Of a DNA stretch of 64,000 bases, positions 1-64,000 are shown in pieces (the first letter of the stretch is position 1; each line of letters starts with the position of its first letter). Position numbers and translations under genes: made by a program. Under the pieces are notes generated by a model that was given only the letters and a program-made list of their open reading frames with translations, was not told the origin of the DNA and searched no databases. Source of the DNA: Bacillota bacterium (GTDB taxonomy: Bacteria; Bacillota; Sulfobacillia; JACIYH01); contig JASEFA010000003.1 in assembly GCA_030019365.1 (NCBI GenBank), forward strand, positions 186,001 to 250,000. Reading direction: 5' to 3'.

Positions 1-1
1 G

Positions 2-289
2 GGACGGATTCCCCATTACCCCCAGGCGCTCCGCAACGTGCGGCTCCCCGACGGCATGCGCTATCGTGCCACTCCCCGCATCGAGGAGGCCCTGCGGGAA
101 GCCGCCCGCACCCTGGGGGAACGCGGGAGGGTGCTCGTACGTCCTTCCGGTACGGAACCCCTGGTGCGCATCATGGTGGAGGGGGTCGACCCGGGCGAAG
201 TCACCGGGGTGGTGGCCAGGCTGGAGGAGGTGATTGCCGGGGAGGTATCGAGGGGGTCAGGAGAACCCCGATCGGCGCATCCGGAATGA
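2..289 (+). CDS. glmM: Phosphoglucosamine mutase, C-terminal end (5' part outside window)
   Basis: This is the last 95 codons of a gene that begins before the window. GlmM converts glucosamine-6-phosphate to glucosamine-1-phosphate on the cytosolic route to UDP-GlcNAc. The visible part is the C-terminal domain of the alpha-D-phosphohexomutase fold. It carries the phosphate-binding loop RPSGTEPLVRIMVEG (about 43 to 29 residues from the end) and an upstream YPQALRNVRLP stretch typical of GlmM. Its position directly before glmS, which makes the GlmM substrate, supports the call. The active-site serine and metal loop lie outside the window. Confidence 0.93.
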   Translation, partial: GRIPHYPQALRNVRLPDGMRYRATPRIEEALREAARTLGERGRVLVRPSGTEPLVRIMVEGVDPGEVTGVVARLEEVIAGEVSRGSGEPRSAHPE

Positions 290-300
290 GCGCGGTGAGC

Positions 301-316
301 GCACCCGGGAGGGTGC
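301..316 (+). other. Short perfect hairpin between glmM and the glmS ribozyme
   Basis: GCACCC and GGGTGC pair perfectly around a GGGA loop. No T-run follows, so it is not a convincing intrinsic terminator. It could stabilise the 3' end of the upstream message or be a spacer structure in front of the ribozyme. A second 6-bp stem (326-331 with 344-349) lies just before the ribozyme cleavage site. Confidence 0.4.
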
Positions 317-360
317 ACAAGACGTGTCGCAAGGAGTGCGGTGTGCGACGAAGGCAGAGA

Positions 361-501
361 GCGCCGGGACTTCCTCCCGCGTGGTGCGGGGGAAGTTGAC
401 GAGGGTGGGGTTCATCGAAGGATTCGGCGGATGCCCCACGGTTGGCCACGACCGTAAGAGGCCTCACAAATCCCGGGAGCGATCCCGGGGACAAAAGGGC
501 C
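361..501 (+). ncRNA. glmS ribozyme (glucosamine-6-phosphate-responsive self-cleaving riboswitch)
   Basis: The leader between glmM and glmS matches the glmS ribozyme layout. A GCGCC begins at 361, so cleavage is expected between A360 and G361. The core follows: TTGACGAGGGTGGGGTTCAT (395-414), then TCGAAGGATTCGGCGGATGC (415-434), CCCACGG, and a CCGTAAGAG segment. A P4 hairpin (471-478 with 483-490) and the closing ACAAAAGGG precede the glmS Shine-Dalgarno. In the known class, glucosamine-6-phosphate acts as a coenzyme for self-cleavage, which destabilises the glmS mRNA and gives product feedback. The match is to remembered family motifs; no covariance model was run. Confidence 0.93.
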
Positions 502-522
502 GGGTGGTGAAAGGAGAGGTGG

Positions 523-2403
523 ATGTGCGGAATAGTGGGCTACGTGGGCCCGCGGCCCGCGTTGCCCGTGCTGTTGCAGGGATTGTCCCGCCTGGAGTAC
601 CGGGGATACGATTCGGCGGGCGTGGTGGTCCTTGACGGAGATCGGGCACTGGCGTGCAAGCGTGAGGGCCGGCTGTCGCGCCTGGAGGCGGAGCTGGAGG
701 CGGAGTTCGACGGCGGGCGCGCCCGCACGGGCATCGGTCATACCCGCTGGGCCACCCACGGGGTGCCCTCGGATGAAAACGCCCACCCCCACGGAGATTG
801 CACCGGGCGTTTCTGGGTGGTGCACAACGGGATCATCGAGAACTACCGGGAGCTGAAAGAGGAGCTGGCCGGGGAGGGCCACCGCTTTGTGTCCCAGACC
901 GACACCGAGGTGGTCCCCCACCTCATCGAGAGCCTTTACCAGGGGGACCTGCCCGGGGCGGTGGCGGCGGCTGCCCGCCGCCTGCGGGGATCCTACGCCC
1001 TGGCTGTCATGTCGCCTCTTCACCCCGGCATGCTGGTGGCGGTGAGGCATGAGAGCCCCCTGGTGGTGGGCCTGGGCGAGGGCGAGAACTTCCTGGCCTC
1101 CGATGTGCCTGCGCTGCTGGAATATACGAGAAGCACCTACATCCTGGACGAAGGCGAAATGGCGGTGCTCACCGCAGACCGGGTCGAGGTGAGTGACCGC
1201 CACGGCCGTCCGGTGTCCAAGGAAGTGTTTCGGGTCACCTGGGATGCCAGCATGGCCCAAAAGGGCGGCTATCCTCACTTCATGCTCAAGGAGATCCACG
1301 AGCAACCGGCCGCCCTGCGCCGGACTCTGGCCTCGCGGCTGGCTGAAAACGGGGACGTGCGGGCGGAGGAAGAGGCCCTCGACCCGGACTGGCTAGGCCG
1401 GTTCCGCCGCGTGCACCTGGTGGCCTGCGGGACCGCCTACCATGCCGGACTGGTGGGGAAGTACCTGCTGGAAGGGCTGGCGCGCATGCCCGCGGAAGTG
1501 GAGCTGGCCTCCGAGTTCCGTTACCGTCAGCCCCTGGTAGACCGGGACACCCTGGTGGTAGTCATCAGCCAGTCGGGTGAGACCGCCGATACCCGGGCGG
1601 CCCTGCGGGAAGCGTGTGCCCGGGGCGCAGGCGTACTGGCCATAGTCAACGTGGTGGGTAGCTCCATCGCCCGCGACGCCGGGCGGGTCCTGTACACCTG
1701 GGCGGGGCCGGAGATAGCGGTGGCTTCCACCAAGGCCTACTCCTGCCAGGCGGCCGCGCTGACTCTGCTGGCCCTGCACCTGGGCCGCCTGCGGGGGACG
1801 CTGTCCGCGGAGGAGGCGCGCCGCCTGGGGCGGTCGCTGCGGGCTCTTCCCTCCCTGGTGGAGGAGGGGCTGGCCGGAGCCGGCCGCATCGAGGAGGTCG
1901 CCCGCCGTGTGGCCGCACACGAGGATGCATTCTTCATTGGCCGGGGCCTGGACTACGCCGTGGTACAGGAGGCCCAGCTCAAGCTCAAGGAGATCTCGTA
2001 TATCCACGCCGAGGCGTACGCGGCCGGCGAGCTCAAGCACGGCACCCTGGCGCTGATCGTGCCGGACACCCCGGTGGTCGCCCTCACCACCCAACCCACC
2101 CTGCGTGAGAAGACCATCTCCAACGTGGAAGAAGTGCGGGCCCGGGGCGGCCGCGTCTATCTCTTCGCCCCCGCGTCCCTCACCGGTGGGGCGACGGAGG
2201 GCCTCGGTAGGCAGGAGGCTGGGGATGGAGCCCCCGCGCAGCCCATGGGAGTGGAGGTGATCACCATCCCCGAGGTTGACCCCTGGCTGGCGCCGGTGGT
2301 GGCGGTGGTGCCCATGCAGCTGCTGGCGTACTACGCTGCGGTGGCCCGGGGGTGCGACGTCGACAAACCCCGCAACCTGGCCAAGAGCGTCACCGTAGAA
2401 TAG
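523..2403 (+). CDS. glmS: Glutamine--fructose-6-phosphate aminotransferase (isomerizing)
   Basis: Makes glucosamine-6-phosphate from fructose-6-phosphate and glutamine, the first committed step to UDP-GlcNAc. The protein has 626 residues. It starts MCGIVGYVG, leaving Cys as the N-terminal nucleophile of the glutaminase domain (about 1-225) once Met is removed. Two SIS sugar-isomerase domains follow, with VACGTAYHAG near residue 298 and SQSGETADT near 349. The C-terminus DKPRNLAKSVTVE is the conserved isomerase tail. AAAGGAGAGG lies 4 nt before the ATG. A Gly/Ala-rich insert of about 27 residues (near 549-576) sits in the second SIS domain. Controlled by the upstream ribozyme. Confidence 0.98.
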   Translation: MCGIVGYVGPRPALPVLLQGLSRLEYRGYDSAGVVVLDGDRALACKREGRLSRLEAELEAEFDGGRARTGIGHTRWATHGVPSDENAHPHGDCTGRFWVVHNGIIENYRELKEELAGEGHRFVSQTDTEVVPHLIESLYQGDLPGAVAAAARRLRGSYALAVMSPLHPGMLVAVRHESPLVVGLGEGENFLASDVPALLEYTRSTYILDEGEMAVLTADRVEVSDRHGRPVSKEVFRVTWDASMAQKGGYPHFMLKEIHEQPAALRRTLASRLAENGDVRAEEEALDPDWLGRFRRVHLVACGTAYHAGLVGKYLLEGLARMPAEVELASEFRYRQPLVDRDTLVVVISQSGETADTRAALREACARGAGVLAIVNVVGSSIARDAGRVLYTWAGPEIAVASTKAYSCQAAALTLLALHLGRLRGTLSAEEARRLGRSLRALPSLVEEGLAGAGRIEEVARRVAAHEDAFFIGRGLDYAVVQEAQLKLKEISYIHAEAYAAGELKHGTLALIVPDTPVVALTTQPTLREKTISNVEEVRARGGRVYLFAPASLTGGATEGLGRQEAGDGAPAQPMGVEVITIPEVDPWLAPVVAVVPMQLLAYYAAVARGCDVDKPRNLAKSVTVE

Positions 2404-2592
2404 GTGAGCCCGTGCCGCCTGTTGCGCCAGGGTTTTCCCCCTGTCTTCCGTGATGCTGCCTTGAGCCCTTCTGGTTCTGGCCTGCGGGAAAGAGGGGATC
2501 CCTGCTCCGCCGATGCTCAGCGCTGACCCCCACCTGGGCGAAGGAGAACGGCGGCGAAGGAAAATGGGGGTGGGGGGAAGAATACCCAGGGG

Positions 2593-3084
2593 ATGCTGGG
2601 CCTGGGTGTTGACGTGGTTGCCGTGTCGCGCTGGCGCCGCCTCCTGCGGTTGCAGGGGGACCGCGTGGCGGGGCGGGTTTTTGCCCCGGAGGAGCTCGCG
2701 CAGTGCAGCGGGCGACGGGCTGCCGAGCAACTGGCGGCCCGGTGGGCGGCCAAGGAGGCCGTGGCCAAGGCCCTCGGGTGCCGGCCCGGGTCCTGGCGCG
2801 ACGTTGTGATCCAGCGGGGCGCCGGCGGGGTGCCGCGCGTTTTGCTGCGGGGGGCGTGGATGCAGGCCGCCCGCCAGCGCGGCGTGAAGTCCTGGCGCAT
2901 TTCCCTGAGCCATGAGAGAGCGGTGGCCGTGGCCGTTGCTCTCGCCCTGGGCGAAGACGGCAGGGTGCTGGCGGAGGGGGACGTGCCGCTGGCAGAAGAG
3001 GCAGGGCTTGCGGAAACCGGTGGGCCGCCGGTTCGGGACGCGGTCCGGGGCGCGCAGGCGGGAGGCGCGGTGGAGGAGGCATGA
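2593..3084 (+). CDS. acpS: Holo-[acyl-carrier-protein] synthase
   Basis: Transfers 4'-phosphopantetheine from CoA to the ACP serine. The 163-residue protein begins MLGLGVDVV, whose Asp is the expected Mg2+ ligand. It contains the signature RWAAKEAVAKALG near residues 52-64 and SLSHERAVAVAVAL near 104-117. About 40 extra Ala/Gly/Glu-rich residues follow the usual AcpS end and have no evident function. The stop overlaps the next start (ATGA), so it is translationally coupled to the NAD(P)HX repair gene, a pairing common in Bacillota. The 190 bases before it (2404-2592) show no recognisable element. Confidence 0.95.
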   Translation: MLGLGVDVVAVSRWRRLLRLQGDRVAGRVFAPEELAQCSGRRAAEQLAARWAAKEAVAKALGCRPGSWRDVVIQRGAGGVPRVLLRGAWMQAARQRGVKSWRISLSHERAVAVAVALALGEDGRVLAEGDVPLAEEAGLAETGGPPVRDAVRGAQAGGAVEEA

Positions 3085-4664
3085 GGGCAGTCACCGGGGC
3101 CGAGATGCGGGAGATCGACCGCCTGGCTCAGGAAGAGGGGGCCATCCCCGGTCTCATCCTGATGGAGAGTGCGGGCCGGGCTGCTTTTGGACAGGCCCTC
3201 AAGATGCTCGGGGATGCGCCCGGGTGCCGGGTGCTGGTGCTGTGCGGCAAGGGGAACAACGGGGGCGACGGCCTGGTGGTGGCCCGGCACCTCTGCCATC
3301 AGGGGGCGGAGGTGAGGGTGCTGCTCACCGCCTCCCCCGACGAACTGAAGGGGGATGCCGCCGCCAACCTGGCCATGGCCAGGGCCGAGGAGGCCCTGCC
3401 CGGCACCCGCCTGGCATTGCGGTTCCTGTCGGGACCGGGCTGGGAGGGCGTTCTCGCGGAGGAACTGGCCGCCGCGGACCTGGTGGTGGACGCCCTGCTG
3501 GGCACAGGGATACAGGGGGGTGCCCGGGGGCAGGTGGCGCAGGTCATCGAGGCGCTGAACCGGGCGGAGCGGCCGGTCCTGAGCGTGGACGTACCTTCGG
3601 GGCTGGACGCCGACACCGGGGCGGTGAGCGGGCCCTGTGTGCGCGCCCGGGTGACGGTCACCCTGGGTCTCCCCAAGGTGGGTCTGCTGGTGTACCCGGG
3701 CGCCGAGCACGCCGGCCGGGTGGTGGTGGCCGACATCGGCATTCCCCCCGGACTGGTAGAGCGGGTCAACCCGCAGGTGGAAATGCTGGAAGAAGAGCAG
3801 GTGGCAGCCTGGTTGCCCGCCCGTCCTCCGGCCGCCCATAAGGGAACTTTCGGACACCTCTGGGTGGTGGCCGGGTCCCAGGGGATGGTGGGGGCGGCGA
3901 AGATGGCGGCCATGGCGGGCCTGCGGGGAGGAGCGGGGCTGGTGACCCTGGCCCTGCCCGTGCGGCAGCAGCCGGTGGTGGCGGCGGGGCTATCAGAGGT
4001 AATGACGCGCGGCCTGCCGGAAGAAGAGGGGATGCTGAGCGCTTCCGCCCTGGACGTACTCAAGGAGGCGGGCCGGGGGGCGGAAGCGTGGGCCATAGGG
4101 CCGGGACTGGGGCGCTCGCCCGGGGTGGCCACCCTGGTGCGCGACTTCGTGCGCTGGTGCCCGGCGCCCCTGGTGGTCGACGCCGATGGCCTCTGGGCCC
4201 TGGGCTCGGACCTTTCCCTCTTGCGGGAGAGGGAACACCCGACTGTCCTTACCCCCCACCCCGGCGAGATGGCTCGCCTGCTGGACAGCACCGTTGCCCG
4301 CGTGCAGGCGGACCGCTTCGAGTCGGCGCGGGAGGCGGCCCGGCGCTCGCGGGCGGTGGTGGTGCTGAAGGGGGCCCGGTCGCTGGTGGTGACGCCTGGC
4401 GGCCGGGTATTCGTCAACCCCACCGGCAACGTAGGGATGGCCACCGGGGGATCGGGGGACGTGCTCACCGGCCTGCTGGGTGCGTTTCTGGCGCAGGGAG
4501 TGCCTGCCGAGCGGGCGGCCTGCCTGGGCGTGTTCCTGCATGGCCTGGCCGGAGACCTGGCCGCCGGGCGCAGGGGCCACCTGTCTCTGGTGGCCGGTGA
4601 CGTCCTGGCCTTCGTGCCCGGCGCCGCGCGGCGCCTGGAACGGGCCGCCCGCCGGGCGGACTGA
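3081..4664 (+). CDS. nnr: Bifunctional NAD(P)H-hydrate epimerase / ADP-dependent dehydratase
   Basis: Repairs hydrated NAD(P)H. The N-terminal YjeF half (about 1-215) epimerises NAD(P)HX and the C-terminal ribokinase-like half (about 225-510) dehydrates it using ADP. The epimerase half shows GKGNNGGDGLVVARHL near residues 56-71 and the SVDVPSGLDADTG segment near 168-180. The dehydratase half shows KGTFGHLWVVAGS near 254, a Gly/Ala helix after it, and the nucleotide-site NVGMATGGSGDVLTG near 450. The length of 527 residues fits the fused bacterial form. It overlaps acpS by 4 nt. Confidence 0.96.
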   Translation: MRAVTGAEMREIDRLAQEEGAIPGLILMESAGRAAFGQALKMLGDAPGCRVLVLCGKGNNGGDGLVVARHLCHQGAEVRVLLTASPDELKGDAAANLAMARAEEALPGTRLALRFLSGPGWEGVLAEELAAADLVVDALLGTGIQGGARGQVAQVIEALNRAERPVLSVDVPSGLDADTGAVSGPCVRARVTVTLGLPKVGLLVYPGAEHAGRVVVADIGIPPGLVERVNPQVEMLEEEQVAAWLPARPPAAHKGTFGHLWVVAGSQGMVGAAKMAAMAGLRGGAGLVTLALPVRQQPVVAAGLSEVMTRGLPEEEGMLSASALDVLKEAGRGAEAWAIGPGLGRSPGVATLVRDFVRWCPAPLVVDADGLWALGSDLSLLREREHPTVLTPHPGEMARLLDSTVARVQADRFESAREAARRSRAVVVLKGARSLVVTPGGRVFVNPTGNVGMATGGSGDVLTGLLGAFLAQGVPAERAACLGVFLHGLAGDLAAGRRGHLSLVAGDVLAFVPGAARRLERAARRAD

Positions 4665-4714
4665 CGCATCTGCCCGGGGGAAGCGGGGCGGGCGGAGGGC
4701 CGCGCCTCGAGCGG

Positions 4715-5941
4715 GTGGCGAAGGAGGTGGGGGCGGCGGCGCTGCGGGCGGTGCTGGAACGCAACCTGAGACCCACCTGGGTGGAGGTGGACCTGGATGT
4801 CCTGGCCGCCAACGTGCGGGAGCTGGTGCGGGTGGCCGGGGGCAGCCAGGTGATGGCCGTGGTAAAGGCGGACGGGTACGGCCACGGGGCCGTCCCGGTG
4901 GCCCGCACGGCTGTGGAAGCGGGTGCGCGCTGGCTGGCGGTGGCATGCCTGGAGGAAGGGCTGCAACTGCGCCGTCAGGGCCTCAAGGTACCCATCCTCA
5001 TCCTGGGCTACCTCCCACCGGAGGAAGCACGCGCCGCCGTGGAGGCCGACATCTCCTGCTGCGTCTTCGGGGACGAGGGGGCGCGTGCCCTGGCCCAGGC
5101 GGCGGCACGGTCGGGCCGGCGAGCCCGGGTGCATGTCAAGGTGGACACCGGGATGGGCCGCCTGGGGGTACGGCCGGAAGATGCGGTGGGGTTCGTGCGC
5201 TGGCTGAAGGGAATTCCCGCCCTGGAGGTCGAAGGGGTATTCACGCACCTGGCCGCCGCTGACGAGGACGACCTCTCCTCCGCGCGGGCGCAGGTGGAGG
5301 CCTTCTCCTCGGTGCTGACCGCCCTGGAGCGGGAGCAGGTGCACGTTCCCTATCGACATGCGGCCAACAGTGCCGCGCTGCTACGCCTGCCCGGGGCCAG
5401 GCTGAATCTGGTGAGGCCGGGGCTGGCCATGTACGGCATCTACCCGGCCCCCGGGCTGGAATCGGTGGCCCGGGTGCGACCCGTGCTGACCTGGAAGACC
5501 CGCGTGGCCCAGGTCAAGGTAATGCGACCGGGCGAGACGGTGGGATACGGGCGCACGTGGCGGGCGGCGGGGGGCGAGGTGGTGGGCACCCTGCCGGTGG
5601 GGTACGCGGACGGGTACCGGCGGGTGCTGTCGGGACGGGCGGAGGTGCTGGTGCGGGGGCGGAGGGCGCCGATCGCGGGCAGGGTTTCCATGGACCAGCT
5701 GACGGTTGCCTTACCGGCCGGATGGGAGCTGTCCGCCGGGGAAGAAGTGGTGCTGCTGGGACGGCAGGGAGAGGAAGAGATTACGGCCGGGGATCTGGCC
5801 CGGGCCGCCGGCACCATTCCCTACGAGATCCTGGTGGGGATAGGGCGACGGGTGGCCAGAGCGTATTTGTGCGACGGTGAGGTCGCCCGGGTGGAGACGG
5901 GCACCGCTGAGTTTGCCGGAAGGGGTGAAGGTAATGGGTGA
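4715..5941 (+). CDS. alr: Alanine racemase
   Basis: A PLP enzyme interconverting L- and D-alanine for peptidoglycan. The 408-residue protein has AVVKADGYGHG with the PLP lysine at residue 51. It also has the barrel segments HVKVDTGMGRLG and RPGLAMYGIYP, and the C-terminal beta-domain motif VGYGRT with VGYADGY, the region that supplies the second catalytic tyrosine in Alr dimers. The GTG start at 4715 has only a weak ribosome site, and a slightly later start is possible. The stop overlaps the next gene, an antitoxin, by 8 nt, reproducing the Bacillus alr-ndoAI-ndoA order. Confidence 0.97.
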   Translation: MAKEVGAAALRAVLERNLRPTWVEVDLDVLAANVRELVRVAGGSQVMAVVKADGYGHGAVPVARTAVEAGARWLAVACLEEGLQLRRQGLKVPILILGYLPPEEARAAVEADISCCVFGDEGARALAQAAARSGRRARVHVKVDTGMGRLGVRPEDAVGFVRWLKGIPALEVEGVFTHLAAADEDDLSSARAQVEAFSSVLTALEREQVHVPYRHAANSAALLRLPGARLNLVRPGLAMYGIYPAPGLESVARVRPVLTWKTRVAQVKVMRPGETVGYGRTWRAAGGEVVGTLPVGYADGYRRVLSGRAEVLVRGRRAPIAGRVSMDQLTVALPAGWELSAGEEVVLLGRQGEEEITAGDLARAAGTIPYEILVGIGRRVARAYLCDGEVARVETGTAEFAGRGEGNG

Positions 5942-6221
5942 AGCGCGCAGGATAACCATCACCTTGCCGGCGGATCTACTTGACGCGGTAGACGGCATCG
6001 TGATCCAGGAGAAGAGGAGACGCAGCGAAGTCATCTGTGATGCCCTGCGGGGCCACCTGGAATCGCGCCGCCGCCAGCTACTGCGGCAACAGCTGGTGCG
6101 GGGATACCAAGAGATGGGCCAGTTGAACCTGCACCTGGCCGAGGACGGTACCACCTGGCCCGTGGAGGCGGCGTGGGCGGGGGGAGGCCCCCTCACGGGG
6201 ACGGAGGGTGGGAGTTGGTGA
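5934..6221 (+). CDS. mazE: Ribbon-helix-helix antitoxin of the alr-linked mazEF (EndoAI-like)
   Basis: Predicted antitoxin and DNA-binding autoregulator for the following MazF RNase. It has 95 residues from the ATG at 5934. The N-terminus [20 protein letters not shown] is a typical ribbon-helix-helix strand-helix, followed by [12 protein letters not shown]. The C-terminal part, rich in Gln, Trp and acidic residues, is where EndoAI-type antitoxins bind the toxin. It overlaps alr by 8 nt and mazF by 4 nt, so all three are probably made from one message. The last 15 residues are Gly-rich and may be dispensable. Confidence 0.9.
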
Positions 6222-6565
6222 TCAGGCGGGGAGACGTGTTCTACGCTGATCTGAGTCCGGTGGTGGGCTCGGAGCAAGGGGGCATCAGGCCGGTACTGAT
6301 CATCCAGAACGACATCGGCAACAGGTACAGCCCTACCACCATCGTGTCTGCCATCACCTCCCAGATCGCCAAGGCCAGGTTGCCCACCCACGTGGAGCTC
6401 CCGGCTCGGGAGTCGGGCCTGGATCGGGACTCGGTGATCTTGCTGGAGCAGATCCGCACCATCGACAAGCGGCGGTTGCGACAGCGGGTGACCCACCTGG
6501 GTGACGAGATCATGGAGAGGGTGAACGAGGCCCTGGCCATCAGCGTGGGATTGAGAGAGATTTGA
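6218..6565 (+). CDS. mazF: mRNA endoribonuclease toxin MazF/EndoA
   Basis: A sequence-specific, ribosome-independent RNase of the MazF/PemK fold. I take the GTG at 6218, which gives a GTGA overlap with the antitoxin stop and a 115-residue product, almost the length of B. subtilis EndoA. The sequence is strongly EndoA-like throughout: [20 protein letters not shown] at the start, [20 protein letters not shown], then LPTHVELP and [17 protein letters not shown]. The Arg and Thr/Ser residues expected at the EndoA active site lie in these blocks. An upstream in-frame start at 6173 would add residues with no family match. Confidence 0.96.
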
Positions 6566-6606
6566 CGTCGCAGGCGACCAATACCGGTCCTTGGGGGGGA
6601 TGAGGA

Positions 6607-7587
6607 GTGCAATTTGCCAGGCTGCCGCGCCTTCACCTTGCCGGATTGCCCACGCCCCTGGAGGAGGCCGTGGGGCTGGAGCGCCTGTTTCCGGGAGTGC
6701 ACCTGTTCCTGAAGCGGGATGATCTCACCCATGCCGCCCTGGGAGGGAACAAAGCCCGCAAGCTCGAGTTCCTGTTCGCCGACGTCCGGCGCCAGGACGC
6801 CGACGTGGTGCTGACGGTGGGAGGGCCGCAGTCAAATCACGCTCGCATCACCGCTGCCCTGGCCGCCCGCCTGGGCCTGGAATGTATCCTGGTGCTGGAG
6901 GGCGAGGAGCCGGAAGAGAGGCAGGGCAACCTGCTGCTGGACCGCCTGCTGGGGGCGGAGGTACGCTTTGCCGGCGCCCGGCCAGCCCAGGAGGTGATGG
7001 AAGAAGCAGCCGCCGACCTGCGGGCCCGGGGACGGCATCCCTACCCCATTCCCGTGGGGGGATCCACCCCCCTGGGCGCGGTGGGCTACTGCCTGGCCAT
7101 GCAGGAGATGCTGGCCCAGGCTGCCGGGATGGGCGTCGTGGCGCACCGGGTATATGTGGCCACCGGTTCGGGAGGCACTCAGGCCGGGCTGGTGCTGGGC
7201 GGGCGGGTGCTCGATCCCGCCCTCCGGGTCACGGGCATCAGCGTGAGCCGGTCGAGCGGTGAATCCCGCCCGCGGGTGGCGGACCTGGCTACCGGGGCGG
7301 CCCGGCTGCTCGGTCTGCCCGTAACCGTGAGTGCCGGAGAGGTAGAGGTGCTCGACGACTACATCGGGCCGGGCTACGGCATCCCCACCCCTGCCTGCCT
7401 GGAGGCGATCCGGCTCCTGGCGCGGGAGGAGGGGGTGCTGCTCGACCCCGTGTACACCGGCAAAGCCATGGGTGCACTGGTGGACCACCTGCGCCGGGGC
7501 GTGGTGAAACCAGGGGAGAACGTGGTATTCTGGCACACGGGAGGGTCTCCCACTCTCTTTGCATATTCGCAGTATCTGGAGGACTGA
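6607..7587 (+). CDS. D-cysteine desulfhydrase / ACC-deaminase-family PLP enzyme
   Basis: Probably converts D-cysteine to pyruvate, sulfide and ammonia. The family also includes 1-aminocyclopropane-1-carboxylate deaminase, and sequence alone does not separate them safely. The 326-residue protein has RDDLTHAALGGNKARKLEFL with the PLP lysine at residue 49, the substrate loop GGPQSNHAR, and the phosphate-cradle YVATGSGGTQAGL. GTG start at 6607 directly after GAGGA. It follows mazF by 41 bases and precedes a glutamine-amidotransferase-like hydrolase by 6 bases. Confidence 0.87.
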   Translation: MQFARLPRLHLAGLPTPLEEAVGLERLFPGVHLFLKRDDLTHAALGGNKARKLEFLFADVRRQDADVVLTVGGPQSNHARITAALAARLGLECILVLEGEEPEERQGNLLLDRLLGAEVRFAGARPAQEVMEEAAADLRARGRHPYPIPVGGSTPLGAVGYCLAMQEMLAQAAGMGVVAHRVYVATGSGGTQAGLVLGGRVLDPALRVTGISVSRSSGESRPRVADLATGAARLLGLPVTVSAGEVEVLDDYIGPGYGIPTPACLEAIRLLAREEGVLLDPVYTGKAMGALVDHLRRGVVKPGENVVFWHTGGSPTLFAYSQYLED

Positions 7588-7593
7588 ACGAAA

Positions 7594-8298
7594 TTGCTGC
7601 CTCTCATAGGAATCACCAGCAGCACCGATGAAAATGACCGCGTGCGCGTGCCGGCCGGTTACCCGGCGGCCGTGGAAGCGGCCGGCGGTGTCCCGGTTAT
7701 CCTGCCGGTGCTCAATCCGGGGAAGGCCGCAGAGGTGCTGGCTCACCTCCAGGGCCTTCTTCTTTCCGGGGGTGTGGACCTCGATCCATCGTACTACGGC
7801 GAGGACCCCTTACCCGGCCTGGGAAAGGTCACCCCCGAGCGGGATGCCTTCGAACTCGCCCTCGCTCGTCAGGCCCTGGCCCTGGGTGTTCCCATCCTGG
7901 GGATATGCCGGGGTGTCCAGGTGCTCAACGTGGCGGCGGGAGGAAACCTCTTTCAGGACCTGGGCTCCCAGCTGCAAAAGGTGCTCAAGCACAGCCAGGA
8001 AGCACCGCGCTGGCACGAAAGCCATCCCGTGCAGCTGGACCCCCAGAGTCGTATGGCCGCCGTTCTGGGTGTGACGGAGGCCCGGGTCAACTCCTTCCAT
8101 CATCAGGCGGTCAGGGCCGTGGCCCCGGGACTGCGCGCAGTGGCCTGGGCACCCGATGGGGTCATCGAGGGGGTGGAGTCCACCGACCATCGCTTCGCCC
8201 TGGGGGTGCAGTGGCATCCCGAAGAGATGTGGAGCCGGGATCCTCTGCACCTCAAGCCCTTCTCGGCACTGGTGGAGGCCGCCCGTGCCCGCCTCTGA
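7594..8298 (+). CDS. Gamma-glutamyl-gamma-aminobutyrate hydrolase-type protein (peptidase C26)
   Basis: A class I glutamine-amidotransferase-like hydrolase of the PuuD/C26 group, expected to cleave gamma-glutamyl amides. It has 234 residues. The nucleophile Cys105 lies in GICRGVQVLNVAAGG, and the His of the triad is H208 in LGVQWHPEEMW. The N-terminus LPLIGITSS is typical of the group. The start is a TTG at 7594 with GGAGG 11 nt upstream. The 3' end overlaps the next gene by 14 nt. The true substrate is unknown; nearby peptide-cleaving enzymes suggest amino-acid or peptide salvage. Confidence 0.88.
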   Translation: MLPLIGITSSTDENDRVRVPAGYPAAVEAAGGVPVILPVLNPGKAAEVLAHLQGLLLSGGVDLDPSYYGEDPLPGLGKVTPERDAFELALARQALALGVPILGICRGVQVLNVAAGGNLFQDLGSQLQKVLKHSQEAPRWHESHPVQLDPQSRMAAVLGVTEARVNSFHHQAVRAVAPGLRAVAWAPDGVIEGVESTDHRFALGVQWHPEEMWSRDPLHLKPFSALVEAARARL

Positions 8299-9385
8299 CC
8301 CGCGGCCGCGGCTGCGGGAACTGGGGTATCGGGTGGGAGAGCTGCCCGCGGGACCGGGGAACGCCGTCACCGATGTGGCCGGCGTGCTGGTGGGACACGT
8401 CACCCTTTACCGGCCGGAGGAAGGGGTGTGCACCGGGGTCACAGCCGTGCGACCCCACCCGGGGAACACCTTCCGGGAAAAGGTCCCCGCAGCCGTCCAC
8501 GTCATCAACGGCTTCGGTAAGGCCTCCGGGCTGGCCCAGGTTGCCGAGCTGGGTACCCTGGAGACGCCGGTGATGCTCGTGAATACTCTGGCGGTGGGCA
8601 GCGTGGCGGACGGCCTGGTCCGCTGGATGCTCGAACAGGACCCGGGGATCGGGGGGCCGGCGGGCACCGTCAACCCGGTGGTGATGGAGTGCAACGATGG
8701 GTACCTCAACGACGCCCGCCTCCCGGCCGTCCGCCCGGAGCACGCGACCCGGGCCCTGGAGGCCGCCGGTCCTCTGGCCCCCGCGGAAGGCGCGGTGGGT
8801 GCCGGGACGGGCATGGTCTGTTACGGCTTCAAGGGAGGCATCGGCACCGCCTCCCGGGTGGTGGCGGGGGAGGCGGGGACCTTCACGGTGGGAGTCCTGG
8901 TGCTGGCCAACTTCGGGCGCCGCCGTGACCTCACCATCCTGGGTGTCCCCGTCGGGATGCACCTGGAGAAGCGTGGGGCGGAGGCGGGGGTGGGCGACGG
9001 GTCGGTAATCGTGCTGGTGGCCACCGATGCGCCCCTCGGCGCGCGCCAGTTGGGACGGCTTGCCCGGCGGGGGGTGGTGGGCCTGGCCCGCACCGGCTCC
9101 TTCGTGGGGCACGGCAGCGGCGACTTCGTGCTGGCCTTCAGCACCGCCACCCGTTACCGCCACGACGCACCTGATCGGGTGCAGTGGGCGGCGTTCCTGC
9201 CCGACCACGGAGCCACTTTTGCCGGGCTCATGCGCGCGGTGGTCGAAGGCACGGAAGAGGCGGTGCTCAATGCCCTGTTCCGGGCGACCACCACCCGCGG
9301 CCGCCTGGGGCGGGTGGTGGAGGCTCTACCGGTCGCTCATGTTATTGACATGTTGAAAGGCTCGGGGGAGTATTACAAAAATTGA
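8285..9385 (+). CDS. P1-family (DmpA/BapA) self-processing aminopeptidase
   Basis: Ntn-like serine aminopeptidases of this family cleave themselves before the nucleophile. The 366-residue protein has GDGSVIVLVATDAPLGARQL, where Ser240 is the predicted nucleophile and G239-S240 the self-cleavage point, close to Ser250 of DmpA. GAVGAGTGMVCYGFKGGIGT and the C-terminal TTTRGR are also family-like. The start is GTG 8285, inside the preceding gene; a longer reading from 8156 would only add out-of-frame sequence of that gene. Whether it takes D- or beta-aminoacyl peptides cannot be read from the sequence. Confidence 0.92.
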   Translation: MPASDPRPRLRELGYRVGELPAGPGNAVTDVAGVLVGHVTLYRPEEGVCTGVTAVRPHPGNTFREKVPAAVHVINGFGKASGLAQVAELGTLETPVMLVNTLAVGSVADGLVRWMLEQDPGIGGPAGTVNPVVMECNDGYLNDARLPAVRPEHATRALEAAGPLAPAEGAVGAGTGMVCYGFKGGIGTASRVVAGEAGTFTVGVLVLANFGRRRDLTILGVPVGMHLEKRGAEAGVGDGSVIVLVATDAPLGARQLGRLARRGVVGLARTGSFVGHGSGDFVLAFSTATRYRHDAPDRVQWAAFLPDHGATFAGLMRAVVEGTEEAVLNALFRATTTRGRLGRVVEALPVAHVIDMLKGSGEYYKN

Positions 9386-9442
9386 AAGCTGCTCAGCAGG
9401 AACCCCCATACGAAGGCCGAATATGATTCACGAGTTGGGACT

Positions 9443-9877
9443 ATGGCAGAGCCACGGGAAACGCTGGAATGGACGGTTGCCCTGTATGCCCGCCAGCCCG
9501 GGCGCGCCGCGGTGGCGACGGTGGCGGTGATCGGTTCGGCCGTTCTGGCCTGGTGGTGGTTCCACGAGACCTGGATGGTGGTGGCCACCCTGGTGGTGCT
9601 GGGCGGGGCGGTGGCACCCTACCTGTTTCCCATCAGATATCGCCTGGACGAGAAGGGAGTGAGGCTCAAGAACGGGTTGCTCTGGGATTTCCGCCCGTGG
9701 GACAGGTTTTTCGATTACCGCATCTTCCCCGATGCCGTGCAGCTTTACTTCGATCAGCGGGAGTTGCGCGGGCGCATCCTCAAGGGGCACCTTCTGTTTT
9801 TCGACCGGGAGCAGGTGCTGAGGGACCGGATCGTGGAGATGGTAACACGCAAGGTGGGTGCGAAAAAGGGGGGTTAG
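9443..9877 (+). CDS. Small membrane protein with PH-like C-terminal domain, first gene of the GlmL cluster
   Basis: I do not recognise a named family. The 144-residue protein has an N-terminal amphipathic stretch, two membrane helices (about 22-42 and 45-62) and a cytosolic beta-rich tail. The tail, with RYRLDEKGVRLKNGLLW and repeated aromatic residues, resembles bacterial PH-like domains after paired helices. It ends one base before the first GlmL-family gene, so co-translation is likely. That position suggests an anchor or accessory role for the ATPase pair, but this is inference. Confidence 0.7.
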   Translation: MAEPRETLEWTVALYARQPGRAAVATVAVIGSAVLAWWWFHETWMVVATLVVLGGAVAPYLFPIRYRLDEKGVRLKNGLLWDFRPWDRFFDYRIFPDAVQLYFDQRELRGRILKGHLLFFDREQVLRDRIVEMVTRKVGAKKGG

Positions 9878-9878
9878 A

Positions 9879-11783
9879 ATGAGCCGTAGTAGGCCGCGGG
9901 TCATCCTGGCGACGGACGTGGGGAGCACAACTACCAAGGCGATTCTCATCGAGGATCGGGGCGGCGAGTACCGCCTGGTGGGAAGGGGGGAGATGCCCAC
10001 CACAGTGGAGGCTCCCTGGGAAAACGTGATGATTGGAGTGCGCAAGTCCGTGCGGCGGCTCGAGGAACTCCTCGAACGCCGTTTTTTGGATTCCTCCGGT
10101 CGCCTCGTCCGCCCCGCCGCGGACGGCGAAGGGGTGGATTACTATGTTTCCACCTCCTCCGCGGGCGGTGGCCTGCAGATGATGGTGGCGGGGCTGGTGT
10201 CGAGCATAAGCGCAGCTTCCGCCAACCGGGCCGCCCTCGGTGCCGGTGCCGTTGTCCTGGACGTGATCGCCGTGGACGACGGGAGGTCCACCTCCGAGCA
10301 GATCAGCCGCATCACCGAGCTGCGGCCCGACATCATCCTCATGTCGGGGGGTGTGGACGGGGGGTCGGTATCCTACATCGCCGCCATCGCGGAGACCATC
10401 GTGCAGGCCAATCCCCAGCCGCGTTTCGGCGCCACCTACAAGCTCCCCCTGGTGTACGCGGGTAACCGCGATGCCCAGGACCTCATCCTGGGGGTGACGG
10501 GCTCTGAGCTGGACGTCCATCTGGTGGAGAATCTCCGTCCCCGGCACGACGTGGAGAACCTGGGCCCTGCCCGGGAGGCCATCCACGAGCTGTTCATGAA
10601 CCACGTGATGGCGCAGGCGCCCGGCTATGCCGAACTTATGGAGTGGGTGGACGTGACCATCATGCCCACCCCCGGCGCCGTGGGCCGCATCATCAGCCTG
10701 ATGGCCGAGCAGTACCGGGCCAACATCATCGGGGTCGACATCGGTGGCGCCACCACGGACGTGTTCTCCAGCTTCGAGGGTACCTTCACCCGCACGGTAA
10801 GCGCCAACCTGGGCATGTCCTATTCCATCTGCAACGTCCTGGAAGAGGCGAAAGTCGATAACATCCTGCGCTGGGTTCCCTTCGGGGTGGACGAGGTCAA
10901 GCTTTCCAACTGGATCGCCAACAAGATGGTGCGTCCCACCACCATCCCCATGACCCTGGAGATGCTGGTGCTGGAGCAGGCCCTGTCCAGGGAAGCCCTT
11001 CGTCTCTCCTTCTCCCACCACAAGAGCCTGGCCCGCAAGGTGGAGAAGGAGGAGGCCCGGGCTGCCTGGCACAGCGCCCAGCAGGAGATATTCCGGGCCT
11101 CCGGCCGCGAGATCATCGATATGAAGAAGCTGGATATGCTGGTGGGGTCGGGCGGTGTCCTCTCCCACGCCCCCCGGCGGCAGCAGGCGGCCATGATGCT
11201 CATCGATGCCTTCCAGCCCGAGGGCATCACCCAGCTGGCGGTGGACTCCATCTTCATGATGCCCCACCTGGGGGTGCTTTCCACCACCCATCCCGAGATC
11301 GCCGCCGAGGTATTCGACAAGGACTGCCTGATCCGCCTGGGCACCTGCATAGCCCCCTCGGGGAAGCTGCGGGAGGGGCAACCGGCGGTGGCGGTGCGGG
11401 CCCATCTCCCCGCAGGCGTGCAGGAAGAGAAGGTGGCTTTCGGCGATATCAGGCGCATTCCCCTGGACGTGGGGCAGACGGCAAAGGTGGAAGTGATTCC
11501 GGCCGGGGCCCTGGATGCCGGCGCCGGCAAGGGCCGCCGCCTGGAGGCCACCGTGCACGGGGGTCTGGTGGGGATCGTGATCGATGCCCGGGGCCGCCCT
11601 CTGGAACTGCCTTCGGAACCGGCCCGCCGGGTGCAGAAGCTCACCGAGTGGTTCGAGGCCTTGGACCTCTATCCTGGGGATCTGCTCCGCAAGTACCAGG
11701 CCGCCCATCCCGTGGGCAAGGCGCCCGTTCCCGGCAGGCCGGAAGGAGGGGAGAAGCGTGGCGGTCTCTTCTGGCGTCGCTGA
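9879..11783 (+). CDS. GlmL/MutL-family ASKHA ATPase, copy 1
   Basis: Belongs to the family annotated as glutamate mutase accessory protein GlmL/MutL, actin-like ATPases of unproven role. It has 634 residues from ATG 9879. The phosphate-1 loop TDVGSTTTKAIL is at about 12-23, phosphate-2 GVDIGGATTDVFS near 285-297, and the adenosine motif GSGGVLSHAPRR near 424-435. The segment YVSTSSAGGGLQMMVAG is shared by all three copies in this window. No glutamate mutase GlmS/GlmE subunit occurs here, so the usual product name should not be taken literally. The 3' end overlaps the partner gene by 26 nt. Confidence 0.9.
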   Translation: MSRSRPRVILATDVGSTTTKAILIEDRGGEYRLVGRGEMPTTVEAPWENVMIGVRKSVRRLEELLERRFLDSSGRLVRPAADGEGVDYYVSTSSAGGGLQMMVAGLVSSISAASANRAALGAGAVVLDVIAVDDGRSTSEQISRITELRPDIILMSGGVDGGSVSYIAAIAETIVQANPQPRFGATYKLPLVYAGNRDAQDLILGVTGSELDVHLVENLRPRHDVENLGPAREAIHELFMNHVMAQAPGYAELMEWVDVTIMPTPGAVGRIISLMAEQYRANIIGVDIGGATTDVFSSFEGTFTRTVSANLGMSYSICNVLEEAKVDNILRWVPFGVDEVKLSNWIANKMVRPTTIPMTLEMLVLEQALSREALRLSFSHHKSLARKVEKEEARAAWHSAQQEIFRASGREIIDMKKLDMLVGSGGVLSHAPRRQQAAMMLIDAFQPEGITQLAVDSIFMMPHLGVLSTTHPEIAAEVFDKDCLIRLGTCIAPSGKLREGQPAVAVRAHLPAGVQEEKVAFGDIRRIPLDVGQTAKVEVIPAGALDAGAGKGRRLEATVHGGLVGIVIDARGRPLELPSEPARRVQKLTEWFEALDLYPGDLLRKYQAAHPVGKAPVPGRPEGGEKRGGLFWRR

Positions 11784-13104
11784 TTACGTGATCCAGCGCG
11801 TGCGCAAGGTGCGCAAGCTGCCCCTGCCCGGGGAGGTCCTGGTAGGGCCGGGCGAGCGGGTGGAACCGGATACCCCGGTGGCCCGCATCAGCCTGCGGCC
11901 CGGCATCCCCTGGGTGCTGCCCGTGGCCCGCCTGCTGGGCATCGAGCCCGCCGACCTGGGCAAGGCCATGCTGGTAAAGGTGGGGGACCAGGTCAAGACC
12001 AAGCAGGTGATCGCGATCGCCGAGAAGGGCCTGTATGGTCGCAAGGAATACGAATCCCCCACCGACGGCATGGTCGAGGACATCTCCACGGCTTCGGGGC
12101 GGGTAATCGTCAGAGAAGAGTTTGGTCGCGAAGAACCCCCCGTCCAGGTGGACGTCGCCTTCGAGCTGGGGTGCCGGCCCAAGGACGTACCCAGGCACAT
12201 GATCACGCCCGTGGGCAAGGAAGTCAAGAAGGGTCAGATGATCGCCAAGAAGGGCGAGCAGGCGGCGTTCTTCACCAAGACCTGCCTGACCCCCGTCTCG
12301 GGTGTGATCGCCGAGGTCAACGCCCAGACCGGCATGGTGACCATTGCCAGGCCGTTCAAGGAAGTGGTGGTGAAGGCGTACATCAGCGGGGTGGTTACGG
12401 ATGTACTGCCCCGCCGGGGCGTGGTGGTGGAGGCTCCGGCCGTGCGCCTGACCGGGATCTTCGGCCTGGGCCGGGAAACCCACGGTCCCATCCAGGTGGT
12501 GGTCTCCTGCCCCGATGAGACGCTCACCGGGGACCTCATCGACGAAAAGTGCGCCGGGAAGATCGTGGTGGGGGGCGGTTACGCCACCAACGAGGCTCTG
12601 GTCAAGGCGCTTCAGGTGGGGGCGCGCGGGGTGGTGACCGGTACCGCAAACTACCTGGACCTGGTCCGCTCCCTGGGGGTGCGCCTGGGGGTGGGCATCA
12701 CCGGCCAGGAGGACATCGACATCACCGTGATCCTCATCGAGGGATTCGGGGGCCTGGCCATGCGCGAGCACGTCTTCCGCAGCCTCAAGGCCCTGGAGGG
12801 GCGGCTGGCTTCCATCAACGGAGCCACTCAGATCAGGGCGGGCGCCATCCGGCCGGAGATCGTGGTTCCCTTTCCCGACTACCAGGGGCCGGTGGTGGAG
12901 GAACAGGTGGCCGACGAGGAGTTGTGCCGCGGCCAGCGCGTACGGCTGATCACCGACCCTTACTTCGGGCGCCTGGGCCACATCGTTGAGATTCCCCGGC
13001 AGCCCATGGTGGCGGAGACGGAGGCGCGCGTCCCCATGGTGGAAGTGGCAGTGGACGGAGGGGAACGCGTCGTGGTCCCCAGGGCCAATGTGGAGCTTTT
13101 CTAG
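11758..13104 (+). CDS. Barrel-sandwich/KOW-like partner protein of GlmL, copy 1
   Basis: Unnamed family, 448 residues from GTG 11758 (preceded by GGAAGGAGGGGAG). The N-terminal half has three segments like barrel-sandwich hybrid (lipoyl/RnfC-type) folds: LPLPGEVLVGPGERVEPDT, VGDQVKTKQVIA with ESPTDGMVEDI, and VGKEVKKGQMIAKKG with TPVSGVIAEV. None has a biotin or lipoyl lysine motif. The middle has GKIVVGGGYATNEALVKAL, VILIEGFGGLAM and SINGATQIRAG, conserved with copies 2 and partly 3. The end, GQRVRLITDPYFGRLGHIVE, looks KOW-like. No signal peptide or membrane helix. Probably acts in the cytosol with the ATPase it overlaps. Confidence 0.85.
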   Translation: MAVSSGVADYVIQRVRKVRKLPLPGEVLVGPGERVEPDTPVARISLRPGIPWVLPVARLLGIEPADLGKAMLVKVGDQVKTKQVIAIAEKGLYGRKEYESPTDGMVEDISTASGRVIVREEFGREEPPVQVDVAFELGCRPKDVPRHMITPVGKEVKKGQMIAKKGEQAAFFTKTCLTPVSGVIAEVNAQTGMVTIARPFKEVVVKAYISGVVTDVLPRRGVVVEAPAVRLTGIFGLGRETHGPIQVVVSCPDETLTGDLIDEKCAGKIVVGGGYATNEALVKALQVGARGVVTGTANYLDLVRSLGVRLGVGITGQEDIDITVILIEGFGGLAMREHVFRSLKALEGRLASINGATQIRAGAIRPEIVVPFPDYQGPVVEEQVADEELCRGQRVRLITDPYFGRLGHIVEIPRQPMVAETEARVPMVEVAVDGGERVVVPRANVELF

Positions 13105-13146
13105 CGGCCGTGGCCCTGAAACGGCGGCCGCAGGGAGGTGGGGGCG

Positions 13147-13581
13147 GTGCCCCGCTGGCTCGATAACTGGATGATCTACGAGATCACGCCGCAGGAACGG
13201 GACCAGCTCATCGAGAAGCTGGCCCGGCTGGTGCGCCGCTTCGGGATGTACACCCCCGCCATATTCATGCTCGAGACAGGCAAGGATCTGAGCTGGCTGG
13301 GCAGCCAGTTCATGCACCTCTTCTCTCCCGTGATCACCCTGGTCTGGGGAGATTTTGAGAAGCTGGCCTTTCTCCTGGAGGACAAGCAGAACGTGGAGCG
13401 CCTGATCCAGCGCATCGAGGAGCTGTCAGAGGAAGAGAAAAGGCAGGCCCGGGAGCGCCGGGCGGCGGCCCGTCCCGGGCGCCCGGCCCCCAAGGACAAC
13501 CGTGCCCCGGGGGATGACCGGCCCGCGGCCCGCGAGGACAACCGGGCCGGAGAGCGGAGGGATAAGAGTCGTGCCCGCTGA
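13147..13581 (+). CDS. Small hydrophilic-tailed protein between the two GlmL pairs
   Basis: Not recognised. About 144 residues from GTG 13147, with GGGAGGTG 6 nt upstream; GTG 13138 is an alternative. The first 100 residues are helical and amphipathic: WMIYEITPQERDQLIEKLAR, then a hydrophobic FMHLFSPVITLVWGDFEKLA and RLIQRIEELSEEE. The last 45 are highly charged, rich in Arg, Pro and Asp and probably disordered. It overlaps the second ATPase start by 11 nt, so it belongs to the same operon and may tether or regulate that pair. Confidence 0.75.
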   Translation: MPRWLDNWMIYEITPQERDQLIEKLARLVRRFGMYTPAIFMLETGKDLSWLGSQFMHLFSPVITLVWGDFEKLAFLLEDKQNVERLIQRIEELSEEEKRQARERRAAARPGRPAPKDNRAPGDDRPAAREDNRAGERRDKSRAR

Positions 13582-15388
13582 GATCACATCGGTGCTGGCC
13601 ACCGACTGCGGCAGCACCACCACCAAGGCCATCCTCATCGACAAAGTGGGCGACGAGTACCGGCTGGTGGTGCGGGGGGAAGCCCCCACCACGGTGGAGC
13701 GTCCCTTCGAGGACGTAACCATGGGAGTGCGCAACGCCGTCCGCGAGGTGGAGGAGCTAACCGGGAGGAAGTTTCTCTCGGAGGAAGGGATAATCACCCC
13801 CCGGCAACCCGACGGCAGCGGGGTGGATACTTACCTTTCCACCTCCAGTGCCGGGGGCGGGCTGCAGATGATGGTGGCGGGGGTGGTCAAGAGCATGACC
13901 ACCGAGAGTGCCCAGCGGGCCGCCCTGGGGGCGGGGGCCATCGTGATGGACGCGGTGGCCATCGACGACGGGCGCAAGACCCACGAGAAGATCGCCCTCA
14001 TCCGCCACCTGCGCCCGGACATGATCCTGCTCTCGGGTGGAGTGGACGGGGGCACCGTCACCCACGTGGTGCAGATCGCCGAGCTGCTGGCGGCGGCCGA
14101 GCCCCGGCCCCGGCTGGGCATTGGTTTCCGGCTGCCGGTGATTTATGCGGGCAACCGGGATGCCCGTCCCCACATGGAGCGCATCCTGGGGGAGCGTTTC
14201 GACCTGCGCACGGTGGACAACCTGCGCCCGGTGCTGGAGCAGGAGGTGCTGGCGCCGGCGCGGGAGGAGATCCACAACCTGTTCATGGAGCACGTGATGG
14301 CCCAGGCCCCCGGCTACAACAGGCTCATGACCTGGACGGACGCGCCCATCATGCCCACGCCCGCGGCCGTGGGACTGGGCATGCAGACGGCGGCGCGGGA
14401 GTATGGCCTGAACGTGATCGGGGTGGACATCGGGGGGGCGACCACGGACGTCTTTTCCGTGTACGGGGAGCGTTTCGTGCGCACGGTGAGCGCCAACCTG
14501 GGCATGTCCTATTCCATCTGCAACGTCTTGCTGGAAGCGGGGCTTCCCAACATCGTACGCTGGATTCCCTTCCCGGTTGACGAGGCCGACATCCGCAACC
14601 GCATCCGGAACAAGATGATCCGTCCCACCACCGTACCCCAGACCCTGGAGGAGCTGGCCATCGAGCAGGGCCTGGCGCGGGAGGCCCTGCGCCTTGCCTT
14701 CGAGCACCACAAGACCCTGGCGGTGGGGTTGAAGGGGGTGCAGCGGCAGCGCACCATCGACGACACCTTCACCCAGGTGGGGGCGGAGACGTACATCGAC
14801 CTCATGGAGCTGGGTCTGCTCATAGGCTCGGGCGGGGTGCTCTCCCATGCTCCCCGGCGGGTGCAGGCGGCCCTGATGATGCTGGACGCGTTTCAGCCGG
14901 AAGGTGTCACCCGGCTGGCGGTGGATTCCATCTTCATGATGCCGCAGCTGGGGGTGCTGTCCACGGTACACGAGCAGGCGGCCGCGCAGGTGTTCGACCG
15001 CGACTGCCTGATCCACCTGGGCACGGCGGTGGCCCCGGTGGGGCAGGGCAGGGAAGGGGAGCCGTGCCTGGTGGTGACCCTGCACCTGCCGGGGGGAAAG
15101 GTGGTCAAAGAGGAGCTGGCGTACGGCCAGATCCGGCGCCTCCCGCTGGAGGTGGGGGAGGAGGCGGAAGCCGAGATCCATCCTGCCCGCGGGTTCGACG
15201 TGGGGCGGGGCCGGGGGCATGCCCTGCGCACCATCCTGCATGGGGGAGTGGCGGGGATCATTCTGGATTGCCGGGGACGGCCTCTGGTGCTGTCCTCCGA
15301 GCCCGCCCGGCGCTGGCAGAAGCTGCGGGAATGGGCTCTGGCCGTCGACCTGTATCCGCGCCAGTTCCTGGAGAAGCTGGGTGGTTAG
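13571..15388 (+). CDS. GlmL/MutL-family ASKHA ATPase, copy 2
   Basis: A paralogue of copy 1, with 605 residues from GTG 13571. The same three nucleotide motifs are present: TDCGSTTTKAIL near 11-22, VDIGGATTDVFSVYG near 283, and GSGGVLSHAPRR near 419. It shares SANLGMSYSICNVL and the segment FQPEGVTRLAVDSIFMMPQL with copy 1. The similarity runs end to end, indicating tandem duplication of the whole pair rather than domain shuffling. It is followed after 12 bases by its own partner gene, keeping the ATPase-then-partner order. Confidence 0.9.
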   Translation: MPAEITSVLATDCGSTTTKAILIDKVGDEYRLVVRGEAPTTVERPFEDVTMGVRNAVREVEELTGRKFLSEEGIITPRQPDGSGVDTYLSTSSAGGGLQMMVAGVVKSMTTESAQRAALGAGAIVMDAVAIDDGRKTHEKIALIRHLRPDMILLSGGVDGGTVTHVVQIAELLAAAEPRPRLGIGFRLPVIYAGNRDARPHMERILGERFDLRTVDNLRPVLEQEVLAPAREEIHNLFMEHVMAQAPGYNRLMTWTDAPIMPTPAAVGLGMQTAAREYGLNVIGVDIGGATTDVFSVYGERFVRTVSANLGMSYSICNVLLEAGLPNIVRWIPFPVDEADIRNRIRNKMIRPTTVPQTLEELAIEQGLAREALRLAFEHHKTLAVGLKGVQRQRTIDDTFTQVGAETYIDLMELGLLIGSGGVLSHAPRRVQAALMMLDAFQPEGVTRLAVDSIFMMPQLGVLSTVHEQAAAQVFDRDCLIHLGTAVAPVGQGREGEPCLVVTLHLPGGKVVKEELAYGQIRRLPLEVGEEAEAEIHPARGFDVGRGRGHALRTILHGGVAGIILDCRGRPLVLSSEPARRWQKLREWALAVDLYPRQFLEKLGG

Positions 15389-15400
15389 GGAGGGAACGAC

Positions 15401-16627
15401 ATGGCCCACGCATACACTCCCGGTCTGAAAGTCACAGAGTACGCCGTCATCCGGCGGCAGCGCCGGTTGCCCATCCCCGGCCGGGTGCTGGTGGAGCGGG
15501 GGCAGAGGGTGGGTCCCGATGCCGTGGTGGCCGAGGCATCTTTGCCCGGCAATCCAAACACGGTGAACGCGGCCGCCGCCCTGGGCGCGGACCCTTCCGA
15601 CCTGCCCCACCTGATGGTCAAGAAGGTGGGCGATCCCGTGCGGAAGGGGGAGGTGATCGCCCGTTATCGGGCGCTGTTTGGACTGGTCTCGAGCAAGTGC
15701 ACTTCTCCCGTGGACGGGGCTGTCGAGTCGGTATCCGAGGTCACCGGGCAGGTGATCGTGCGGGAGCCGCCCATTCCCGTGCAGGTGAGGGCGTACCTGG
15801 AGGGCGCGGTAGCCGAGGTGATACCCCGGGAAGGGGTAGTGGTGGAGTCTCAGGGCGCGTTCATCCAGGGCATCTTCGGGGTGGGCGGGGAGACGTACGG
15901 GGAGATCCAGGTGGTGGTGGCCAACCCTGAAGAGGTGCTGGAGGCTTCCGCCATCCTTCCTGCCCACCGGGGCAAGGTGCTGGTGGGGGGATCGCTGGTG
16001 ACCGGTGCCGCCCTGCGCCGGGCGGTGGAAGTGGGGGCCCGCGGAGTGGTGGCGGGCGGGATCATCGACCGCGACCTGATCGGGTTCCTGGGCCATGACA
16101 TCGGGGTGGCCATCACCGGACACGAAGACATCCCCATCACCGTGATCGTAACCGAGGGTTTCGGCCAGATGACCATGGCCCACCGCACTTTCGAATTGCT
16201 GCAGTCTCTCGGCGGCCGCATGGCCTCCATCAACGGCGCCACCCAGATCCGGGCCGGAGTGATGCGCCCGGAGATCGTGGTACCCGTCAGCCGCCGGCCG
16301 TCGGCCGCCGCCCGCCCCGCCGCGGGCAGCACCTCTGCGGGCGATGCTGCCAGCGGTGGGCGTGCCTCTGCGGGCGATGCCGCCAGCAGTGGGCTCACCT
16401 CTGCGGGCCAGGCTGGTAGTGGGGGGGTGTCCCAGGGTCTGGTGCCCGGGACGCGCATCCGCATCATCCGCGAACCCTACTTCGGCCGGCTGGCCCACGT
16501 GACCGAGCTGCCTCCCGAGCTGCAGGTCATCGAAACTGAGGCCAAGGTGCGCATCCTGCACGCCCGTCTGGATTCGGGCGAACTCGTGACCGTACCCCGC
16601 GCCAACGTCGAAATCATCGAAGACTAA
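15401..16627 (+). CDS. Barrel-sandwich/KOW-like partner protein of GlmL, copy 2
   Basis: A paralogue of the copy 1 partner, with 408 residues from ATG 15401. RRLPIPGRVLVERGQRVGP and VGDPVRKGEVIARY with TSPVDGAVESV form the barrel-sandwich part. It lacks the separate VGKEV-type block of copy 1, which explains its shorter length. GKVLVGGSLVTGAALRRAV, TVIVTEGFGQMTM and SINGATQIRAG are conserved, and the KOW-like end GTRIRIIREPYFGRLAHVTE is present. Between SINGATQIRAG and that end sits a Ser/Ala/Gly linker made of three 11-residue repeats, absent from copy 1. Confidence 0.86.
   Translation: MAHAYTPGLKVTEYAVIRRQRRLPIPGRVLVERGQRVGPDAVVAEASLPGNPNTVNAAAALGADPSDLPHLMVKKVGDPVRKGEVIARYRALFGLVSSKCTSPVDGAVESVSEVTGQVIVREPPIPVQVRAYLEGAVAEVIPREGVVVESQGAFIQGIFGVGGETYGEIQVVVANPEEVLEASAILPAHRGKVLVGGSLVTGAALRRAVEVGARGVVAGGIIDRDLIGFLGHDIGVAITGHEDIPITVIVTEGFGQMTMAHRTFELLQSLGGRMASINGATQIRAGVMRPEIVVPVSRRPSAAARPAAGSTSAGDAASGGRASAGDAASSGLTSAGQAGSGGVSQGLVPGTRIRIIREPYFGRLAHVTELPPELQVIETEAKVRILHARLDSGELVTVPRANVEIIED
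16328..16426 (+). repeat. Three tandem 33-nt in-frame repeats in the copy 2 partner gene
   Basis: Units 16328-16360, 16361-16393 and 16394-16426 each encode 11 residues: STSAGDAASGG, RASAGDAASSG and LTSAGQAGSGG. The shared nucleotide core is CCTCTGCGGGC, followed by a diverging second half. Units 1 and 2 are near-identical and unit 3 is more diverged, as expected from stepwise slippage or unequal exchange. The repeats form the linker before the KOW-like domain. Confidence 0.9.
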
Positions 16628-16745
16628 CCTTGCATCCCCATGGGGCGCGTGCGCTGGTCTGCACGGCGACGAGCGGCGCAGGAATTACCGGGGCGTGGGT
16701 AGAAAGCCTCCTTGCTAGCGGTGGCGGCGGCAGGAGGTTGAGCCG

Positions 16746-17612
16746 GTGACGGGGCCCGCGATCCCGGAGGCGCTGGTGCGGGATTTGCTGAGCGACCAGG
16801 CGGTGCTCGATCGCGTCAAGGTCGAGGACTTGCTCCCCGTGGCCGCCGGTGCTCGCCCGGCCGCGCTGATTGTCCTCCCCGCCGATCTGCCGGACGCCTA
16901 TGCGCTGGGGGGAGCCATCGATGCGCTGGTGAGCCAGCACAGGGCGCGCTGGCAGGTGGCTCTCCGCCCGCAGGCGAAGCTGCGCCGGCAGGCGGATCTG
17001 CTGCGCGAGGCGTACGGGCGGGTGGTCGAGTCGGCTCCCACCTACCGCTTCCTCAGCGAGTGGATCGAACGGTTGGGCCTGAACGCCTGGCAGCTGGAAG
17101 TGCGTCCCACGGTCCGCTACCTGGTGGTGTATCGGGACCCGGTAGCGGTGCCCGTGCTGGCGGAACTGGGCGAGATGCTGGCCGAGCGTCGGAAGCGGAT
17201 GGGAGGCTGGGCGGAAACCGAGCCCCGCTTTGCGGAGTCGTTGGGGAAGGTCCTGGGGTATCCGGCCTGCTGCCTGGACAACTATGTCCGCCATCTGGCG
17301 GACGGAACCCCGTACGAAGACAGCCTGGCCGCTCAACTGGCCGCCGGGGTGGCCCGGGGGGACGAACCCGATGAGAGCGTCTTCTTCGCGTCGGGATTTC
17401 TGCCCTGCGGTCCGCGTTGCGGCGCCGCCCGGGCGATCGGTACGGGTATCGTCGAGACGCTCGCGGCCTGGCTGCCCGAGATGGCGAGCAGGTATCGGCA
17501 GATGTGCCGCGAGAACCTTACCGAGGCAGCCCGCCCCCCCGCGGAGCGGCGGCGCTACGTGGAAGTGCTGGAGCGCACGAGGAGGCTTCTGGGCGGATAT
17601 GACGAAGCGTAG
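16746..17612 (+). CDS. DUF483-like cysteine-motif protein
   Basis: Function unknown. The 288-residue protein has LGYPACCLDNYVRHL near residues 173-187 and FLPCGPRCGAARAIG near 217-231. Paired cysteine motifs of this kind are what I recall for DUF483, and they suggest a metal or Fe-S site, which is inference. GTG start at 16746 follows AGGAGG. The 3' end overlaps the uracil-DNA glycosylase by 14 nt, so the two are probably co-translated. The 118 bases upstream of it hold nothing I can identify. Confidence 0.65.
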   Translation: MTGPAIPEALVRDLLSDQAVLDRVKVEDLLPVAAGARPAALIVLPADLPDAYALGGAIDALVSQHRARWQVALRPQAKLRRQADLLREAYGRVVESAPTYRFLSEWIERLGLNAWQLEVRPTVRYLVVYRDPVAVPVLAELGEMLAERRKRMGGWAETEPRFAESLGKVLGYPACCLDNYVRHLADGTPYEDSLAAQLAAGVARGDEPDESVFFASGFLPCGPRCGAARAIGTGIVETLAAWLPEMASRYRQMCRENLTEAARPPAERRRYVEVLERTRRLLGGYDEA

Positions 17613-18483
17613 CCGGGGCGGGCAGGGGGCGTCCCATGCCCGCCAGCAGACCTTTTCTTTCCTCACGGGACCGGATGTACCCCTCCTCGCGGTTCCTCAA
17701 CCGGACGGGGAAGCGGTGGCAGAGGCCGCTCCCCGGCATGAAGTCGAGGAGCAGCGGGCAGAGGGCGGGGCGGTGTCGCAGGGCGGAGCGAGGGCAGCCC
17801 CTGCGGCGCTATTTGTCGGCGCAGCCAGCACGGCGTCCCCGGTAGGGGAGGCCTGGCCCCTTGACGGGGGAATACTGGCAGAGGGTGATACCTTCCTGAG
17901 GGAGATGGAGGGATCTCCCGACCTGGAGGAACTGGGCCGGGTGGCACGGGGATGTCGGCGTTGCCCGCTGCGGGAGGGGTGCCGCGGCGTGGTGTTCGGT
18001 GAGGGCGATCCCCGGGCGGTCATGATGTTCGTGGGTGAGGGTCCCGGTCAGACCGAAGACGAGATGGGGCGGCCATTCGTGGGTAGGGCCGGCCAGCTGC
18101 TGGACAAATGGATCGGACTCCTGGGGCTCAAGCGCCATCAGGTCTACATCACCAACGTGGTGAAGTGCCGTCCGCCGGGAAACCGGACTCCCCTGACGGA
18201 GGAGATGCGCTCCTGCTGGCCCATCCTCCGCCATCAGCTGCTGCTGATCCGCCCCCGCATCCTGGTGTGCCTGGGTTCTCCGGCCCTGCAGGCCCTGGTT
18301 CACCCCTCCGCTCGCATCACCCGGCTGCGGGGGAACTGGCTGGAGCGGGGGAGCATGCGTATCATGGGTACTTTCCATCCGGCCGCGGTGTTGCGGGATC
18401 CCACCAAGGAGCGGCCGGTGCACGAAGACCTGCGCCGCCTGAGGGACGAGTACCTGCGCGTTGCCCCCCGAGGGGGTGGCTGA
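17599..18483 (+). CDS. Family 4 uracil-DNA glycosylase
   Basis: Removes uracil from DNA. It is an Fe-S protein of the thermophile/Bacillota type. The catalytic core occupies roughly residues 103-294: GCRRCPLREGC, VGEGPGQTEDEMGRPFVGRA (motif 1 region), and CRPPGNRTPLTEEMRSC, which with the first CxxC would supply four cluster cysteines. MGTFHPAAVLRDP is the late active-site motif. From ATG 17599 there is an extra N-terminal stretch of about 95 low-complexity residues. The in-frame ATG at 17905 would give a normal-size enzyme but has a poorly spaced ribosome site, so the start is uncertain. Confidence 0.92.
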   Translation: MTKRSRGGQGASHARQQTFSFLTGPDVPLLAVPQPDGEAVAEAAPRHEVEEQRAEGGAVSQGGARAAPAALFVGAASTASPVGEAWPLDGGILAEGDTFLREMEGSPDLEELGRVARGCRRCPLREGCRGVVFGEGDPRAVMMFVGEGPGQTEDEMGRPFVGRAGQLLDKWIGLLGLKRHQVYITNVVKCRPPGNRTPLTEEMRSCWPILRHQLLLIRPRILVCLGSPALQALVHPSARITRLRGNWLERGSMRIMGTFHPAAVLRDPTKERPVHEDLRRLRDEYLRVAPRGGG

Positions 18484-18484
18484 C

Positions 18485-19027
18485 ATGCCACCCCATCTCC
18501 ATGAGCAACCGGTAGCCCGCCGGATGCAGGTTCTCAGCCGGTCGCCCGCCCAGACCCGCGAGTTGGGTGCCCGCCTGGGGGGCATGATGCAGAGGGGCGA
18601 CGTGGTGGCCCTGGTGGGGCCGCTGGGCGCGGGCAAGACCACCCTGGTGCAGGGCATGGCCGAGGGGCTGGGCTTTGCCGGTCGCGTGCGCAGCCCTTCC
18701 TTTACCCTGGTCAACGAGTACCCCACCCCGCGGGGAAACCTGTATCACCTGGATCTGTTCCGGCTGGACTCCGCCCGGGAGGCGGAAGAGGCCGGGTTGG
18801 ACGAGTTCCTCCCGGGTGACGGCATGGCCGTGGTGGAGTGGGCGGAAAGGGCGGCAGCAGGGCTGCCGCCCGAGCACCTGGAGATATCACTGGAGATGGG
18901 GTCGCAGGAAGAAGAGCGCGTGCTGCTCCTCACGGCCTGCGGGACCAGGTATCATCTCCTGCTGGATGCCTTCGCCGGTGCCGGTGAGCCGGGGCGTCGG
19001 CGGGACGGAGGGCGGGGGCGGTGCTGA
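18485..19027 (+). CDS. tsaE: tRNA t6A biosynthesis ATPase TsaE
   Basis: Supports t6A37 formation on ANN-decoding tRNAs together with TsaB and TsaD. The 180-residue protein has the P-loop LVGPLGAGKTTLVQGMAEGL near 38-57, followed by RSPSFTLVNEY, the typical TsaE switch-I region, then LYHLDLFRLDSAREAEEAG and the Walker B-like GMAVVEWAER. ATG 18485 begins just after the UDG stop. The end overlaps tsaB by 7 nt. The C-terminal 20 residues are Arg/Gly-rich and not part of the family core. Confidence 0.96.
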   Translation: MPPHLHEQPVARRMQVLSRSPAQTRELGARLGGMMQRGDVVALVGPLGAGKTTLVQGMAEGLGFAGRVRSPSFTLVNEYPTPRGNLYHLDLFRLDSAREAEEAGLDEFLPGDGMAVVEWAERAAAGLPPEHLEISLEMGSQEEERVLLLTACGTRYHLLLDAFAGAGEPGRRRDGGRGRC

Positions 19028-19758
19028 TCCTGGGCCTGGAGACCGCCACCCGCTTCACCTCGGTGGCGCTGTTGAGCGGGGATGATGTGCTGGCAGAGCA
19101 CACCTATTGCGGTCCCCTGCGACCGTCCCAGGTGCTCATGCCCCTGGTGGACAGGCTGTTCCACGAGACCGGCCTTGAGCGGAGCCAGCTGGAGGCGGTG
19201 GCGGCAGGGGCCGGCCCCGGTTCCTTCACCGGTTTGCGCCTGGGGCTGGCCACCGCGCAGGCGCTGGCCTATGCCCTGGGAGTCCCGGCGGTGGGGGTCA
19301 GCACCCTGGAGGCCATGGCTTTCCCCTGGCTGGGCACGGGGTGCCTGGTGGTACCGGTGCTGGACGCCCAGCGCGGGCGGGTATACGCCGCCGGCTATCC
19401 CCGGGAGCCCGCGGGCTTTGTTCCCCGTACTGTGGAATGGGAGACCCTGCTGCACCACCTGGCCTCCGGGCCCGGTACGGAGTCGGCGGAGAATGAGGTG
19501 GGCCGGGTGATCCTGGTGGGGGAGTGGGCCTGGGCCCACAGGCAGGAGGTGCCTTCCCGGGCAGGTGAGGTTGCCCTGGTGCTGGAGCCTCAACTGGGAT
19601 ACCCCCGGGCGACGGTGGTGGCGCGGCTGGGCCGGGCGTCCCTGGAAGCGGGTGCGGCCGGTGACCCCTTCGCCCTGCGAGCGGTCTACCTGCGCAGATC
19701 GGAGGCCGAGGAGCTGTGGGAAAAGAGACAGTGCGGGACGTCGACCAGGTGTATATAG
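19021..19758 (+). CDS. tsaB: tRNA t6A biosynthesis protein TsaB
   Basis: An ASKHA-fold scaffold that pairs with TsaD in the t6A complex. The 245-residue protein begins MLILGLETATRFTSVALL and has the diagnostic GAGPGSFTGLRLGLATAQAL near residues 63-82. Start is GTG 19021, overlapping tsaE. A long overlap (43 nt) with the next gene, rimI, continues the tight packing. A loop after residue 150 is slightly expanded relative to compact TsaB proteins. Confidence 0.95.
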   Translation: MLILGLETATRFTSVALLSGDDVLAEHTYCGPLRPSQVLMPLVDRLFHETGLERSQLEAVAAGAGPGSFTGLRLGLATAQALAYALGVPAVGVSTLEAMAFPWLGTGCLVVPVLDAQRGRVYAAGYPREPAGFVPRTVEWETLLHHLASGPGTESAENEVGRVILVGEWAWAHRQEVPSRAGEVALVLEPQLGYPRATVVARLGRASLEAGAAGDPFALRAVYLRRSEAEELWEKRQCGTSTRCI

Positions 19759-20204
19759 ACCAGATGACACTGGCCGACCTGGACGGCGTGCTGGCGGTGG
19801 AGGAACTATCGTACCGTACCCCCTGGTCGCGGCGGGCTTTTCTGAGCGAGCTGACCGAGAACATCCACGCCCAGTACATCGTGGCGCGCCTGGGCCAGGA
19901 GGTGGTGGGGTACGCGGGCATGTGGGTGATCCTCGACGAAGGCCACGTGACGAACATCGCCGTCCACCCGGACTGGCGGCGCCGGGGACTGGGCGAACGC
20001 CTCCTGCGCGAACTCATATCCCGCGCCCGGGCGCACGGGGCCACCCGCATGACCCTGGAGGTGCGCAAGTCCAACCTGGCGGCGCAGCGGCTGTACACCG
20101 GCCTGGGCTTCGCCCCCCGCGGCATCCGCAAGGGCTATTACTCCGATACCGGGGAAGACGCCATCATAATGTGGCTCGAAGACCTTTGGGACGAAAAGTA
20201 TTGA
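19716..20204 (+). CDS. rimI: Ribosomal-protein-alanine N-acetyltransferase-like GNAT enzyme
   Basis: A GNAT fold acetyltransferase. RimI acetylates the N-terminal alanine of ribosomal protein S18, and in this gene order the assignment is standard. The 162-residue protein has EELSYRTPWSRRAFLSEL, GMWVILDEGHVTNIAVHPDW, the acetyl-CoA loop RRRGLGERLLREL, and the C-terminal NLAAQRLYTGLGFAPRGIRK. Start is GTG 19716 or GTG 19731. Sits between tsaB and tsaD, as in many Bacillota. Confidence 0.92.
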   Translation: MGKETVRDVDQVYIDQMTLADLDGVLAVEELSYRTPWSRRAFLSELTENIHAQYIVARLGQEVVGYAGMWVILDEGHVTNIAVHPDWRRRGLGERLLRELISRARAHGATRMTLEVRKSNLAAQRLYTGLGFAPRGIRKGYYSDTGEDAIIMWLEDLWDEKY

Positions 20205-20280
20205 GCGACAAGGGCGCCTGGTGCGGGTGCCCGGAGGCGCGGGGGAGCCGGTGGCGCGGCAGAGCTGGCGGGTGGGTGCC

Positions 20281-21285
20281 ATGAGGGTACTGGGTGTGGA
20301 GACGTCGTGCGATGAGACCGCCTGCGCGGTGGTGGAAGACGGGCGGCACCTGCTGGGGAACGTGGTGGCCTCGCAGGTGAGGCTGCACCAGCGTTTCGGC
20401 GGGGTCGTGCCCGAGATCGCGTCGCGTCGCCACCTGGAAGCGCTCCTGCCCGTGCTCGACCAGGCGCTGGCGGAGGCGGGCGTATCCTTGCGAGGCATCG
20501 AAGCTGTGGCGGTCACCCCGGGGCCGGGGCTGGTAGGGGCCCTGCTGGTGGGGCTGGCAGCGGCCAAGGCCATCGCCTGGGCCCTGGACGTCCCCCTGGT
20601 GCCCGTGCACCACCTGGAGGCTCACGTCTACGCGGCGTTCGTGGAGTACCCTCACCTGGAGCCGCCCCTGCTGGCCCTGGTGGTGTCGGGTGGGCACACG
20701 GACTTCCTGTGGATGCCCTCGCACGGGCGCATGGAGCTGAAGGGCAGGTCGCTGGACGACGCCGCCGGGGAGGCGTTCGACAAGGTGGGCAGGTTGCTCG
20801 GCCTGCCGTACCCGGGCGGGCCCCACGTGGAGGCCCTGGCGCGCGACGGGCAGCCCACCATCCCTTTCCCGCGGGCCTGGCTGGAGGGGGCGCTGGACTT
20901 CAGCTTCAGCGGCCTGAAGACCGCGGTGGCGGCATACCTGCGTCGGCACGAGGGCGGGTACCGGGCCGCGGATGTGGCGGCCAGCTTCCAGGCCGCGGTG
21001 GCGGAAGTGCTGGCCGAGAAGGCGGCCCGTGCCTGTTCCGCTTTGGGGGCCACGCGGTTGGTGCTGGCGGGCGGGGTGGCGGCCAACCGGGCCGTACGAG
21101 AGGCGGTGCGCTCGCGCTGCGGGAAGGCGGGAGTTGAGCTGTACGTGCCCCGGCCGACCCTGTGTACGGACAACGCGGCCATGGTGGCCGCCGCCGGCTA
21201 TTTCGCCTGGCGGGAGGGTCGACGGGCGGGGATGGACCTCAACGCCAGCCCGGGCCTCACGCTGGAGGCGGTGGGGCTGGGTTGA
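20281..21285 (+). CDS. tsaD: tRNA N6-adenosine threonylcarbamoyltransferase TsaD
   Basis: The catalytic subunit that transfers the threonylcarbamoyl group to A37. The 334-residue ASKHA protein begins MRVLGVETSCDETACAVVED. It has the metal-binding VPVHHLEAHVYAAF near 108-121, VSGGHTDFLW, and FSFSGLKTAVAAYLRR. The 3' region LVLAGGVAANRAVREAV contains the last nucleotide motif. I choose ATG 20281 because it gives the canonical N-terminus; a GTG at 20221 would add 20 residues without family support. Confidence 0.97.
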   Translation: MRVLGVETSCDETACAVVEDGRHLLGNVVASQVRLHQRFGGVVPEIASRRHLEALLPVLDQALAEAGVSLRGIEAVAVTPGPGLVGALLVGLAAAKAIAWALDVPLVPVHHLEAHVYAAFVEYPHLEPPLLALVVSGGHTDFLWMPSHGRMELKGRSLDDAAGEAFDKVGRLLGLPYPGGPHVEALARDGQPTIPFPRAWLEGALDFSFSGLKTAVAAYLRRHEGGYRAADVAASFQAAVAEVLAEKAARACSALGATRLVLAGGVAANRAVREAVRSRCGKAGVELYVPRPTLCTDNAAMVAAAGYFAWREGRRAGMDLNASPGLTLEAVGLG

Positions 21286-21329
21286 GCGGCCGGCGGTTGC
21301 AGGTACATCCCGGCGGTGCGGCAAATCCT

Positions 21330-21872
21330 ATGGCGGGGTGGACCCGCCTGGTCAACCCCTGGCGGGCCACCCTGAATTTCGTGGTGCTCTACATATGCCG
21401 GTTCGTCCCGTGGGTGGGGGTGAAGAGGCTCCTGTACCGTTGCCTGGGGATGAAGGTGGGCCGGGACGTGGCCGTGGGTCTGGGGGCTATGTTCGATATC
21501 TTCTTCCCCCACCTCATCACCCTGGGGGACAACTGCGTGATCGGGTACAACGCCACCATCCTGGCCCACGAGTTCCTGGTGCGGGAGTGGCGGACCGGCC
21601 CGGTGGAGGTGGGGCGGGACGTGCTCATAGGGGCCAATGCCACGGTGCTGCCCGGCGTGCGCATCGGGGATGGGGCCGTGGTGGGGGCGGGGGCGGTGGT
21701 GACGCGGGACGTGCCGCCGGGGGCCTTCGTGGCCGGGGTCCCGGCGCGGGTGGTCCCGCGCCCGGAGCAGGGGGCGGCCGAATCCGGTGGTGCTGAGAAG
21801 GGGAGGGGTGGGTTTGGAGGTCAGGGAGTTCCTGGAGAAGGTGACGGCGGCTTCGGGGGTCTCGGGGTTTGA
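21330..21872 (+). CDS. Left-handed beta-helix acyltransferase (hexapeptide repeat)
   Basis: An O-acetyl/acyltransferase-like protein of the LbH family; the acceptor is unknown. The recognised part (residues 1-150 from ATG 21330) has a hydrophobic N-terminus and hexapeptide-repeat strands: VAVGLGAMFDIFFPHLITLG, GDNCVIGYNATILAHEF, and VLIGANATVLPGVRIGDGAVVGAGA ending in VPARVV. The final 30 residues are Gly-rich and run about 60 nt into the next gene. A TTG at 21282 overlapping the tsaD stop is an alternative start with a better-placed GGAGG. Confidence 0.8.
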   Translation: MAGWTRLVNPWRATLNFVVLYICRFVPWVGVKRLLYRCLGMKVGRDVAVGLGAMFDIFFPHLITLGDNCVIGYNATILAHEFLVREWRTGPVEVGRDVLIGANATVLPGVRIGDGAVVGAGAVVTRDVPPGAFVAGVPARVVPRPEQGAAESGGAEKGRGGFGGQGVPGEGDGGFGGLGV

Positions 21873-22884
21873 AGGCACCGTGGCCTCCCTCATCCGGGAG
21901 GCGTGGGCGCCCCTGGTGGACGAGATCCGCACCGACACCATGGGGAGCCTGATCGCCCGGCGTGCCGGCCGGGCCGACGGTCGCCTGGCGCTTGGGGTGC
22001 TGCGGGTGATGATGGCCGCCCATATGGACGAGATCGGCCTCATGGTGAGCAGGATCGAAGAGGGGGGTTTCCTGCGTTTTACCACTGTAGGCGGGTTCGA
22101 CCGCCGCGTGCTGCCCGCCCAGGAGGTGCTGGTGCACGGGCGCCAGGACCTGCCCGGGGTGATAGGGGTCAAGCCGCCCCACCTTCTGCCGCGGGAAGAG
22201 GCGGAGAAGCCGTACAAGATGGAGGACATGTACATCGACGTGGGCCTCGATGAGGCGCGCGTGCGGGACCTGGTGCGGGTGGGGGATCCCATCACCGTGG
22301 GGTACGGGTGCCGCTCCCTGCAGGGGGAGCTAACTGCGGGCAAGGGGTTGGACGACCGGGCCGGGGTGGCCACCCTGCACGCCTGCCTGCAGGAACTGGC
22401 CCGCCTGCAGCATCCTCATGACGTGTTCCTGGTGGCCACCGCGCAGGAAGAGGTGGGACTGAAGGGTGCTGTCACCTCCGCGTACGAAGTTGCTCCCGAC
22501 GTGGGGGTGGCGGTGGACGTGGAGTTCGCCGAGCAGCCCGGCCTGCCCGAGGACCTGACCGTGGAACTGGACAAGGGTCCCATGATCGCGGTGGGGCCGA
22601 ACATCCACCCTTACGTGTTCTCGGTGCTGGAGAAGGTGGCCAAGGAAGAGGGGATCCCCCATCAGGTGCGGGTGGTGCCCGGACCGTCCGGCACCGACGC
22701 CTGGGCCATCCAGGTCACCAGGGAGGGCATCCCCACCGGCCTGGTCGGCATCCCGCTGCGCTACATGCACACCAGCGTGGAGGTGGCGTCGGTGGCCGAT
22801 ATCAAGCGGGCGGGGCGGCTCCTGGCCCGCTTCGTGATGGCCCTCGACGCGCAGGCGCTGGCCGGCTGGAGGTGGGAAGCATGA
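21808..22884 (+). CDS. M42-family aminopeptidase, tandem copy 1
   Basis: A cytosolic co-catalytic metallo-aminopeptidase of the TET/FrvX group. About 358 residues from GTG 21808 (TTG 21814 is equally plausible given the AGGGGAGGGG site). Metal-ligand motifs are visible: MMAAHMDEIG (His-x-Asp), GKGLDDRAG, TAQEEVGLKG with the catalytic Glu pair, AVDVEF, and a late RYMHTSVE with a ligand His. It is the first of three consecutive M42 genes joined by ATGA overlaps. Confidence 0.92.
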   Translation: MGLEVREFLEKVTAASGVSGFEGTVASLIREAWAPLVDEIRTDTMGSLIARRAGRADGRLALGVLRVMMAAHMDEIGLMVSRIEEGGFLRFTTVGGFDRRVLPAQEVLVHGRQDLPGVIGVKPPHLLPREEAEKPYKMEDMYIDVGLDEARVRDLVRVGDPITVGYGCRSLQGELTAGKGLDDRAGVATLHACLQELARLQHPHDVFLVATAQEEVGLKGAVTSAYEVAPDVGVAVDVEFAEQPGLPEDLTVELDKGPMIAVGPNIHPYVFSVLEKVAKEEGIPHQVRVVPGPSGTDAWAIQVTREGIPTGLVGIPLRYMHTSVEVASVADIKRAGRLLARFVMALDAQALAGWRWEA

Positions 22885-23993
22885 CCGCTTACGCCGAAGA
22901 CGCCGGACGAAAAATCGCTCCCGGGCGCGAGGCAGAGGGCGCGAGTGCGTACGGCCAGGAGGCGGAGTTCCTGGGGCAGTTGAGCGAGGCCGCGGGCATC
23001 TCCGGCTGGGAGGCACAGGTGCGGGAGATCATCCGCAGCCACCTGGAGAAGATGGGGGTGGGCTACCGCAGCGACCACCTGGGCAACATCATCGCTTACC
23101 GGGGGCCCGACGACGAGCGCTCCGGCCTGCGGGTGATGCTGGCCGCCCACATGGACGAGGTGGGGCTGGTGGTCTCTGCCATAGACAAGTCAGGGCTGCT
23201 CCGCTTCCGCAAGGTGGGGGGCATCGACGACCGGGTGCTGGTCTCCAAGAGTGTGCTGGTGGGAAAGAACCGCGTGCCCGGCGTCATCGGCGCCAAGCCC
23301 ATCCACCTGCAGCAGCCCAAGGAGCAGGAGAACCCCTTCCGCGCGGAGGAGCTGTTCGTGGACATCGGTACCAGGAGCAAGGAGGAGGCCGAGAAGGCGG
23401 TGAAGGTGGGCGACCCCATGGTGTTCGCCACCCGCCTCACCCGCCTGGGGGAGAAGCGGGCGCGGGGGAAGGCGTTCGATGACCGGGCCGGGTGCCTGGT
23501 GCTGCTGGGGGCTCTACGGGAGAATTACCGCATCCCCGTGTACGGTGTGTTCACCGTTCAGGAAGAGGTAGGGTTGCGGGGGGCGCAGGCGGCCGCCTAC
23601 GCCATCGAACCGGGCCTGGGTCTGGCCCTGGAGGGCACGGTGTGCTCGGACACCCCCGGCTCGGAGGAGCACCTGCAGGGCACGAGGCTCGGCGCCGGGC
23701 CAGCCATCTCGGTGATGGACGCCGCCACCATCCACAACCGGCGGGTGATCGAGCGCCTGGTGGAGGTGGCCCAGAAGGCCGGTATCCCCCATCAACTGCG
23801 CCGCACCACCTCGGGCGGCAACGACGCCGGGCGCATCCACCTGGCCCGGGCCGGGGCGGCGGCCGGCGGGCTGTCGGTACCCTGCCGCTACATCCATTCG
23901 CCTGCTTCGGTGCTGGACCTGGAGGACCTGGTGAACACGCGCCGGTTGCTGGTGGAATTCCTGCACAGCCTGGAGGAGGGGTGGACGCCATGA
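22881..23993 (+). CDS. M42-family aminopeptidase, tandem copy 2
   Basis: Second of the tandem metallo-aminopeptidases, with 370 residues from ATG 22881, which overlaps the previous stop by 4 nt and follows GGAGGTGGG. It has MLAAHMDEVG, GKAFDDRAGC, FTVQEEVGLRGAQAAAY and the C-terminal RYIHSPASVL. Where copies 1 and 3 have an AVDV metal-ligand segment, this one has LALEGTVCSDTPG, with Glu in place of the Asp. The first 25 residues are an extra, poorly conserved stretch. Confidence 0.93.
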   Translation: MTAYAEDAGRKIAPGREAEGASAYGQEAEFLGQLSEAAGISGWEAQVREIIRSHLEKMGVGYRSDHLGNIIAYRGPDDERSGLRVMLAAHMDEVGLVVSAIDKSGLLRFRKVGGIDDRVLVSKSVLVGKNRVPGVIGAKPIHLQQPKEQENPFRAEELFVDIGTRSKEEAEKAVKVGDPMVFATRLTRLGEKRARGKAFDDRAGCLVLLGALRENYRIPVYGVFTVQEEVGLRGAQAAAYAIEPGLGLALEGTVCSDTPGSEEHLQGTRLGAGPAISVMDAATIHNRRVIERLVEVAQKAGIPHQLRRTTSGGNDAGRIHLARAGAAAGGLSVPCRYIHSPASVLDLEDLVNTRRLLVEFLHSLEEGWTP

Positions 23994-25081
23994 AAGAGGA
24001 GACGCGCGAACTGATCCGGAGCCTGACGGAGGCCTTCGGGCCCTCCGGTCAGGAAGAGCAGGTGCGGGAGCTGATCACCTCGCTGGTGCGCCCGCACGTG
24101 GACGGGGTGCGCACCGACGCCCTGGGCAACCTCATCTGCACGCGCGGACCGCGGAGGGCAGGCACCGCAGGCGGGCCGCCTGGCACCGCACGCGCGGGCA
24201 CGGGCACTGCCACCGCAGCGTCGGGCACCGCGGGGGCCGGCGGGGTTAAGAAGGTGATGCTGGCCGCCCACATGGACGAGATCGGCATCATGATCACCCA
24301 CATAGACGACAAGGGATTCCTGCGCTTCGGGGCCATCGGCGGTGTCAGCCCCCACCGGTGCCTGGGCCAGCGGGTGGTGGTCGGCAATGGCACCTTGGGG
24401 GTGTTTGGCCACGAGAAGCTGGACGACCCCAAGGACCTGAAGTTCGAGAAGATGTTCGTGGATATCGGTGCCTCTTCCCGCGAGGAGGCGGGCGAGAAGG
24501 TCAGGATCGGCGATGCCGCCGCCTTTACCCGGCCGCTGCAGAGGGCCGGCAACCGGCTGGTGGCCAAGGCCATGGACGACCGCATCGGATGCGCCGTGCT
24601 GGTGGAGGTGGCGCGGCGGCTGGGGGCCTCGCCCCATGAGGTGCACTTCGTCTTCACCGTGCAGGAGGAGGTGGGACTGCGGGGCGCCCGCACCGCCGCC
24701 TTCGGCCTCGCCCCCGACGCGGCCATCGCCGTGGACGTCACCACCACGGGCGATACCCCCAAGGCGGAGACCATGGAGGTGAGCCTGGGTAAGGGGGCTG
24801 CCATCAAGGTGAAGGACGCCAGCCTGATCTGTCACCCCGGCCTGCGCCGGTCCCTGGAGGACACCGCCCGCGCCCACGGGATACCGTACCAGCTGGAAAT
24901 CCTGGAGCGGGGCGGCACCGATGCCGGGGCCATGCAGCTCGCCCGGGAGGGTGTCCCGGCCGGGGTGGTATCGGTGCCCTGCCGCTACGTGCACACGCCC
25001 TCGGAGATGGTGGACGAGGGAGATGTGGAAGCGTGCATCGAGCTGCTCGCGAAAGCCCTGGAGGGACCCCTTGAGTGGTAG
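23990..25081 (+). CDS. M42-family aminopeptidase, tandem copy 3
   Basis: Third tandem copy, with 363 residues from ATG 23990, which overlaps the previous stop by 4 nt. Conserved motifs: MLAAHMDEIGIM, AKAMDDRIGC, FTVQEEVGLRGARTAAF, AVDVTTTGDTP and RYVHTPSEM. Between the first strand region (ALGNLICTRGP) and MLAAHMDE there is an insert of about 30 residues made almost only of Gly, Ala, Thr and Pro (24154-24246), absent from copies 1 and 2. It lies before the metal site in what should be a surface loop. Confidence 0.93.
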   Translation: MKEETRELIRSLTEAFGPSGQEEQVRELITSLVRPHVDGVRTDALGNLICTRGPRRAGTAGGPPGTARAGTGTATAASGTAGAGGVKKVMLAAHMDEIGIMITHIDDKGFLRFGAIGGVSPHRCLGQRVVVGNGTLGVFGHEKLDDPKDLKFEKMFVDIGASSREEAGEKVRIGDAAAFTRPLQRAGNRLVAKAMDDRIGCAVLVEVARRLGASPHEVHFVFTVQEEVGLRGARTAAFGLAPDAAIAVDVTTTGDTPKAETMEVSLGKGAAIKVKDASLICHPGLRRSLEDTARAHGIPYQLEILERGGTDAGAMQLAREGVPAGVVSVPCRYVHTPSEMVDEGDVEACIELLAKALEGPLEW

Positions 25082-25683
25082 ACCTTCCCATCCTGGTAGT
25101 CTCTGACCGGCGCCTTTTCCCAGGAGATCCCGAGGGAATGGTGCGGGCGTTGTGCGCCTGCCTGCGGGGCGGGGCGCGGGGCGTCGAGGTGGGCGATAGC
25201 GACCTGGCCGGTCACGACCTGCTGGCCCTCGCCCTGCGGCTGCGGGAGCCCACCCGGCAGGCCGGGGGGCTGCTCCTGGTGGCGGAGCGCGCCGACGTGG
25301 CCCTGGCGGCGGAGGCGGACGGCGTTCACCTGGGGTGCGGTGCCCTGCCTGCCCCCGCCGTCAGGAAACTGGCGCGCCGCCTGAACTCGTCTTTCCTGAT
25401 CGGACGGAGCGTGACCACCGTGGAGGAGGCCGCCCTGGGGCAACTGGAAGACGCCGACTTCCTGGTCTTCACACCGGTGTGGCCGGAACCGGGGCTGGAC
25501 GCGCTGCGGGCGGTGGCGGCGTCGGTGCGCCGCCCAGTCCTGGCCGGTGGGGGGCTGACACCCGAGCAGCTCCCCGCCCTGCGCGAGGTCGGGGTGGCGG
25601 GGCTGGTCCTGGGCCGGGAGGTGCTGGAGGCGTCCGATCCCGAGCGGGAGACCGCCCGCTTCCTGGCCGCCTGGCAGGCCTGA
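25075..25683 (+). CDS. Thiamine-phosphate synthase / TenI-like protein
   Basis: A TIM-barrel protein of the ThiE/TenI superfamily. The 202-residue protein has ILVVSDRRLFPGDP, AEADGVHLGCGALP, FLIGRSVTTVEEAA, FLVFTPVWPE and VLAGGGLTPEQLPAL. These match the ThiE fold, but several ThiE substrate residues are not evident and there are no other thiamine genes here. It may be a TenI-type aminopyrimidine/thiazole tautomerase rather than the synthase. GTG start overlaps the upstream stop by 7 nt. Confidence 0.75.
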   Translation: MVDLPILVVSDRRLFPGDPEGMVRALCACLRGGARGVEVGDSDLAGHDLLALALRLREPTRQAGGLLLVAERADVALAAEADGVHLGCGALPAPAVRKLARRLNSSFLIGRSVTTVEEAALGQLEDADFLVFTPVWPEPGLDALRAVAASVRRPVLAGGGLTPEQLPALREVGVAGLVLGREVLEASDPERETARFLAAWQA

Positions 25684-25698
25684 CTCAATGGCGGTGCT

Positions 25699-28510
<2,812 letters not shown>

Positions 28511-28724
28511 GGCATGGCGGCTTCCCCGGGGAGGGCTGGAATAGCGGGCGGCAGGTGAATGGGGGCGGGGGGTCGGCCGGTACGCGGGTCGGGGGCCGGG
28601 TGGAGCCGGACTCACGGGTCTGGCGGGTGCGCGAGCCGGGCGCGCAGGTCCGGCGGACGAGCCGGGCGGGAGAGGCAGGAATTTTCCATAAGCCGTTGAA
28701 TAAGGGGTAGTGGAGGTACTGCAG

Positions 28725-28763
28725 GCCGGCACTTTCCTACGCGGGTGCCGGCGCCGAGTCGGC
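28725..28763 (+). promoter_or_regulatory. Strong leader hairpin before the four-gene membrane operon
   Basis: GCCGGCAC (28725-28732) pairs perfectly with GTGCCGGC (28745-28752) around a 12-nt loop, and a second 4-bp stem, GCCG-AGT-CGGC, follows at 28753-28763. The AAGGAGGTGA ribosome site starts 17 nt later. There is no T-run, so it does not look like a terminator; mRNA stabilisation or translational control is possible. The rest of the 286-base gap (28511-28796) is GC-rich with an A/T-rich patch at 28680-28706 but no convincing promoter. Confidence 0.55.
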
Positions 28764-28796
28764 ATAGGTTAATGAGGGCAAGGAGGTGAACGGCTA

Positions 28797-29609
28797 GTGT
28801 CTTACCAGCTGGCGGCAGATCCGTACCTCGGCATCTTCGTCAAAGGCTCCTTCGTAGCGCTCATCATCTTCCTCGTCTATGCGATCCTGGTCTACTTCTT
28901 TATCCAGCGGGCGCGGGCGGGGCTTCCCATTCCCACCATCCGTAAGATCGCGGGACTGGAAGCTCTGGACGAGGCCATCGGCCGCGCCACCGAGATGGGG
29001 CGGCCGGTGAACTACGTGCCGGGCATCGGAGCATCGTACAACATGCAGACCATCGCTTCATACGCCATGCTCGGGCACGTGGCCAAGCGGACGGCGCAAT
29101 ACGACACCCGCTTTATCTTCACGTGCGCTGATCCTGTCGTGCTCCCCATCGCCGAGGAGATCATCCGGCAGTCCTACCTGGAGGCGGGGCGGCCCGACGC
29201 CTACAACCCGGACGACGTCAGGTTCCTCTCTGACTGGCAGTTCGGGTACTGCTCGGGCGTGCTGGGCATCTACCAGCGCGAGCGGCCGGCGGCCAACATC
29301 CTGTTCGGCGCCTTCTGGGCGGAATCCCTGATCTTCGCCGAAGAGGGCAACCGCACCGGGTCCATCCAGATCGGGGCCACCGCCAACATGCACCAGATTC
29401 CCTTCTTCGTGGCGGCCTGCGACTACGCCCTGATCGGCGAAGAGATGTACGCGGCCTCGGCTTACCTGGCCAAGGAGCCCGTGCTGTACGGCACCGTGGT
29501 ATCCCAGGACTGGATGCGCATCGCCTTCTTCGCGGTGATCATCATCGGGACTGTCTTCCAGATCGTCCAGGGGAAGGCCAACGTCATCACCAGCATCTTC
29601 AGCAAGTAG
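28797..29609 (+). CDS. Membrane-anchored protein, DUF6754-like (membrane operon gene 1)
   Basis: Function unknown; I recall similar sequences under DUF6754, not checked. The 270-residue protein has one membrane helix at each end (about 17-37 and 242-260) and a soluble middle of about 200 residues. That middle contains GRPVNYVPGIGASYNMQTIA, FIFTCADPVVLPIAEEI, SDWQFGYCSGVLGIY, and NRTGSIQIGATANMHQIPF. GTG start with a perfect AAGGAGGTGA. Codon use is typical of the window. First of four genes spaced 27-30 bases apart. Confidence 0.8.
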   Translation: MSYQLAADPYLGIFVKGSFVALIIFLVYAILVYFFIQRARAGLPIPTIRKIAGLEALDEAIGRATEMGRPVNYVPGIGASYNMQTIASYAMLGHVAKRTAQYDTRFIFTCADPVVLPIAEEIIRQSYLEAGRPDAYNPDDVRFLSDWQFGYCSGVLGIYQRERPAANILFGAFWAESLIFAEEGNRTGSIQIGATANMHQIPFFVAACDYALIGEEMYAASAYLAKEPVLYGTVVSQDWMRIAFFAVIIIGTVFQIVQGKANVITSIFSK

Positions 29610-29636
29610 GTCCGGCCCGAGAAGGGAGGTGTCATA

Positions 29637-30257
29637 ATGCGGAAAGAGCTTCCGACCATCATCTGCATCGTGATGGCGGCGGTCGTGGTCCTCTCCATGT
29701 ACGTCTTCCCCATCAACAACCTCAAGTGGATGGACATGTTCGATAACTGGAACAACCTGCTCTATTACCTGGCCATGGGCCTCGGCCTCATCAACCTGAC
29801 CCGCCTCCACGTGATGGCGGTGGTGAAGCGGCGTCCCAACTGGGTGTACAGCATCTGGCTACTGGTGTTCATGTGGGGATACTTCATCCTGGCCATGATC
29901 CAGACCGTGGACGGCCCGCAGGCGGACTGGGTGTTCCAGAACTTCATGACCCCCATCGACTCCACCGTGTTCGCCCTGCTGGCCTTCTACATCACCTCGG
30001 CCTCCTTCCGGGCCTTCCGGGCCAGGACCCTGGAAGCGACCCTGATGCTGCTCACCGCGTTCCTCGTCCTCCTGGGAACCTCTCCTCTGGGCGACCTCAT
30101 CATCCCGGGCTGGACCAGCGTAAAGGACTGGATCCTGAGCTTCCCCAACACGGGCGGGCAGCGCGGTATCACCATCGGTATCTACCTGGGTGCCCTGGCG
30201 GCGGCCCTGCGCGTCATGCTGGGCCTGGAGCGGGCGTACCTGGGCGGCGCGCGGTAA
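29637..30257 (+). CDS. Polytopic membrane protein (membrane operon gene 2)
   Basis: Not recognised. 206 residues with about six predicted helices (near 7-25, 41-60, 73-92, 106-125, 132-150 and 180-198). The loop WNNLLYYLAMGLGLINLTRL and an amphipathic tail with GGQRGITIGIYLG are notable. No transporter signature or cofactor motif is visible. ATG 29637 follows GGGAGG. Its tight spacing to genes 1 and 3 argues for a single membrane complex. Confidence 0.78.
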   Translation: MRKELPTIICIVMAAVVVLSMYVFPINNLKWMDMFDNWNNLLYYLAMGLGLINLTRLHVMAVVKRRPNWVYSIWLLVFMWGYFILAMIQTVDGPQADWVFQNFMTPIDSTVFALLAFYITSASFRAFRARTLEATLMLLTAFLVLLGTSPLGDLIIPGWTSVKDWILSFPNTGGQRGITIGIYLGALAAALRVMLGLERAYLGGAR

Positions 30258-30287
30258 AGATTCTGCCGGGAAAGGAGGTGCAACGTC

Positions 30288-31106
30288 GTGAGAGCACTGG
30301 TAGATCTGGACCGGCGGTGGATTTTCCTGGTGGTGTTCATCCTCATTGCCCTGGTGGTTATCTTCCCGTTGGGGCTGCCCGTACGGGTTACCCCCATGAC
30401 CACGGCGATGTACAACTATATCGACCAGCTCCCGGCGGGGTCGGTGCTCTGGCTGGGGCTTGACTACGGACCCAGCGTGGCCGGGGAGCTGAATCCCCAG
30501 CTTACTGCCGTAGTGAACCACGCTTTCCGCAAGAACCTGCGCATCATCACCTACACCATGTGGCAGACCCAGGGCACCATCGGGCGAAACATCATCAACA
30601 AGCTGCTGAAAGAGTATAACAAAGAGTACGGGAAGGACTGGGTGGACCTGGGCTTCAAGCCGGGTGGCGATACCAACCTCCGTCTCATGACCTCCAGCCT
30701 CAAGGAGGCGGCGGCAGGGGTGGACTACCAGGGCAAGTCCCTGGACGAGTTCCCCCTGACCAAGGAAGTGAAGGCCCTCGACAAGCCCTATGTGGCCCTC
30801 GTCGTCGACTTCCCGGCCGGTAGTCCTGGTGCTCCCCAGTACCTGGCCATCGTCACCGAGGTCAAGGGCGTGAAGATGGGCGTGGGGCAGATTCAGATGT
30901 CGGTGGCCGACTCCATGCAGTTCGTGCAGTCCGGGCAGTACACCGGTATGATCCCCGGCCTGCGGGGAGCGGCCGAGTACGAGAAGCTGATCGGCAAGCC
31001 TGCTGCCGCCATCCGGGCCATGGACGGGCAGACGCTGGCCTCGGCCTTCGTGGGCCTGCTCATCATCCTGGGCAACATCATCTACTTCAGCACCCGGAGC
31101 CGTTAG
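30288..31106 (+). CDS. Membrane-anchored protein with soluble core (membrane operon gene 3)
   Basis: Not recognised. 272 residues with the same architecture as gene 1: a helix near 11-30, a soluble domain of about 200 residues, and a C-terminal helix near 247-266. The soluble part has GSVLWLGLDYGPSVAGELNP, NLRIITYTMWQTQG, PYVALVVDFPAGSPGAPQYL and SMQFVQSGQYTGMIPGLRGA. The alternation of strand and helix suggests an alpha/beta domain. GTG 30288 follows GGAAAGGAGGTG. Possibly a distant relative of gene 1, judged from shape only. Confidence 0.78.
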   Translation: MRALVDLDRRWIFLVVFILIALVVIFPLGLPVRVTPMTTAMYNYIDQLPAGSVLWLGLDYGPSVAGELNPQLTAVVNHAFRKNLRIITYTMWQTQGTIGRNIINKLLKEYNKEYGKDWVDLGFKPGGDTNLRLMTSSLKEAAAGVDYQGKSLDEFPLTKEVKALDKPYVALVVDFPAGSPGAPQYLAIVTEVKGVKMGVGQIQMSVADSMQFVQSGQYTGMIPGLRGAAEYEKLIGKPAAAIRAMDGQTLASAFVGLLIILGNIIYFSTRSR

Positions 31107-31136
31107 GCGAGGCTGGACAGGTAAGGGGGTGAATTC

Positions 31137-31739
31137 ATGTCCACTGATGTGGGTGTCTGGCTACAGGTGATATGTACCATCGGCGTGCTGACTTACCTGT
31201 ACAAGGAGAACTGGTTCTGGCGCATCTTCGAGTACGCCATCGTGGCCGGCTTCACCGGGTACAGCCTGGCCTACGGCTACCACAACTACATCAAGCCCTT
31301 CATCGGAGAGAAGATGATCAAGGAGGGCCAGTGGTCCTTCCTGATCCCGCTCATCATGGGCATCCTGCTGTACGCCCGGTTCGTCTCGGGGTGGGGCTGG
31401 CTGGGCCGCTACGCCATGGCCTACATGATCGGCTACGGCGCCGGCTACACCCTGGGCTTCGACATCAAGCCCCTGCTGGGGCAGATCAGGGCCAGCTTCA
31501 TCAGCCTGAACAGCTTCAACAACATCATCCTGTGGCTGTTCGTGGTGACCTCGCTGGCATACTTCTTCTTCACGGTGAGCAGGGAGGCCCCGAGCATGAA
31601 GGGCCTGAGCACGGTGGGGAAGTGGGCCATCATGATCGCCCTGGGGGCCTCGTTCGGCAACACCATCCTGTACCGCTACAACCTGCTTTATCCCCGCATG
31701 AAGCTCATCTTCAACACCTGGTTGGGGCTGGGAGGCTGA
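31137..31739 (+). CDS. Polytopic membrane protein (membrane operon gene 4)
   Basis: Not recognised. 200 residues, about six helices, rich in Tyr, Phe and Gly, with YSLAYGYHNYIKPFIGEKM, MAYMIGYGAGYTLGF and NSFNNIILWLFVVTSLAYFF. ATG 31137 follows AAGGGGGTGA. Last gene of the operon: a strong hairpin follows 15 bases after its stop. As for genes 2 and 3, no catalytic motif is visible. Confidence 0.78.
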   Translation: MSTDVGVWLQVICTIGVLTYLYKENWFWRIFEYAIVAGFTGYSLAYGYHNYIKPFIGEKMIKEGQWSFLIPLIMGILLYARFVSGWGWLGRYAMAYMIGYGAGYTLGFDIKPLLGQIRASFISLNSFNNIILWLFVVTSLAYFFFTVSREAPSMKGLSTVGKWAIMIALGASFGNTILYRYNLLYPRMKLIFNTWLGLGG

Positions 31740-31754
31740 ATCGAGCAACCCGGC

Positions 31755-31788
31755 GGGGCCGTCCGGCGACGGGCGGCCCCGTTTCCTT
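31755..31788 (+). terminator. Intrinsic terminator-like hairpin after the membrane operon
   Basis: GGGGCCGTCC (31755-31764) pairs with GGGCGGCCCC (31771-31780), 10 bp including one G-T pair, around the loop GGCGAC. GTTTCCTT follows. The T-tract is short and interrupted, so termination may be partial, allowing read-through into the ABC transporter genes. Confidence 0.65.
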
Positions 31789-31894
31789 CGGGCCCATGTC
31801 ATCGTGCGGCGGGTTCTCTCGGTCCCCGGCGGGGGCGGGGTGCTGCAGGGGCGTGGCGGTACGACGGCGGGGCAGGCGCCGAGGGGGCGAGACG

Positions 31895-32602
31895 GTGGGA
31901 CTGCTGCTGCGCGCGGTGAACCTGCGCCGGGTGTTCGTGCAGGGCAGGCGGGTGGTGCACGCCCTCGCCGGGGTCAGCCTGGCGGTGGCGGCGGGGGAGT
32001 TCCTGGTCGTCACGGGGCCGTCCGGTTGCGGGAAGACCACCCTGCTCAACATCCTGACCGGGATGGACCGTCCCTCGGCGGGTGAGGTGGTGCTGGGGGA
32101 TGTGGCTTACAGCACTCTGAGCGAGGACGGGCTCTCCGCCCTGCGGCGGGAGCGCCTGGGGTATGTGTTCCAGTTTTACAACCTGTTGCCCCACCTGACC
32201 GCCCTGGAGAACGTGGCCCTGCCCCTGCGTTTCCGGGGGTGGGACGCTGCCCGGGCGGCCCGCCGGGCCAGGGAGATCCTGGAGGAGGTGGGACTGGGAG
32301 CCCGCATGCGCCACCGCCCCGGCCAGCTTTCCGGCGGCGAGCAGCAGCGGGTGGCCATCGCCCGGGCGGTGGCCCACGATCCCGACCTGGTGCTCGCAGA
32401 CGAACCCACCGGCAACCTGGACTCGCGTGCGGCTGCCCGGGTGGCCGATCTGTTCGCCCAGATCAACGGCCGGGGACGGACCCTGGTGGTGGTCAGCCAC
32501 GATCCCGCCCTGGTGGAACGGGCGGAGAAGGTGCTGGCCATGCGAGATGGGGCCGTTGCCGGTTCCGCCAGCAGCCGTTGCGGTGGGCAACCTGAGGCGT
32601 AG
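31895..32602 (+). CDS. ABC transporter ATPase of LolD/MacB type, first copy
   Basis: A 235-residue nucleotide-binding subunit. Walker A GPSGCGKTTLLNILTGMDRP near residue 43, Q-loop VFQFYNLLPHLTALENVALP, signature LSGGEQQRVAIARAVAHDP near 146, Walker B LVLADEPTGNLDS and switch VVVSHDPAL. The Q-loop and LDS pattern are those of the LolD/MacB/FtsE class that drives FtsX-like permeases. I choose GTG 31895 with GAGGGGG at 7 nt; an in-frame ATG at 31796 adds residues without similarity. No permease is adjacent: the next gene is a partner-family protein. Confidence 0.92.
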   Translation: MGLLLRAVNLRRVFVQGRRVVHALAGVSLAVAAGEFLVVTGPSGCGKTTLLNILTGMDRPSAGEVVLGDVAYSTLSEDGLSALRRERLGYVFQFYNLLPHLTALENVALPLRFRGWDAARAARRAREILEEVGLGARMRHRPGQLSGGEQQRVAIARAVAHDPDLVLADEPTGNLDSRAAARVADLFAQINGRGRTLVVVSHDPALVERAEKVLAMRDGAVAGSASSRCGGQPEA

Positions 32603-32656
32603 CGGGGAGGAGCTGGTGATGGGGAGGGCCGCGGTGCCCGGAAGGGGCGGCTGAAC

Positions 32657-33790
32657 ATGAGGGTGGAGCGGGTGTGGGGTGCGGGAGGGCGAGCCGCCTG
32701 CCGCCCCGGTGACGAAGTGGATCCGGCCAGCGTGGTGGGGTACGGGCCCGAGCCGCCGCCCCGGGCCGTCCTCCTGGAGGCCGATGCCGGGCGCACGGTA
32801 GCCACTCTGGTGCACCGGGTGGGCGACCGGGTGGGGCGGGGCGAAACCCTGGCCTTTTACTCCTTCATGTTCGGCCTGGGATATCGGGAGTTCGTTTCCC
32901 CGGTGGACGGCCGGGTGGTGGCAATGGAGCCAGGCCGGGTGCTGGTGCAGCCCTTCCCCCCTGAGGTAAAGGCCCTGGTGAGGGGCCGGGTGGAAGAGGT
33001 GAGGGAGGGCGGTGCGGTGATCGGGGTGGAGGGCACGCGGCTGGGAGCGGGGGCCGCCTGGGGGCCCGCCCGGGGGGGCGAGTTGATGGTGTTGCCCAAT
33101 GGGGAAGTGGCGGCCGCCCACCTGGGCCCCGCACACACCGGACGCGTGGTGGTGGGCGGCTGGGCGGCCCGGCAAGCCGTGGAGCGGGCCTTTGCCCTGG
33201 GGGTAGCGGCTCTCATCGTGGGGGGCGCGGCCCAGGCGGCCGTGGACTGGCTCGATGCCGTGCGCGGCCAGCTGTCAGTCGACGATTACCTGGCCCGGGT
33301 GTACGAAGGCCCCCGGGGCGGGGCGGGTGAACCCCTGTGGCAGGAACGGGAGGGCCTGCCCCTGACCCTGGTAACCCTGGAGGGATTCGGCCCGCTGCCC
33401 GTACCGGAGGAGGAATACCGCCTGCTGGCCGGGGCACAGGGCGCCTGGTGCTATGTGAGCGGCGAGGAATCCGTGCCTCCCTGGGTGGGGATAGTCGCGG
33501 CCGGCGAGACCGCCGCGCGGGGTGAGAGCGCCGGACCGGTGGGGCCGGGGGCCAGGGTGCGGCTGACCGGCCTGCGCCGGCAGGGCGAAGAAGGCACGGT
33601 GGTGGAGGTGCTGCCCGAACCCGTGGTGCTGGAAACTGAGGTGGCGGTGCCGGCCGCCCGCGTCAGGCTGCACGACGGCAGGCTGGTAGTGGTGCCCCTG
33701 GCCAACCTTCAGCCGTCTGGTTGCGAGCCGGGACGGCCAGACGGGCCGGGCGCCAGCCGGGGCCCGGGCACGGGGTCGCTGGCGAGGTGA
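32657..33790 (+). CDS. Divergent fourth copy of the GlmL partner protein, without its own ATPase
   Basis: 377 residues from ATG 32657. It follows the partner family in order: VGDRVGRGETLAFYSFMFGL with EFVSPVDGRVVAMEPGRVLV (barrel-sandwich part, aligning with copy 2), VKALVRGRVEEVREGGAVIG, GRVVVGGWAARQAVERAFAL, LVTLEGFGPLPVP, and a KOW-like end GARVRLTGLRRQGEEGTVVE. The SINGATQIRAG block of copies 1 and 2 is lost. No GlmL gene is adjacent; it sits between two ABC ATPase genes. No signal peptide or membrane helix, so it is not a classical membrane-fusion protein. Confidence 0.82.
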   Translation: MRVERVWGAGGRAACRPGDEVDPASVVGYGPEPPPRAVLLEADAGRTVATLVHRVGDRVGRGETLAFYSFMFGLGYREFVSPVDGRVVAMEPGRVLVQPFPPEVKALVRGRVEEVREGGAVIGVEGTRLGAGAAWGPARGGELMVLPNGEVAAAHLGPAHTGRVVVGGWAARQAVERAFALGVAALIVGGAAQAAVDWLDAVRGQLSVDDYLARVYEGPRGGAGEPLWQEREGLPLTLVTLEGFGPLPVPEEEYRLLAGAQGAWCYVSGEESVPPWVGIVAAGETAARGESAGPVGPGARVRLTGLRRQGEEGTVVEVLPEPVVLETEVAVPAARVRLHDGRLVVVPLANLQPSGCEPGRPDGPGASRGPGTGSLAR

Positions 33791-33797
33791 GTCGGGC

Positions 33798-34565
33798 ATG
33801 ACGGTGCTGGAGGGGAGGGGTCTTTCCCGCAGGTACGTGCTGGGGGAAGAGATCTGGGCGGTGAAAGACGTCGACCTGGCCCTTGCCCCCGGTGAGCTGG
33901 TGGTGGTGGCAGGTCCGTCTGGTTGCGGGAAGACCACCCTGCTTTCCCTCCTGGGGGCCATGGATCGCCCCACCTCTGGAGAGGTGTACCTGCAGGGCCG
34001 GGGGTACTCCCGCCTTGGCCCCGCGGGTCTGGCCCGGGTACGGCGGCAGCATGTGGGCTTCGTGTTTCAGGGATTCCACCTCATCCCCCACCTGCGGGCG
34101 TGGGAGAACGTGGTCCTGCCCCTGCGCATGACTGGTGTCAGGGGGCGGGCCGCGCGCCGCCGCGCCCTGGAGCTGCTGGAGAGCGTGGGCCTGGCGGAGC
34201 GGGCCCAGCACCTGCCGGGTGAGCTTTCCGGGGGCGAGCAGCAGCGGGTGGCGGTGGCCCGGGCCCTGGCCAACCGTCCCCTGGTGGTGCTGGCCGACGA
34301 GCCCACGGGCAACCTGGACGTTGCCTCGGGACGGGCCATAGCGGCCCTCTTCGACCGGTTCCGGCGGGAGGGGACGACCTTCCTGGTGGTGACCCACCAC
34401 CGGGAGACCTTCGCCCCCTGTGCCACCCGGGTGCTGGAGATGCGGGACGGTCGCCTTTACGGTCCCGCCGATCCCACCGCGGGTGCCGGCGGGCCTGCCG
34501 CCCGGGGGGCGGGTGTCAGCTCGGAGGGCACGGCCGGGTCAGGAGGGACCGGCCATGGCCGGTAG
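33798..34565 (+). CDS. ABC transporter ATPase of LolD/MacB type, second copy
   Basis: 255 residues from ATG 33798. Walker A GPSGCGKTTLLSLLGAMDRP near 38, Q-loop VFQGFHLIPHLRAWENVVLP, signature LSGGEQQRVAVARALANRP, Walker B LVVLADEPTGNLDV, switch LVVTHHRETF. The last 30 residues are Gly/Ala-rich. The stop overlaps the first permease by 11 nt, so this ATPase most likely powers the two following permeases. It is related to the first copy but clearly divergent, indicating an old duplication. Confidence 0.93.
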   Translation: MTVLEGRGLSRRYVLGEEIWAVKDVDLALAPGELVVVAGPSGCGKTTLLSLLGAMDRPTSGEVYLQGRGYSRLGPAGLARVRRQHVGFVFQGFHLIPHLRAWENVVLPLRMTGVRGRAARRRALELLESVGLAERAQHLPGELSGGEQQRVAVARALANRPLVVLADEPTGNLDVASGRAIAALFDRFRREGTTFLVVTHHRETFAPCATRVLEMRDGRLYGPADPTAGAGGPAARGAGVSSEGTAGSGGTGHGR

Positions 34566-35949
34566 GGTGTCCGGGCCGACGGGCAACCTGCGCGAAGAGG
34601 CCGGGCTGGCCCTGGGTAACCTGCGCCGCTGGTGGTGGCGCCATCTGCTCACCGCCCTGGTGCTGGGAGTGGGCATGGCAGTGTTGCTGCTCGGCCTGGG
34701 GTACATCTCCGCCCACGGTCGCCTGCTCAGCCGCGGTTCTCCCCAGGTCCGCCTGCCCTGCCGCCTGGTGATGAGGGTTCCCCCGGCAGTGCGGGTGATG
34801 GTCGATCCCGGCCAGCCCGAGAACAACATCCCCCCGACTTACCGGTACGAGAGCGTGTTCTCGGGGGATCTGGCCGCCGCGCTTGAGAAGGTCCAGGTGA
34901 CGTGGATGGAGGGGGCGGGATCGGTTCCCCTGTTCACCGGCCCGCTGGGCCAGGGGGAGGCGTGGTACGTGGTGCCGGAGGGGCGTCTGGTCGGTGCCCT
35001 CACGTGGCGGGCGGGCCGCCCGCCCCGGGCGCCTGGCGAGGTTGCTCTGCCGGCCGAATGGGCACGCCAGGCCGGCGTGGGCGAAGGCGACGTGGTGGAA
35101 CTGGGGACCGTCGATCCGGGGACCGGGTATCTGCGTGTGGAAGCGTACCGGGTGGTGGGAGTTTACGAGGGGATGGACCCCGTCCTGGCCGTTCCCTTGC
35201 TCCCTCTGGCCGGCGAGCGATGGCAGGGGCGCGACTTTGCCCGGGAGCTGAAGGATACCGGGGAGGTGGCCTGGCCCTACCCGAACATTTTGCTGGTCGA
35301 CTTGCCGCAGTCTTCAACCGGACTGTTTTTCCGCATCCTGGAGAACGAGGAGTACCGCATGGGGGAAATCCTGCGGGCCGGTACCCCCGGGGAAAGGGTG
35401 AGCGACCTCACCTGGCGCATGTACGGACCCGTGCAGTCGCTCTTCCCTCTGGTTTTCGTGTTCGCTGGGCTGGGCGTGTTTGCCAGCAGCCTGCTGGCCG
35501 TGCTGGACCGTCGCAGGGAGCTGGCCATTCTCAAAGCGATGGGCATACCGGGGGCGCAGATCGGACGGGTGCTGACCCTGGAGGCAGTGGCCGCCGGCCT
35601 GGTGGGGTCCCTGCTGGGGTGGGTGGGCGCCGTGCTGCTGCGACCCTGGCTGGTGGGTCCGGGTGGCGCCCCGGTCCCCATCTCGGCGACCATGGTGGCG
35701 GGTGCGGTCCTGGCCGTGCTGGTGACCGCGGGGCTGGCGGCGGCAGGGCCTGCAGCCATGGCGCGGGCGGCCACCGTGAACGAGCTCCTGCACGGGCGCA
35801 CCATCCGCCTGTGGCACCAGCGCGTGGGCGAGCGTGCGGGCGAGCGTGCGGGCGCGAGCCACCCGGGTGCAGTGGCCTCCGCGGAGGGTAACAGACCTGC
35901 GGCAGGGGGATACGGCGCGGCTGGCGGGCGGGGCAGGAGGGTGCTCTGA
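34555..35949 (+). CDS. FtsX/MacB-type ABC permease, first copy
   Basis: 464 residues from ATG 34555 (AGGAGGGAC upstream). One helix near 30-50, an outside domain of about 240 residues, then helices near 300-325, 345-370 and 380-405: the four-helix FtsX/MacB plan. LDRRRELAILKAMGIPGAQI is the coupling segment typical of these permeases, and AAMARAATVNELLHGR is the usual end. The tail after residue 420 is a low-complexity Arg/Gly/Ala stretch. The start of the next gene overlaps its stop. Confidence 0.88.
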   Translation: MAGRVSGPTGNLREEAGLALGNLRRWWWRHLLTALVLGVGMAVLLLGLGYISAHGRLLSRGSPQVRLPCRLVMRVPPAVRVMVDPGQPENNIPPTYRYESVFSGDLAAALEKVQVTWMEGAGSVPLFTGPLGQGEAWYVVPEGRLVGALTWRAGRPPRAPGEVALPAEWARQAGVGEGDVVELGTVDPGTGYLRVEAYRVVGVYEGMDPVLAVPLLPLAGERWQGRDFARELKDTGEVAWPYPNILLVDLPQSSTGLFFRILENEEYRMGEILRAGTPGERVSDLTWRMYGPVQSLFPLVFVFAGLGVFASSLLAVLDRRRELAILKAMGIPGAQIGRVLTLEAVAAGLVGSLLGWVGAVLLRPWLVGPGGAPVPISATMVAGAVLAVLVTAGLAAAGPAAMARAATVNELLHGRTIRLWHQRVGERAGERAGASHPGAVASAEGNRPAAGGYGAAGGRGRRVL

Positions 35950-37499
35950 TGTTTCTCTTGCTGGGGTTCGTCAATGCCTGGCGCAATCTCTCCCGCAGCG
36001 CGGTTGCCCTCATCGGGGTGGCGCTGGCGGCGGCGGTGTTCACCACTTCCCTCTCGCTGGCGGCCGGCTATCCCGCCGGGGCGCAGGCGGAGTATCGTTT
36101 CGTCCTGGGAGGAGACGTCCTGGTGTTGCCGGCCCGGTACTGGTTTGCCGATCGGGGGGGAGCGCTGGAGCTGGCGAAGGCTGATGCCGACCTGGCCTTT
36201 CCCCTGGCGTACTTCTACCCTGGATCCTTCACGCGCGGGTTCCTGGCCCCGCCGGGAATGCCGGGGATCGTGGACACGGTCGATCTGGCGCGCGAGTTGG
36301 GCTTGGGCGCGGCGGCGGGCGCAGGCGCGGGCCGTGCCGCCCGCGGGGAGCGTACCGCCCGCGTGGGACAGGAGGTGGTGCCGTACTGGCTGCTTCCCGC
36401 CCGCATCATCCGCCAGGTGATGACCCCGGAGGGGCGGACGGTTCAGATGGGTGTCCCGGTGGCCCTGCGGGGAAGAGAAGTGGCGAAGGACCTGGTCTGG
36501 TGGCCGTGCCAGGAGATGGTGCTGGAGGGACGCTACTTCACGCTCGAAGACGAAGGGCAACCGGTGGCGGTTGTCTTCGCAGGGGCGGGGCGGCTGGGCG
36601 AGACCCTGACCGTGCGGGTACCTGCCCTGCGCCGGGAGGGTGCTGAGGTGCGGGGGGACGACCGGGGCTCACGGGAGTTCCCCCTGCAGGTGGTGGGGGT
36701 GCTCAGGCTCCCCCGTCGCCTGGTCACCGTGAGCCGTGGGGGAGACAGACCGGTGACCGTGCCCGTTTCCTGGCAGCCAGGCGAAATCTTCGTTCCCGCC
36801 CGCACCCTGGCCGGGATCTACCGCCACATGACCGGGGAGGAGCTGGACTGGGCGCCGGCCGCCTCGGTGCGACTCACCTCGGTGGCTTACCTGGAGAATG
36901 TGACCTCCCGGCTGAACCGGGTTGATCCCCGCTGGGTAGCCCGCAGCGTCCCCCGGCTGCTCGCGGAGGCAGGCAGCGAGGGGCTGGTGCTCCCCGAGGA
37001 GTGGCGGCGGGGCCTTAGCGGCTTCGCTTACGGCGGCGGGCAGGGCTTTTCTGCGCTGGCACGGGGGACGCCGGCTCCCCCACCCCCTCCCCAACCGGTG
37101 CTTCCCGTCGATCCGGGAGGGGCCGGCATGTACCTCATGTACGCGGTGGCGGGGATGCTGGTGGCGGTGAACATGCTGGTGCTGGTTTCGGGGCGGCAGG
37201 AGGAGATGGGGGTGCTGCGGGCCCTGGGCGCCCGCGGCCACGAGATCCTGGCCATGGTGCTGGGGGAATGCCTGGCGATAAGCCTGGTGGGCAGCGGGGT
37301 GGCCTTCGGTTTCATCCAGCTTCTGGCCACGTGGAACCTGGTGTCGAACCGGGTGCCCTTGGTTCAGGTGGCGGCAAGTACCCTGGACCACCTGGGGCGG
37401 GTGCTGGGGCTGGCTGCCCTCATGGCGGTGGTGTTCGGGCTCATCCCCGCCGGGCGGGCCCTGCGGCGGAGCCCCGTTGACCTGCTCAAGGGCCTCTGA
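35949..37499 (+). CDS. FtsX/MacB-type ABC permease, second copy
   Basis: 516 residues from ATG 35949. First helix near 15-38, a large external domain (about 45-385), then three helices to the C-terminus. SGRQEEMGVLRALGARGHEI is the coupling motif and LIPAGRALRRSPVDLLKGL the typical end. An Ala/Gly/Arg-rich insert near 120-138 and a Pro run near 379-386 sit in the external domain. With the first permease it would form a heterodimer. Exported substrate unknown; the family handles lipids, lipoproteins, peptides and cell-wall signals. It precedes the third GlmL gene by 32 bases. Confidence 0.87.
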   Translation: MFLLLGFVNAWRNLSRSAVALIGVALAAAVFTTSLSLAAGYPAGAQAEYRFVLGGDVLVLPARYWFADRGGALELAKADADLAFPLAYFYPGSFTRGFLAPPGMPGIVDTVDLARELGLGAAAGAGAGRAARGERTARVGQEVVPYWLLPARIIRQVMTPEGRTVQMGVPVALRGREVAKDLVWWPCQEMVLEGRYFTLEDEGQPVAVVFAGAGRLGETLTVRVPALRREGAEVRGDDRGSREFPLQVVGVLRLPRRLVTVSRGGDRPVTVPVSWQPGEIFVPARTLAGIYRHMTGEELDWAPAASVRLTSVAYLENVTSRLNRVDPRWVARSVPRLLAEAGSEGLVLPEEWRRGLSGFAYGGGQGFSALARGTPAPPPPPQPVLPVDPGGAGMYLMYAVAGMLVAVNMLVLVSGRQEEMGVLRALGARGHEILAMVLGECLAISLVGSGVAFGFIQLLATWNLVSNRVPLVQVAASTLDHLGRVLGLAALMAVVFGLIPAGRALRRSPVDLLKGL

Positions 37500-37531
37500 C
37501 TGACGAGGCTCGATGGAGCGGAGGTGGAAGG

Positions 37532-39352
37532 ATGACCGCGTGCGTTTTGGCCCTGGACGTAGGGAGCACCACCACCAAGGCCACCCTCTTCCGGGAGGAG
37601 GGGGAAGGGTGGCAACTGGCCGGGCAGGCCAACGCCCCCACCACGGTGGAACGCCCGGTGGAGGACGTGATGGTGGGGGTGAGGGAGAGCCTCCGCCGCC
37701 TGGAGCAGGCTACGGGCGAGATCCTCCTGGACGAAAGAGGGGAGCTCATCCGGCCCCACCAGGGCGACCGGGGCGTGAACCTGGCCGTGGCCACCTCCAG
37801 CGCCGGGGGTGGCCTGCAGATGCTGGTGGCGGGGGTGATGCGCGAGATCACGGCCGAGAGCGCCGAACGGGCGGCCCTGGGGGCGGGGGCCATCGTGGTG
37901 GACGTGCTGGCCATCGACGACGGGCGCACCCCGGTGGAGAAGGTGCACGCCATCCGCAACCTGCGCCCGGACATGGTGCTGCTGTCGGGTGGGACCGATG
38001 GCGGCGGGGTGTCCCACGTGGTGGCCCTGGCTGAGTCCCTGCGGGCGGCCCGCCCCCGGCCCCGATTCGGGGAAGGGTTCCGCCTGCCGGTGGTGTACGC
38101 GGGGAACGTGCGCGCCCGGCCTCACGTGGAGGAGCAACTGGGTGCGGATTTCCTGGTTTCCACGGTGCCCAACCTGCGTCCCGTGCTGGAGAGGGAGGAA
38201 CCGGAGCCGGCCCGGCAGGAGATCCTGCGCCTGTTCCTGGAGCACGTCATGCAGCATGCTCCCGGCTACCCCCGGTTGCTGGAGTGGACGGGGGGGAGCA
38301 TCCTTCCCACTCCGGTGGCAGCGGGTCACGCCGTGCAGAGGGTGGCAGAGAGATTGCGCAGCAATGTGCTGGCGGTGGACATCGGAGGCGCCACCACCGA
38401 CGTCTTCTCCGTGGCGGGGGGTGCCTTCCACCGCACCGTCTCCGCCAACCTGGGCCTGGCCTACAGCAGCCCGCACGTGTTCGCCCGGGCCAGCTTCGCC
38501 AACCTGGTCCGCTGGCTGCCCTTTTCCGTGTCCGAAGACGAGCTGCGCAACTGGATCGGCAACAAGATGATCCGTCCCACCCTGCTGCCCCAGACGGCGG
38601 AGGAGCTCATGGTGGAGCACGCCCTGGCCCGGGAGGCCATGCGCCTCTCCTTCCGCGAGCACCAGCGTCTGGCCAGGGAGCTCAAGGGCGTCCAGATGCA
38701 GCGCACCATTGCCGACATTTTCTCACCCCGGCCCTCGGGTGCCCCGGTGGTCGAGATGCGCACGGTGGACGCCATCGTGGGCTCGGGCGGCGTGATATCC
38801 CACGCTCCCCGGGGTCAGCAGGCCCTGCTCATGCTGCTGGACGGGCTGGAGCCGGAGGGGATCACCGAGCTTTACTGGGACCGGGGTTTCCTGCTTCCCC
38901 ACCTGGGAGCCCTGGGGGATGCCGACCCGGACATGGCCATGGGCCTCCTGGACCGGACCCTGGTGCACGTGGCCACCATCATTGCCCCGGTGGCGCCGCG
39001 GGCGCGGCCCACCACCCAGATCGCGGAGATGGTGATCAGGCGGCGGGGTACCGTGGGCAGGGAAATCATCCGGCAGGGGGACTTCCGGATCTTCCCCTGG
39101 TACCGGGGAGAAGTGCTCGAGGTGGAGCTGCGTCCTGCCCGCACCGTGGACGTGGGCGAAGGACCGGGCAAGCTGGTGCGGGCCCGGTTGGAGGGGGGCG
39201 AGTACGGGGTTATCCTGGATGCCCGGGGACGGCCCCTGTCTCCTCCCGAAGATTCCATGGAGCGCCGCGACTGGCTGCTGGGGATCATGCAGTTCCTGGA
39301 GGCCTACCCCAAGAGTGCCCTGGACGGCCTGCGGGCCGGCGCCGGGCGGTAG
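37532..39352 (+). CDS. GlmL/MutL-family ASKHA ATPase, copy 3
   Basis: 606 residues from ATG 37532. LDVGSTTTKATLF at about 8-20, VDIGGATTDVFSVAGG near 281, GSGGVISHAPRGQQALLML near 415. Copies 1 and 2 read SANLGMSYSICNVL where this has SANLGLAYSSPHVF, and it lacks their SIFMMP segment, so copies 1 and 2 are closer to each other than to copy 3. It is followed by its own partner gene after 15 bases. Probably in one transcript with the ABC genes upstream. Confidence 0.9.
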   Translation: MTACVLALDVGSTTTKATLFREEGEGWQLAGQANAPTTVERPVEDVMVGVRESLRRLEQATGEILLDERGELIRPHQGDRGVNLAVATSSAGGGLQMLVAGVMREITAESAERAALGAGAIVVDVLAIDDGRTPVEKVHAIRNLRPDMVLLSGGTDGGGVSHVVALAESLRAARPRPRFGEGFRLPVVYAGNVRARPHVEEQLGADFLVSTVPNLRPVLEREEPEPARQEILRLFLEHVMQHAPGYPRLLEWTGGSILPTPVAAGHAVQRVAERLRSNVLAVDIGGATTDVFSVAGGAFHRTVSANLGLAYSSPHVFARASFANLVRWLPFSVSEDELRNWIGNKMIRPTLLPQTAEELMVEHALAREAMRLSFREHQRLARELKGVQMQRTIADIFSPRPSGAPVVEMRTVDAIVGSGGVISHAPRGQQALLMLLDGLEPEGITELYWDRGFLLPHLGALGDADPDMAMGLLDRTLVHVATIIAPVAPRARPTTQIAEMVIRRRGTVGREIIRQGDFRIFPWYRGEVLEVELRPARTVDVGEGPGKLVRARLEGGEYGVILDARGRPLSPPEDSMERRDWLLGIMQFLEAYPKSALDGLRAGAGR

Positions 39353-39367
39353 GGCGAGGTGGGCAAG

Positions 39368-40471
39368 ATGAGCGACCAGACTGTCATCAGACGGGAGCGA
39401 CGTCTCCCCTTCCCGGGAGAGGTGCTGGTGGAAGTGGGCCAGGTGGTGGAGCCCCAGACCGTGGTTGCCCGCACCACCGTGATGCCGGGCATGCCGTATG
39501 TGGTGGAGGTGGCCCGCGAGTTGGGGGTCGAACGGGGAGAGGTGGGGCGGTACCTGCTCAAGGTGCCCGGGGAGAGGGTGGCCACCGGTGAGGTTCTGGC
39601 CCGGGCGGACAGGGGGTTGGGGGGTGTCCGGGAGTGCCGCAGCCCCTGCGAGGGAGAAGTGGAGACGATCCTGGTGGCCCACGGGCAGGTGCTGGTGCGG
39701 GAGGATGCCCGCAAGGCCGCCCCCGTGGTGTGGGTGGATGTGGCCCGTCGCCTGGACGTGCCGCCCCACCGCATGCGCGCTTTCCTCCGGGTCAGGGAGG
39801 GGGAAGAGGTCTCCGCGGGCCAGCTCATCGCCCAGGGCATGGAGGGGCTGATGGCAGACCGGGTGTATGCGCCCGCGGGCGGGGTGGTGGAGGCGGTGGA
39901 TACCCGCACGGGCGGGGTGGCCATCCGCCGGCCCCACCGGCCGGCCGAGGTGGACGCTTACCTGGCGGGGCGGGTGGTGGAGGTCTTCCCCGAATGGGGG
40001 GCGGCCGTGGCCGCTCTGGGTCACCAGGTGACGGGCGTGTTCGGCATCGGGGGACAGGCGTACGGCATCCTGCGGGCGGCCGTGTCGAATGCGGAAGAGG
40101 TATTGGACGCCGGGGCGATCTCCGACGATGACGCGGGGAAGGTGCTGCTGGGCGGTGCCCTGGTGACCCTGGACGCCCTCCGGCGAGCCCGCCAGGCCGG
40201 GGTGCGGGGCATCATCAGCGGGGGTGCCCAGCAGGGGGATCTGGTTGCCTTCACCGGCCGGGAGATGGTGGTGGGGATCACCGGGCAGGAGCCGGTGCTT
40301 ACGGTGGTGATCACCACCGGGTTCGGCAGGCAGGCCATGGACGCCGGTCTGTTCGCCCTGCTGGCGTCCTGCGGCGGGCGCCCGGTTTCCCTGGACGGCA
40401 CCACGCAGGTGCGGGCGGGCGCCGTGCGCCCCGAGGTGCTCGTCCCCGTGGAGCCCGCCCCCGCCCCCTGA
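39368..40471 (+). CDS. Barrel-sandwich partner protein of GlmL, copy 3 (no KOW-like end)
   Basis: 367 residues from ATG 39368, with GAGGTG 7 nt upstream (GTG 39359 is an alternative). RRLPFPGEVLVEVGQVVEP, VPGERVATGEVLARA, VREGEEVSAGQLIAQG and RVYAPAGGVVEAVDTRTGGV make up the barrel-sandwich part in the long form, as in copy 1. GKVLLGGALVTLDALRRAR, VGITGQEPVLTVVITTGFG and SLDGTTQVRAGAVRPEVLVP correspond to the conserved middle. The protein stops there, so the KOW-like domain of copies 1, 2 and 4 is missing. Confidence 0.86.
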   Translation: MSDQTVIRRERRLPFPGEVLVEVGQVVEPQTVVARTTVMPGMPYVVEVARELGVERGEVGRYLLKVPGERVATGEVLARADRGLGGVRECRSPCEGEVETILVAHGQVLVREDARKAAPVVWVDVARRLDVPPHRMRAFLRVREGEEVSAGQLIAQGMEGLMADRVYAPAGGVVEAVDTRTGGVAIRRPHRPAEVDAYLAGRVVEVFPEWGAAVAALGHQVTGVFGIGGQAYGILRAAVSNAEEVLDAGAISDDDAGKVLLGGALVTLDALRRARQAGVRGIISGGAQQGDLVAFTGREMVVGITGQEPVLTVVITTGFGRQAMDAGLFALLASCGGRPVSLDGTTQVRAGAVRPEVLVPVEPAPAP

Positions 40472-40559
40472 GCCAGTGCCCCCATCCCTGAGCTGGCGTC
40501 CCTGTCGGTTGGACTCCTGTGCCCGGGGGTACCGGGCTGCCTCCGGCTGAGCTACGGCC

Positions 40560-40976
40560 ATGACGCGCGCACAGAGATTGGGCATCGTCGGCATATGTGC
40601 CTTCGCTGCGGCGGAGCTTCTCTGCGACCTGGCCCAACTGATCTGGTCCGGGATGCCGCCTTTCGTGCGCCTGCTGGCGCTCGTCCTGATCACCAGGCTG
40701 GTGGGTGACTTCTGTTACTGGCGCCTGGAACCGCGACGCCGCACCTGGCTTTACTGGGACGACTACCTGGCCCACCACGTTTTCCCCCACTTCCTGTGGG
40801 GTGTGCCCCTGGCAGTGGCCCAGGCGCTGGCGGTCATGTGGTTCGTTTCCGTCTTCTGGGTGCACCTGCTGGCGGTGAGCGCGTTGCCCGCCACCATCCT
40901 TTACGTCATAACCCGCTACCTGGACGAACTCGCTGAGGACCGCGGTCACCGTCCCGGCCGCCGCCTGGAACCCTAG
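40560..40976 (+). CDS. Small membrane protein of unknown function
   Basis: Not recognised. 138 residues with about four helices (near 8-28, 36-55, 76-98 and 100-117) and a Trp/Tyr-rich loop, RRRTWLYWDDYLAHHVFPHF. ATG 40560 has no clear ribosome site. It lies after the third partner gene, separated by 88 bases with a 6-bp hairpin (GCCCGG/CCGGGC, 40521-40537), and converges on the methyltransferase. Confidence 0.65.
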   Translation: MTRAQRLGIVGICAFAAAELLCDLAQLIWSGMPPFVRLLALVLITRLVGDFCYWRLEPRRRTWLYWDDYLAHHVFPHFLWGVPLAVAQALAVMWFVSVFWVHLLAVSALPATILYVITRYLDELAEDRGHRPGRRLEP

Positions 40977-40988
40977 CCTGGCTTGGGC

Positions 40989-41020
40989 GCAATGCGCATC
41001 CGTCGGCCCCGCATTGCTTT
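40989..41020. terminator. Hairpin between convergent genes (possible bidirectional terminator)
   Basis: GCAATGCG (40989-40996) and CGCATTGC (41010-41017) are perfect 8-bp inverted repeats with a 13-nt loop, followed on the plus strand by TTT. It falls exactly between the stop of the membrane protein (40976) and the stop of the minus-strand methyltransferase (41020), where a two-way terminator is expected. The T-tract is minimal. Confidence 0.55.
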
Positions 41021-42021
41021 CAGCCGGACACACAACCGGCAGGAGGGCTGTTCTCCTCGATGACCGCACTCGGGAAGAGGCCGTGGTGGTACTTCGCCAG
41101 GCGTGACCTGGCCAGCTTGAAGTACGCGGGGTCGATCTCGAAGCCGATACTGTTCCGTCCCCACAGGCTTGCGGCAAGGTTGGTGGTTCCGGTTCCCATG
41201 AATGGATCCAGGACCGTGTCACCCACGAAACTGAACATGCGAACCAGTCTCTCGGCAAGTTCCAGGGGATACGGTGCTGGGTGCTGGGTCGTCGATGCGC
41301 CGGGAAGGCTCCATATTTGACTGAACCACGACTTGTGAGCCTGTTCAGGAATCACGCTGAGGATCCTTGCTGCCGGCGTCGGCCTGCGGTACGCACCGGG
41401 CTTCCGCTGCATGAGTATGTACTCGATGTCGTTCTTTATGATGGCGTTGGGCTCATAGGGCTTGCCCATGAAACTCGAGCCATTCTGGACTTCGAGTGAA
41501 GCGTTTGTAATCTTATGCCATATGATGGGGGCGAGGTTGTCGAAGCCCAACCGTCGACACCTTTCCTGGATGGAGGCGTGAAGCGGCACAACCATATGGC
41601 GGCCGTTCGACTTTCGCGACAAGCACACATCGCCTACCACTATGACCAGACGACCACCCTTAACGAGCACCCTAAAGCAGTGCCGCCAGACCAGGTCTAA
41701 CTGGTCGAGGAACTCCTCATAGTCCTCCACGTGTCCCAACTGGCCAGGCACATCCCTGTATTCCTTTAGAGTCCAGTAGGGAGGAGAGCACACCACCAGA
41801 TGAACGCTGTCGTCCCGCAGGCGGCTCATGTCCCTGGCATCCCAGAGGCAGAGTGAATGAGTGGTTCTCACGCAGCGTGCTGCCTCTCCCATGCGCTGGA
41901 TGAGACTGGCATCCTTCGCGATCTTGGGAAGGAGAACTTTCAACTCCCGGGCATCGAGCTTGACGCCTGGGAAGTACCGTGCCACGACTCCCTCCAAAGA
42001 CAAGTCGGACCACTCGCTCAC
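41020..42021 (-). CDS. Site-specific DNA methyltransferase (beta-class, SPPYW type)
   Basis: 333 residues from GTG 42021, with TGAGGAGACA immediately before it. Motif IV is VCSPPYWTLKEY near residue 78 and motif I, DPFMGTGTTNLAASLWGRN, comes later near 267. This beta-class order with SPPYW indicates exocyclic amino methylation, N4-cytosine or N6-adenine. GFEIDPAYFKLA follows as the acidic SAM-binding turn. GC is visibly lower than the flanks and the gene runs against all neighbours, so it is probably acquired. No restriction endonuclease is recognisable nearby, so it may be solitary. Confidence 0.88.
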   Translation of the reverse strand: MSEWSDLSLEGVVARYFPGVKLDARELKVLLPKIAKDASLIQRMGEAARCVRTTHSLCLWDARDMSRLRDDSVHLVVCSPPYWTLKEYRDVPGQLGHVEDYEEFLDQLDLVWRHCFRVLVKGGRLVIVVGDVCLSRKSNGRHMVVPLHASIQERCRRLGFDNLAPIIWHKITNASLEVQNGSSFMGKPYEPNAIIKNDIEYILMQRKPGAYRRPTPAARILSVIPEQAHKSWFSQIWSLPGASTTQHPAPYPLELAERLVRMFSFVGDTVLDPFMGTGTTNLAASLWGRNSIGFEIDPAYFKLARSRLAKYHHGLFPSAVIEENSPPAGCVSG

Positions 42022-42028
42022 TGTCTCC

Positions 42029-42205
42029 TCACGTCCCCCCCTGAATGGACGGGTTGCGAAGTACGGTTTCCTGAACCAGCCTGTCGAACATCGCGTTGAG
42101 TTCCGGCTCCGGAGTTATCAGTACCGGCCCCGAACGGAAGTCCACCTCAATCACAGAGAATGCACGTATTGCCTCGTCGAGGCTAACAGGATGGGCCTGT
42201 TCCAC
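42029..42205 (-). CDS. 58-residue protein upstream of the methyltransferase
   Basis: A short gene read on the minus strand: GTG at 42205, GGAGG 9 nt before it, stop TGA at 42029, 7 bases before the methyltransferase start. The product begins MEQAHPVSLDEAIRAF and ends VLRNPSIQGGT, with a balanced mix of acidic and hydrophobic residues like a real small helical protein. A run of seven Gs near its end puts it in a different frame from the methyltransferase. It could be a small regulator or partner. No family recognised. Confidence 0.55.
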   Translation of the reverse strand: MEQAHPVSLDEAIRAFSVIEVDFRSGPVLITPEPELNAMFDRLVQETVLRNPSIQGGT

Positions 42206-42503
42206 CGATCATCGCCTCCGCGTACGGCTGGTGCAAGCCGAGCACATCCGACTCTTTCGCTGGCCATTATTCTCCTGGAGACTGGTTGATTCCTGCGGCA
42301 CCTGGTTATGTGGGTGCGTTCAGGCAGGAGGCCCTGGCACGGGGGGCGAATTACGGTGAGGCGGCCAGCATCCCCGCCAGAGGTGCAGACCGCGCGGAGG
42401 CAACGCCCGCCCCACTGCGCAAGTGGGGTGGATGGCGCCCGTCGGGCGGTGCAGAAGGGAGAGGCGGGGTCGTGAGCCCCGGCCTGGAAACGGAGGAAGA
42501 GTC
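42206..42503. other. Intergenic region between the methyltransferase island and the formate dehydrogenase operon
   Basis: About 300 bases. On the minus strand, a 38-codon frame (ATG near 42270) has an AGGAG ribosome site. Another minus frame (about 42215-42270) reads VLGLHQPYAEAMIGGTG and then a stop, resembling the first strand of an ASCH domain; these may be gene debris. On the plus strand no convincing promoter is seen. A GGAGGAAGA ribosome site at 42492 serves the next gene. Confidence 0.4.
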
Positions 42504-45500
42504 ATGCCTGCTCTGGAGGAATTCTCGCGGCGACGGCAGGAGCTCATGGCCCGGAGGGCGCGCGCGCCCGGCCTGGAGATCTACGTGGGGATGGGGACCT
42601 GCGGTCTGGCGGCAGGGGCCCAGGCCGTTTGGGACGCCGTGGAAGAACAATTGCGCGAGCGGGGCATCTCCGCCCGCCTGGTCCGCACGGGATGCATCGG
42701 CATGTGCGAGTCCGAGCCTCTGCTGGACGTGGTGCGGCCGGGCGAGCCCCGCATCACTTACGGAGGGGTTTCGGCGGAAGCGGTGCCCGAGATAGTGGAA
42801 AAGCACGTGCTCGGGGGGTATCCCGTGGAAGAGCACGTGATCGGACAGATCACCGATCCCGCCCGCCCCTACCAGGAGCTCCCCTTCTATGCCAAGCAGC
42901 GCAGGCTGGTGCTGGCGCGGACGGGGTTCATTGACCCCCGCAGCATCGAGGACTACCTGTCCCTGGGCGGTTACGGGGCGCTCCTCAAGGTGCTCACCTC
43001 CATGACGCCCGAGCAGGTCATCGCGCAGGTCACGCGCTCGGGGCTACGCGGGCGGGGCGGGGCCGGCTTCCCCACCGGGCGCAAGTGGGAGGCCACCCGG
43101 TCCGCCAACAGCCGCAAGAAGTACGTGGTGTGCAACGGCGACGAGGGTGACCCGGGCGCCTTCATGGACCGCAGTGTGCTGGAGGGCGATCCCCACGCGG
43201 TCCTGGAGGGGATTATGATCGCCGCCTACGCCATCGGGGCGGACGAGGGTTACCTGTACATCCGGGCCGAGTACCCCATGGCGGTGCGCCACGTGCGCCT
43301 GGCCATCGAGCAGGCGCGGGAATGGGGCCTGCTGGGTGAGTACATCCTGGGCACCGATTTCTCCCTCGACCTGCACGTCAAAGAAGGTGCGGGCGCCTTC
43401 GTGTGCGGTGAGGAGACGGCGCTTTTGGCTTCCATCCAGGGAGAGCGGGGCATGCCCCGTCCCCGGCCCCCCTTCCCGGCGCAGTCGGGCCTGTGGGGCC
43501 AGCCCACCAACATCAACAACGTGGAAACCTACGCCAACGTCCCCGCCATCATGACCAACGGGGCGGAATGGTTCGCCCACGTGGGCACCGAGCGTAGCAA
43601 GGGCTCCAAGGTGTTCTCCCTGGCCGGGAAGGTGGCCCGCACCGGGCTGGCGGAAGTGCCCATGGGGATGAGCCTGGGCGAGCTCATATTCGACGTGGGT
43701 GGCGGCATCAGCGGGGGCAAGAAGTTCAAGGGCGTGCAGATCGGCGGGCCATCGGGTGGGTGCCTTCCCCCGGAACTCCTCAACACGCCCATCGACTACG
43801 ATTCCCTCACGGCGACGGGGGCCATCATGGGGTCGGGCGGCCTGGTGGTGCTGGACGAGGACACCTGCATGGTCGACCTGGCCCGCTTTTTCCTCAACTT
43901 CACGCAGAGCGAGTCCTGTGGTAAATGCACTCCCTGCCGCGAGGGTACGAAGCGCATGCTGGAGATTCTTACCCGGATATGCCAGGGGAAGGGCGAGCCG
44001 GAGGACCTGGGGCGCCTGGAAAAGCTGGCCCTGGTGGTCAAGGATACTTCGCTGTGCGGTTTGGGGCAAACCGCTCCCAACCCCGTGCTCACCACCCTGC
44101 GCTACTTCCGGCACGAGTACGAGGCTCATGTCATCGCAAAGCGGTGCCCGGCCTCGGTATGTGCCTGGCTGTTCACCTCGCCCTGCCAGAACGCCTGCCC
44201 GGCCGGGATCGACATCCCCATCTACCTGGACCACATCCGCAACGGGCGTTTCCGGGAGGCCTACTTCGTAATCAAACGGGACAATCCCCTGGCCGCGGTG
44301 TGCGGCCGGGTGTGCGACCACCCCTGTGAGGGCAAGTGCCGGCGGGGCCAGCTCGATGACCCTCTGGCCATCCGCCTGCTCAAGCGGGCAGCCACCGACT
44401 GGGTCCTGGAACACGACGACCGGCTACCCAATTTCACGGTCCGGTCACCCCGGGGAGTACGGGTGGCGGTGGTGGGATCCGGCCCGGCGGGACTGAGCTG
44501 CGCCCACTACCTGGCTCTCAAGGGTTATCAGGTTACCGTGTTCGAAGCCTTGCCGGTGCTGGGAGGCATGCTGCGTACGGGTATCCCCGAGTACCGGCTG
44601 CCGCGGCGGGTGCTGGATGCCGAGATCCAGTCCATCATCGACCTGGGCATCGAGGTCAGAACGGGGGTGCGGGTAGGCGACAACCCCACCCTGGAGGATC
44701 TCAAGCAGGAAGGCTTCCCCGCCATCTTCCTGGCCCTGGGGGCCCAGGGGAGCCCCCCCCTGGGGGTGCCCGGAGACCGGCTTGAGGGCGTTTACCCGGG
44801 TGTGGAGTTCCTGCGCCGCGTGAACCTGGGGCGGACCCCCGATCTCACCGGCAAGAGGGTGGTGGTGGTGGGCGGCGGGAACGTGGCCATCGACGCCGCC
44901 CGCACCTCGCTGCGGCTGGGCGCCTACTCCGTGCGGGTGGTCTACCGCCGCCGGCGGGACGACATGCCCGCCATACCGGAGGAGGTAACCGAGACGGAGC
45001 GGGAAGGGATCGGGTTCACCTGCCTGGCCGCCCCGGTGCGGGTGGCGGGAGAGGGGCGGGTGAGCGGCGTGGTTTGTCGGCGCATGGCCCTGGGTGACTT
45101 CGACCGCGATGGTCGTCGCCGGCCGGTGCCCGAACCGGACTCCGAGTTCACCCTCGATGCGGATGTGATCATCAGCGCCATCGGGCAGGCGGTGGAATCG
45201 GCCTGGGGTCAGGTGGCAGGCCTTCGGGTGGGCCGGGGCGGGGTAGTGGATGTGGACGCCCGCACCCTGGCCACGGGGGTGGAGGGGGTATTCGCGGGCG
45301 GCGACTGCGTGTCCGGCCCCGCCACCGTGATCGAGGCGGTGGCGGCGGGCAAGCGAGCTGCCGCGGCCATCGACCGTTACCTGGGCGGTGACGGCGAGGT
45401 GGTGCCGGGTTATCCCCTGGACCGGCGGCTCTCCGGCGAGATCATAGAGACCACCGTGCGCAGACATCCGGTGCTGGCCCTCGAGCCTGACCGGCGCGCC

Positions 45501-45587
45501 CGCTCTTTCGCCGAGGTGGAGTGCGGTTACCCGTACGACGTAGCCAGCGCCGAGGCCGCCCGGTGCCTGCGGTGCGACGTGAAGTGA
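42504..45587 (+). CDS. NADH-binding flavo-iron-sulfur subunit: NuoF/HydB-like fused to a GltD/NfnB-like domain
   Basis: 1027 residues from ATG 42504. In order: a thioredoxin-like 2Fe-2S domain (GMGTCGLAAGA, TGCIGMCESEPLL) at about 25-110; the NuoF FMN/NADH domain (GLRGRGGAGFPTGRKWE near 182); the 4Fe-4S end (SESCGKCTPCREGTKRM near 469); a GltD-type Cys-rich helix domain (CQNACPAGIDIP near 560, VCGRVCDHPCEGKCRRG near 600); and FAD (VAVVGSGPAGLSCAHYL) and NAD(P) (VVVVGGGNVAIDAAR) Rossmann domains. Such fusions occur in NAD-linked formate dehydrogenases and in the Stn electron-bifurcating complexes I recall from Sporomusa. Followed after 9 bases by the catalytic subunit. Confidence 0.93.
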   Translation: MPALEEFSRRRQELMARRARAPGLEIYVGMGTCGLAAGAQAVWDAVEEQLRERGISARLVRTGCIGMCESEPLLDVVRPGEPRITYGGVSAEAVPEIVEKHVLGGYPVEEHVIGQITDPARPYQELPFYAKQRRLVLARTGFIDPRSIEDYLSLGGYGALLKVLTSMTPEQVIAQVTRSGLRGRGGAGFPTGRKWEATRSANSRKKYVVCNGDEGDPGAFMDRSVLEGDPHAVLEGIMIAAYAIGADEGYLYIRAEYPMAVRHVRLAIEQAREWGLLGEYILGTDFSLDLHVKEGAGAFVCGEETALLASIQGERGMPRPRPPFPAQSGLWGQPTNINNVETYANVPAIMTNGAEWFAHVGTERSKGSKVFSLAGKVARTGLAEVPMGMSLGELIFDVGGGISGGKKFKGVQIGGPSGGCLPPELLNTPIDYDSLTATGAIMGSGGLVVLDEDTCMVDLARFFLNFTQSESCGKCTPCREGTKRMLEILTRICQGKGEPEDLGRLEKLALVVKDTSLCGLGQTAPNPVLTTLRYFRHEYEAHVIAKRCPASVCAWLFTSPCQNACPAGIDIPIYLDHIRNGRFREAYFVIKRDNPLAAVCGRVCDHPCEGKCRRGQLDDPLAIRLLKRAATDWVLEHDDRLPNFTVRSPRGVRVAVVGSGPAGLSCAHYLALKGYQVTVFEALPVLGGMLRTGIPEYRLPRRVLDAEIQSIIDLGIEVRTGVRVGDNPTLEDLKQEGFPAIFLALGAQGSPPLGVPGDRLEGVYPGVEFLRRVNLGRTPDLTGKRVVVVGGGNVAIDAARTSLRLGAYSVRVVYRRRRDDMPAIPEEVTETEREGIGFTCLAAPVRVAGEGRVSGVVCRRMALGDFDRDGRRRPVPEPDSEFTLDADVIISAIGQAVESAWGQVAGLRVGRGGVVDVDARTLATGVEGVFAGGDCVSGPATVIEAVAAGKRAAAAIDRYLGGDGEVVPGYPLDRRLSGEIIETTVRRHPVLALEPDRRARSFAEVECGYPYDVASAEAARCLRCDVK

Positions 45588-45596
45588 GGTGGGACC

Positions 45597-48335
45597 ATGG
45601 CCGGCCTGATCACGCTAACTGTCGATGAAAGGCAAGTTGAAGTCCCCGTCGGTACCACCGTGTTCGATGCCGCCCGGGCGGCGGGCATTGAGATCCCCCA
45701 CCTCTGCCACCATCCCTGGTTGAAACCCACCGGGGCCTGCCGCCTCTGCGTGGTGGAGATCCAGGGTGCCCGCGGACTGCCCACCTCCTGCACCACCCCG
45801 GCGGCACCGGGCATGGTGCTGCACACGGAGTCCGCGCGGGTGGTGGAGGCTCGCCGCACCATCCTCGACCTCATCCTCGCCAACCACCGGGCCGAATGTC
45901 TGACGTGCGAGAAGGCGGGGGACTGCCGCCTGCAGGATTACGCCTACCGCTACGGGGTGGAGCGCACCTCCTATGAGGGCGAGCGGCGACAGTATCCGCC
46001 CGATGAGTCCAACCCCTTTTTCTACCGGTATCATGACAGGTGCATCATGTGCGGCCGCTGCATCCGCGTGTGTGACGAAGTCATGGCGGTGAACGCCGTC
46101 GACTACGCCTACCGCGGCTTCCGCACCAAGGTGGCCACCGCTTACGAAGTGGGCCTGGAGGAGAGCCCCTGCGTCTTCTGCGGCAACTGCGTGGCCGTTT
46201 GCCCCACCGGGGCGCTGCAGCCCAGACTCCCGGTGGGCCAGGGGCGCCGCTGGGAGATCCGCAAGGTGCGAACGGTGTGCCCCTACTGCGGCGTGGGCTG
46301 CTCCCTCGACCTGGAAGTCCGCGGCCCCGCCACTGGGGGTGCGGCTGCGGTCGCCGCGGGCGCGGGGGGCGACGGAAGGCCCAGGGTGGTGGGGGTGAGC
46401 GGGGGCGAAGGCCCCACCAACGAGGGCCTGCTGTGCGTGAAGGGCCGCTTCGGCTGGGACTTCCTGCACAGCCCCGACCGGCTCACCCGGCCCCTCATCC
46501 GGGAGGGCGACGGGTTCCGGGAGGCCTCCTGGGAGGAGGCCCTGGACCTGGTGGCGCGCCGACTGGGTGAGATCCGGGAGAAACATGGGCCGGACAGCCT
46601 GGCCGGGCTGTGCTCGGCCAAGTGCACCAATGAGGAGAACTACCTGTTCCAGAAGCTGGTGCGGGCGGTGTGGGGGACCAACAACGTGGACCACTGCGCC
46701 CGCCTGTGCCACGCCTCGTCGGTGGTGGGGCTGGGGATGGCCTACGGTAGCGGGGCCATGACCAACTCCCTGGCCGACCTGGAGCAGGCCAACCTGTACT
46801 TCGTGATAGGTTCCAACACCACCGAGGGCCACCCGGTGCTCTCCCTGCGGCTGAAGCGGGGACTGCGGGCGGGGGCGAAACTCATCGTGGCCGACCCCCG
46901 GCGCACGGAGCTGGCCGAGCGGGCCGACATCTTCCTGCAGCACCTGCCCGGGACCGACGTGGCCCTGCTGGGGGCCATGATTCACGTCATCCTGGAGGAA
47001 GGGCTCGAAAACCGGGAGTTCGTGGCCGCCCGCACCGAGGGCATCGACGAACTGCGCGCCTCGGTGGCGGCGCTCACGCCCGACTACGCCGCCGGGGTCA
47101 CCGGGGTCCCCGCCCACCTCATCCGGGAGGCGGCGCGCGAGTATGCCCGGGTGGAGCGGGCGGCCATCCTCTACGCCATGGGCATCACCCAGCACACCAC
47201 CGGCACCGACAACGTGCTGGCCATCGCGGCCCTGGCGGCCGTATGCGGCCAGGTGGGCCGGGAGGGCACGGGCGTAAACCCCCTGCGCGGCCAGAACAAC
47301 GTGCAGGGGGCCTGCGACATGGGCGGGCTGCCCAACGTGCTGCCGGGTTACCAGTGGTACCGGGACGAGGGGCTGCGCCGCAAGTTCGAGGAGGCCTGGG
47401 AGCGACCGCTCCCCACCGGGGACGGGCTCACCGTGGTCGAGATGATGGAGGCGGCCGCGCAGGGCCGCATCCGGGGCATGTACATCATGGGGGAGAACCC
47501 CATGCTGTCCGACCCCGACCTGGGCCACGTGGAAGAGGCCCTGCGCTCCCTGGACTTCCTGGTGGTGCAGGACATCTTCCTCACTGAGACGGCGCGCCTG
47601 GCCCACGTGGTGCTGCCGGCTGCCGCCTTCGCCGAGAAGGAAGGTACCTTCACCAACACCGAGCGGCGCGTGCAACTCCTGCGCCGGGCGGTACCGCCTC
47701 CGGGCGAGGCCCTGGCCGACTGGGAGATCGTCGCCCGCGTGGCGGAACGCATGGGATACCCGATGGCCTACGCCGGCCCGGCCGAGATCATGGAGGAGGT
47801 CACCCGGCTGGTCCCCAGCTACGGGGGCATGGGGTATGCCCACCTCGGTGAGGGTGGCAGGCAGTGGCCCTGCCCGCAGCCGGGTCATCCGGGCACGCCC
47901 GTCCTGCACCGGGAGAAGTTCACCCGGGGAAAGGCGCGCCTGTTCCCCCTGGAGTTCCACCCGCCTGCCGAGGTGCCGGACGCCGAGTTCCCGCTCTACC
48001 TGACCACCGGGCGCATCCTCTTCCACTACCACACCGGTTCCATGACCAGGCGGGCGCGGGGGCTGCAGGCCATCCGGCCGGACCCTTACGTGGAGATCCA
48101 TCCCGACACGGCCGCCGGCCTGGGTATCACCGCCGGCCAGATGGTGGAGGTGGCCTCGCGCCGGGGCTCCATCCGCCTGCGCGCCCTGGTCACCAACCGC
48201 ACCGCGCCCCCGGTGGTGTTCATCCCCTTCCACTACGCCGAGGCGGCCGCCAACGTGCTGACCAACCCCGCCCTGGACCCGCAGGCCCGCATCCCTGAAC
48301 TCAAGGTGTGCGCCGTACGCGTGCGCCCCGCCTGA
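45597..48335 (+). CDS. fdhA: Formate dehydrogenase catalytic subunit (Mo/W-bis-MGD, cysteine type)
   Basis: 912 residues from ATG 45597. NuoG-like N-terminus: 2Fe-2S (CHHPWLKPTGACRLCVVE), a His/Cys cluster site (HRAECLTCEKAGDC), two 4Fe-4S motifs (CIMCGRCIRVCDE, CVFCGNCVAVCPTG). The molybdopterin domain then has its own cluster (CPYCGVGC near 228). The metal-ligating residue is Cys371 in VDHCARLCHASSVVGL, where E. coli FdhF has selenocysteine. The next residue is the conserved His. An Ala/Gly insert near 241-262 interrupts the first molybdopterin domain. No Tat signal, so a soluble cytosolic enzyme. Confidence 0.94.
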   Translation: MAGLITLTVDERQVEVPVGTTVFDAARAAGIEIPHLCHHPWLKPTGACRLCVVEIQGARGLPTSCTTPAAPGMVLHTESARVVEARRTILDLILANHRAECLTCEKAGDCRLQDYAYRYGVERTSYEGERRQYPPDESNPFFYRYHDRCIMCGRCIRVCDEVMAVNAVDYAYRGFRTKVATAYEVGLEESPCVFCGNCVAVCPTGALQPRLPVGQGRRWEIRKVRTVCPYCGVGCSLDLEVRGPATGGAAAVAAGAGGDGRPRVVGVSGGEGPTNEGLLCVKGRFGWDFLHSPDRLTRPLIREGDGFREASWEEALDLVARRLGEIREKHGPDSLAGLCSAKCTNEENYLFQKLVRAVWGTNNVDHCARLCHASSVVGLGMAYGSGAMTNSLADLEQANLYFVIGSNTTEGHPVLSLRLKRGLRAGAKLIVADPRRTELAERADIFLQHLPGTDVALLGAMIHVILEEGLENREFVAARTEGIDELRASVAALTPDYAAGVTGVPAHLIREAAREYARVERAAILYAMGITQHTTGTDNVLAIAALAAVCGQVGREGTGVNPLRGQNNVQGACDMGGLPNVLPGYQWYRDEGLRRKFEEAWERPLPTGDGLTVVEMMEAAAQGRIRGMYIMGENPMLSDPDLGHVEEALRSLDFLVVQDIFLTETARLAHVVLPAAAFAEKEGTFTNTERRVQLLRRAVPPPGEALADWEIVARVAERMGYPMAYAGPAEIMEEVTRLVPSYGGMGYAHLGEGGRQWPCPQPGHPGTPVLHREKFTRGKARLFPLEFHPPAEVPDAEFPLYLTTGRILFHYHTGSMTRRARGLQAIRPDPYVEIHPDTAAGLGITAGQMVEVASRRGSIRLRALVTNRTAPPVVFIPFHYAEAAANVLTNPALDPQARIPELKVCAVRVRPA

Positions 48336-48350
48336 GAGGAGGTTTCCCCC

Positions 48351-48836
48351 GTGAGCGCGGTTGCCCTCAAGGAGCAGGAGCTAAAGCAGAGGCTGGAACC
48401 CATCCTGGTCCGCCACGGAAGGGCGCCCTCCGGTCTCATTCCCATCATGCAGGACATCCAGGCGGAGTTCGGATACCTGCCGCGGGAGGCGGTGGAAGAG
48501 GCGGCGCAGTGGCTGAAGATACCGGTGAGCAAGGCCTATGGCGTGATCACTTTTTACGCCCAGTTCCACCTCAAGCCCCGGGGCAAGCACGTGCTGCGTG
48601 TTTGCCTGGGTACCGCCTGCCACGTGCGCGGTGGCGAGAAGGTGCTGGAGGCGGTGAGCAAAGAGCTGGGCGTCGCCCCCGGCGACACCACCCCCGACCT
48701 CAAGTTCACCCTGGAGCGGGTGGCCTGCCTGGGATGCTGCGGGCTGGCCCCCACCATGATGGTCGATGACCAGACCTTCGCCCGCCTCAACGCACAGAAG
48801 GTCAAAGAAGTCCTGGCCCAGTTCGCCGACAGTTGA
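48351..48836 (+). CDS. NuoE/HydA-gamma-like 2Fe-2S subunit
   Basis: 161 residues from GTG 48351 (GAGAGGAGG upstream). It has the thioredoxin-like 2Fe-2S domain with four ligands in RVCLGTACHVRG and VACLGCCGLAPT, and the helical N-terminus LIPIMQDIQAEFGYLPREAV with GVITFYAQF. In NuoE families this cluster relays electrons to the FMN/NADH subunit. Here it completes a three-subunit NAD-dependent formate dehydrogenase with the two upstream genes. Confidence 0.95.
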   Translation: MSAVALKEQELKQRLEPILVRHGRAPSGLIPIMQDIQAEFGYLPREAVEEAAQWLKIPVSKAYGVITFYAQFHLKPRGKHVLRVCLGTACHVRGGEKVLEAVSKELGVAPGDTTPDLKFTLERVACLGCCGLAPTMMVDDQTFARLNAQKVKEVLAQFADS

Positions 48837-48904
48837 GCCACCCGGCCCAGGCCCTGCCCTTTGCCGCGGCCCGGCGGGGTGGCTCCGGTGAGGAGCGATG
48901 AGCA

Positions 48905-49828
48905 GTGGAGCCCGTGACGGCGGTGGTGATCCGCCGCATACGAGCCCAGTCCGAGGAGGAAACGGGTGACGTGGTGGCCCGCGAGTACCCCGTCACCCTG
49001 GTCTGCCGGGGCGAAGGCTCCGGCGGTTCGGGCTGGGAACTGGCCACGCTGATGTGCACACCGGAACACCTGGACGAGCTGGCCCTCGGTTTTCTCTACA
49101 CCGGGGGCCTGCTGTCGTTCCGGGAGGAGGTCCGGGGCGTGGAGGTGGAGGCGGGGGCGGATGCGGGCCGCGTGGTGGTCACCCTGGCTCCGACGGCGGA
49201 AACGAGAGTTGGTGCCTGGCGGGCGGCCCGCCGGGAGGACTGGCAGGCGGCCCGTCCCGTGACCACCGGTTGCGGGTACGCGGCGCTCGTCGGCGATGAG
49301 GAGTTGCCCCGGGTGGGCGGTAACCTGCGGGTAACCGTGGCGGAAATAATGGGCGCGCTGACCGAGCTCGGGCGGGCTGCCGTGCACCGGGAGACCGGGG
49401 CGACCCATGCGGCCGCCCTGGCCTGCAAAGGGGGGATCGTCTGCCTGCGGGAAGATGTGGGCAGACACAACGCTATCGACAAGATCGCCGGTTGGTGGCT
49501 CACGCGCTGCGAGGCCGGGGTGGCGCCCGCTGGGGACGGGGGCGACCGCACGGCGTCCGGAGGCGGAGGCGGGCGGGTGGCGTGCGGCGGTGCCCCCGCT
49601 TCCGGCCAGGATGAGGGCCTGGTGGTGCTCACCACCGGGCGGCTGTCATCGGACATCGTGCTGAAGGTGGGGCGGCTGGGCGCCGAGGTGCTGGTGTCGC
49701 GGGCGGCGCCCACCTCCCTGGGTATCCGCCTGGCCTACCTGACCGGCCTCACCCTGGTCGGGTTCGCGCGGGTGGGACATCTCAACGTCTACACCTTTCC
49801 CGAGAGAGTGCTTACCACGCCTGGTTGA
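48905..49828 (+). CDS. fdhD: Formate dehydrogenase sulfurtransferase FdhD
   Basis: Passes sulfur from a cysteine desulfurase to the molybdenum cofactor of formate dehydrogenase. 307 residues from GTG 48905. Family blocks: EYPVTLVCRG, TPEHLDELALGFLYTGGLL, DVGRHNAIDKIAGW, TTGRLSSDIVLKVGRLGAEV and SRAAPTSLGIRLA. The active-site loop reads TTGCGYAAL, keeping the first Cys of the usual CxxC but with Ala in place of the second. A Gly-rich insert near 206-236 follows the DVGRHNAIDK block. Confidence 0.93.
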   Translation: MEPVTAVVIRRIRAQSEEETGDVVAREYPVTLVCRGEGSGGSGWELATLMCTPEHLDELALGFLYTGGLLSFREEVRGVEVEAGADAGRVVVTLAPTAETRVGAWRAARREDWQAARPVTTGCGYAALVGDEELPRVGGNLRVTVAEIMGALTELGRAAVHRETGATHAAALACKGGIVCLREDVGRHNAIDKIAGWWLTRCEAGVAPAGDGGDRTASGGGGGRVACGGAPASGQDEGLVVLTTGRLSSDIVLKVGRLGAEVLVSRAAPTSLGIRLAYLTGLTLVGFARVGHLNVYTFPERVLTTPG

Positions 49829-49851
49829 GTTTCTGATGGGGGGGATCACAG

Positions 49852-51036
49852 ATGCAGGAGACGGTAATCGCGAGCGGATGCCGGACCCCGTTCGGTAGCT
49901 TCGGAGGGAGCCTCAAGGATATCCCGGCCGCCGACCTGGGGGCGCTGACCATCCGCCAGGCCGTGAAGAGGGCGGGTCTTTCCGCCGAGCAGGTCCAGTA
50001 CGTGCTCATGGGTATGGTGGTGCAGGCGGGGGCGGGTCAGAGCCCGGCCCGGCAGGCCGCCATCAAGGCCGGCATACCGCCCCACATCCCCAGCGACACC
50101 ATCAATAAGGTGTGCGCGTCGTCGCTGCGGTGCGTGAACATATCCGACGCCCTCATCCGGGCGGGTGACCTGGAGATCGTCGTGGCAGGGGGCATGGAGA
50201 ACATGAGCCGCGGGCCCTACCTGGTCCCGGGGGCCCGCTGGGGCTATCGCCTGTGGAACCAGAGCCTGGTCGATGCCACCGTCAACGACGGCCTGTGGTG
50301 TGCCTTCCACGACGTCCACATGGGGGTGCATGCCGACCGGGTGGCCCGTGAGTACGGCATCAGGCGCCAGGAGCAGGACGCCTGGGCGTACCGCAGCCAC
50401 ACGCGGGCCCTGGATGCCATCCGGGCGGGGCGCCTTAAGGATGAGATCGTGCCGGTAGAGGTGCCCCAACGCAAGGGGCCGCCGCTTTCGTTCGACACCG
50501 ACGAATCACCGCGGCCGGACACCTCTCCCGAGAAACTGGCCGCGCTCAAACCGGTGTTCCTGCCCGACGGCACCATCACCGCCGGCAACGCCCCCGGCAT
50601 CAGCGACGGCGCCGCGGCCCTGGTGATCATGTCACGGCGCAGGGCGCAGGAACTGGGGTTGAAGCCCCTGGCGACCATCGTCTCCCAGGGGTGGGTGTCC
50701 CGGTCCCCGGAGGAGTTCCCCCTCAGCCCTTACCCGGCGGCCCAGGCTGCCCTGCAGAAGGCAGGGCTGTCCTTCGCCGACGTGGACCTGATCGAGGTGA
50801 ACGAAGCCTTCGCTGCCGTGGCCCTGGTCAGTATGAAGCTGGGCGACTGGCCGGAGGAAAAGGTGAACGTCAACGGCGGGGCGGTGGCGCTCGGGCATCC
50901 CATCGGTGCCTCCGGGGCACGCATCCTGCTCACCCTGGCATACGAGCTGCGCCGGCGCGGGGGCGGCCTGGGAGTGGCCTGCCTGTGCGCCGGTGGCGGG
51001 CAGGGCGAGGCTACCGTCATCCGCGTCGAATCTTAA
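49852..51036 (+). CDS. Acetyl-CoA acetyltransferase (thiolase)
   Basis: Condenses or cleaves acetoacetyl-CoA. 394 residues from ATG 49852. Acyl-accepting Cys88 in NKVCASSLRCV; EVNEAFAAVALVSMKLG; the catalytic His in GHPIGASGARILLTLAYEL; and the second Cys in CLCAGGGQGEA. It is followed after 121 bases by a 3-hydroxyacyl-CoA dehydrogenase and then an acyl-CoA dehydrogenase remnant, suggesting a former butyrate or beta-oxidation operon. Confidence 0.95.
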   Translation: MQETVIASGCRTPFGSFGGSLKDIPAADLGALTIRQAVKRAGLSAEQVQYVLMGMVVQAGAGQSPARQAAIKAGIPPHIPSDTINKVCASSLRCVNISDALIRAGDLEIVVAGGMENMSRGPYLVPGARWGYRLWNQSLVDATVNDGLWCAFHDVHMGVHADRVAREYGIRRQEQDAWAYRSHTRALDAIRAGRLKDEIVPVEVPQRKGPPLSFDTDESPRPDTSPEKLAALKPVFLPDGTITAGNAPGISDGAAALVIMSRRRAQELGLKPLATIVSQGWVSRSPEEFPLSPYPAAQAALQKAGLSFADVDLIEVNEAFAAVALVSMKLGDWPEEKVNVNGGAVALGHPIGASGARILLTLAYELRRRGGGLGVACLCAGGGQGEATVIRVES

Positions 51037-51157
51037 GCAGCCGGGCGGCACCCCCGTGTGCGGCAGGCGTGGGCTGCGCCGCGGGAGGTGGCCTGCCCCC
51101 TGGGCGCGTGGTACTTGAGCACCCGCAGACTGTACGACAGAAGGGAGGGCTATTGCC

Positions 51158-52006
51158 ATGGAAGTGCGCAGGGTTTTCGTGGTAGGGGCCGGCCAGATGG
51201 GCTCGGGCATTGCCCAGGTGGCGGCCCAGGCCGGCCTCCAGGTGACCGTGCGGGATATCGCCCCCGAGTTTGTCGAGAAGGGGATGGCCGCCATCCGCCG
51301 CAACCTGCAGCGTAGCGTGGAGAAGGGCCGCATCACCACGGAAGAACAGCAGGCTATCCTGGATCGGCTGCATACCACCCTGGACCTGGAGGCGGCGGCG
51401 GAGGCGGACGTGGTGATCGAGGCCATCGTGGAGAACCTGCAGGCCAAGAAGGATCTGTTCAGCGAACTTGACCGGATCTGCCCGGCGGCCACCATCCTGG
51501 CGTCCAACACCTCGTCCCTGCCCATCACCGAGCTGGCCGCCAGCACGAAGCGCCCCGACCGCTTCATCGGCATGCACTTCATGAACCCGGTGCCCGTGAT
51601 GCAACTGGTGGAGGTGGTGCGCGGTCACCTCACCTCCGACGAAACGCACCGGGTGATCCGCGACCTGGCCGTGCGCATGGGGAAGACCCCGGTGACGGTG
51701 CAGGACTACCCCGGGTTCGTGGCCAACCGCGTGCTCTTCCCCATGATCAACGAGGCCATTTACTGCCTGATGGAGGGCGTGGCGTCGGCCGAAGACATCG
51801 ACACGGTGATGAAGCTGGGCATGAACCACCCCATGGGGCCGCTGGCCCTGGCCGACCTCATCGGCCTGGACACCTGCCTGGCCATCCTGGAGACCCTGCA
51901 CCAGGGCCTGGGTGACCCCAGGTACCGGCCCTGCCCGCTCCTGCGGCGCATGGTGAGCGCCGGCCTGCTGGGTCGCAAGACGGGCCGCGGCTTCTACACC
52001 TACTGA
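51158..52006 (+). CDS. 3-hydroxybutyryl-CoA dehydrogenase
   Basis: Interconverts acetoacetyl-CoA and 3-hydroxybutyryl-CoA with NAD(P). 282 residues from ATG 51158, with AGAAGGGAGGGC upstream. NAD motif [20 protein letters not shown] near 7-26; [15 protein letters not shown]; catalytic-His segment [18 protein letters not shown] near 139; [20 protein letters not shown]; and KTGRGFYTY at the end. Length and motifs fit the single-domain Clostridium Hbd type. Confidence 0.95.
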
Positions 52007-52236
52007 GGTGGGCCGTACCGGCAGCGCCGCGCCCCGCTGCCCGTGCCTTGCCCCGCTGCCGGCGTTGCGCCCCTGCCGACCCCCAGCTTGCGGCCTGCCT
52101 GGCGGGCAGATCCCGCGGACTGCTTTCCACTTCGCCAGGTACTCCTGAGCCGCGCGAATGTCCTGCGACCCTTGCCGGAAAGGAGGACGGGCGGCGCTCC
52201 CTGTCACTTCCGTGCATAGCCATCCGACACCGGTGA

Positions 52237-52407
52237 GCCGGTGGTCGTGGACGGGGGTACCTGGCGCGGGCGCTGGTGCTGGAAGAGATCTCCCGCGTTT
52301 CCTGCGCCCTCGGTATGGCCCTGCAGGTGTTCCACCTGGGCATCGAGCCCATCCTGGCCTACGGTAGCGAGAAACACAGTAGCCTTGCTCCGTTCCCCTG
52401 GACTTGA
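52237..52407 (+). pseudogene. Remnant of an acyl-CoA dehydrogenase gene
   Basis: Between two in-frame stops (52234-52236 and 52405-52407), a frame reads LVLEEISRVSCALGMALQ and then ILAYGSEKH. This pattern belongs to the N-terminal helical domain of acyl-CoA dehydrogenases, about residues 50-100 of a 380-residue enzyme. Nothing else of the enzyme remains: upstream frames (52007-52233) show no similarity, and the downstream end runs into the mazEF promoter. It follows thiolase and hydroxyacyl-CoA dehydrogenase, as a real acyl-CoA dehydrogenase gene would. The mazEF insertion may have truncated it. Confidence 0.7.
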
Positions 52408-52414
52408 GTATAAT
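52385..52414 (+). promoter_or_regulatory. Sigma-A-type promoter for the second mazEF
   Basis: TTGCTC (52385-52390) and a perfect TATAAT (52409-52414) are separated by 18 bp. It is the best promoter match I found in the window, and lies 43 bases before the antitoxin start. It overlaps the 3' edge of the acyl-CoA dehydrogenase remnant. Confidence 0.75.
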
Positions 52415-52457
52415 CAATGTAGATACGCAAGCTTTCTTCCCGGGAGGTGGGGTGAAG

Positions 52458-52697
52458 GTGATCTTGAGGGTTCAAAAGTGGGGAAACAGTCTCGCATTGC
52501 GTATCCCCAGGTCGTTTGCCGAGGAAACGCATCTGAAGTTCGGCTCGCCCGTAAAGATGGTGGTCAGTGACGGCAAGATCGTAATAGCCCCGGTATCCCC
52601 GGAGTATCAGTTGGAGGAGCTTGTCGCACAGATTAACGAATCCAATCTTCATGGCGAAGTAGTGGCCTCCAGCCGCGCGGGACGGGAGTCGTGGTGA
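52458..52697 (+). CDS. mazE: MazE-type (AbrB-fold) antitoxin of the second mazEF
   Basis: 79 residues from GTG 52458, with GGGAGGTGG 8-10 nt upstream. LRVQKWGNSLALRIPRSFAE is the swapped-hairpin AbrB/MazE DNA-binding motif, followed by FGSPVKMVVSDGKIVIAPV. The C-terminal part (YQLEELVAQINESN) is the toxin-binding tail. It differs in fold from the ribbon-helix-helix antitoxin at 5934. GC is lower than in the neighbours and the pair has its own promoter, consistent with acquisition. Confidence 0.93.
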   Translation: MILRVQKWGNSLALRIPRSFAEETHLKFGSPVKMVVSDGKIVIAPVSPEYQLEELVAQINESNLHGEVVASSRAGRESW

Positions 52698-53035
52698 TGG
52701 CCAGCCGGTATGTTCCCGACAGGGGACACGTAGTCTGGCTCACGTTTCATCCGCAGGCGGGCCATGAGCAGTCTGGAAGGCGACCTGCGGTCACCGTATC
52801 ACCCCGCTCGTACAACGGGAAGACAAATCTTGGGATTTTCTGTCCGGTCACCTCTCAGGTCAAGGGCTATCCGTATGAAGTGCGGGTCCCCGCTGGACTG
52901 GGCGTCACCGGTGTCATCCTGTCCGATCAGGTGAAGAGCCTGGATTGGGAAGCAAGGGAAGCGGAGTTCATCTGCGCGTTACCGGAACAAACGGTCTCTG
53001 AGGTCCTGGCCAAGCTCAGGACTCTGATCTCCTGA
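52697..53035 (+). CDS. mazF: MazF/PemK-type endoribonuclease toxin of the second mazEF
   Basis: 112 residues from ATG 52697, sharing one base with the antitoxin stop (TGATG). YVPDRGHVVWLTFHPQAGHE is the first strand pair, RRPAVTVSPRSYNGKTNLGI the RPAVVVS-type core, CPVTSQVKGYPYEV and VILSDQVKSLDW the later conserved blocks. This is the E. coli MazF/ChpBK subtype rather than the EndoA subtype of the first module. Confidence 0.95.
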   Translation: MASRYVPDRGHVVWLTFHPQAGHEQSGRRPAVTVSPRSYNGKTNLGIFCPVTSQVKGYPYEVRVPAGLGVTGVILSDQVKSLDWEAREAEFICALPEQTVSEVLAKLRTLIS

Positions 53036-53119
53036 CCGGGAACCTCGAGGGGTGGCGGCCGGGGGCCACATCGGGGAGAACCACCAGAAATTGCAGTGGC
53101 CAGGCAGTTATTACAGAGG

Positions 53120-53208
53120 TATACTGCACGCGGGAGTCGAAATACCTCGCTGAGCATAACGCTCGCCGCGCGCGGCGCCCAGGTGCGCATGGCGCCCGGG
53201 GATCGAGG
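53120..53208 (+). promoter_or_regulatory. Candidate promoter and structured leader of the molybdenum-cofactor gene group
   Basis: A TATACT -10-like hexamer lies at 53120-53125 without a good -35. Downstream, CCTCG (53145-53149) can pair with CGAGG (53204-53208). They enclose a GAGC/GCTC hairpin (53152-53155 with 53161-53164) and a GGCGCC/GGCGCC stem (53174-53179 with 53191-53196). The enclosed layout could be a riboswitch-like fold, but I cannot match it to the Moco RNA consensus from memory. Confidence 0.3.
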
Positions 53209-53223
53209 CGGAGGCGTGAACCC

Positions 53224-53418
53224 GTGAAGACTGATGCGGAAACCGGGATGGACCGGCTGGCGGAGGCCGTGCGGCAGGCGGCCGGGGACGGCAGGCTGCC
53301 CTGCGCCCGCGCCTTCGAACTGGCCCGCGAACTCAGGGTGCCCCCGGCGCGGGTGGGGGAGATGGCTGATCGCCTGGGGATCAAGATAGTCGCCTGTCAA
53401 CTGGGGTGCTTCCGCTGA
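53224..53418 (+). CDS. Small conserved helix-turn-helix-like protein ending CQLGCF
   Basis: 64 residues from GTG 53224. The helices LAEAVRQAAGDGRLPCARAF and LARELRVPPARVGEMADRLG suggest a small winged-helix or HTH fold. The end, IKIVACQLGCFR, keeps two cysteines four residues apart (CxxxC). I recall similar short proteins with the same CQLGCF tail next to molybdopterin or formate dehydrogenase genes in anaerobic Bacillota, unverified. It may be a small metal- or redox-sensing regulator. Confidence 0.7.
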   Translation: MKTDAETGMDRLAEAVRQAAGDGRLPCARAFELARELRVPPARVGEMADRLGIKIVACQLGCFR

Positions 53419-53532
53419 TGGGCGCCGTGCATCGTCGGGCGGTGTAGGGCCATCCGATGGGCGGTGACGCCCCGGGCCGCCCGAGCGGTGAAAGGTGGGT
53501 CCGTCCGGGAGACGTGAAATGCGAGCCAGGCG

Positions 53533-54807
53533 GTGAAGCAGGTCTTGTTCTTCAAGGTGGTCACGGCTCGGGAAGCCCAGCGGAGCGTGCTGGAGGTCTT
53601 GGGGTGGCGCGGCGGGGACTCCGGCGGGACGTCCCTGACCCGGGCGGTGGAGCACCTGGCGCTTGAGGGGTGTGCGGGCAGGGTGCTGGCCGCCGACCTG
53701 GTGGCGGCCGAGGCTGTGCCCGGCTTCCCGCGGTCCACGGTGGATGGGTATGCGGTGCGGGCCCGGGACACCTTCGGTGCCAGCGAGGCGCTGCCCGCGT
53801 ACCTGCTGCTGGCGGGCGAGTTGCGCATGGGCGAGGCGGCGCAGAAGGCACTGGGTGAAGGAGAGTGCGTGGCTGTGGCGACGGGTGGCGCACTTCCCGA
53901 CGGCGCCGACGCCGTGGTCATGCTGGAGCACACCGAAACGCCCGGCGACGGCACCGTGGCCGTGATGCGCCCGGTTTCGCCGGAGGAAAACCTGGTGCGC
54001 CCTGGCGAGGATGTGCGGGCGGGCCAGGTAGTGGTGCAGCAGGGGCAGGTCCTGCGCCCTCCCGACCTGGGGGTGGCCGCCGCCCTGGGGTACACCGGTT
54101 TGCCGGTGTTCGCCCGTCCCCGGGTGGCTATTATCTCCACGGGGGACGAGCTGGTGCCGCCGGAGGTGAGGCCGGGGCCGGGCCGGGTGCGGGACGTAAA
54201 CGCGTACGCGCTGGCGGCGGCCGTGCAGGGGGAAGGTGGTATCCCCCGCCTGCTGGGGATCATACCCGACGACCGTGAGGCCCTCGACCGCGCGCTCGGG
54301 GAGGGGCTGGAGACTGACTGCGTGATCGTATCCGGGGGAAGCTCGGTGGGCGCCCGGGACCTGGTGGGGGGGGCCATCGCCTCGCTGGGCGAGCCCGGCG
54401 TGCTGGTACATGGCGTGGCGGTGAGGCCGGGCAAGCCGGTCATCGTCGCCGTGACCCGGGGCAAGCCTGTGTACGGGCTGCCGGGCCACCCGGTGTCGGC
54501 CCTGGTCACCTTTTACCTGCTGGTGCGCCCCGTCATCCGCTACCTGGCGGGTGCCGATCCCTTCCCGTTCGAGCCGACCGTGCGGGCTCGGCTGGGGCGC
54601 AACCTGGGCTCCCGGGCGGGCGTGGAGGAGTACGTGCGGGTTTCCCTGTCCCGGGAGGGCGGGCAACTGGTCGCCCGCCCCGTGCTGGGGAAGTCGGGGC
54701 TGATCTCCACCCTCGCGCGGGCCTGGGGCCTGGTGCGCATCCCGGCCGAGGCCACCGGCCTGGCCGAGGGTGAGGAAGTCGAGGTCCTGCCCATCCCTCC
54801 CCTGTGA
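53533..54807 (+). CDS. moeA: Molybdopterin molybdenumtransferase MoeA, first copy
   Basis: Inserts molybdate into adenylated molybdopterin. 424 residues from GTG 53533. Conserved blocks: VPGFPRSTVDGYAVRA near 65; GADAVVMLEHTE; VRPGEDVRAG; the MPT-binding ISTGDELV and SGGSSVGARDLV; VRPGKPVIV and YGLPGHPVSALVTF. The C-terminal domain IV ends EEVEVLPIPPL. The next gene encodes a second MoeA, common where Mo and W enzymes or two cofactor branches coexist. Confidence 0.95.
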   Translation: MKQVLFFKVVTAREAQRSVLEVLGWRGGDSGGTSLTRAVEHLALEGCAGRVLAADLVAAEAVPGFPRSTVDGYAVRARDTFGASEALPAYLLLAGELRMGEAAQKALGEGECVAVATGGALPDGADAVVMLEHTETPGDGTVAVMRPVSPEENLVRPGEDVRAGQVVVQQGQVLRPPDLGVAAALGYTGLPVFARPRVAIISTGDELVPPEVRPGPGRVRDVNAYALAAAVQGEGGIPRLLGIIPDDREALDRALGEGLETDCVIVSGGSSVGARDLVGGAIASLGEPGVLVHGVAVRPGKPVIVAVTRGKPVYGLPGHPVSALVTFYLLVRPVIRYLAGADPFPFEPTVRARLGRNLGSRAGVEEYVRVSLSREGGQLVARPVLGKSGLISTLARAWGLVRIPAEATGLAEGEEVEVLPIPPL

Positions 54808-54832
54808 GGGCGGGGGGACGGAGGTCTGCGAG

Positions 54833-56827
54833 GTGCGCAAGGACGTCTATCTGAAAACGGTACCCTGGTGGGAGGCGCGGGCGCTCTTCCTGGAGACCGC
54901 GCTGGGTCCGGGACGGCATGCCCGGACGGAGGCAGAGGTCATACCGACGGCTGAGGCGGTGAGCCGGGTGACGGCGGCGCCGGCGTTCGCGGTCATGTCC
55001 TGGCCCCACTACCACGCCGCCGCCATGGACGGGGTGGCGGTGTGCAGCCGTGACACCGCGGGTGCGAGTGAATCCAACCCCGGGTGGCTGAGCCGGGAGC
55101 AGTACGACCCCGTGGATACGGGCGACCCCCTTCCTCCCGGCCGCGACGCCGTCATCATGAGCGAGGAGCTCCACCCCCTGCCCGACGGCCGCCTCGAGGT
55201 GATCGCCGCCGTCCCTCCCTGGGACAATGTGCGCGCCGTAGGGGAGGATGTGGTGGCGGGTGAGATGGTGGTTCCCGCCGGGCACCGCCTGGGCCCTGCC
55301 GACGTGGGGGCGCTGCTGGCGGCGGGGGTGGTGAGGATCGCCGTGCGGGGCCGCCCCCGGGTGGGGATCATCCCTACGGGCGATGAGCTGGTACCCGTGG
55401 GGAAGGCCGTGGCCCCGGGACAGATCCCCGAGTTCAATTCCGCCATCCTGGCCGGGATGCTGGGCGAGTGGGGGGCGGTGCCCGTGGTGTACCCCCCGGT
55501 GCCGGACGACCCCGGCGCGGTGCGGGACGCCATGGTACGGGCCGCCGCCGAGTGCGACCTGGTGCTCACCATCGGAGGGTCGTCGGCGGGCTCGGGCGAC
55601 TACACCGCGCGCGCCATGGCCGAGTGTGGCGAAGTGCTGGTGCACGGGGTGAACACCCGCCCGGGCAAGCCCGTCGTGCTGGGCTTAGTCCGCACCGGCG
55701 CCGCGGGTGGAGACCCCGCCGTCGCGGCGCACGGGTCGGTTGCGGACGAGGTGCGCGGCGCCCGCGGGCCGAGGCCGGCGGTGGGTATCCCCGGGTATCC
55801 GGTGTCGGCGGTGCTGGCCATGGAACTCTTCGTGCGGCCCCTGGTGGTGACCCTGCAGGGGCTTCCCCCTCCCACGGCGGAGGTGCTGCGCGGGCGGCTG
55901 ACGCGACGGCTGGCCTCGGCTGCGGGGGTGGAGGAGTTCGTGCGCGTACGCGTGGGCCGGGTGGGTGACGAGTGGGTGGTGGCACCCCTCTCGCGGGGGG
56001 CCGGACTCACCACCAGCCTGGTGCGGGCGGACGGGTGGCTGGTGGTGCCCGCCGGTGTGGAGGGATTTGCGGAAGGGCAGGAAGTGGAGGTGCAACTCCT
56101 GCGGGGCCGCGATGAGATCGAGGGGTGCCTCCTGGTGACGGGGAGCCACGACCCCGCCCTGGACGTGCTGGGGAGCCTGCTGGGCGAGCGGCACCCCGGC
56201 CTGGGACTGAGCTCGGGCAACGTGGGTAGCCTGGCGGGGCTGGTGGCGCTGGGAAGGGGGGAGTGCCACGCCGCCGGGTGTCACCTGCTGGATCCCGAGA
56301 CGGGCGAGTACAATGCTCCCTACGTGCGGCGGCTGCTGCCCGGGCGCCGGGTGCTCCTGTTCCCGCTGCACTTCCGGCAGCAGGGCATTATGGTGGCACC
56401 GGGCAACCCCAAGGGCATCCGGGGGATCGAAGACCTGGCCCGCGCCGATGTTTCCTTCGTCAACCGCCAGCGCGGGTCAGGGACGCGTGTGCTGCTGGAC
56501 TGGCTGCTGGGGCAGAAGGGGATTTCCCCGCACCGGGTGAACGGTTACGGGCGGGAGATGTTCACCCACGCCCAGGTGGCGGTGGCGGTGGAGAGCGGCA
56601 CCGCCGATGCCGGCCTGGGAGTGCTGAGCGCGGCGAAGGCGCTGGGGCTGGATTTCGTCGCCGTGGCGGAGGAGCAGTACGACCTGGCCTTCCTGCCCAG
56701 GACCACGGAGGATGGCCGGGTGCGGGCGCTGATGGAGGTGGCACGCAGCGAGGCGTTCTCCCGAGCTCTGGAGGTCATGGGCGGCTACCGCCCCGCCACC
56801 GGCGACGCCCGTGAGGTTGGCCCGTAA
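54833..56827 (+). CDS. MoeA-like protein fused to a periplasmic-binding-like (LysR/ModA-type) domain
   Basis: 664 residues from GTG 54833 (GGAGG at 9 nt). Residues 1-430 are MoeA-like: HYHAAAMDGVAVCSRDT, VRAVGEDVVAGEM, IIPTGDELVPVG, IGGSSAGSGDYTARAMAE, VNTRPGKPVVLG and GIPGYPVSAVLAM. Residues 440-660 are a type 2 PBP-like domain: LLVTGSHDPALDVL, GLSSGNVGSLAGLVAL, YVRRLLPGRRVLLFPLHFRQ, FVNRQRGSGTRVLLDWLLG, and DAGLGVLSAAKALGLDFV. This MoeA-PBP fusion is known in archaea and Bacillota and is thought to sense or deliver an oxyanion or cofactor. An Ala/Gly insert sits near 288-315. Confidence 0.92.
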   Translation: MRKDVYLKTVPWWEARALFLETALGPGRHARTEAEVIPTAEAVSRVTAAPAFAVMSWPHYHAAAMDGVAVCSRDTAGASESNPGWLSREQYDPVDTGDPLPPGRDAVIMSEELHPLPDGRLEVIAAVPPWDNVRAVGEDVVAGEMVVPAGHRLGPADVGALLAAGVVRIAVRGRPRVGIIPTGDELVPVGKAVAPGQIPEFNSAILAGMLGEWGAVPVVYPPVPDDPGAVRDAMVRAAAECDLVLTIGGSSAGSGDYTARAMAECGEVLVHGVNTRPGKPVVLGLVRTGAAGGDPAVAAHGSVADEVRGARGPRPAVGIPGYPVSAVLAMELFVRPLVVTLQGLPPPTAEVLRGRLTRRLASAAGVEEFVRVRVGRVGDEWVVAPLSRGAGLTTSLVRADGWLVVPAGVEGFAEGQEVEVQLLRGRDEIEGCLLVTGSHDPALDVLGSLLGERHPGLGLSSGNVGSLAGLVALGRGECHAAGCHLLDPETGEYNAPYVRRLLPGRRVLLFPLHFRQQGIMVAPGNPKGIRGIEDLARADVSFVNRQRGSGTRVLLDWLLGQKGISPHRVNGYGREMFTHAQVAVAVESGTADAGLGVLSAAKALGLDFVAVAEEQYDLAFLPRTTEDGRVRALMEVARSEAFSRALEVMGGYRPATGDAREVGP

Positions 56828-56848
56828 GAAGGTTGGGAGGGCAATGAG

Positions 56849-57832
56849 GTGAAGGACGGGTTTGGGCGGGAGATAAACTACCTGCGGATGTCGGTGACCG
56901 ACCGCTGCAACCTGCGCTGCCGCTACTGCATGCCTGAGCAGGGGGTGCAGCCCATCGCCCACGCCGACGTCCTCCGCTACGAGGAGATCGAGCGGCTGGT
57001 GCGGGTGGCGGCCCGGCTGGGGTTCTGGCGGGTGCGGGTGACCGGCGGTGAACCCCTGGTACGTAAGGGGCTGGCGGGGTTCGTAGCCCGCCTGGCGTCT
57101 GTCGCCGGCGTTGCAGACGTCTCCCTCACCACCAACGGGATCCTCCTGGCCGACCTGGCCGGCGAATTGCGGCGGGCGGGGTTGCGCCGGGTGAACGTGA
57201 GCCTGGACACCCTGCGGGAAGACAGGTTCGCCTGGATCACCCGGCGCCCGGAGTTCCGGCGGGCCTGGGCGGGGATCATGGCGGCGCTGCGGGAGGGCCT
57301 GGTGCCGGTCAAGGTGAACGTGGTCCTGATGGCCGGGTTCAATGACGACGAGGTGGAGGATTTCGCCCGCCTCACCAGGGAATACCCCCTGTGGGTGAGG
57401 TTCATTGAACTCATGCCCCTGGGCAACAACGGGCTGCACGGGGAGTCCCGGTACCTGCCGGTGGCGTCCGTCTGGCCCCGCCTCCAGACGCTGGGGCCCC
57501 TGGAGGAAATCCCCTCCTCGGCCGGGGACGGCGGTGGACCCGCCCGCTATTTCACCTACCGGGGTGCGCCGGGGAGACTGGGCCTGATCACCCCCCTCAG
57601 CCAGCACTTCTGCGGGGACTGCAACCGCCTGCGCCTCACCTCGGATGGGCGCCTGAACCCGTGCCTGGCGGGACTGGGGGAGGTGGACGTGCGCGGACCC
57701 CTGCGCACGGGCGCCACGGACGATGACCTCGCCAGCCTTATCGCCCTGGCCGTGCACCAGAAGCCCGAGGAGCATCACATGGCCCCGGGGGAAGTGGCCT
57801 GCGATCGGCAGATGTCCCGCCTGGGCGGCTAG
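56849..57832 (+). CDS. moaA: GTP 3',8-cyclase MoaA
   Basis: The radical-SAM enzyme for the first step of molybdopterin synthesis. 327 residues from GTG 56849. The N-terminal cluster is in SVTDRCNLRCRYCMPEQG, with VTGGEPLVRKGL as the SAM region and VSLDTLREDRF following. The C-terminal second cluster is in HFCGDCNRLRLTSDGRLNPC. It pairs with MoaC, encoded about 100 bases downstream, to convert GTP to cPMP. The final GG of the protein reads CRQMSRLGG, keeping the activating tail. Confidence 0.97.
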   Translation: MKDGFGREINYLRMSVTDRCNLRCRYCMPEQGVQPIAHADVLRYEEIERLVRVAARLGFWRVRVTGGEPLVRKGLAGFVARLASVAGVADVSLTTNGILLADLAGELRRAGLRRVNVSLDTLREDRFAWITRRPEFRRAWAGIMAALREGLVPVKVNVVLMAGFNDDEVEDFARLTREYPLWVRFIELMPLGNNGLHGESRYLPVASVWPRLQTLGPLEEIPSSAGDGGGPARYFTYRGAPGRLGLITPLSQHFCGDCNRLRLTSDGRLNPCLAGLGEVDVRGPLRTGATDDDLASLIALAVHQKPEEHHMAPGEVACDRQMSRLGG

Positions 57833-57935
57833 GCCCGCGGGTGACGGGCGGCGCATGGTGCCGCGGTGTGGACGGGGTACGGGCAGCCGGGCAAGGGCGA
57901 TGAGGCGCGGTGCGACTGAGAGGAGGGAGAGGCCG

Positions 57936-58565
57936 GTGGGCGAAGAGGGCGCGCGGCTCAGCCACCTGGACGAGGCGGGGCGCGTACATATGGTGGATGT
58001 GTCAGGGAAGGAGGCGTCGGTCCGGGTGGCGGTGGCCCGGGGCCGGGTGACCATGTCGCGCCGCACCCTGGACCTGGTCCGGCAGGCTGCCCTCCCCAAG
58101 GGGGACGTGCTGGCGGTGGCACGGGTGGCCGGTATCATGGCCGCCAAGGAGGCATCCCGGCTCATCCCCCTGTGCCATCCCCTGCCCCTGGACCACATCC
58201 ACATCGACCTGCGTCTTCGCGACGGGGGCGGGGCGCAGGGCGCCGCAGAGGGAAGGCCAGAGGGAAGGGGGCAGGGCGCCGCAGAGGGCGACGCAGAGGG
58301 AAGGCTAAAGGGAAGAGCGGAGGGAAGCTCAGAGGGTTGGGCGGAGGTGCTCATCCAGGCTACGGTGCGAGCGCGGGCACCTACCGGCGCCGAGATGGAG
58401 GCCCTCACCGCCGTGATGGGAGCGGCTCTGGCGGTTTACGATATGTGCAAGGGCGCGGACAAAGGTATGGTCATCGGCGAGGTGCGCCTGGTCCGGAAAG
58501 AGGGAGGGCGCAGCGGCCGGTGGGAACGGGAAGGTGAAGAGCTGTGGCCCTGCAGCGACGAATAA
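57936..58565 (+). CDS. moaC: Cyclic pyranopterin monophosphate synthase MoaC, with repeat insert
   Basis: Acts after MoaA to form cPMP. 209 residues from GTG 57936 (AGGAGGGAGA upstream); most MoaC proteins have about 160. Core blocks: LDEAGRVHMVDVSGKEASVR, KGDVLAVARVAGIMAAKEAS, LIPLCHPLPLDHIHIDL, ARAPTGAEMEALTAV and YDMCKGADKGMVIGEV with the catalytic Lys. An insert of about 40 residues, rich in Gly, Ala, Glu and Arg (near 95-135), splits a strand pair of the core. The 3' end overlaps the next gene by 22 nt. Confidence 0.94.
   Translation: MGEEGARLSHLDEAGRVHMVDVSGKEASVRVAVARGRVTMSRRTLDLVRQAALPKGDVLAVARVAGIMAAKEASRLIPLCHPLPLDHIHIDLRLRDGGGAQGAAEGRPEGRGQGAAEGDAEGRLKGRAEGSSEGWAEVLIQATVRARAPTGAEMEALTAVMGAALAVYDMCKGADKGMVIGEVRLVRKEGGRSGRWEREGEELWPCSDE
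58236..58288 (+). repeat. 17-nt direct repeat within the moaC insert
   Basis: CAGGGCGCCGCAGAGGG occurs at 58236-58252 and again at 58272-58288, exactly 36 nt (12 codons) apart and in frame. Further degenerate GGGAAGG-like units continue to about 58345. It shows that the Gly/Glu/Arg insert grew by tandem duplication inside the gene. Confidence 0.9.
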
Positions 58566-59056
58566 GAGCGGGAATCCTCACCGCCAGCGACAGTGCCTAC
58601 CGGGGCGAACGCCAGGACGAGAGCGGGCCGGTGATCGCCGCCATCCTGGAAAAAGCGGGCATGGAGATCGTGCACCAGAAGGTGCTCCCTGACGATAAGG
58701 GCGCCCTGGCGGTGGAACTGAAGTACATGGCCGACGGGCTGGGTCTGGACGTCGTCCTTACCACCGGGGGCACGGGCCTGGGGCCGCGGGACCGCACACC
58801 GGAGGCCACCCGCGCCGTCATTGACCGGGAGGTACCGGGCATCGCCGAGGCCGTGCGGGCGGCCGGGCTGCGCAAGACACCCCACGCCATGCTCTCGCGG
58901 GCCGTGGCCGGGGTGCGGGGCAGCACCCTCATTGTGAACCTGCCCGGCAGCCCCCGGGCCGCGCAGGAGAACCTGGAGGTGTTGATGCCCGCCCTGGGGC
59001 ATGCGGTGGAGCTCCTCCAGGGTACGGCCGTCGACTGCGCCCGCCTGCGCCGCTGA
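58544..59056 (+). CDS. mog: Molybdopterin adenylyltransferase (MogA/MoaB family)
   Basis: Adenylates molybdopterin before metal insertion by MoeA. 170 residues from GTG 58544. AGILTASDSAYRGERQDESG near 9-28, DVVLTTGGTGLGPRDRTPEA near 66-85, and VNLPGSPRAAQENLEVLMPA near 130 are the MPT-binding blocks of the family. GTG overlaps the end of moaC. Together with moaA, moaC and two moeA genes it gives most of the cofactor pathway; moaD/moaE and the guanylyltransferase mobA are not in the window. Confidence 0.93.
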   Translation: MALQRRIRAGILTASDSAYRGERQDESGPVIAAILEKAGMEIVHQKVLPDDKGALAVELKYMADGLGLDVVLTTGGTGLGPRDRTPEATRAVIDREVPGIAEAVRAAGLRKTPHAMLSRAVAGVRGSTLIVNLPGSPRAAQENLEVLMPALGHAVELLQGTAVDCARLRR

Positions 59057-59124
59057 CGGCGCACTTCGCCCGTGGCAGGGACGGGGCGCGCGCTGGGCGA
59101 AGTTGCCACCGGGAGGTGGCCCGG

Positions 59125-59523
59125 GTGGAATTCGAGGTGGGGCAGCGGGCTTCCGTTTCACGCACCGTTACGGAAGCCGATGTGGTCAACTTCGCCGGTG
59201 TGAGCGGTGACTTCAATCCCGTGCACGTGGACGCCGAGTACGCCAGGGCCACCCGCTTCGGCCAGCGGGTGGCTCACGGCCTGCTCACGGCCAGCATCAT
59301 GTCGTCCGTCCTGGGCATGCAGATTCCGGGTCCCGGAGCAATTTACCTTGGCCAGACCCTGAAGTTCCTCAAGCCCGTGTTCATCGGGGATACCGTGACC
59401 GCGCACGTGGAAGTCACCGGGTGGACGGTCGAAAAGCGCAGGGTGATCCTGAACACCTGGGTGGAAGACCAGCGCGGCGAAAAGGTCCTGGAGGGCGAAG
59501 CCAACCTGCTGGTCCCCGCCTGA
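59125..59523 (+). CDS. MaoC-like (R)-specific enoyl-CoA hydratase
   Basis: 132 residues from GTG 59125, with GGGAGG 8 nt upstream (GTG 59116 is an alternative). The hot-dog hydratase-2 motif is VSGDFNPVHVDAEYARATRF, whose Asp and His are the catalytic pair, followed by VAHGLLTASIMSSVLG and KFLKPVFIGDTVTAHVEV. It may act in hydroxyacyl-CoA metabolism with the thiolase and dehydrogenase 8 kb upstream. Confidence 0.92.
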   Translation: MEFEVGQRASVSRTVTEADVVNFAGVSGDFNPVHVDAEYARATRFGQRVAHGLLTASIMSSVLGMQIPGPGAIYLGQTLKFLKPVFIGDTVTAHVEVTGWTVEKRRVILNTWVEDQRGEKVLEGEANLLVPA

Positions 59524-59672
59524 GCGGTGCCCCCGCCAGCACCCCTGGCGGAGGCCCGACCGGCCGGAGCGCCGGATGCCCCGGACATGGTGACCGGGGG
59601 CCCCGGGCAAGGTGCTCGTACGCGATACCCCGGGTGCGCAGCCGGGCCGTTGTAACACGGGTGTCGCATAAT

Positions 59673-59689
59673 TGTAAGGCGGCGTTACA
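59673..59689 (+). promoter_or_regulatory. TGTAA-N7-TTACA inverted repeat before the exported helical protein gene
   Basis: A 5-bp inverted repeat, TGTAA-GGCGGCG-TTACA. Related TGTAA and GTTAC sequences recur nearby (59651, 59710 and 59748). The patch is A/T-rich for this genome, with CATAAT at 59667-59672 directly before it. The -35 partner TTGTAA (59650) is only 11 bp away, too close for a standard promoter. Possible operator; weak. Confidence 0.3.
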
Positions 59690-59765
59690 GGCATGAAGAC
59701 GCTGTCCCGCTAAGCCTTATGTAAACAACGCGCGAGATGCGGGCGTTACGGCGGGAGCGGGGCAG

Positions 59766-61067
59766 ATGGGATCTGGCAGGAACGTGGCATCCGTCGCTGC
59801 CATGCTCGCAGCAGTGGGAATGTTGCTGGGAGGCGTCTGGGCCTACCCGCGGGTGCCCTGGTTAGGCGAAATGCCTTCCCGGTTGGAGATTGCCGGCGAG
59901 ACGCTGCTGGGCACCCTGGCCGGTGACCGACTGTACCGCGCTGCGCCTGCCGGGCCTGCCTGGCGCCCCCTTGCGGGCGCCCGGGTCGGCGCTGCCGAGG
60001 CGGCGCCCCGGCTGGGACCTGAGGCAGCGGCTGCTATGGCCACCCGGCTGGAGGAGGCCATATCCCATCAAGCAGACTGGCTGCTGGCCTGCCGCACCGC
60101 GAGCGGCACTTTCGCCGTGGCCCCGGGCGCAGACCTCATCGTCCCCTACTTCGCCAACCAGGCGGCCTGGTCACTCCTGCCCGAGTATCCCAGGGAGGCA
60201 AAGGCGCACCTGGAGTGGTATCTCAGTCACCTCAACCGGTCGGACCGGTGGGGTCTGGCGGGTACGGTGTATGACTACCGCATCGAAGCAGACCGGGAGG
60301 TTCCCACGGGGTCGTACGATTCCGCCGATGCCTATGCCGCCACCTTCCTCAGCGCGGTGGCGCGTTACTGGCAGGTGACCGGCGATACCCACTTCGTACA
60401 GGATCACCGGGCCGAGCTGGACCTGGTGGCCGGGGTCATCGTAGCGCTGCAGGACACCGACGGGTTGGCCTGGGCGCGACCCGGGCATTGGGTCAAGTAC
60501 CTCATGGACAATGCCGAGAACTTCCAGGGCCTCAGCGACTACGGCTGGTTGTTGGGCAGGCTCGGGGATGGGGATGCCGCCCGCTATTGGGCGGGCCGGG
60601 CCGAGACCATACGGGGCGGTATCAGACAGGTGATGTTCAATCCGCGGCGGGGCGACTACTACTGGGCGGTCAAGATGTCGGGGACCAGGCGCCTGCCCAA
60701 CTGGCGGCAATGGTATCCCGACGCCGTGGCCCAGCTCTTCCCGGTGCTGTGCGGCGTGGAACCCCCCGACAGCCGCATCTCCCGCGCGGTGTACCAGCGG
60801 TTCGTGCATTTCTACCCGGCGTGGGCCGCGCGCCCCCGACCGGGTCGTTCGCCCTGGGGCGTGATCACCCTCGTGGCCGTCACCATGGACGATACCGCCG
60901 ACCTGGAAGCCGGCCTGGCTTCCGCGCGGGAAATCCCGGCGCGGGCTCCGTTCTGGCATGCCGGCGAAGCCGCCTACCTGCTGTCGGCCGCCCGCCTCTG
61001 GCTTTCCCACCTTTCGCCTGCCGCGGAAATCCAGCCGGGCGTTTCCGGAAGTGTGGTCGAGCGGTAG
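59766..61067 (+). CDS. Exported helical protein, probable alpha/alpha barrel (glycosidase-like fold)
   Basis: 433 residues from ATG 59766. The N-terminus is signal-like: a short charged start, then VASVAAMLAAVGMLLGGVWA. The rest is helix-rich with aromatic segments of the six-hairpin type: GTFAVAPGADLIVPYFANQA, YDSADAYAATFLSAVARYW, NAENFQGLSDYGWLLGRLG, and PFWHAGEAAYLLSAARLWL. Conserved-looking acids are in DYRIEADREV and TMDDTADLE. This suggests a carbohydrate-active or related enzyme, but I cannot assign a family. Separated from its neighbours by 242 and 135 bases. Confidence 0.65.
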   Translation: MGSGRNVASVAAMLAAVGMLLGGVWAYPRVPWLGEMPSRLEIAGETLLGTLAGDRLYRAAPAGPAWRPLAGARVGAAEAAPRLGPEAAAAMATRLEEAISHQADWLLACRTASGTFAVAPGADLIVPYFANQAAWSLLPEYPREAKAHLEWYLSHLNRSDRWGLAGTVYDYRIEADREVPTGSYDSADAYAATFLSAVARYWQVTGDTHFVQDHRAELDLVAGVIVALQDTDGLAWARPGHWVKYLMDNAENFQGLSDYGWLLGRLGDGDAARYWAGRAETIRGGIRQVMFNPRRGDYYWAVKMSGTRRLPNWRQWYPDAVAQLFPVLCGVEPPDSRISRAVYQRFVHFYPAWAARPRPGRSPWGVITLVAVTMDDTADLEAGLASAREIPARAPFWHAGEAAYLLSAARLWLSHLSPAAEIQPGVSGSVVER

Positions 61068-61202
61068 CCTCGGCAGATCCCTGTCGTGGGGTGGGGAGCA
61101 GGACGGGCCGGCACTCGCGACGAAAGCTATGGAAAAGCGCGGGAAACCCGGTCTTCGCTGGGTGCCGGGCTGCTGCGGCGAACAGTAGCAGAGGGGGCAG
61201 TT

Positions 61203-61736
61203 ATGGAAGGGCATAACGTGTTGATCAGCGCGGAGGAGATCGAACGCCGGGTGAAGGAGCTGGCGGAGGAGATCTCGCGTGACTACCAGGGCAAGGAGCC
61301 CCTCCTCGTGTGCGTCCTCAAGGGCGGAGTGATCTTCCTGGCCGACCTGGTGCGGCACCTAACCGTGCCGGTGAACATGGACTTCATGGCGGTGTCGAGC
61401 TACGGGCAAAGTACCATCACCTCCGGGCAGGTGCGCATCATCAAGGACCTCGACACCAGCACCGAGGGCCGCCACGTCCTGCTGGTGGAGGACATCGTGG
61501 ATACCGGGCTCACGCTGTCCTACCTGTGCGACATTCTGCTGGCACGGGATCCCGCCAGCCTCAAGGTTTGCACGCTGCTCGACAAGGCCGCCCGTCGCAG
61601 GGTCAAGGTTCCCGTTGACTACGTGGGGTTCGAAGTGCCCAATGTATTCCTGGTGGGGTACGGGCTGGATTACCGGGAGCGCTACCGGGAACTGCCGTAC
61701 ATCGCGCGCCTGGAGGCCGAGCCGGAAGATGGCTGA
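61203..61736 (+). CDS. hpt: Hypoxanthine phosphoribosyltransferase
   Basis: Salvages hypoxanthine and guanine to IMP and GMP. 177 residues from ATG 61203, GAGGGGG 6 nt upstream. VCVLKGGVIFLADLVRHL near 38 and the PRPP loop VLLVEDIVDTGLTLSYL near 98 identify the enzyme; FEVPNVFLVGYGLDYRERYR is the C-terminal substrate region. An upstream in-frame start at 61086 would add 39 residues without similarity. Followed 46 bases later by guaA. Confidence 0.96.
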   Translation: MEGHNVLISAEEIERRVKELAEEISRDYQGKEPLLVCVLKGGVIFLADLVRHLTVPVNMDFMAVSSYGQSTITSGQVRIIKDLDTSTEGRHVLLVEDIVDTGLTLSYLCDILLARDPASLKVCTLLDKAARRRVKVPVDYVGFEVPNVFLVGYGLDYRERYRELPYIARLEAEPEDG

Positions 61737-61782
61737 GTCCGCGTGGGGGTGAATCTGGGACAGGGTGACGGGGGGTCAACGG

Positions 61783-63312
61783 ATGGACGTCATACTGGTA
61801 CTGGACTTCGGAGCCCAGTACGCCCAGCTGATTGCCCGGCGGGTCCGCGAGCAGGGCGTTTTCAGCAAGATCGTGCCGGCCACCTGGCCGGCTGCGCGCA
61901 TCCTGGAGGAGAGGCCGGCGGGGCTGATCCTGAGCGGCGGGCCTGCCAGTGTCTATGCCGGGGGTGCACCCCACCTCGACCCCGACCTGTTGCGGGCGGG
62001 GGTACCGGTACTGGGGATTTGCTACGGCATGCAACTGCTCGCCTTCATGCTCGGGGGCGGGGTGGCACGGGGCGAAAGGTGTGAGTTCGGACGGGCCCAG
62101 GTGGAGGTGCTGGACGAGGACGACATCCTGGCCGGCCTGGGCCCCGGTCCCCTGGACGTGTGGATGAGCCACGGCGACCTGGTGCGGACGCCCCCGACGG
62201 GATTCCGCGTGCTGGCCCGCACGCCCGTCACGCCCGTGGTGGCCATGGCCGACAGCGGCCGTCACCTTTACGGGGTGCAGTTCCATCCCGAGGTGGTGCA
62301 CACTCCGCGCGGGAAGGAAGTACTGGCCAACTTCCTGTTCCGGGTGTGCGGGTGCCAGGGGGACTGGACGACATCTTCCTTCATCGACAGCGCGGTGGAG
62401 CGGGTGCGGGAGCAGGTGGGCGATGGGAGGGCGGTGTGTGCCCTCTCCGGAGGGGTGGATTCGGCCGTGGCCGCGGCCCTCACCCGGCGGGCCATCGGCG
62501 AGCGCCTCACCTGCATCTTCGTGGACACCGGACTGCTGCGGGAAGGCGAGCCGGAGCAGGTGGTGAGCGTGTTCCGGGACGTTTTCGGGTTACCCCTCAT
62601 TCACGTGCGGGCGGCCGGCCGCTTCTTCGCCGCCCTGCGCGGGGTGATCGACCCCGAGGTCAAGCGCCAGCGCGTCGGCGAACTGTTCGTGCGCATCTTC
62701 GAAGAAGAAGCTGCCCGGCTGGGGCCGGTTGAGTTCCTGGTGCAGGGCACCATATACCCCGATGTGATCGAGAGCGGGACGGCCACGGCGGCCACCATCA
62801 AGACCCACCACAACGTGGGCGGACTGCCCGAGCGCATGACCTTCCGGCTGGTGGAGCCCTTACGGGAGCTGTTCAAGGACGAGGTGCGCGCGGTGGGAGA
62901 GGCTCTGGGACTGCCCGAGACCCTGGTGCGGCGCCATCCCTTTCCCGGGCCGGGACTGGCGGTGCGGGTGGTGGGGGAGGTAACCCCCGATAAGGTGGAG
63001 GTCCTCCGCCGGGCCGATGCCGTCGTCGCCGAGCAAATCCGGCAGGCCGGGTGGTACCGCCGGCTGTGGCAGGCGTTTGCGGTGCTGACGGACACCCGCT
63101 CCGTGGGGGTGAAGGGGGATGCCCGCGCTTACGGCTGGACGGTCGCCGTGCGGGCGGTGGAGAGCGAGGACGCCATGACCGCAGACTGGGCGCGCCTGCC
63201 CCACGACCTGATGGAAGCCATCTCGACCCGGATCGTCAATGAGATCCCGGCCGTCAGTCGGGTGGTGTATGACATCACGTCCAAGCCGCCCGCCACCATC
63301 GAGTGGGAGTGA
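61783..63312 (+). CDS. guaA: GMP synthase (glutamine-hydrolysing)
   Basis: Aminates XMP to GMP. 509 residues from ATG 61783 (GTG 61765 is also possible). Class I amidotransferase domain (1-195): [18 protein letters not shown], nucleophile Cys80 in [16 protein letters not shown], His and Glu in [10 protein letters not shown]. The ATP-pyrophosphatase domain has the P-loop [18 protein letters not shown] near 224, then the dimerisation domain with [24 protein letters not shown] and the end KPPATIEWE. guaB and hpt are also in the window but not adjacent as an operon. Confidence 0.97.
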
Positions 63313-63394
63313 CGGGACGATCCGGCCGTGGGAGCGACTGCCTGAGTGGCGGGCGGGAGTTGCCGGCCGGTTGCCCCGTTGGCTGGGGGGCGGA

Positions 63395-64000
63395 TCAGTG
63401 AGTATCGCTGATGTGGGGTTCCCGTGGGGCCTGCCCGTCCGGGAGAGTCCGCGCCGGCTCGCGTACGGCGATGGACACCCATAGCAGGTTGGCCAGCATG
63501 AGCAGGCCGGTGAACAGGAAGATGGCCCGCAGCCCGAACGTGGCCACCACCACGGCGCCCAGAACGGGTCCCAGGAAGTTGCCCATGAAGGTGGCGCTTG
63601 AGGTGAGGCCGTAGGCGGTGGCCCTGCGCCGGCGGGGAGTGAGGTGGCCCACCAGGGCATTGGCCGTGGGCAGGATGCCGCCCACGAACATCCCCAGGCC
63701 GAAGCGCAGGGCCGCCAGTTGCCAGACCTCACGGACCAGGGCCTGGGGGAGGACGAGCAGAACTGCTCCCGCCGTGGCCAGAGTTAGGGTGGGTTTGCAG
63801 CCCAGGGCATCGGCTCGCCTGCCCAGGAGAGGAGCGGCGAGAGCACTGCCCAGGCCGGCGGCGGCGAACGCTATGCCGGCCAGCGTGGCGGCCCGGTCGG
63901 GGTCGCCGGTGAGCTCCAGCACGAAGAGGGAAAGCTGGGGCCCGGCGCTGGAGTTGGCCACCTGGGCCATGAGCAGCACCCCGAATACCGCCAGCAGCCC
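63395..64000 (-). CDS. MFS transporter, C-terminal part (5' end outside window)
   Basis: A minus-strand gene running off the window end; about 201 codons are visible, stop at 63395. Roughly six helices: GIAFAAAGLGSALAAPLLGR followed by the MFS loop RRADALGCKPTLTL (helix 2-3 type repeat), FGLGMFVGGILPTANALVGH, TSSATFMGNFLGPVLGAVVV, and a last helix before a short polar tail. The repeat-loop and TSSATFMGNFLGP pattern resembles drug/proton antiporters of the Bcr/MdtG kind. The substrate cannot be assigned. Confidence 0.82.
   Translation of the reverse strand, partial: GLLAVFGVLLMAQVANSSAGPQLSLFVLELTGDPDRAATLAGIAFAAAGLGSALAAPLLGRRADALGCKPTLTLATAGAVLLVLPQALVREVWQLAALRFGLGMFVGGILPTANALVGHLTPRRRRATAYGLTSSATFMGNFLGPVLGAVVVATFGLRAIFLFTGLLMLANLLWVSIAVREPARTLPDGQAPREPHISDTH

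Follow-up and report, generated by a model that had tools for sequence, protein, structure and literature searches.

The window, the whole 64,000-nucleotide stretch of DNA analyzed here, carries at positions 28797-31739 four genes (g1-g4) that run in one direction on the plus strand. Their coordinates and strand are those that a sequence-only reading of this DNA had given; the products measure 270, 206, 272 and 200 aa, and the intergenic gaps for g1/g2, g2/g3 and g3/g4 measure 27, 30 and 30 bases, matching the 27-30 bases that it reported. In line with the strong ribosome sites that it noted, a purine-rich site precedes every one of the four starts (AAGGAGG, GGGAGG, AAAGGAGG and AAGGGGG, respectively). 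As for the shared terminator that it proposed, a strong hairpin does lie 3' of g4; this hairpin has a weak T tract, though, and is absent from the output of a consensus terminator scan. That this hairpin serves as the shared terminator of g1-g4 is plausible. Table 1 lists these features together with the ATPase, partner and small-protein genes discussed below.

Table 1. Coordinates, within the window, of g1-g4 and of the ATPase, partner and small-protein genes.
Feature	Position	Strand	Remarks
K9, small two-TM protein, upstream gene of the module	9443..9877	+	orthologues directly upstream of c7/MutL or g1 in several phyla
GlmL-like (MutL) ASKHA ATPase, first copy	9858..11783	+	PF13941, E 2.5e-121
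Partner protein, first copy	11758..13104	+	partner profile 589 bits; RnfC_N-like barrel-sandwich match
c7, small protein (~100 aa core)	13138..13581	+	c7 profile 123 bits
GlmL-like (MutL) ASKHA ATPase, second copy	13502..15388	+	PF13941, E 1.4e-127
Partner protein, second copy	15401..16627	+	partner profile 543 bits
g1	28797..29609	+	270 aa; TM helix, predicted cytosolic alpha/beta core (~50-227), TM helix
g2	29637..30257	+	206 aa; predicted six-TM protein, from profile and hydropathy
g3	30288..31106	+	272 aa; TM helix, predicted extracytoplasmic alpha/beta core (~34-237), TM helix
g4	31137..31739	+	200 aa; predicted six-TM protein, from hydropathy
GC-rich hairpin after g4, possible terminator	31749..31792	+	-35.7 kcal/mol, z -2.6
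Diverged partner paralogue among ABC genes	32657..33790	+	partner profile 333 bits
Third GlmL-like ATPase, ABC/FtsX neighbourhood	37532..39352	+	PF13941, E 7.4e-116
Diverged partner paralogue paired with third ATPase	39359..40471	+	partner profile 401 bits

The product of g1 is a full-length match to DUF6754 (PF20539; E 9e-98, 326.9 bits against a gathering cut-off of 27). The earlier description of all four proteins as uncharacterized therefore holds only for g2, g3 and g4, for which no Pfam or NCBIfam family scores above cut-off. Neither g2 nor g4 matches a transporter family, and no significant homology was found between g2-g4. Structure models of g1 and g3 (pLDDT 93.7 and 96.0) each comprise a TM helix, six beta-alpha units and a second TM helix, which bears out the architecture of helix, alpha/beta core of about 200 residues and helix read from the sequence; g2 and g4 are multi-spanning, with hydropathy consistent with the six helices assigned to them. 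Charge bias around the TM helices (the positive-inside rule) predicts a cytosolic core for g1, a core outside the membrane for g3, both ends of g2 inside (N-in/C-in) and both ends of g4 outside (N-out/C-out). The g1 proteins of other phyla have an additional N-terminal region ahead of TM1 with a signal-peptide-like start, and this region scores above the fibronectin type III cut-off in 1 of 10 g1 members scanned and just below it in 3 more. These features agree with the predicted placement of the g1 N-terminus outside the cell.

The g1 and g3 models present an identical order of secondary-structure elements in agreeing register, and they have PDB chains in common to which they align along corresponding segments (Sir2, 1ma3, and malonyl-CoA reductase, 8aeo, among others); their profile-profile comparison (hhalign) is not significant, with P 0.021 and a probability of 2%. 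Searches with the two models return generic Rossmann-like matches and no clear relative. The g1 core aligns to Sir2 with Z 11.3 and to transhydrogenase domain III with Z 9.4-10.1, and PGK (Z 10.7) and RCK (Z 9.9) come close to these scores; for the g3 core, Sir2 gives Z 8.6 and a subunit of CODH/ACS gives Z 8.5, and the best Foldseek E values for g1 and g3 are 0.01 and 0.002, respectively. Profile searches found no solved-structure homologue of g1-g4. Conserved residues of g1 include GRATEMG, D209 and E215-E216. Conservation is lower at the C-terminal edge of the sheet, the classic cofactor edge, than at the other edge, and 167 of 177 shifts do as well or better; because the conserved residues are not gathered at the cofactor edge, a reading of g1 as an NAD(P) enzyme was dropped.

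Searched with profiles made from the window genes, the fetched loci showed the block with its gene order unchanged. More than 560 relatives turned up when one genome was scanned for each species, and the 80 loci kept come from Symbiobacterium-like Bacillota, WOR-3, Zixibacteria, Eisenbacteria, Fermentibacteria, Poribacteria, Planctomycetota, Armatimonadota and others. With 36 copies in the host phylum, about 100 more in other phyla and a fixed gene order, g1-g4 are real genes. An intact same-strand run of g1-g2-g3-g4 is found for 117 of 137 collected g1 genes, with median gaps inside the runs of 13-18 bases, so the proposal that the four genes form one unit holds among these genomes. Nine of the 137 g1 genes lie at contig ends, and most of the remaining non-intact cases resemble broken gene calls; genes outside the window were called by a simple ORF method, and many of the genomes are incomplete MAGs. 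A search for g1 in 14 well-known control genomes found it absent from all 14.

The ATPase that accompanies g1-g4, here termed MutL, contains both phosphate motifs, DxGSTTTK and DIGGATTD, in 38 of 38 full-length copies. Every copy scored lies below the NCBIfam cut-offs for GlmL (212-224 against 475) and glmL_fam (155-163 against 204). GlmL is thought to be a chaperone or assembly factor for glutamate mutase, and glutamate mutase E, its client, is absent from the host genome and scores above cut-off in 3 of 38 module genomes. We therefore regard MutL as GlmL-like and not as GlmL itself, and a reading of the module built on this client was rejected, as the mutase is mostly absent. MutL additionally gives a weak MreB-like_C match (E 0.0011). 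The protein encoded beside it, the partner, contains RnfC_N-like barrel-sandwich stretches according to profile matches, as well as weak KOW-like and RNA-polymerase-hybrid-like similarity; the open reading frame of its first copy in the window opens at 11584, and homology starts at about 11758. K9 and c7 have no Pfam match.

The sequence-only reading had placed g1-g4 just upstream of, and near, an ABC/GlmL gene group. In that region (31896-37499, between g4 and the third MutL), two ABC ATPase and two FtsX-type permease genes flank a diverged partner paralogue. The MutL-partner set at 32.6-40.5 kb, embedded in ABC/FtsX genes, consists of more diverged paralogues, with partner scores of 401 and 333 bits versus 589 and 543 bits for the copies at 9.4-16.6 kb. 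In the nearest relatives of the host (loci L071-L074), MutL-partner pairs lie directly 3' of g4. Here we depart from the sequence-only reading: g1-g4 probably belong with the MutL-partner genes at 9.4-16.6 kb and not with the closer pair at 37.5-40.5 kb.

Co-occurrence across genomes connects g1 with the partner in three phyla. Among 299 genomes sampled from the host phylum, g1 (DUF6754) is present in 25, the partner in 24 and both in 23 (Fisher p 5e-31), such that the partner occurs in 23 of 25 g1 genomes versus 1 of 274 others. Of 121 Armatimonadota genomes, 103 carry g1 and 108 the partner, and 101 carry the two together (p 1.7e-9); in the 11 with neither, no MutL scores above cut-off. In the Planctomycetota, 30 of 119 genomes carry g1, 27 the partner and 26 both (p 6e-21). 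These p-values are inflated by shared ancestry, but the pattern recurs in three phyla, and the distribution is patchy in one of them. Loci mostly from other phyla led to 49 genomes with g1, and 45 of these have the partner. Genomes with g1 and without the partner are G312, G314, G328, G334 and four from the Planctomycetota, some of which are perhaps incomplete. The predicted co-occurrence of g1-g4 with GlmL-partner pairs is thus borne out in the host phylum and similarly in two others; neither a wide distribution of g1-g4 without the pair nor a match to a known complex was found.

Gene order extends the association, and the assignment of g1-g4, MutL, the partner and usually K9 and c7 to one eight-gene module is well supported. 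The fullest order, seen in FCB-type phyla, Planctomycetota and Armatimonadota, is K9 - c7 - MutL - partner - g1 - g2 - g3 - g4, in which K9 is about 150 aa long with two TM helices and c7 is about 100 aa long. The nearest relatives of the host have K9 - g1-g4 - MutL - partner - c7 - MutL - partner. The genes travel as two blocks, K9-c7-MutL-partner and g1-g4, that are sometimes separated, as in the window, where K9, c7 and two MutL-partner pairs occupy 9443-16627 and g1-g4 stand apart. In several Armatimonadota, K9-c7 directly precede g1 and MutL-partner lie elsewhere. A MutL-partner pair, or one of its members, lies within 6 kb of g1-g4 in 29 of the 69 loci with adequate flanks. ABC genes are occasional neighbours of the module, and the PF13941 protein is its constant ATPase. 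Further MutL-partner paralogue pairs (L154-L159) have ABC-type or large (~570-600 aa) neighbours, which suggests a use of these pairs in further membrane systems as well.

Several arrangements of individual loci deserve mention. In two WOR-3-type loci, the partner gene (L169, 4604-5728; L170, 7208-8332) lies near a topoisomerase-like gene with no recognized MutL adjoining; one of these two genomes (G323) has MutL elsewhere. At L191 (G310:C1:380000-399000), MutL occurs as two opposite-strand pieces, 2073-3458 (+) and 8836-9720 (-), both containing a 110-base inverted repeat (92%), and in the relative L194 the MutL gene is undivided. Likewise, one genome of the Armatimonadota (L192, L193) has MutL in two opposite pieces 48 kb apart, with a 342-base inverted repeat (98%). 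Inversion of a DNA segment may lie behind these split genes, or else faulty assembly. Upstream of the module in many FCB-type loci (L092, L094, L103, L104, L107, L110, L112, L115, L123, L136, L138, L141, L144) are glycine cleavage genes, gcvT-H-PA-PB in the fullest; genes in these loci often overlap or almost touch, and some have a lipoate ligase gene downstream of the module. As a control, gcvP was counted in the host phylum and occurs in 21 of 25 g1 genomes versus 173 of 274 others (p 0.047); because this association is weak, we treat the glycine cleavage link as a lead only.

Copy numbers bear on how the two blocks may work together. The 29 genomes with exactly one partner gene hold 1-6 copies of g1, and more than one in 79% of cases; hence many membrane complexes seem to rely on a single ATPase unit. 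The sequence-only reading had proposed that the four proteins form one complex in fixed ratios; the partner gene, for its part, often accompanies several cassettes as a single copy. From these counts, such genomes look like cases of a single energizing or maintaining unit for several complexes. The genome of locus L075 (G303) carries 11 DUF6754 genes in a 1.4 Mb assembly, an unusually high dose for that size.

Our preferred reading, a tentative one to which we give somewhat less than an even chance, is that g1-g4 form the membrane part of an ATP-energized machine, most likely for transport, in which MutL and the partner act from the cytosol and K9 and c7 take part. The four proteins would assemble in the membrane as a single complex that exposes the g1 core to the cytosol and the g3 core to the exterior, and MutL and the partner would dock on its cytosolic face. 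ATP-driven cycles of MutL, transmitted via the partner, would energize this complex, whose output would most likely be the movement of a small molecule or an envelope precursor across the membrane. K9 and c7 may be membrane anchors or adaptors. Where a cell has several paralogous g1-g4 complexes, these would have a single ATPase unit in common, and what they act on would differ.

Almost as probable as an energized machine, though also to be taken with some doubt, is that MutL-partner act as a chaperone: the pair would be an ATP-dependent unit that folds, assembles or reactivates g1-g4, and the complex itself would use no ATP. The membership of MutL in the GlmL/Hsp70-actin fold group fits such a role, as do the provision of one MutL-partner pair for several cassettes and the position of other MutL-partner paralogues beside ABC transporters, as expected of a general accessory. 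Against it stand the rarity of the known client, glutamate mutase E, among the 38 module genomes tested and the MutL scores well under the NCBIfam GlmL cut-offs, and K9 and c7 would be left without an obvious place.

We consider it unlikely that the module is a membrane sensor, in which the g3 core would bind an outside signal, g1 would relay it inward and MutL-partner would be the output. The opposite placement of two similarly built cores would suit a sensor, and some WOR-3-type loci have neighbours that resemble DUF4388/roadblock regulators by sequence; the loci, however, contain no kinase, cyclase, HTH or receiver domain as a constant member, and the very weak Pfam match of g2 to 7TMR-DISM (E 0.03), which points the same way, is far below cut-off. 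Less probable again is an envelope or cytoskeletal scaffold built of MutL that polymerizes like actin and is anchored by g1-g4, K9 and c7. Its ASKHA fold, the MreB-like_C match and the Fn3-like outside domain on g1 are compatible with this arrangement, but multiple divergent cassettes per genome fit poorly with one scaffold, and the module loci showed no consistent association with genes for division or shape. The least credible explanation, that the genes share ancestry or a genome neighbourhood without joint function, draws on the relatedness of the sampled genomes within each phylum and is opposed by the adjacency of the parts in several phyla with differing local order, by their patchy yet matched presence in Planctomycetota and by the lack of above-cut-off MutL in the 11 Armatimonadota genomes without g1 and partner.

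It is conceivable, although we would not count on it, that the module represents a new class of membrane machine: four proteins in one complex, whose alpha/beta cores face the two sides of the membrane, would be energized by an ASKHA-fold (actin/Hsp70-like) ATPase through a barrel-sandwich coupling protein, and several paralogous complexes would draw on the same ATPase unit. In composition, we rate the module as categorically new. A literature search, with most subscription journals beyond its reach, found DUF6754 named in no paper, and neither a described system with these parts nor a relevant paper. None of the eight module proteins matched the PADLOC profiles of anti-phage defence, and a defence reading was rejected on this ground. 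Most of the sampled Armatimonadota have the module, and its occurrence is patchy in Planctomycetota, in the host phylum and in many candidate phyla; it ties to the membrane a family of ATPases that is known elsewhere as an accessory of a mutase. A transport function, if the module has one, would draw its power from the ASKHA-type fold of MutL, which is not known to drive membrane transport.

In comparison with known systems, g1 is a full-length DUF6754 member (327 bits) of a family itself without function, and its three constant neighbours belong to no family; DUF6754 and three unnamed families gain a defined partner set. The g1 core aligns with Sir2 and transhydrogenase domain III, which have the DHS-like NAD/FAD-binding fold, and the g3 core with Sir2 and a CODH/ACS subunit, but many unrelated Rossmann-like chains lie within 1-2 Z of these, and g1 and g3 lack the cofactor motif. 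MutL has the ATPase fold and phosphate motifs in common with the GlmL/MutL accessory of methylaspartate mutase (PF13941, NF040745), whereas it is about 150 residues longer, falls under the NCBIfam cut-offs and is paired with the partner and membrane genes in genomes that usually lack glutamate mutase. The partner shares RnfC_N-like stretches with the RnfC/NqrA barrel-sandwich proteins but matches no Fe-S or flavin domain of RnfC. Group II ECF transporters have a shared energizing module, in which one ATPase unit serves several membrane modules. Their ATPases are an ABC-type pair, in contrast to the ASKHA-type ATPase (PF13941) here, and the module membrane proteins match neither EcfT nor S components; copy numbers nevertheless suggest the same layout of one ATPase unit per genome with several membrane modules.
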